From the NCBI GenBank assembly GCA_014730295.1, contig WJIN01000293.1, positions 1 to 15,595 on the forward strand: a stretch of 15,595 nucleotides of DNA. The letters are read 5' to 3'. Shown piece after piece: positions 1 through 15,595 of the stretch. The position numbers and the translations under genes are program-made. The notes beneath the pieces were generated by a model, which did no database searches, was not told the DNA's origin, and saw only the letters and a program-made list of their open reading frames with translations. Within the stretch, counting starts at the first letter, position 1; each line of letters starts with the position of its first letter. This stretch comes from Promethearchaeota archaeon (lineage in GTDB: Archaea > Asgardarchaeota > Lokiarchaeia > Sigynarchaeales > SOKP01).

Positions 1-1337
1 AAAATAAGAGAAGGGAAATAGAATATAGATTCAAAAACCATGATATTTTAGGTATTAGTTCTACTAATGCGTTGGAATTAGGTATAGACATTGGCTCATT
101 AGATGCAACCATTTGCTCTGGATTTCCTGGTACGTTATCCAGCTTTTGGCAGCAAATTGGAAGGTCAGGGAGGGGTGAGGAACTCTCACTCTCGACTCTA
201 ATACCCATGGAAAATCCTCTTGATTTGTTCTATATCCATAACCCAGATATCTTATTTGGGCCACTCAAGGAAGATATATTGATTACTCTCAGGAATAAAT
301 ATATCCTAAAAAATCATATTTCATGCGCTGCGAAGGAAAAACCATTAAAAATTGATGAATATCCCAAATTCGGGCTCGAAGAGGAAGACCTGTTTAATGT
401 ATGTATTAAAAATTTATTAGATGACGGTCTTTTAATGAAGAGAGGAGATAGATATTATTGGAAAGGAACCTTTTATCCCAACCAAAAATATGGTTTAAAT
501 GACTTGTCGGATAGAATGTATAAGATTATGCTCGAAAATCCCGTAAAGGATTATTATCTGACCACTGAGGATGAAAGCTACGTCTTTAGAGACTTACATC
601 CTGGGGCTATTTATCTATACGAAGCGGAAAGTTATATTGTAAAAGAACTCGATCTCGAGGAAAAAATAGTATATATCTCTAAAGCTCATGTCGATTATTA
701 CACCCAATCTCTAAAACATACGGATATCACCCCCTTGGAACTTTTATATGAAGATGTCCGCGGTCCAAATAAAAATATCGAAGCTCATTTCGGAGATGTA
801 AGAGTAGAACATGAATATTACTCTTATAAAGTTATTGATACCGTTACTCAAGAGATTCGTTCACGACATCCACTTGAAGATATTCCAATCATCGAGTTCA
901 ACACTCAATCAATGTGGTTTTATATTCCCTATGAAATCCAGAGAGAATTAGAATTAGAGGATTATGATCTGGGCGGATCGATCCACGCCATCGAGCATTC
1001 GATGATTGCTATCGCACCAGCTTTAGCTCAAATTTCAAGGTGGGATCTAGGAGGGGTCTCCATTGATTTTGATCCTGTTAAACAAGAACCGATAATATAC
1101 ATTTATGATGCTTATAGTGGAGGGATAGGCATCTCAGAGCTACTTTACTTTAACTTAGATGAGTTATTAAATCTCACATATATGTTAATTCATTCATGTA
1201 AATGTAAGTCTCATAATGGCTGCCCTGCATGCCTTATGAGTCCAAAATGTGGAAATAACAACGATCCATTGGATAAGGATGGCGCATTGTTCATATTAAA
1301 AAAGCTGCTTAACAAGAATGATGAAAACAATGAATAA
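1..1337 (+). CDS. DEAH-box helicase, YprA/MrfA/Hrq1-like, with C-terminal DUF1998 (5' end outside window)
   Basis: C-terminal part of a superfamily 2 DNA helicase. The frame is open from base 3, so the start and motor motifs I to III lie before the window; about 444 residues are visible. The helicase end is clear: motif V is TNALELGIDIG, about 30 residues from the edge, and motif VI is QQIGRSGR. Next come the NPLD and CAA landmarks of the YprA family. A DUF1998 (MZB) domain follows, with a cysteine cluster at about 1197-1252 (CKC, CPAC, KCG) that would bind zinc. Family members are ATP-dependent 3'-5' DNA helicases, and bacterial MrfA acts in nucleotide-excision-like repair of mitomycin lesions; cytoplasmic DNA repair is the inferred role here. 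Base composition is less AT-rich than in the array that follows. No functional tie to the downstream genes is visible. The ATG-like start near 72 is internal and is rejected. Confidence 0.9.
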   Translation, partial: NKRREIEYRFKNHDILGISSTNALELGIDIGSLDATICSGFPGTLSSFWQQIGRSGRGEELSLSTLIPMENPLDLFYIHNPDILFGPLKEDILITLRNKYILKNHISCAAKEKPLKIDEYPKFGLEEEDLFNVCIKNLLDDGLLMKRGDRYYWKGTFYPNQKYGLNDLSDRMYKIMLENPVKDYYLTTEDESYVFRDLHPGAIYLYEAESYIVKELDLEEKIVYISKAHVDYYTQSLKHTDITPLELLYEDVRGPNKNIEAHFGDVRVEHEYYSYKVIDTVTQEIRSRHPLEDIPIIEFNTQSMWFYIPYEIQRELELEDYDLGGSIHAIEHSMIAIAPALAQISRWDLGGVSIDFDPVKQEPIIYIYDAYSGGIGISELLYFNLDELLNLTYMLIHSCKCKSHNGCPACLMSPKCGNNNDPLDKDGALFILKKLLNKNDENNE

Positions 1338-1515
1338 AGATCTAATTCTCCAAATTTTTTGAATATAAGCGTAAATTTTAATGAGAATAGTTCTGGAATC
1401 TTCTTTTACGTATTTAATTAATTAAATATTAAAAATTTTTAATCAATTATTTATAGAATGAAGTAAAATACTAATTATATTAAGTACATAACTAAAAGAA
1501 AAAAGCTATAGTATT

Positions 1516-1547
1516 TATCAACATTAATTGGTATCAACATTAATTGG
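1516..1547 (+). repeat. Perfect 16-bp tandem duplication over the start of the first array gene
   Basis: The unit TATCAACATTAATTGG occurs twice head to tail, at 1516-1531 and 1532-1547. The second copy supplies the TTG (1544) that opens the first membrane/winged-helix gene and ends one base into the alternative GTG start (1547). Sixteen is not a multiple of three, so the two TTGs lie in different frames. A change in copy number would move the leader and possibly a regulatory site but would leave the reading frame intact. No function is known. Confidence 0.85.
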
Positions 1548-2266
1548 TGATATATATTAAAAAGTCGCTGGTATTCATTAAAATAATTTATTCTATAATG
1601 GTCATATTTCTATTAGCAGACAGAAATTACTATTTTTTAGATGTTGATATAATTATTGATAGTGGTGGAGGTCCATATCAAGCTGATAAAAGCTTTCATG
1701 GATATAATGCATTTTTTGCTGGTTGTTTATTCGAGATTTTATTATTTATTCTTTCAATAATATTAATTCATTTTTGGTACCTTCGCTTCGGAATAATAGT
1801 TGGATTAGCCGGAATTTTTTTCCATCTATTTAATTATCTCTATGCTTATATTTATGTATTAATAAATGTGATGGATAATCTTGGTGGATCTCTTATATAT
1901 TTAAATATTAATTTATTTGATACTTATACGGTATTATTTATTATTATTATTTTTAATAATGCTTTATTAATTATTTTGAAGTTTAGGGAACGATTTTATG
2001 ATCCAAAGAAAGTTCGAAAGGTAATTCTTGATTTTGGAACGAAATTTCCACGAATAAAAGTAAAAGAGATATTAGAAGAGTGTGGTACGAGTTTTAATTT
2101 TATTATTAAAGAAATAAATAAAATGATAGAAGAAGAACAAATCTATGCTGATTATTTTAGAACTTCTAAAAGTGTTGTATTCAACCAGCAAGCTAATATT
2201 GAAGAAATTGATTATTTGATGCAAATGTATAATCAATGGGAATCAGATAAGTCAATTAAAAAATAA
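1544..2266 (+). CDS. Array member 1: multi-pass membrane protein with cytosolic PCI-like winged helix
   Basis: Unrecognised family, 240 residues, first of a same-strand array of paralogues. Hydrophobic stretches at about residues 8-25, 57-78, 82-108 and 126-146 suggest four membrane helices. A charged linker (FRERFYDPKKVRK) leads to a soluble C-terminal domain, about 155-232. That domain has the family signature: LDFGTKFPR, a helix-turn-helix (VKEILEECG), a recognition-type helix, EEQIYADYF, then VVFNQQANIEEIDYLM and a final QW. The helix/helix/wing layout resembles the winged helix that closes PCI domains and DDRGK1. The start is TTG 1544 or GTG 1547; both lie at the end of a 16-bp duplication and neither has a strong ribosome-binding site. 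A role as a membrane-anchored adaptor or regulator is inference. Confidence 0.82.
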   Translation: MVIYIKKSLVFIKIIYSIMVIFLLADRNYYFLDVDIIIDSGGGPYQADKSFHGYNAFFAGCLFEILLFILSIILIHFWYLRFGIIVGLAGIFFHLFNYLYAYIYVLINVMDNLGGSLIYLNINLFDTYTVLFIIIIFNNALLIILKFRERFYDPKKVRKVILDFGTKFPRIKVKEILEECGTSFNFIIKEINKMIEEEQIYADYFRTSKSVVFNQQANIEEIDYLMQMYNQWESDKSIKK

Positions 2267-2321
2267 TTTAAAAAAATTTGAGTTATAAGTTTAAACATAT
2301 AAAAATAAAAAACATTGAAAA

Positions 2322-3005
2322 ATGAAGCAGAAGATATTTATTTTACTGAAATTAATCCTACTAGCGAGTTTAATAGAAACAACATTCGATACTTTCCTTG
2401 CACCCTTCCTTTTCAACTTTATCCCAAATAACTTACCTTACGTTTTAGTTTTACCTTATGGAATTATTGAATTATGTTGCCTTATTATGATTTTAATATC
2501 TCTTATCTTTTTTCAATATCTCAAAATTTATCCTGGTATCATAATAGGTTTGTTCGCCTCCTTTGTGTATATCGTATTCGTGATTCCCATTGATTTTATG
2601 TTCATAAATTTAATGAATAATTCTATTAAAACAATTTTTTTGATTTATTCCATTCTTTTTCCATTCCAAACTACAATATTAATCTTTATAGTAAATAACT
2701 TAATGCTTAGATATAAAATCAATGAGCAAAATATAGATATTGGGAGAATTAAAAAAAATGTCATCGATTTGGGTACAAAATTTACGAGATTGACTTTAGG
2801 AGATGTTAGTGAGAAATGTAAAGAAAATAAAGATATTATATTAAAGGTTATAACTGAGATGATTGAAAATAATGAAGTCTATGCAAAATATTTTAAAAGT
2901 ACTCAGATGATAGCGTTTGATCAACAAGCAAATCTAAATGAAATTGATGAATTATTAAACCAGTTTAATGAATGGGAAAAAAATCAACAACTAAAAAAAG
3001 TATAA
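2322..3005 (+). CDS. Array member 2: four-helix membrane protein with PCI-like winged helix (type A)
   Basis: Paralogue of 227 residues with an ATG start, MKQKIF, which is shared with members 4 and 8 and supports this start. Hydrophobic segments lie at about 4-30, 44-66, 71-98 and 104-127. The cytosolic domain runs from about 140 to 220, with LGTKFTRLTLGDVSEKC, a helix ending EMIENNEVYAKYF, then the highly conserved KSTQMIAFDQQANLNEIDEL and NEWEKNQQLKKV. Its winged-helix core is nearly identical to that of member 4, and its 3' end plus the next leader are copied almost exactly behind member 5. This points to block duplication. It lies 55 bases after member 1 and 27 before member 3, so co-transcription is likely. 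Function unknown. Confidence 0.85.
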   Translation: MKQKIFILLKLILLASLIETTFDTFLAPFLFNFIPNNLPYVLVLPYGIIELCCLIMILISLIFFQYLKIYPGIIIGLFASFVYIVFVIPIDFMFINLMNNSIKTIFLIYSILFPFQTTILIFIVNNLMLRYKINEQNIDIGRIKKNVIDLGTKFTRLTLGDVSEKCKENKDIILKVITEMIENNEVYAKYFKSTQMIAFDQQANLNEIDELLNQFNEWEKNQQLKKV

Positions 3006-3040
3006 TTTTAACTCCAATTAGATGAAGAATTTATGAAATT
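3001..3040 (+). repeat. 40-bp direct repeat, copy 1 (gene end, intergenic leader and next start)
   Basis: These 40 bases cover the stop region of member 2, the 27-bp intergenic gap and the ATG of member 3. They recur base for base at 5212-5251 between member 5 and the member 6 pseudogene. Flanking coding sequence is similar but not identical. The repeat shows that a type A / type B gene junction was duplicated as a unit, or that the leader is kept by selection or conversion. Confidence 0.9.
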
Positions 3041-3710
3041 ACAAATACCCGCATTAGTTATAACAGAAAAACTATCTTTAATAAGAGTTACTTATATTGT
3101 TTCTTTAATTGCAATATATATATCCTATTTTTATCCGAACATTTCATTAATAACCATAGATAATGATTATTTTCCAGTATTTATTCCTACAACATACTTT
3201 TTACCCTCGCTAATTTTAGGTTTATTATTTTTTATAGTTTCATTATATTTCTTATTCAAATTGCCAATTAGGTATACCATCATTTCAGGTTTAGTTGGTA
3301 TATTTATACACAGCACGAATTATATTTATTTCTTTATAAATTATAATATAAACAAAACTCAGTTTGGTAATTCTGGGTTTGTATTCAACATTTGGGCTTA
3401 TGTCTCTTTGGTTGCTTACATCATAACAATTTTCTTAATTTCTCTTCTCTATCGAGAATTCTATGTAAGTAAAAATAAAGATAAATCCCCAATCAAGAAG
3501 AAGGTTTTAGAATTAGGAATCATGTATCCTAGGCTTGAAATAAGAGAGATTTCAGAAAAATGTAATGGATTTCCAGATGTAGTCATCAATATCGTAAAAG
3601 AAATGATCGATAATGGGGAAATATATGCGGAATATTTTAAAAATTCCAAATCAATAACATTCAATAAGTTAGCAAATATTAATGAAATGGATGGATTATC
3701 CGAATCTTAA
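3033..3710 (+). CDS. Array member 3: four-helix membrane protein with winged helix (type B)
   Basis: Paralogue of 225 residues. Its N-terminus has an extra amphipathic stretch (MKLQIPALVITEKLSLI) before the first hydrophobic segment at about 20-34. Further segments lie at about 55-75, 80-103 and 120-140. The cytosolic domain starts at about 153, with VLELGIMYPRLEIREISEKC, EMIDNGEIYAEYF, then NSKSITFNKLANINEMDG. It stops at LSES, so it lacks the LM..(Y/F)..WE end found in most members. The K-L in place of Q-Q in the FNQQAN motif is also a type B feature. The ATG start is supported by the same leader and N-terminus in the member 6 pseudogene. Function unknown; a membrane adaptor is one possibility. 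Confidence 0.83.
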   Translation: MKLQIPALVITEKLSLIRVTYIVSLIAIYISYFYPNISLITIDNDYFPVFIPTTYFLPSLILGLLFFIVSLYFLFKLPIRYTIISGLVGIFIHSTNYIYFFINYNINKTQFGNSGFVFNIWAYVSLVAYIITIFLISLLYREFYVSKNKDKSPIKKKVLELGIMYPRLEIREISEKCNGFPDVVINIVKEMIDNGEIYAEYFKNSKSITFNKLANINEMDGLSES

Positions 3711-3858
3711 GATTAAAAAAATTATAACGTTAAATCTTTTATGAATCTTATAAATTTAGAGGATTAGAAGTGCTATGAATATAGGTTTATAATAAAATTG
3801 TAATATAATTAAATCCAATAAAAATGAAACAAAAAACCTTTTTAAACTTTAAATTGAT

Positions 3859-3870
3859 TTTGTTTGTTTG
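3859..3870 (+). repeat. (TTTG)3 tetranucleotide repeat at the frameshift of array member 4
   Basis: Three perfect TTTG units sit where the N-terminal frame, from ATG 3824 (MKQKTFLNFKLILFV then TGA at 3869), breaks from the long downstream frame. Adding one TTTG unit would join the two frames into LILFVCLIGFAFDTTLAP. This aligns without a gap to LILLASLIETTFDTFLAP of member 2. Loss of one unit is therefore the simplest explanation of the frameshift. Confidence 0.8.
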
Positions 3871-4521
3871 ATTGGTTTTGCTTTTGATACGACACTAGCT
3901 CCAATGGTAAATGGTTTTATACCTCGAGAGCCAAATTTAATTCAACCTTATGTTTATGGAAGGATAAAATATATTTTTCTTCTCTTTCATTTAATTTCGA
4001 TTATAGCAATTCAATATTTGAATTTATATTTAGGAATATTATTTGGTTTTATCGCAACTTTAATCTATGTTTTTGGTATTTTATGGGTTGATATCTATAT
4101 TATATATCTCCTTAATCGACCGTATTTATATAAACTTTCAATATATATAATAATCATTCCTACTCCACTTTTTATACTCAATATAAATTCTCTTTTATTG
4201 CTAATTTTGTTTAAATTGAATAATGAAGACTCTGATATTGTCAATATTAAAAGAACTATCATCGATTTAGGTACAAAATTTACGAGATTGACCTTAGGAG
4301 ATGTTAACGAGAAATGTAAAGAAAGTAAAGATATTGTATTAAAGGTTATTAATCAGATGATTGGAGATAATGAAATCTATGCAAAATATTTTAAAAGCAC
4401 TCAAATGATTGCTTTTGATCAACAGGCAAATATTGATGATATTGATAATTTAATGAAAACCTACCAAGAATGGGAAAAATATGAGGTTGAGAGAAGATAT
4501 AATTTTGGACTCAAGGTTTAA
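3868..4521 (+). CDS. Array member 4: membrane protein with PCI-like winged helix, 5' end frameshifted
   Basis: The long open frame covers 217 residues with hydrophobic segments at about 33-50, 53-80 and 88-115. The type A winged-helix domain runs from about 125 to 203 (LGTKFTRLTLGDVNEKC, AKYFKSTQMIAFDQQANIDDID, EWE), with a longer tail ending YNFGLKV. The natural start is probably ATG 3824, because its peptide MKQKTFLNFKLIL matches the MKQKIFILLKLIL start of member 2. That frame stops at TGA 3869 inside a (TTTG)3 run, so as sequenced the first membrane segment is cut off. The TTG at 3868 could in principle start a shortened protein, but no ribosome-binding site supports it. It may be a recent pseudogene, an ON/OFF contingency gene, or an assembly error. 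The body shows no other damage. Confidence 0.7.
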   Translation: MIGFAFDTTLAPMVNGFIPREPNLIQPYVYGRIKYIFLLFHLISIIAIQYLNLYLGILFGFIATLIYVFGILWVDIYIIYLLNRPYLYKLSIYIIIIPTPLFILNINSLLLLILFKLNNEDSDIVNIKRTIIDLGTKFTRLTLGDVNEKCKESKDIVLKVINQMIGDNEIYAKYFKSTQMIAFDQQANIDDIDNLMKTYQEWEKYEVERRYNFGLKV

Positions 4522-4535
4522 AATAAGAAAAAAAA

Positions 4536-4545
4536 GGGAGAGGAG
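4536..4545 (+). promoter_or_regulatory. Shine-Dalgarno-like site for array member 5
   Basis: GGGAGAGGAG ends eight bases before the TTG at 4554. It is the clearest purine-rich ribosome-binding site in the array and supports the TTG as the true start of member 5. Confidence 0.55.
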
Positions 4546-4553
4546 ATAAAAAA

Positions 4554-5216
4554 TTGAGACAACAATATTTTATGATTTCAAAAATTAGTTTAGGTGGATT
4601 GACTACTTTGATTTTTATCTTCTTTTTATTTCTGTTTATGGATATAGGTAACTTAATCATAGCACTTCCAATTAAATTGACAAATTATTCTATAGGATTA
4701 TGTGCTATTGGGATTTTGATTCTCTCAATAGTATTCCTTCAATCCCATCGTATGAAATCGGGAATTCTTATTGGTATATTTGCTGATATCATTCTCGGGT
4801 ATTTTTTTATTATTACGCTATATTTCTATTTTATTAGTCAAAGAGGATTTTTTTATTTCATTCCTTCAATAATGAGTTTATTATGGTTGTTTAATACTTC
4901 GATATATTTTATTTTGTTTTTTAGTAAATTGAAGGAGAACGAAAGCAACACTACAAAAATCAAAAGGACTGTAATAGATTTGGGTACAAAATATACTAGA
5001 TTAAGTTTAGGAGATATTAGCGAGAAATGTGGAGAAAACACAGCTATCGTTTTAGAGACGATAAAGGATATGATTAAAAATAGTGAAATTAATGCGAAAT
5101 ATTTTAGATCCTCAAGAATGGTTGCGTTTGATCAACAAGCTAACATTGACGATTTTGATAAATTAATGAAATCTTTTGAGGAATGGGAAAATGATCAACA
5201 ACTTAAAAAATTATAA
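4554..5216 (+). CDS. Array member 5: four-helix membrane protein with PCI-like winged helix (type A)
   Basis: Paralogue of 220 residues. A TTG start is chosen because it is preceded by a purine-rich ribosome-binding site and because the peptide begins MRQQYFMISK, like the MKQ starts of its relatives. Hydrophobic segments lie at about 11-38, 46-63, 69-94 and 99-123. The C-terminal domain, about 134-212, has IDLGTKYTRLSLGDISEKCGE, DMIKNSEINAKYF, then RSSRMVAFDQQANIDDFDKLM, EEWENDQQLKKL. The end of the gene and the following 27-bp gap match those of member 2. No defect is seen. Function unknown. Confidence 0.85.
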   Translation: MRQQYFMISKISLGGLTTLIFIFFLFLFMDIGNLIIALPIKLTNYSIGLCAIGILILSIVFLQSHRMKSGILIGIFADIILGYFFIITLYFYFISQRGFFYFIPSIMSLLWLFNTSIYFILFFSKLKENESNTTKIKRTVIDLGTKYTRLSLGDISEKCGENTAIVLETIKDMIKNSEINAKYFRSSRMVAFDQQANIDDFDKLMKSFEEWENDQQLKKL

Positions 5217-5251
5217 TTTTAACTCCAATTAGATGAAGAATTTATGAAATT
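5212..5251 (+). repeat. 40-bp direct repeat, copy 2
   Basis: Identical to 3001-3040. It spans the end of member 5, the intergenic gap and the ATG at 5244 of the degraded member 6. It fixes the original start of that pseudogene. Confidence 0.9.
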
Positions 5252-5934
5252 TAAAATAACAAAATTAGCTACAACCGAAAAGCTGTCTCTAATCAGGATT
5301 GCTTATATTAATTACTCAATAGCTATATATATCCTTTGTTTATCCGGTTGTATCAGTAGTTGATAATAATAATGGGGATATATATCCAATTTTTATTTAT
5401 AGATACTTTCTTTTTACCCTCGATAATTTTAGGGTTGCTATTTTATCTTGGTTCATTATATTACTTCTTTAATTTACCAATTAGATATACCATCATTTCA
5501 GGTTTAGTTGGTGTCTTTATACACCGCACGAATTATGTTTACTTATTTATAAATTATAATATAAACAAAACTCAGTTTGGTAATTCTGGGTTTGAATTCA
5601 ACATTTGGGCTTATGTCTCTTTGGTTGCTTACATCATAACAATTTTCTTAATTTCTCTTCTCTATCGAGAATTCAATGAAAGTAAAAAAAAGATAAATCC
5701 TCAATCAAGAAGACGGTTTTAGAATTGGGAATCATGTATCCTAAGCTTGAAATAAGAGAGATTTCAGAAAAATGTAATGAGTTTCCCGATGTGGTTATCA
5801 ATGTCGTAAAAGAAATGATCGATAATGGGGAAATATACGCAGAATACTTTAAAAACTCTAAATCAATAGCATTCAATAAGCTAGCAAATATTAATGAAAT
5901 GGATGGATTATTGGAATCGTACAGAGTATCCTGA
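5244..5934 (+). pseudogene. Array member 6: decayed copy of member 3 with three indels
   Basis: Compared with member 3 the gene is collinear but broken three times. From ATG 5244 it reads MKFKITKLATTEKLSLIRI and stops at 5361. A two-base loss in the TA run near 5322-5331 moves the homologous peptide (IYISFVYPVVSVVDNNNGD) to another frame. A one-base gain near 5395-5415 starts the long middle piece (FFLPSIILGLLF, membrane segments 2-4), which stops at 5722. A one-base loss in the A run at about 5684-5691 (eight A where member 3 has nine bases) shifts the winged-helix part (LELGIMYPKLEIREISEKC) to the frame that ends at 5934. Conservation outside the indels is high, and 5546-5674 differs from member 3 by one base in 129, so decay or sequencing error is recent. 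Confidence 0.85.
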
Positions 5935-6092
5935 TAAAAAAATGATTAAATGAATGAGATTATGAATTTTGAAAATGCAAAATAATTTAAAAAAATGAAC
6001 ATATCTAAAAATTACTAGAAATTAGATTAACCAGTTATTGTATACCATAATTTTTAATTAATAGAATAAAATTTTAAAGAAAAAATTATTAG

Positions 6093-6818
6093 GTGATCGA
6101 AATTATAAATCGAGTTCTTATAATTAAATCCCTTTATTTTATTAATTTAATAATAATGATATTAACATTACCATATTTTAATCTTATAGTAATTTATGAG
6201 ACCCCTTTGGGGGAATCCTCGATTGCTTTTTTTGGTTATGAAATATATCTCGTATTTGGAGTTATTGAAATAATATTGTTGTTAATATCTCTGATCTTAT
6301 TCGATAGTTCACGATCTCGTTCTGGAATGATTATTGGTGGGACCGGTATAATATTACGGATTATTAATTATATTTACATGAGTTATTTTATATTATTTGG
6401 ATGGCGAAATAATATCAATGAAAACGAGATTATTCGGACTATATCCATCTTAATAGGTTACCCTTTATATATCTCCATTTTCTCGTTTATTCTTATATTT
6501 AGTTCATTAATAGGTTTATTTAAACTCGAGTTTAAACAAAGCAAAGTAGACTGGTTCCATGTCAAAAAATCAATTTTTGAATTAAGTACAAGATTTCCAC
6601 GTCTAAAAATTAAAGAAATTTCGGAAGAAACAAATCAAAATCAAGATCTAATTATAAAAATTGTTAAGAATATGATTGAATCTAATGAAATTCAAGCCGA
6701 ATATTTTAGTAGTACTAAGACTGTCGCTTTTGATCAACAATCTCACTTTGATAAGATTGATGATCTACTTGATGATTATACAGATAAAGAAAAAAACAAT
6801 ATATACAAGAAAGATTAG
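6093..6818 (+). CDS. Array member 7: multi-pass membrane protein with PCI-like winged helix
   Basis: Divergent paralogue of 241 residues with a GTG start. Hydrophobic segments lie at about 9-35, 50-70, 78-103 and 117-143. A loop (DSSRSRSG) between segments 2 and 3 carries positive charge. The soluble domain, about 155-228, has IFELSTRFPRLKIKEISEET, NMIESNEIQAEYF, SSTKTVAFDQQSHFDKIDDLL. It lacks the usual cysteine after the first helix (EET for EKC) and the final WE. A 158-bp AT-rich gap before it may hold its own promoter. Function unknown, as for the rest of the family. Confidence 0.83.
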   Translation: MIEIINRVLIIKSLYFINLIIMILTLPYFNLIVIYETPLGESSIAFFGYEIYLVFGVIEIILLLISLILFDSSRSRSGMIIGGTGIILRIINYIYMSYFILFGWRNNINENEIIRTISILIGYPLYISIFSFILIFSSLIGLFKLEFKQSKVDWFHVKKSIFELSTRFPRLKIKEISEETNQNQDLIIKIVKNMIESNEIQAEYFSSTKTVAFDQQSHFDKIDDLLDDYTDKEKNNIYKKD

Positions 6819-6926
6819 AATTATATATATGATTAGTAGAAAGAAACTATTTTTTGAAAAATTTAAATGAAAATGATATCTAAAAAAATATAAATTAAAC
6901 ATATACAAAAAAAACCAAAAGAAACT

Positions 6927-7568
6927 ATGAAACAAGAAAGACTATTTATAATTAAGTTATCTCTGATAATCAATTGGTTTATTCTTTTTTATATGATTCC
7001 GAATACATTTTTTAGCTTAGGTAATGGTTTTTTTTCCTCCTTATATAACCTTATTGGACTTCTACTATTTGGTATTTCAATTATTTTAATTCATACTGCA
7101 AAGAATTTCACATTTATTATTCCTCTGGGGATTATTAGTACTATAATTTTTATTTCTACAGTTTTTCACGGATTAATTGTCTTTCTTCCTTCTGCTCCCC
7201 TTGACATTATTATTCATAATAATTATTATATTAAAATTCCAACTACATTAATACCTATAACTGCAATGATAATAGTATATTCTTTTCTAATAGCACTAAA
7301 ATTCAACGAAAAAAATATCGATCTTCTTGAAGTAAGAAAATGTATACTTGAACTTGGAACTAAATTTACACGTTTATCAATTGAAGAGATTAGTGAGGTG
7401 ACAGGTCTAGATAGATATAACATTGAAAATCTAGTTGTGGAGATGGTTAAAAATAAGGACATTTATGCGAAATATTTCAAAAGTACTAAGATGGTAGCTT
7501 TTGACCAGCAATCAAACATCGAGGAGATTCATCACTTAATGCAAATATACGATGATTGGGGAGATTAA
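6927..7568 (+). CDS. Array member 8: multi-pass membrane protein with PCI-like winged helix
   Basis: Paralogue of 213 residues with an ATG start and an MKQE N-terminus like members 2 and 4. Hydrophobic segments lie at about 7-30, 37-56, 62-89 and 105-125. The C-terminal domain, about 132-212, is the one that most resembles a PCI-terminal winged helix: LGTKFTRLSIEEISEVTGL, then DRYNIENLVVEMVKNKDIYAK in two parts, then STKMVAFDQQSNIEEIHHLM and DDWGD. In PCI proteins this pattern mediates protein-protein contacts and subunit assembly; that such contacts are made here is inference. AT-rich gaps of 108 bp before and 171 bp after suggest single-gene transcription. Confidence 0.85.
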   Translation: MKQERLFIIKLSLIINWFILFYMIPNTFFSLGNGFFSSLYNLIGLLLFGISIILIHTAKNFTFIIPLGIISTIIFISTVFHGLIVFLPSAPLDIIIHNNYYIKIPTTLIPITAMIIVYSFLIALKFNEKNIDLLEVRKCILELGTKFTRLSIEEISEVTGLDRYNIENLVVEMVKNKDIYAKYFKSTKMVAFDQQSNIEEIHHLMQIYDDWGD

Positions 7569-7739
7569 ATAAATTATTTATCATTATTTATTTTAAAAAA
7601 TCACATAAAGCATAATTCTTATATAAATATGCTAAAAATATTATACTAAAAAGAGAATAATTTAACATAAGATTGAAAATCTCTATTATAAAATTCTTAA
7701 GAACGATGATCAAAAAATAACAACTTTACAGGATACTTT

Positions 7740-8405
7740 ATGATTAAATCATTGCGTTATTTGAAAATAATAAATATCATATCTACAATTCTTTTTTACA
7801 TATTTTCACCAGCAGGAGTTATCTATTTAGAATATAATCAACCATATTATAATTATGAAATATTCAATGCGGAGCTCTCATACATAAGTATTATTACCTT
7901 TTTTGTTTCAATTTTTCTTCTTCATAAATTTTTCATTAATTATAGTATATTAACTGGATTAATTGGAATTTTAATTCATTTTTGGTGTATATTTTCTTTT
8001 TTAGTTCCTATAATTTTGATATCACCAATTAATGATATTAAGTTTGGTATTGGATTCTATTTACACCTAGTATCAATTCTTCCAATTATAACTTCAATAA
8101 TATTTTTAATGATTTTAAAACTAAAACAAAGTGAAAAAAATAGAGTTTTAATAAAAAGAACAATTCTTGAATTGGGGACAAAATATCCTCGTATAGAAAT
8201 GAAAGAAATCGCAGAAAAATGTGGTGAACTTCCAGATCTTATAATTGATGTTTTACAAAAAATGATCAAAAACGAGGAAATATATGCTGCTTATTTCAAA
8301 ACTTCACAAACTGTTGCATTCAATCAACAAGCAAATATAAATGAAATTGATCTTCTTATGGAAAGATATAATGACTGGGAAACTACTAGACTCAAAAAAA
8401 AATAG
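7740..8405 (+). CDS. Array member 9: multi-pass membrane protein with PCI-like winged helix
   Basis: Last full-length paralogue, 221 residues with an ATG start. Hydrophobic segments lie at about 8-30, 48-64, 69-97 and 104-127. The soluble domain, about 136-215, has ILELGTKYPRIEMKEIAEKCG, KMIKNEEIYAAYF, KTSQTVAFNQQANINEIDLLM and NDWE, with a lysine-rich end. TATA-like TTATATAAAT at 7619-7628 and TATTATAAAAT near 7684-7694 lie in the 171-bp gap upstream; either could drive this gene, but neither is proven. A degraded relative lies just downstream. Function unknown. Confidence 0.85.
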   Translation: MIKSLRYLKIINIISTILFYIFSPAGVIYLEYNQPYYNYEIFNAELSYISIITFFVSIFLLHKFFINYSILTGLIGILIHFWCIFSFLVPIILISPINDIKFGIGFYLHLVSILPIITSIIFLMILKLKQSEKNRVLIKRTILELGTKYPRIEMKEIAEKCGELPDLIIDVLQKMIKNEEIYAAYFKTSQTVAFNQQANINEIDLLMERYNDWETTRLKKK

Positions 8406-8466
8406 CTTAGATTTAAAATCTAAAACAATGAAATCTAAACAGATTATTTAAAATCCCCAATAATCT

Positions 8467-8590
8467 TGTTTCCACCAATGTGGTTAATATCAGAGAAATA
8501 GATAAGTTAATGAAAAAATTAAAAGAGTGGGAAGTTCAAAAAATTAAAAAAACACATAATAATGAGAAGTTGTGCGGATTAAAAATTTAG
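8467..8590 (+). pseudogene. Array member 10: C-terminal remnant of the same family
   Basis: Reading from about 8483, the frame gives NIREIDKLMKKLKEWEVQKI and a few lysines. This is the family tail (ANI.EIDKLM...EWE..Q.LKK). No membrane part or winged helix precedes it, and the upstream 60 bases are non-coding in this frame. It ends at TAG 8588, a few bases into the 3' end of the convergent SPFH gene. It marks the array border and shows that at least one more copy was lost. Confidence 0.75.
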
Positions 8591-9715
8591 AAGCTTTTCT
8601 TCCAATTCATTAATCTCTTTTTCTATTCTTCTCACTCTCAAACTATAAGTTTCTTCTGAGATTTTACCTGATGATAATAACTCATCAAATTGATTGAGTT
8701 TTTGTTTTAACTTCAAAATTCTATTCTCTATTCGCTTCTTATTTTTCAAAGGGTGATTCGTTTGAAATTCAGCGATCTTAACCTCTTTTTCTGATTCTAG
8801 TTTCATTTTAGCCAGATCCCCGGCAACTGAGGCTTTTCCTTGCTGTTCAATTATTTCTGATTTAGTTAGACCTTCTAATTTATCTCTTTCCGATAAGTAT
8901 GTCATTTTATCACGTTCTTTTTTTGCTTCTAATATTTCTTGTTCTCGTTCGAAACTCTTTTTAGCTGCTTTCAATTCTCTTTTTTTAGTCTCAAGGTCCT
9001 TTTTTAATTTGAGTATTTTAATCTCTTCTGAGATTTTTGATTTCTGTTTATCTGTTTCATACAATGAATCAACACCCTCAGGTACTTGAATTCCTAACAA
9101 ATTCAATGATTCGAACTCCATCCCATATTTTAAAAAATCTTCCATAATTTTGGAGTTAACCACATTTAATACACGTTCTCGATCTTCTAAAAGAATTTGT
9201 TTGGCAGTATAATTTTTAAATGTGTCTCTTAAAACGGTTTGTAATAAGGAGAGAATCCAATTCTTAACATCATCTAATGACCAAATCTTCCGTCCTGCAA
9301 TAACATCGGTATAGAATGTTTTCACATCGTTAACTCTAAATTTCATTGTCCCATGCAAGCCGACGATAATCCCATCCTTAGAGGGTATCCCATTTGATAG
9401 TGGGATACCCCACTTTATCTCATTTATGGAAGTATCCACCCAAACAATTTCTGTTCCCTTGGTTTTTGTCTTTTTATTGAGTTCATATATTCCCCCTTCT
9501 AAAATCCCTATTAGTTCTCCCTTATCATAGAATAATGCTCTTTCATAATCTTTGACTGCGAAATATTTCTTTTTTTTAAAATCGTCTCCTGGTTGAGGAT
9601 AAATATACAAAATAGACGTTTTTGTCCCTTCATCCACTCTATGCCAAGCTAAGATTTTAGGATTAATATCTTTAAATCCTTTTTCATCAATTTTTTTATA
9701 CATATTAAATCCCAT
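8579..9715 (-). CDS. SPFH/stomatin-prohibitin-like protein with long coiled coil
   Basis: 378 residues. The SPFH (band 7) domain covers about 45-215: an opening strand region (KKYFAVKDYERALFYDKGELIG), GGIYELN, GLHGTMKFRVNDVKTFYTDV, and IMEDFLKYGMEFESLNLLGIQVPEGV in two parts, the usual 'cytosolic side' ending of the fold. This type resembles the soluble YdjI/COG4260 group rather than anchored stomatins, since no N-terminal membrane helix or signal is present. A charged, lysine- and glutamate-rich coiled coil fills about 220-315. The last 50 residues form a helical hairpin with FDELLSSGKISEETY, like a SHOCT module. SPFH proteins form oligomeric rings or membrane-microdomain scaffolds. It follows the winged-helix gene by 39 bp on the same strand, so they probably share a transcript. 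The start could also be the second Met (residue 5). Confidence 0.82.
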   Translation of the reverse strand: MGFNMYKKIDEKGFKDINPKILAWHRVDEGTKTSILYIYPQPGDDFKKKKYFAVKDYERALFYDKGELIGILEGGIYELNKKTKTKGTEIVWVDTSINEIKWGIPLSNGIPSKDGIIVGLHGTMKFRVNDVKTFYTDVIAGRKIWSLDDVKNWILSLLQTVLRDTFKNYTAKQILLEDRERVLNVVNSKIMEDFLKYGMEFESLNLLGIQVPEGVDSLYETDKQKSKISEEIKILKLKKDLETKKRELKAAKKSFEREQEILEAKKERDKMTYLSERDKLEGLTKSEIIEQQGKASVAGDLAKMKLESEKEVKIAEFQTNHPLKNKKRIENRILKLKQKLNQFDELLSSGKISEETYSLRVRRIEKEINELEEKLLNF

Positions 9716-9754
9716 CTAAATTTTTAATAATTATTTGATAAACTAAATGTTAAA

Positions 9755-11146
9755 TTAGTAATTACCTTCTGAAATTATATACCATTTATCTCCGTGGAGA
9801 AAAGATTTTGAATGCTTAATAATACCAATAGTTTCCAAATTCTTCAAAATATTAGTACACTTTTCTTTTTTCCAATCAAGTGCGTTAATTATATCTGCAA
9901 GAGTAAATTTTTGAAGAATTAAAGCAACACTTATTAGTTTGTTCTCATCTTCTGAAATATCATGAGCTTTTAGTTGTAATAGTTTAAAATATCGATTTTG
10001 ATCAGTTCTTACTTCTCTAATTCCAGGGATTAAGCCATCATCGGTCATTCTATTGATTACTGTTTCAAGTTCTTCTATTGTGAATATTAAATTCGGATTT
10101 TGGTCTAAAAGAAATTGATAGAATTCATATAAAGGAATTGTATCCTTTATCTTGTATATGTGATTATTAAAATCTGAAGATGAGTTATTTAGAGCATTTA
10201 AAGATTCCAAAATAGCTTCTTTGATGCTATCTCTCTTTATATCTTGTGAATCTTGTTTATTGATAATCTTATTAATTAATTCCGTCTCTAACTTATTATC
10301 CATGATTTTCTTCAAGTCGTCATCATTAAATAAATGTAAATCTGGATTGATTTTTACTCTTTTCATAACTAAGTCTGTTAATAATCTCAATTCTTCTCGG
10401 GCATCCTTTGTAAAAGAGAGAGCATGAACATTTGCTTCATTTTCCAAATATAGAGAAATCTTCTCTGACAAACTAATGTAGCCATTTATATCATTTAAGA
10501 TTATGAAATTTAAAAATAATATTTCTGAGAACGTAATTTTTGCTTCTTTTTCTGTAATTTTTCTTTTAGGTTCTCCAGCTTTTTTCAATTTAAGTTTTTT
10601 TATTGGATCTTCAGGAGCATTTACAAATATATGTCTAAGATACTTAACCCGTTTTAATATAAAACTAATTAAATCCTCAAAGATTGGATCATCAAGATTA
10701 ATAACAGTTCCAAGAATTTTACTCATTTCCAACTGTAAGGATTTGAACTTCTCTTCTATGCTGTCATTTTTACCCTTAATAGATCTTTTTAACTCATCTA
10801 TTTCGTTTGGAATTGCGATCTCATTAAGTAGCTCTTGTTCTTTGGTAATTAAATTCGATTGGATTTCTCTATTTCCATTTGCTTTTTTAATAACCTTCTT
10901 TCCGAATCTTGTAATTTTCCATTTTGGAAGTATATTGTTTTTTTCTACGACTCTTTCAACTTGATTGAATTTTTCTAATTGTAATAAAATATTTTTAGTA
11001 ACTCTCATTGAGAGATCGGTATTTTTACTTATGTTTCTAATACTTGCCAATTTATCTCCTCGATCCCTCAAGTATCTAAGAACAATAGCAATACCTTGAA
11101 GACTAATTGGTAGGTTACGAGATGTGTTTTTTTTTGAATTCGTCAT
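9755..11146 (-). CDS. Multi-winged-helix protein with EAP30/Vps36-like C-terminus
   Basis: 463 residues, no membrane segment. Residues about 15-90 form a classic winged helix (LASIRNISKNTDLSMRVTKN, then WKITRFGKKVIKK). The middle, 100-330, is helical and charged. The last 130 residues fit a tandem winged helix: IPLYEFYQFLL, FTIEELETVINRMTDDGLIP, YFKLLQLKAHDISEDE, then FTLADIINALDWKKEKCTN, ILKNLETIGIIKHSK, DKWYI. The order resembles the end of ESCRT-II Vps22/Vps36 (a 'spedl' helix, then the 'vmviql.sh.eee' segment, then a second winged helix). Asgard archaea encode ESCRT-II proteins. UFL1, the UFM1 E3, is also built of winged helices, so an E3 or adaptor role is an alternative. A DNA-binding regulator of the divergent conjugation operon is the third. 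I cannot decide between them. Confidence 0.8.
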   Translation of the reverse strand: MTNSKKNTSRNLPISLQGIAIVLRYLRDRGDKLASIRNISKNTDLSMRVTKNILLQLEKFNQVERVVEKNNILPKWKITRFGKKVIKKANGNREIQSNLITKEQELLNEIAIPNEIDELKRSIKGKNDSIEEKFKSLQLEMSKILGTVINLDDPIFEDLISFILKRVKYLRHIFVNAPEDPIKKLKLKKAGEPKRKITEKEAKITFSEILFLNFIILNDINGYISLSEKISLYLENEANVHALSFTKDAREELRLLTDLVMKRVKINPDLHLFNDDDLKKIMDNKLETELINKIINKQDSQDIKRDSIKEAILESLNALNNSSSDFNNHIYKIKDTIPLYEFYQFLLDQNPNLIFTIEELETVINRMTDDGLIPGIREVRTDQNRYFKLLQLKAHDISEDENKLISVALILQKFTLADIINALDWKKEKCTNILKNLETIGIIKHSKSFLHGDKWYIISEGNY

Positions 11147-11188
11147 AGAAATTTCAGTTTTATTTAAATATTAAATATGATTAAGTAA

Positions 11189-11196
11189 TATATAAA
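11189..11196 (-). promoter_or_regulatory. TATA box candidate for the winged-helix/SPFH transcript
   Basis: On the minus strand this reads TTTATATA, a match to the archaeal TATA consensus, 43 bases before the ATG at 11146. Transcription would start about 25 bases on, leaving a short leader. Confidence 0.5.
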
Positions 11197-11236
11197 TGTT
11201 TCCATATGGCAACAATCCTTAATAATGAAAACATTT
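11194..11236. promoter_or_regulatory. Inverted repeat in the divergent intergenic region
   Basis: AAATGTTT at 11194-11201 and its complement AAACATTT at 11229-11236 flank a 27-bp spacer that includes the palindrome CCATATGG (11202-11209). The left arm touches the TATA candidate of the minus-strand genes, a placement suited to an operator for a regulator. The arms are short and AT-rich, so chance is a real alternative. Confidence 0.3.
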
Positions 11237-11337
11237 GTTATATGGTAAATCTTAAAAGTATGAATAACCAAATAAGATTGAATAAGACTTATCAAAATAA
11301 AAAAAAATCGTGACATTATCTAAAAACGGGACAGAAT

Positions 11338-12420
11338 GTGATTAAATACAAACTTGTACCTCAACTTAGGGAAAACTGTATAATTAAAGGCAAAAAAGAG
11401 TGGCTCTCAGAATATTCACCTGGAGATGTCATTTTCATAATTTCAACTTCTGCTATTAAAAAATTCTCAATAATATCAAAAATTGAAAATATTAAGGAAT
11501 CGGATAATGCGATAATCTATATTGATAAAAGAATTATGGGAGAATTTGCTGAGAAAGATAATGTTCAAATTATCAAGTACAATCCAGCAGAAGCAATTAA
11601 TATACAAATTACAATATCAGACTCCTTTTCTATAATATCTAAAGGTGATTGGACGGCAAACATAAAACCCTCAATTAAAAATAAGATAGTAGATATTGGA
11701 CAAGAAATCTCATTTTTAATCAATTGGGAAGGCGGCGTTCCGATAGTGGCTTCAGGTATTGTAGATTATACCTTACCTAGTCCTCCAGTTTTCATCGGAG
11801 ATAGGACTCAAATATTTTTGCAAAAAGCTTCTCATGATGATTTAGTAAGAACTTTGGATAGCACAATAATTATTAAGAAAAGGCGTGTAAATATTCTGGA
11901 AAACCAATTAAAAGAGAAAAAGTTCCATATTTTTAGACAGATGAAGGAGAGCAACTATCCATATAAAGGACTAAGATTTAAATATAAAGCAACTAACTCC
12001 CATCAATTATTTAACTCTATTATAAATATATTCAAGCGTTTAGATATCATTGAAGAACCTTCTGAGGAAATATTTGATAAATCGAATCAAGATTATTTAG
12101 GTTCCGCTGTATATCTTTTAAAAAAAAAAGATAATTCCTTCTTGTTGATTGATCTACAAATTGTAGCCTCTTCTAATTCTGGAACAATTCTTCTCTGGAT
12201 AACCGGAAAAAATATGAACTCCATTTCAGAATCTTTAGATATATACTCAAATCGCATCACTGAATTAATAAAAAGCGTTGAGCAAAAAGCAGAAGTAATT
12301 GGTGCTAAATGTCCCGAATGCGGAGGAGATCTTCCATTAAATGAAATGAATGTAGAAGGAATCGTTGAATGTCAGTTTTGCTCCAAAATATCAAAAATAC
12401 CGAAAGCATTAAGATACTAA
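11338..12420 (+). CDS. Beta-barrel protein with C-terminal zinc ribbon, first gene of the UFM1-like locus
   Basis: 360 residues with a GTG start; a TGA overlaps the nearby ATG, so GTG 11338 is the first possible start. I do not recognise the family. Residues about 25-162 are strand-rich, with IIYIDKRIMGEFAEKDNVQI and, later, PSPPVFIGDRTQIFL. This spacing recalls the double-psi barrel plus second barrel of the Cdc48/p97 N-domain, which binds substrates and adaptors; the likeness is weak and inferred. Residues 165-205 are a charged helix, and 210-320 a mixed alpha/beta region. The end is a zinc ribbon with C325/C328 (CPECGG) and C345/C348 (CQFC). It ends two bases before the E1 start, so translation is probably coupled. 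A substrate receptor or scaffold for the modification system is a plausible role, not shown. Confidence 0.8.
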   Translation: MIKYKLVPQLRENCIIKGKKEWLSEYSPGDVIFIISTSAIKKFSIISKIENIKESDNAIIYIDKRIMGEFAEKDNVQIIKYNPAEAINIQITISDSFSIISKGDWTANIKPSIKNKIVDIGQEISFLINWEGGVPIVASGIVDYTLPSPPVFIGDRTQIFLQKASHDDLVRTLDSTIIIKKRRVNILENQLKEKKFHIFRQMKESNYPYKGLRFKYKATNSHQLFNSIINIFKRLDIIEEPSEEIFDKSNQDYLGSAVYLLKKKDNSFLLIDLQIVASSNSGTILLWITGKNMNSISESLDIYSNRITELIKSVEQKAEVIGAKCPECGGDLPLNEMNVEGIVECQFCSKISKIPKALRY

Positions 12421-12422
12421 CA

Positions 12423-13271
12423 ATGAAAGAAGAGAAAAATAATAATAGATATACGAGATTAAAAGCAATTAAAGAATTTGGGTATAATATTGAATGGGAT
12501 GATTTAAAAACATATCATGTTGGTATAATTGGAGTTGGAGGATTGGGTACAGTTTCATCAGAAATGGCAGTTCGATGCGGTATAGGAGAATTAACTCTAA
12601 TTGATTTTGACACAGTTGATATAGTGAACTTAAATAGACTAATGTTTCGGGAAGAACATATTGGAAAATCAAAAGTTAAAGTGGTAAATGAGATTTTAAA
12701 AAAAATAAATAATGATGTTAAAATAAACTATTTTCAACAAGACATAATGGATATTGAATTTGAAAGTAAATTTATTACAGAAATTAGAAAAATGGATATA
12801 ATTTTAAATGGATTAGATAATATTCCTGCCAGAGAATATTTGAATGCTAAATGTGTCCATAATGAGATAACTTATATTGATTCTGGAGCCTCAAGAAGTG
12901 GTCTTTCTGGATATGTACACCCTATTATTCCAAATAAAACAGCATGCGCACAATGTTTAAGTAGTATTGGATTAGATTTACCAAATGAAAGAGGAGAACC
13001 TTGTGTAGCCTCACTACCTTCCACACTAGCTATATTAGCAAGTGTTCAGATACAGGAAATGTTGAAGATCTTACTTAATTTCGGAAAGACTATTGACTAT
13101 CTGATGTATGATATGATTCAAGGTAAATTTCTTAGTTATAAAACCAAAAGGGACCCAAAATGTTCCATCTGCGGTGATAAATCATATAAAACTAAATCTA
13201 GATTTGGAACTCAAATTTCAAAGAAAGATTTAGATCAATTTATAGATAAAACTAAAAAAGAATCTGATTAA
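12423..13271 (+). CDS. UBA5-like E1 activating enzyme
   Basis: 282 residues from ATG 12423, two bases after the previous stop; an earlier in-frame TTG-type start (12369) would overlap that gene and is rejected. It adenylates the C-terminal Gly of the modifier and passes it to a cysteine. The architecture is the short UBA5 type. NRYTRLKAIKEFG precedes the Rossmann fold (UBA5: NPYSRLMALKRMG). The ATP loop is GVGGLG (37-42), then EMAVRCGIGELTLIDFD, NLNR (69-72), and LDN (131-133) with R137. Zinc pairs are C175/C178 and C247/C250. The catalytic Cys is C194 in EPCVASLPST, where UBA5 Cys250 lies in VCAASLPTT, and MLKILLNFG matches UBA5 VLKFLLNFG. There is no Ub-fold domain or second catalytic Cys domain as in UBA1. 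The long acidic UBA5 tail with its LIR/UFM1-interacting motif is missing; a short helix (KKDLDQFIDKTKK) ends the protein. Confidence 0.9.
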   Translation: MKEEKNNNRYTRLKAIKEFGYNIEWDDLKTYHVGIIGVGGLGTVSSEMAVRCGIGELTLIDFDTVDIVNLNRLMFREEHIGKSKVKVVNEILKKINNDVKINYFQQDIMDIEFESKFITEIRKMDIILNGLDNIPAREYLNAKCVHNEITYIDSGASRSGLSGYVHPIIPNKTACAQCLSSIGLDLPNERGEPCVASLPSTLAILASVQIQEMLKILLNFGKTIDYLMYDMIQGKFLSYKTKRDPKCSICGDKSYKTKSRFGTQISKKDLDQFIDKTKKESD

Positions 13272-13272
13272 A

Positions 13273-14484
13273 ATGAAATCATTTATAATTCCCGAGGAAT
13301 TCTTTGATTTAATCAGACACCAAGCTCTTAATTCAGAGGAGGAAATATATGGATGGTTAATTGGATATTTACATGAAAAATATCCAAGAGTATTGGCTCT
13401 ATTTGAATGTCAAAAATTCCAACACCAATCTATAATAAACGCCATTCCTGATGTAAGAGAATTTTATGAAATCAGCTCAATCTTACCGCAAGGAATTGGA
13501 GCAATAGGTATTTATCATTCTCATCCCCATGGTTCTAAAGTTTTTCATAGTCATACCGATGATTCAACCTTATTAAGCTTAAGTAATCAATTTCCAAATT
13601 GTATCTCCGTAGTCACTAATGGAAATGAGGTTGAATGTTTTATCATCGATGAGGATCAGAAAACAAAGAAAATAGATTATACTCTAAAGAGCACTAAACC
13701 CCCTTCCTTTATAATTATATCATTAGAATTGAATTTGAAACTTTTAATAGATAAGGAAATAATAAAGAACAATTTAGACGGCATTTATATTAAAATATCA
13801 GATGAAATCAGAGATTATTTAGAATTAGTTTGGGAAGATTTCGAATTTTATTACCAGGATGAAAAATTGGAAGAAACCATACCCCTCAAGACAATTTTAA
13901 AAGATGAATTAAATTCAAAACCTATTAAAATGAGATTATCAGATGATATTAGACCAAACAGTAATAACACTATGATTTCAATTAGCCCCAATGAGAAAGT
14001 AAATGAATCTGAAATGAAACGAGATCAATTTGTAGTCTTTCAATCCGAAATCGATGTTAAAGTACCGATTTATATTAGTTCACCTTATAATACTCTTTCT
14101 GATCTGACTTTAACTATTAAAACCGAGTTAATTAGCAATAATATTCTAAATCGAATTATAAAAGCTTCCTTAGATTTTGGAAATAAAGTCTTATGGGTCC
14201 CTAATGTCTATCATCTTTGGTTTTTTGGCTTTTACATATCGCTTCTTACGTTTAATGATAAAGAATTAAACAAGACAACTTTATCTGAATTAAATTATAA
14301 AATAATAACTAGACTGATTTCACTAATTACGTCTCTGAGTAAAATATCATTATCGGAAAACTTGGTTCATTTACTTAGTGAAACTATTAGAAATATTAAA
14401 AGTTTTTCACTAGATTTCCATTGGAAAAATAAAATAGCAAAGAAAATTAGGAACTGCGAAAAATCATTAACTAAGATAATTTAA
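13273..14484 (+). CDS. JAMM/MPN metalloprotease with long C-terminal extension
   Basis: 403 residues, ATG start one base after the E1 stop. The N-terminal 140 residues are a JAB/MPN+ domain: E24 in EEEIYGWLIGY, H82 and H84 in YHSHPHG, then S93 and D96 in HSHTDD. These are the zinc ligands and catalytic residues of isopeptidases such as Rpn11 and AMSH. The spacing is HxH-x8-S-x2-D, one residue longer than the common x7, and the loop carries extra histidines (H86, H92, H94). The other 260 residues match nothing I know: a low-complexity charged middle (220-255) and a helical C-terminus (about 290-403) with no clear membrane helix. The modifier is encoded with its C-terminal Gly exposed, so this enzyme is better explained as a deconjugase than a maturation protease. 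In eukaryotes UFM1 is processed by cysteine proteases (UFSP1/2), so the catalytic class differs. Confidence 0.87.
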   Translation: MKSFIIPEEFFDLIRHQALNSEEEIYGWLIGYLHEKYPRVLALFECQKFQHQSIINAIPDVREFYEISSILPQGIGAIGIYHSHPHGSKVFHSHTDDSTLLSLSNQFPNCISVVTNGNEVECFIIDEDQKTKKIDYTLKSTKPPSFIIISLELNLKLLIDKEIIKNNLDGIYIKISDEIRDYLELVWEDFEFYYQDEKLEETIPLKTILKDELNSKPIKMRLSDDIRPNSNNTMISISPNEKVNESEMKRDQFVVFQSEIDVKVPIYISSPYNTLSDLTLTIKTELISNNILNRIIKASLDFGNKVLWVPNVYHLWFFGFYISLLTFNDKELNKTTLSELNYKIITRLISLITSLSKISLSENLVHLLSETIRNIKSFSLDFHWKNKIAKKIRNCEKSLTKII

Positions 14485-14510
14485 TATATGAGCTACAACA
14501 AAAAATTAAA

Positions 14511-14522
14511 AAATATAAATTT
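14511..14522 (+). promoter_or_regulatory. TATA-like element upstream of the modifier gene
   Basis: AAATATAAATTT lies 58 bases before the modifier ATG in a 96-bp gap, the only sizeable gap inside the conjugation locus. It would let the modifier and E2 be transcribed apart from the E1 genes, as suits a modifier needed in excess. The region is AT-rich, so the match is weak. Confidence 0.35.
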
Positions 14523-14564
14523 AATATAATAATAAGGAAACATTAACAAAACTCAAAATAAAAA

Positions 14565-14568
14565 GGAG
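14565..14568 (+). promoter_or_regulatory. Ribosome-binding site of the modifier gene
   Basis: GGAG, within AAAAGGAGTAG, lies 12 bases before ATG 14581 and supports this start. Confidence 0.5.
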
Positions 14569-14580
14569 TAGATAACCCAC

Positions 14581-14847
14581 ATGTCTTCTGAATTAAATAC
14601 AATTTATTTTGTTAATAAGTTTGGATCGGAAAAAAAGCAAATCCCTTTCCCTGTATCTCCTAATTTAAAACTAATGGATGTGATTCCCGAAATATCAAAA
14701 AAGTTTGGGATTTCTTCTCAGAACATCTGTATAGCTAATATGGGGGGACAGGTTTTAACTTCTAGTGATTTAATGAAGCCAATTGGCGAATTGGTAGAAA
14801 TTTTTGGAAAATCATATGACATTATTGATCGAGGTATTGTAGGGTGA
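14581..14847 (+). CDS. UFM1-like ubiquitin-fold modifier ending in a single Gly
   Basis: 88 residues, a small beta-grasp protein. Strand TIYFVNK, second strand QIPFPVS, helix LMDVIPEISKKFG, strand NICIANMGG, and end FGKSYDIIDRGIVG give the ubiquitin fold in order. The best match by eye is UFM1: helix AVLKFAAEEFKV then AIITNDG and HGSELRIIPRDRVG align with helix, IANMGG and end with only a few gaps. It terminates in Val-Gly. UFM1 is conjugated through a single Gly83 preceded by Val, unlike Gly-Gly in ubiquitin, SUMO, SAMP and URM1. Here no residues follow the Gly, so the gene encodes the mature form; human UFM1 carries two extra residues that must be cut off. It overlaps the E2 gene by four bases. 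Target proteins are unknown; it would be joined to lysines in the cytosol or at membranes. Confidence 0.82.
   Translation: MSSELNTIYFVNKFGSEKKQIPFPVSPNLKLMDVIPEISKKFGISSQNICIANMGGQVLTSSDLMKPIGELVEIFGKSYDIIDRGIVG
14831..14835 (+). promoter_or_regulatory. Ribosome-binding site for the E2 inside the modifier gene
   Basis: GAGGT lies in the last codons of the modifier (Arg-Gly region), eight bases before the GTG at 14844. It supports GTG as the E2 start and, with the GTGA overlap, translational coupling. Confidence 0.5.
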
Positions 14848-15392
14848 ATGAGAAATCAGCAAGATGGCAGCGGTCTATTATTGATGAAATAATCCAAGAA
14901 TTTCCACAAAAATGGATTGAAGTTAATCCAAAACATCACGCTTGGAAGGATCGTATAAAGATTGAAATAGAGAAAATATTGAAGTATATAAATTTTTTGA
15001 GACGTACTCAAACACGTCCATGGTTTAAACTATTTCCTGATAAAAATCCAAGATATAATTATTTGGTGTGGTCTGGAAATTTAATTATTCCCGAAAAACC
15101 GGAAATAAATTTTGAAATAAAGGTATTATTAACATCAGAATACCCAAAAGTCTGTCCAAGATGTTTTGCTGAAGAAAAGATCCTCAATTTTTGCGGAAAA
15201 ATTTTTATAAAAAACATTTGGGAACAAAATAATAAGAAATATGTAATGATCTGTCATGAGCACATGGCAAATACCGAAGCTTGGAACGAACGACTTGGAA
15301 TAGCGCATTTTTTTATTAGACAAATTTGGGTTTGGTGGGCAGCTCAACAAAATATTATCATTAATGAGTTTGATAAAAAAAAAAATCTATAA
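14844..15392 (+). CDS. UFC1-like E2 conjugating enzyme
   Basis: 182 residues from GTG 14844. It accepts the modifier from the E1 on a cysteine and transfers it to lysine. After an N-terminal helical extension (1-55), the UFC1 order is visible: helix AWKDRIKIEIEKILKYI (UFC1 LWVQRLKEEYQSLIRYV), PWFKLFPDKN (UFC1 DWFRLESNKE), strand WSGNLIIP, INFEIKVLLTSEYP (UFC1 FDIEFDIPITYP), then C137 in YVMICHEHM and W147, GIAHFF (UFC1 KICLTDH, LW, GLAHLM), and a Trp-rich last helix. C137 is the likely catalytic residue, equal to UFC1 Cys116. The HPN motif of ubiquitin E2s is absent, as in UFC1, and the UFC1 TAK triplet is also not seen. Between YP and C137 there are about 12 extra residues and a CPRC pair (C104/C107) plus C117, which may bind zinc. 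Confidence 0.85.
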   Translation: MNEKSARWQRSIIDEIIQEFPQKWIEVNPKHHAWKDRIKIEIEKILKYINFLRRTQTRPWFKLFPDKNPRYNYLVWSGNLIIPEKPEINFEIKVLLTSEYPKVCPRCFAEEKILNFCGKIFIKNIWEQNNKKYVMICHEHMANTEAWNERLGIAHFFIRQIWVWWAAQQNIIINEFDKKKNL

Positions 15393-15431
15393 TTCTATTT
15401 ACGGAATAGGTTACTTTTCTTTAAGTTAAGC

Positions 15432-15460
15432 ATAATTTTTAATGTATCATTTTTTATGTT
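15432..15460 (+). terminator. T-rich tracts after the E2 gene, possible archaeal terminator
   Basis: Runs of five and six T on the coding strand lie 40-65 bases after the E2 stop and before the next gene. Archaeal transcription often ends at such tracts without a hairpin. AT-richness makes chance possible. Confidence 0.3.
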
Positions 15461-15504
15461 CTTATCACCTAATTATTTGAATAATCTTAGAAATGTGAAA
15501 AAAT

Positions 15505-15595
15505 ATGGAAGCAAAAGTTATAGAAACAAAAACAGATAGCGTGATTATATACCAAAAAGGAGTTCAAATTACTCAGATCGGGGAAATTAATCTTG
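15505..15595 (+). CDS. Start of a DUF4140/DUF4139-like protein (3' end outside window)
   Basis: Thirty codons from ATG 15505 are visible and open to the edge. The peptide MEAKVIETKTDSVIIYQKGV then QITQIGEIN fits the first strands of DUF4140, where the common pattern is 'i..V.vY.dgA.vtR.gev.l'. These proteins (also called mucoidy inhibitor A family) normally have a coiled coil and a DUF4139 beta domain; their function is unknown. With so little sequence the call is tentative. It is separate from the conjugation locus by 112 bp. Confidence 0.5.
   Translation, partial: MEAKVIETKTDSVIIYQKGVQITQIGEINL

What the first reader, a model, noticed from the sequence alone, without database searches (positions are those of the whole stretch)
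11338..15392. An archaeal UFM1-type conjugation operon: UBA5-like E1, UFC1-like E2 and UFM1-like modifier in one locus
Seen: three neighbouring genes each carry the diagnostic features of UFMylation rather than ubiquitination. The E1 has the PCVASLPST catalytic context and LLNFG of UBA5. The E2 has the UFC1 blocks around IC...W...G(I/L)AH and the PWF.L N-terminal block. The modifier has a UFM1-like helix and ends in RGIVG with one Gly. Known: in eukaryotes UFM1, UBA5 and UFC1 are scattered genes; prokaryotic Ub-like operons usually involve Gly-Gly modifiers and ThiF/MoeB-type or UBA1-type E1s. Inference: this is a prokaryotic, probably Asgard, version or ancestor of UFMylation in operon form.
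Basis: partly seen in the sequence, partly recalled or inferred. Interest (0 to 1): 0.95.

Follow-up and report, generated by a model that had tools for sequence, protein, structure and literature searches.

The report
UFM1-type protein-tagging operon in archaea
A stretch of DNA, likely from a Lokiarchaeota-like archaeon, carries side by side genes for relatives of the three core parts of UFMylation (one of them recognised only by its predicted structure), a protein-tagging pathway that a 2023 survey found complete only in eukaryotes; together they are predicted to attach a small UFM1-like tag to other proteins, which would make the origin of UFMylation testable in archaea.

Summary
Window 11338-15392 is a compact + strand gene cluster: a Cdc48-N-like/zinc-ribbon protein, a UBA5-type E1, a JAMM protease, an 88-aa modifier and a UFC1-type E2. 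E1: its family profile scores 254 bits against UBA5, 138 against MoeB, the next family; searching back with human UBA5, the 17 best places in 227 Asgard genomes are all E1s of this cluster, with a clear gap below. E2: its profile finds UFC1 at 4e-7, other E2s at 0.57 or worse. Modifier: no sequence profile finds UFM1, but the predicted structure (pLDDT 89.9) ranks UFM1 structures first. The E2 gene is in 18 of 227 Asgard genomes; E1, JAMM, modifier and E2 are together in 17 of 23 loci read. In 12 of 39 E2 hits the modifier is fused to the E2, so the JAMM protease is the likely processing enzyme. A 2023 survey calls UFM1 and UFC1 exclusive to eukaryotes. Conjugation is untested; whether this is the ancestor of eukaryotic UFMylation is unresolved.

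The parts
8579..9715 (-). SPFH/Band 7 protein, 378 aa; conserved neighbour of the cluster
   Evidence: Pfam Band_7 6e-15; SPFH gene in 15 of 23 loci read
9755..11146 (-). Winged-helix protein, 463 aa, EAP30 (ESCRT-II Vps22/Vps36)-like in its C-terminal tandem winged helices
   Evidence: Profile comparison of its family (A6, 10 rows) with the family that sits beside the SPFH gene in other loci (A10, 5 rows): 2.1e-10 over 117 columns. Of the 5 A10 members 4 match Pfam EAP30 (1.7e-9 to 8.3e-6), 2 of them over the cut-off. The window protein itself has no Pfam EAP30 match
11338..12420 (+). 360-aa protein: N-terminal domain predicted to fold like the Cdc48/p97 N domain, middle beta-rich part, C-terminal zinc ribbon; likely reader or adaptor
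12423..13271 (+). UBA5-type E1 (282 aa from ATG 12423; the longest ORF starts at 12369)
13002..13004 (+). Codon of the predicted catalytic cysteine of E1 (Cys194, in GEPCVASLPST)
   Evidence: Invariant in the 17 aligned E1s; lines up with the same motif of human UBA5
13273..14484 (+). JAMM/JAB metalloprotease, 403 aa
   Evidence: Pfam Prok-JAB 3.7e-8; HxH..SxxD in 19 of 19 JAB proteins of the loci read, the window's included
13516..13560 (+). JAMM motif HSHP...SHTD
   Evidence: Sequence
14581..14847 (+). UFM1-type modifier, 88 aa, ending in Val-Gly
   Evidence: AlphaFold2 pLDDT 89.9; UFM1 structures rank first
14842..14844 (+). Codon of the C-terminal glycine (Gly88)
   Evidence: Val-Gly in 41 of 41 aligned rows, in 62 of 62 database hits beyond residue 70, the window's own included, and in 20 of 21 locus proteins
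14844..15392 (+). UFC1-type E2, 182 aa; its GTG start overlaps the modifier's stop by 4 bases
15252..15254 (+). Codon of the predicted catalytic cysteine of E2 (Cys137, in MICHEH)
   Evidence: Cys in 20 of 21 locus proteins (Ser in L040); opposite the ICLTDH cysteine of human UFC1 in a profile alignment

Best explanation
This archaeal gene cluster encodes a UBA5-type E1, a UFC1-type E2 and a small modifier with a predicted UFM1 fold, which together likely attach that modifier to other proteins. Inferred steps: the E1 uses ATP to adenylate the C-terminal Gly88 of the modifier and takes it as a thioester on Cys194. It hands it to Cys137 of the E2, which would pass it to lysines of target proteins. 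The JAMM protease, in place of the eukaryotic cysteine protease UFSP, would cut behind the final glycine, both to free the modifier where it is made as a fusion or with a tail and to remove it from targets. The 360-aa protein, whose first half is predicted to fold like the p97/Cdc48 N domain (which in eukaryotes binds ubiquitin-fold UBX domains), would be a reader or adaptor. The SPFH and EAP30-like neighbours suggest that targets lie at a membrane. Shown: the genes, their order, the family relations of E1 and E2, the conserved active-site residues and Val-Gly end, and the fusions. Predicted: the folds. Not shown: any reaction, any target.
Confidence: 0.87

Rival explanations
1. A general prokaryotic ubiquitin-like operon (Bil/Bub type, or the Caldiarchaeum type with true ubiquitin, UBC-type E2 and RING E3) whose likeness to UFMylation is superficial.
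Against: UBA5 outscores MoeB, the next E1 class, by 116 bits, and bacterial BubCD has 51 bits; UFC1 is the only E2 family with a significant match; the best UFM1 chain is 3.4 Z units above archaeal ubiquitin; a Val-Gly end, not Gly-Gly.
Confidence: 0.05
2. An immune (anti-virus) version: the pathway tags viral or self proteins and is tied to NAD-cleaving effectors.
For: In L002 the Cdc48-N-like protein is fused to a TIR domain (Pfam TIR_2 3.3e-14); in L040 a SIR2-like domain and TPRs are fused to an E2 with Ser for Cys and a modifier without Val-Gly; the system is patchy.
Against: I saw such fusions in only these two of 23 loci, and not every gene of every locus was scanned. Apart from the ThiF-type hits on the E1 and two marginal hits on the E2 (7.5e-4 to an E1-E2 model, 0.003 to TniQ), PADLOC finds nothing in the seven window proteins tested. 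This concerns the role, not the chemistry, and could be true beside the best explanation.
Confidence: 0.15
3. A sulfur-carrier pair (MoeB/ThiF type) for cofactor or tRNA thiolation rather than protein tagging.
For: The E1 is of the ThiF superfamily and the modifier ends in glycine; NCBIfam's best E1 match is MoeB (123.9 bits, under its cut-off of 266; no UBA5 model appears among the 24 families listed).
Against: A UFC1-type E2 with a near-invariant cysteine and a JAMM protease sit in the same operon; UBA5 is far ahead of MoeB in the PDB comparison.
Confidence: 0.03
4. The genes came to these archaea from eukaryotes (transfer, or contamination of assemblies) and say nothing about the origin of UFMylation.
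For: Patchy spread; an earlier survey saw UFM1 and UFC1 in eukaryotes only; the E1 tree leaves the direction open.
Against: Operon form with short or overlapping gene joints; members as unlike as 26% identity in the modifier; one locus lies on a 3,326,783-base contig (G010), the length of the contig that holds the Heimdallarchaeum endolithica hit; a JAMM protease and further steady partners in the same cluster.
Confidence: 0.15

Closest known systems
Eukaryotic UFMylation (UBA5, UFC1, UFM1)
   Same: UBA5-type E1 with the cysteine in C(V/A)ASLP and paired cysteines; UFC1-type E2 with IC..H..W..G(I/L)AH; predicted UFM1 fold with a Val-Gly end
   Different: One operon; JAMM protease where eukaryotes use UFSP (C78 family, 0 of 195 genomes, inconclusive); modifier sequence too far for Pfam Ufm1; E2 has extra residues before the cysteine; second cysteine pair of the E1 is CxxC, in human UBA5 CxxxxC; Cdc48-N-like, EAP30-like and SPFH partners; no UFL1/DDRGK1 gene in the operon
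Caldiarchaeum ubiquitin operon (ubiquitin, E1, E2, RING E3, Rpn11)
   Same: Archaeal operon with E1, E2, modifier and JAMM protease (search listings with starts of abstracts, PMC5654768, PMC6043591)
   Different: True ubiquitin with Gly-Gly, UBC-type E2 and RING E3 there (partly from those abstracts, partly recalled); UBA5/UFC1/UFM1 type here
Bacterial Bil/Bub ubiquitin-like systems
   Same: E1, E2, JAB and modifier in an operon (recalled; PDB entries 8tyx, 8tyz, 9ea5)
   Different: BubCD E1 has 51 bits against 254 for UBA5; bacterial Ubl 8tyx_A has TM 0.59 against 0.71-0.83 for UFM1 chains, though its Foldseek E-value (rank 10) is close
Asgard UFL1/DDRGK1-like E3 proteins (EMBO J 2023, PMC10183829)
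   Same: UFL1 profile matches in 95 of 227 Asgard genomes and in 14 of 18 with this E2
   Different: Encoded elsewhere in the genome; also in many genomes without the E2

Membership tests
UFMylation core (UBA5) | E1 nearest to UBA5, not MoeB/ThiF/UBA1 | tested here: met
   254 against 138 bits; reverse search, the 17 top places are operon E1s
UFMylation core (UBA5) | Groups with eukaryotic UBA5 to the exclusion of other prokaryotic E1s in a tree | tested here: inconclusive
   UBA5 lies in a 100/97 group with the operon E1s and 7 other Asgard ThiF proteins; a clade UBA5 + operon E1s is not rejected (p-AU 0.335), nor is UBA5 + those 7 (0.26); UBA5 + bacteria 0.075, UBA5 + the remaining 7 Asgard ThiF 0.074. 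One eukaryotic sequence only, on a long branch
UFMylation core (UFC1) | E2 nearest to UFC1, not UBC | tested here: met
   4e-7 against 0.57; 92.5% against 32.9%
Pfam UFC1 PF08694 | Score over the curated cut-off | tested here: not met
   Window E2 22.6 bits, cut-off 25; 18 of 39 E2 hits carry a precomputed PF08694 label
UFMylation core (UFM1) | UFM1 fold | tested here: met
Pfam Ufm1 PF03671 | Sequence profile match | tested here: not met
   No match for the window protein; 0 of 227 Asgard genomes; so it is called UFM1-type, not a Pfam Ufm1 member
UFMylation core (UFM1) | Single C-terminal Gly after Val, exposed or exposed by cutting | tested here: met
   Val-Gly in 62 of 62 hits; 47 end there exactly; 11 of 12 fusions have Val-Gly, P0038 Ala-Gly
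UFMylation (UFSP protease) | C78 cysteine protease | tested here: inconclusive
   PF07910 0 of 195 genomes, but no control genome rang
UFMylation (UFL1/DDRGK1 E3) | UFL1-like E3 available in the same genome | tested here: inconclusive
   Profile match in 14 of 18 genomes with the E2, 9 of them under 1e-10; Fisher p 0.002 without correction for kinship; no genome is held for the window
UFMylation | E1 and E2 thioesters, isopeptide on targets | not testable with these tools
   needs biochemistry

The most novel reading that the evidence does not exclude
The whole UFM1 conjugation core, not only its ligase, existed in Asgard archaea before eukaryotes, as an operon whose further genes (JAMM protease, Cdc48-N-like reader, EAP30-like ESCRT-II winged-helix protein, SPFH membrane protein) show what ancestral UFMylation did: tagging proteins at a membrane for Cdc48- or ESCRT-like handling, from which the ER-bound role of eukaryotic UFM1 descends.
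Probability: 0.4. Interest if true: 0.96.

Novelty: new variant of a known kind. Interest (0 to 1): 0.87.

Why it matters
[quoted passage not shown] An Asgard operon with UBA5-type E1, UFC1-type E2 and UFM1-type modifier changes that picture and gives a small, expressible system in which the origin and the first function of UFMylation can be tested. The partner genes are leads to an ancestral role at membranes.

Tried and rejected
Modifier by sequence: phmmer and profile searches of the PDB and Pfam gave no UFM1; structure prediction was needed. Canonical E2, ubiquitin and MoaD as nearest kin: score below UFC1 and UFM1 in the controls. Winged-helix protein 9755-11146 as a UFL1: no Pfam UFL1 or DDRGK match, no significant PDB profile match (best 0.47); it is EAP30-like instead. 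PCI-type winged-helix tails of the proteins at 1544-8405 as DDRGK1: best PDB profile match is eIF3c at 0.025, and the family also occurs in genomes without the operon, so kept only as a lead. Bacterial origin of UBA5: in 199 genomes drawn from one bacterial phylum the best is 91 bits; other phyla were not sampled. The E1 tree is inconclusive; it has 44 rows, and the second G001 E1 (contig C77, locus L001) was not in it. Own genome of the window: none held. Middle part (about 205-315) of the 360-aa protein: not tested on its own. A likeness of the E1's C-terminal tail to the UFC1-binding end of UBA5 (recalled motif) was seen by eye only, not tested.
Full report
What is there. On the + strand the window has five genes with short joints: 11338-12420 (360 aa), E1 12423-13271, JAMM protease 13273-14484, modifier 14581-14847 and E2 14844-15392. 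The gaps are 2 bases, 1 base, 96 bases and a 4-base overlap. Divergently, 9755-11146 (winged-helix protein) and 8579-9715 (SPFH) lie upstream. Further upstream are tandem genes whose products share one C-terminal winged helix (1544-8405).

E1. Pfam knows it only as ThiF (3.2e-52). Against the PDB the single sequence hits UBA5 at 4.8e-49 and MoeB at 5.8e-27; the profile of 17 relatives gives UBA5 254 bits, MoeB 138, ThiF 113, UBA1 111, bacterial BubCD 51. The reverse test is the strongest single result: with human UBA5 as query, 221 of 227 Asgard genomes have some match, but the 17 best places (148.7 to 187 bits) are all E1s of this operon and the next is at 107 bits; a further operon E1 that a contig end cuts short (G161:C205) scores 91. 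In 199 genomes of one bacterial phylum the best is 91 bits. The cysteine in GEPCVASLPS(T) and two CxxC pairs are invariant in the 17 rows. JGI names 9 of the 120 listed E1 relatives 'ubiquitin-like modifier-activating enzyme 5', so the E1 likeness is already in annotation pipelines. A tree of 44 E1s puts human UBA5 in a group of support 100/97 with the operon E1s and seven other Asgard ThiF proteins, on a long branch. Approximately-unbiased tests do not reject UBA5 with the operon E1s (p 0.335) nor with those seven (0.26); UBA5 with bacteria, or with the remaining seven Asgard ThiF proteins, is near rejection (0.075, 0.074). So the class of the E1 is shown; the branching order is open.

E2. 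The window protein matches Pfam UFC1 at 9.2e-5, under the cut-off, and UFC1 chains in the PDB at 0.0023. The profile of 19 relatives reaches UFC1 at 4e-7; 26 UFC1 sequences come first, then an uncharacterized protein (3nym, 0.073) and UBE2L3 at 0.57. Aligned with human UFC1 by hhalign (92.5%, 4.8e-7), its MIC-HEH cysteine falls on the ICLTDH cysteine, and GIAHF on GLAHL; the control UBE2D2 gives 32.9%, 4.6e-4. The cysteine is present in 20 of 21 locus proteins; the exception is L040.

Fusions and the protease. In 12 of 39 E2 hits the modifier and E2 are one frame; 11 of the 12 have Val-Gly at the joint, P0038 Ala-Gly. Of the 23 loci read, 6 have such a fusion (L033, L035, L036, L041, L045, L047). 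The linker behind the glycine varies. A protease is then needed to free the end, and the operon has one: HxH..SxxD is complete in 19 of 19 JAMM proteins. The C78 protease that does this in eukaryotes (recalled) was not found in 195 genomes, but no control rang. That the JAMM protein does the cutting is inference.

Spread. The E2 is found by a single-sequence search in 18 of 227 genomes of the Asgard phylum, one of them a remnant (G157). The modifier profile matches in 31 of 227, some weakly and some as domains of larger frames. The 23 loci read are the window and 22 loci from 19 genomes (L001, L002, L029-L048). E1 + JAMM + modifier + E2 are all present in 17, the Cdc48-N-like gene in 18, SPFH in 15, the 460-aa winged-helix gene in 11. 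The search models were seeded with the window, L001, L002 and database hits, which therefore match by construction, and the loci were chosen by their E1 or E2. Several missing cases lie at contig ends (L002, L043, L048). Named sources: Lokiarchaeota, 'Odinarchaeota' and Promethearchaeota, Heimdallarchaeum endolithica and aukensis, and by an E1 hit alone Thorarchaeota and Hermodarchaeota. UFL1-like ligase profiles match in 95 of 227 genomes and in 14 of the 18, 9 of these under 1e-10 (Fisher p 0.002, kinship not corrected), so a ligase of the UFMylation kind is available in many of them but not linked in the operon.

Literature. Searches for UFM1, UFMylation, UFC1 or UBA5 with Asgard, archaea, Lokiarchaea or Heimdallarchaea, and two on ubiquitin-like operons, list no paper that by title or abstract start reports such an operon; some searches listed only the best 20, 12 and 12 of their matches, and preprints are not held. 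PMC10183829 (section 6 read) states that UFM1, C53, UFC1 and UFSP2 were seen only in eukaryotes. PMC9192718 (one passage seen) mentions 'Asgard archaeal UFM1' as an outgroup for ESCRT-II winged-helix proteins; from that context I take it to mean the UFM1 ligase UFL1, but could not check. PMC11354881 (passages seen) finds UBA5-like domains in archaea and bacteria.

Judgement. The class of E1 and E2 is well supported by independent tests with controls; that of the modifier rests on a confident predicted structure with weaker sequence support. Conjugation is a strong inference from the parts and their conserved residues. Target, ligase and ancestry are open.

Noticed in passing
window 1544-8405: Nine ORFs in tandem share one C-terminal winged helix (Pfam PCI, best 1.6e-6 among the four scanned); their N-terminal parts look hydrophobic by eye. 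In L001 the same tail sits on LRR and TPR proteins inside and beside the operon; the tail profile matches in 32 of 227 genomes, also ones without the operon. Could be modular receptors.
   Followed up: partly
window 5360-5934: One of the tandem copies looks split into two ORFs (5360-5722 and 5725-5934).
   Followed up: no
L040:17231-19924: 897-aa frame: SIR2-like, TPRs, then an E2 with Ser for Cys, then a modifier domain without Val-Gly; order reversed. A dead or repurposed relative.
   Followed up: partly
L002:3247-4860: TIR domain fused to the Cdc48-N-like/zinc-ribbon protein.
   Followed up: partly
L037 9700-10010, L038 17000-17220, L039 9260-9620: In three loci (L039 is the 3.3-Mb Heimdallarchaeum-like contig) the E2 frame has no good ATG/GTG start before its conserved N-terminus; a GGGGGT/GGAGGT stretch is followed by ATT, so the E2 may start at ATT (read by eye).
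   Followed up: partly
G001:C77:105863-106750 and other genomes: Asgard UFL1-like ORFs of about 800 aa also match the DDRGK winged helix just before the UFL1 match, so ligase and DDRGK1-like parts may be one protein (the DDRGK profile also rang in one control genome). In G001 and G097 the ORF lies on the operon's contig, about 40-46 kb away.
   Followed up: no
G095, G096, G097, G099: The modifier profile also matches inside open frames of 345-616 aa outside the operon.
   Followed up: no
window 3-1337: C-terminal part of a DEAD/DEAH-type helicase cut by the window start (TIGR03817 1.5e-96 for 72-1334, under its cut-off).
   Followed up: no
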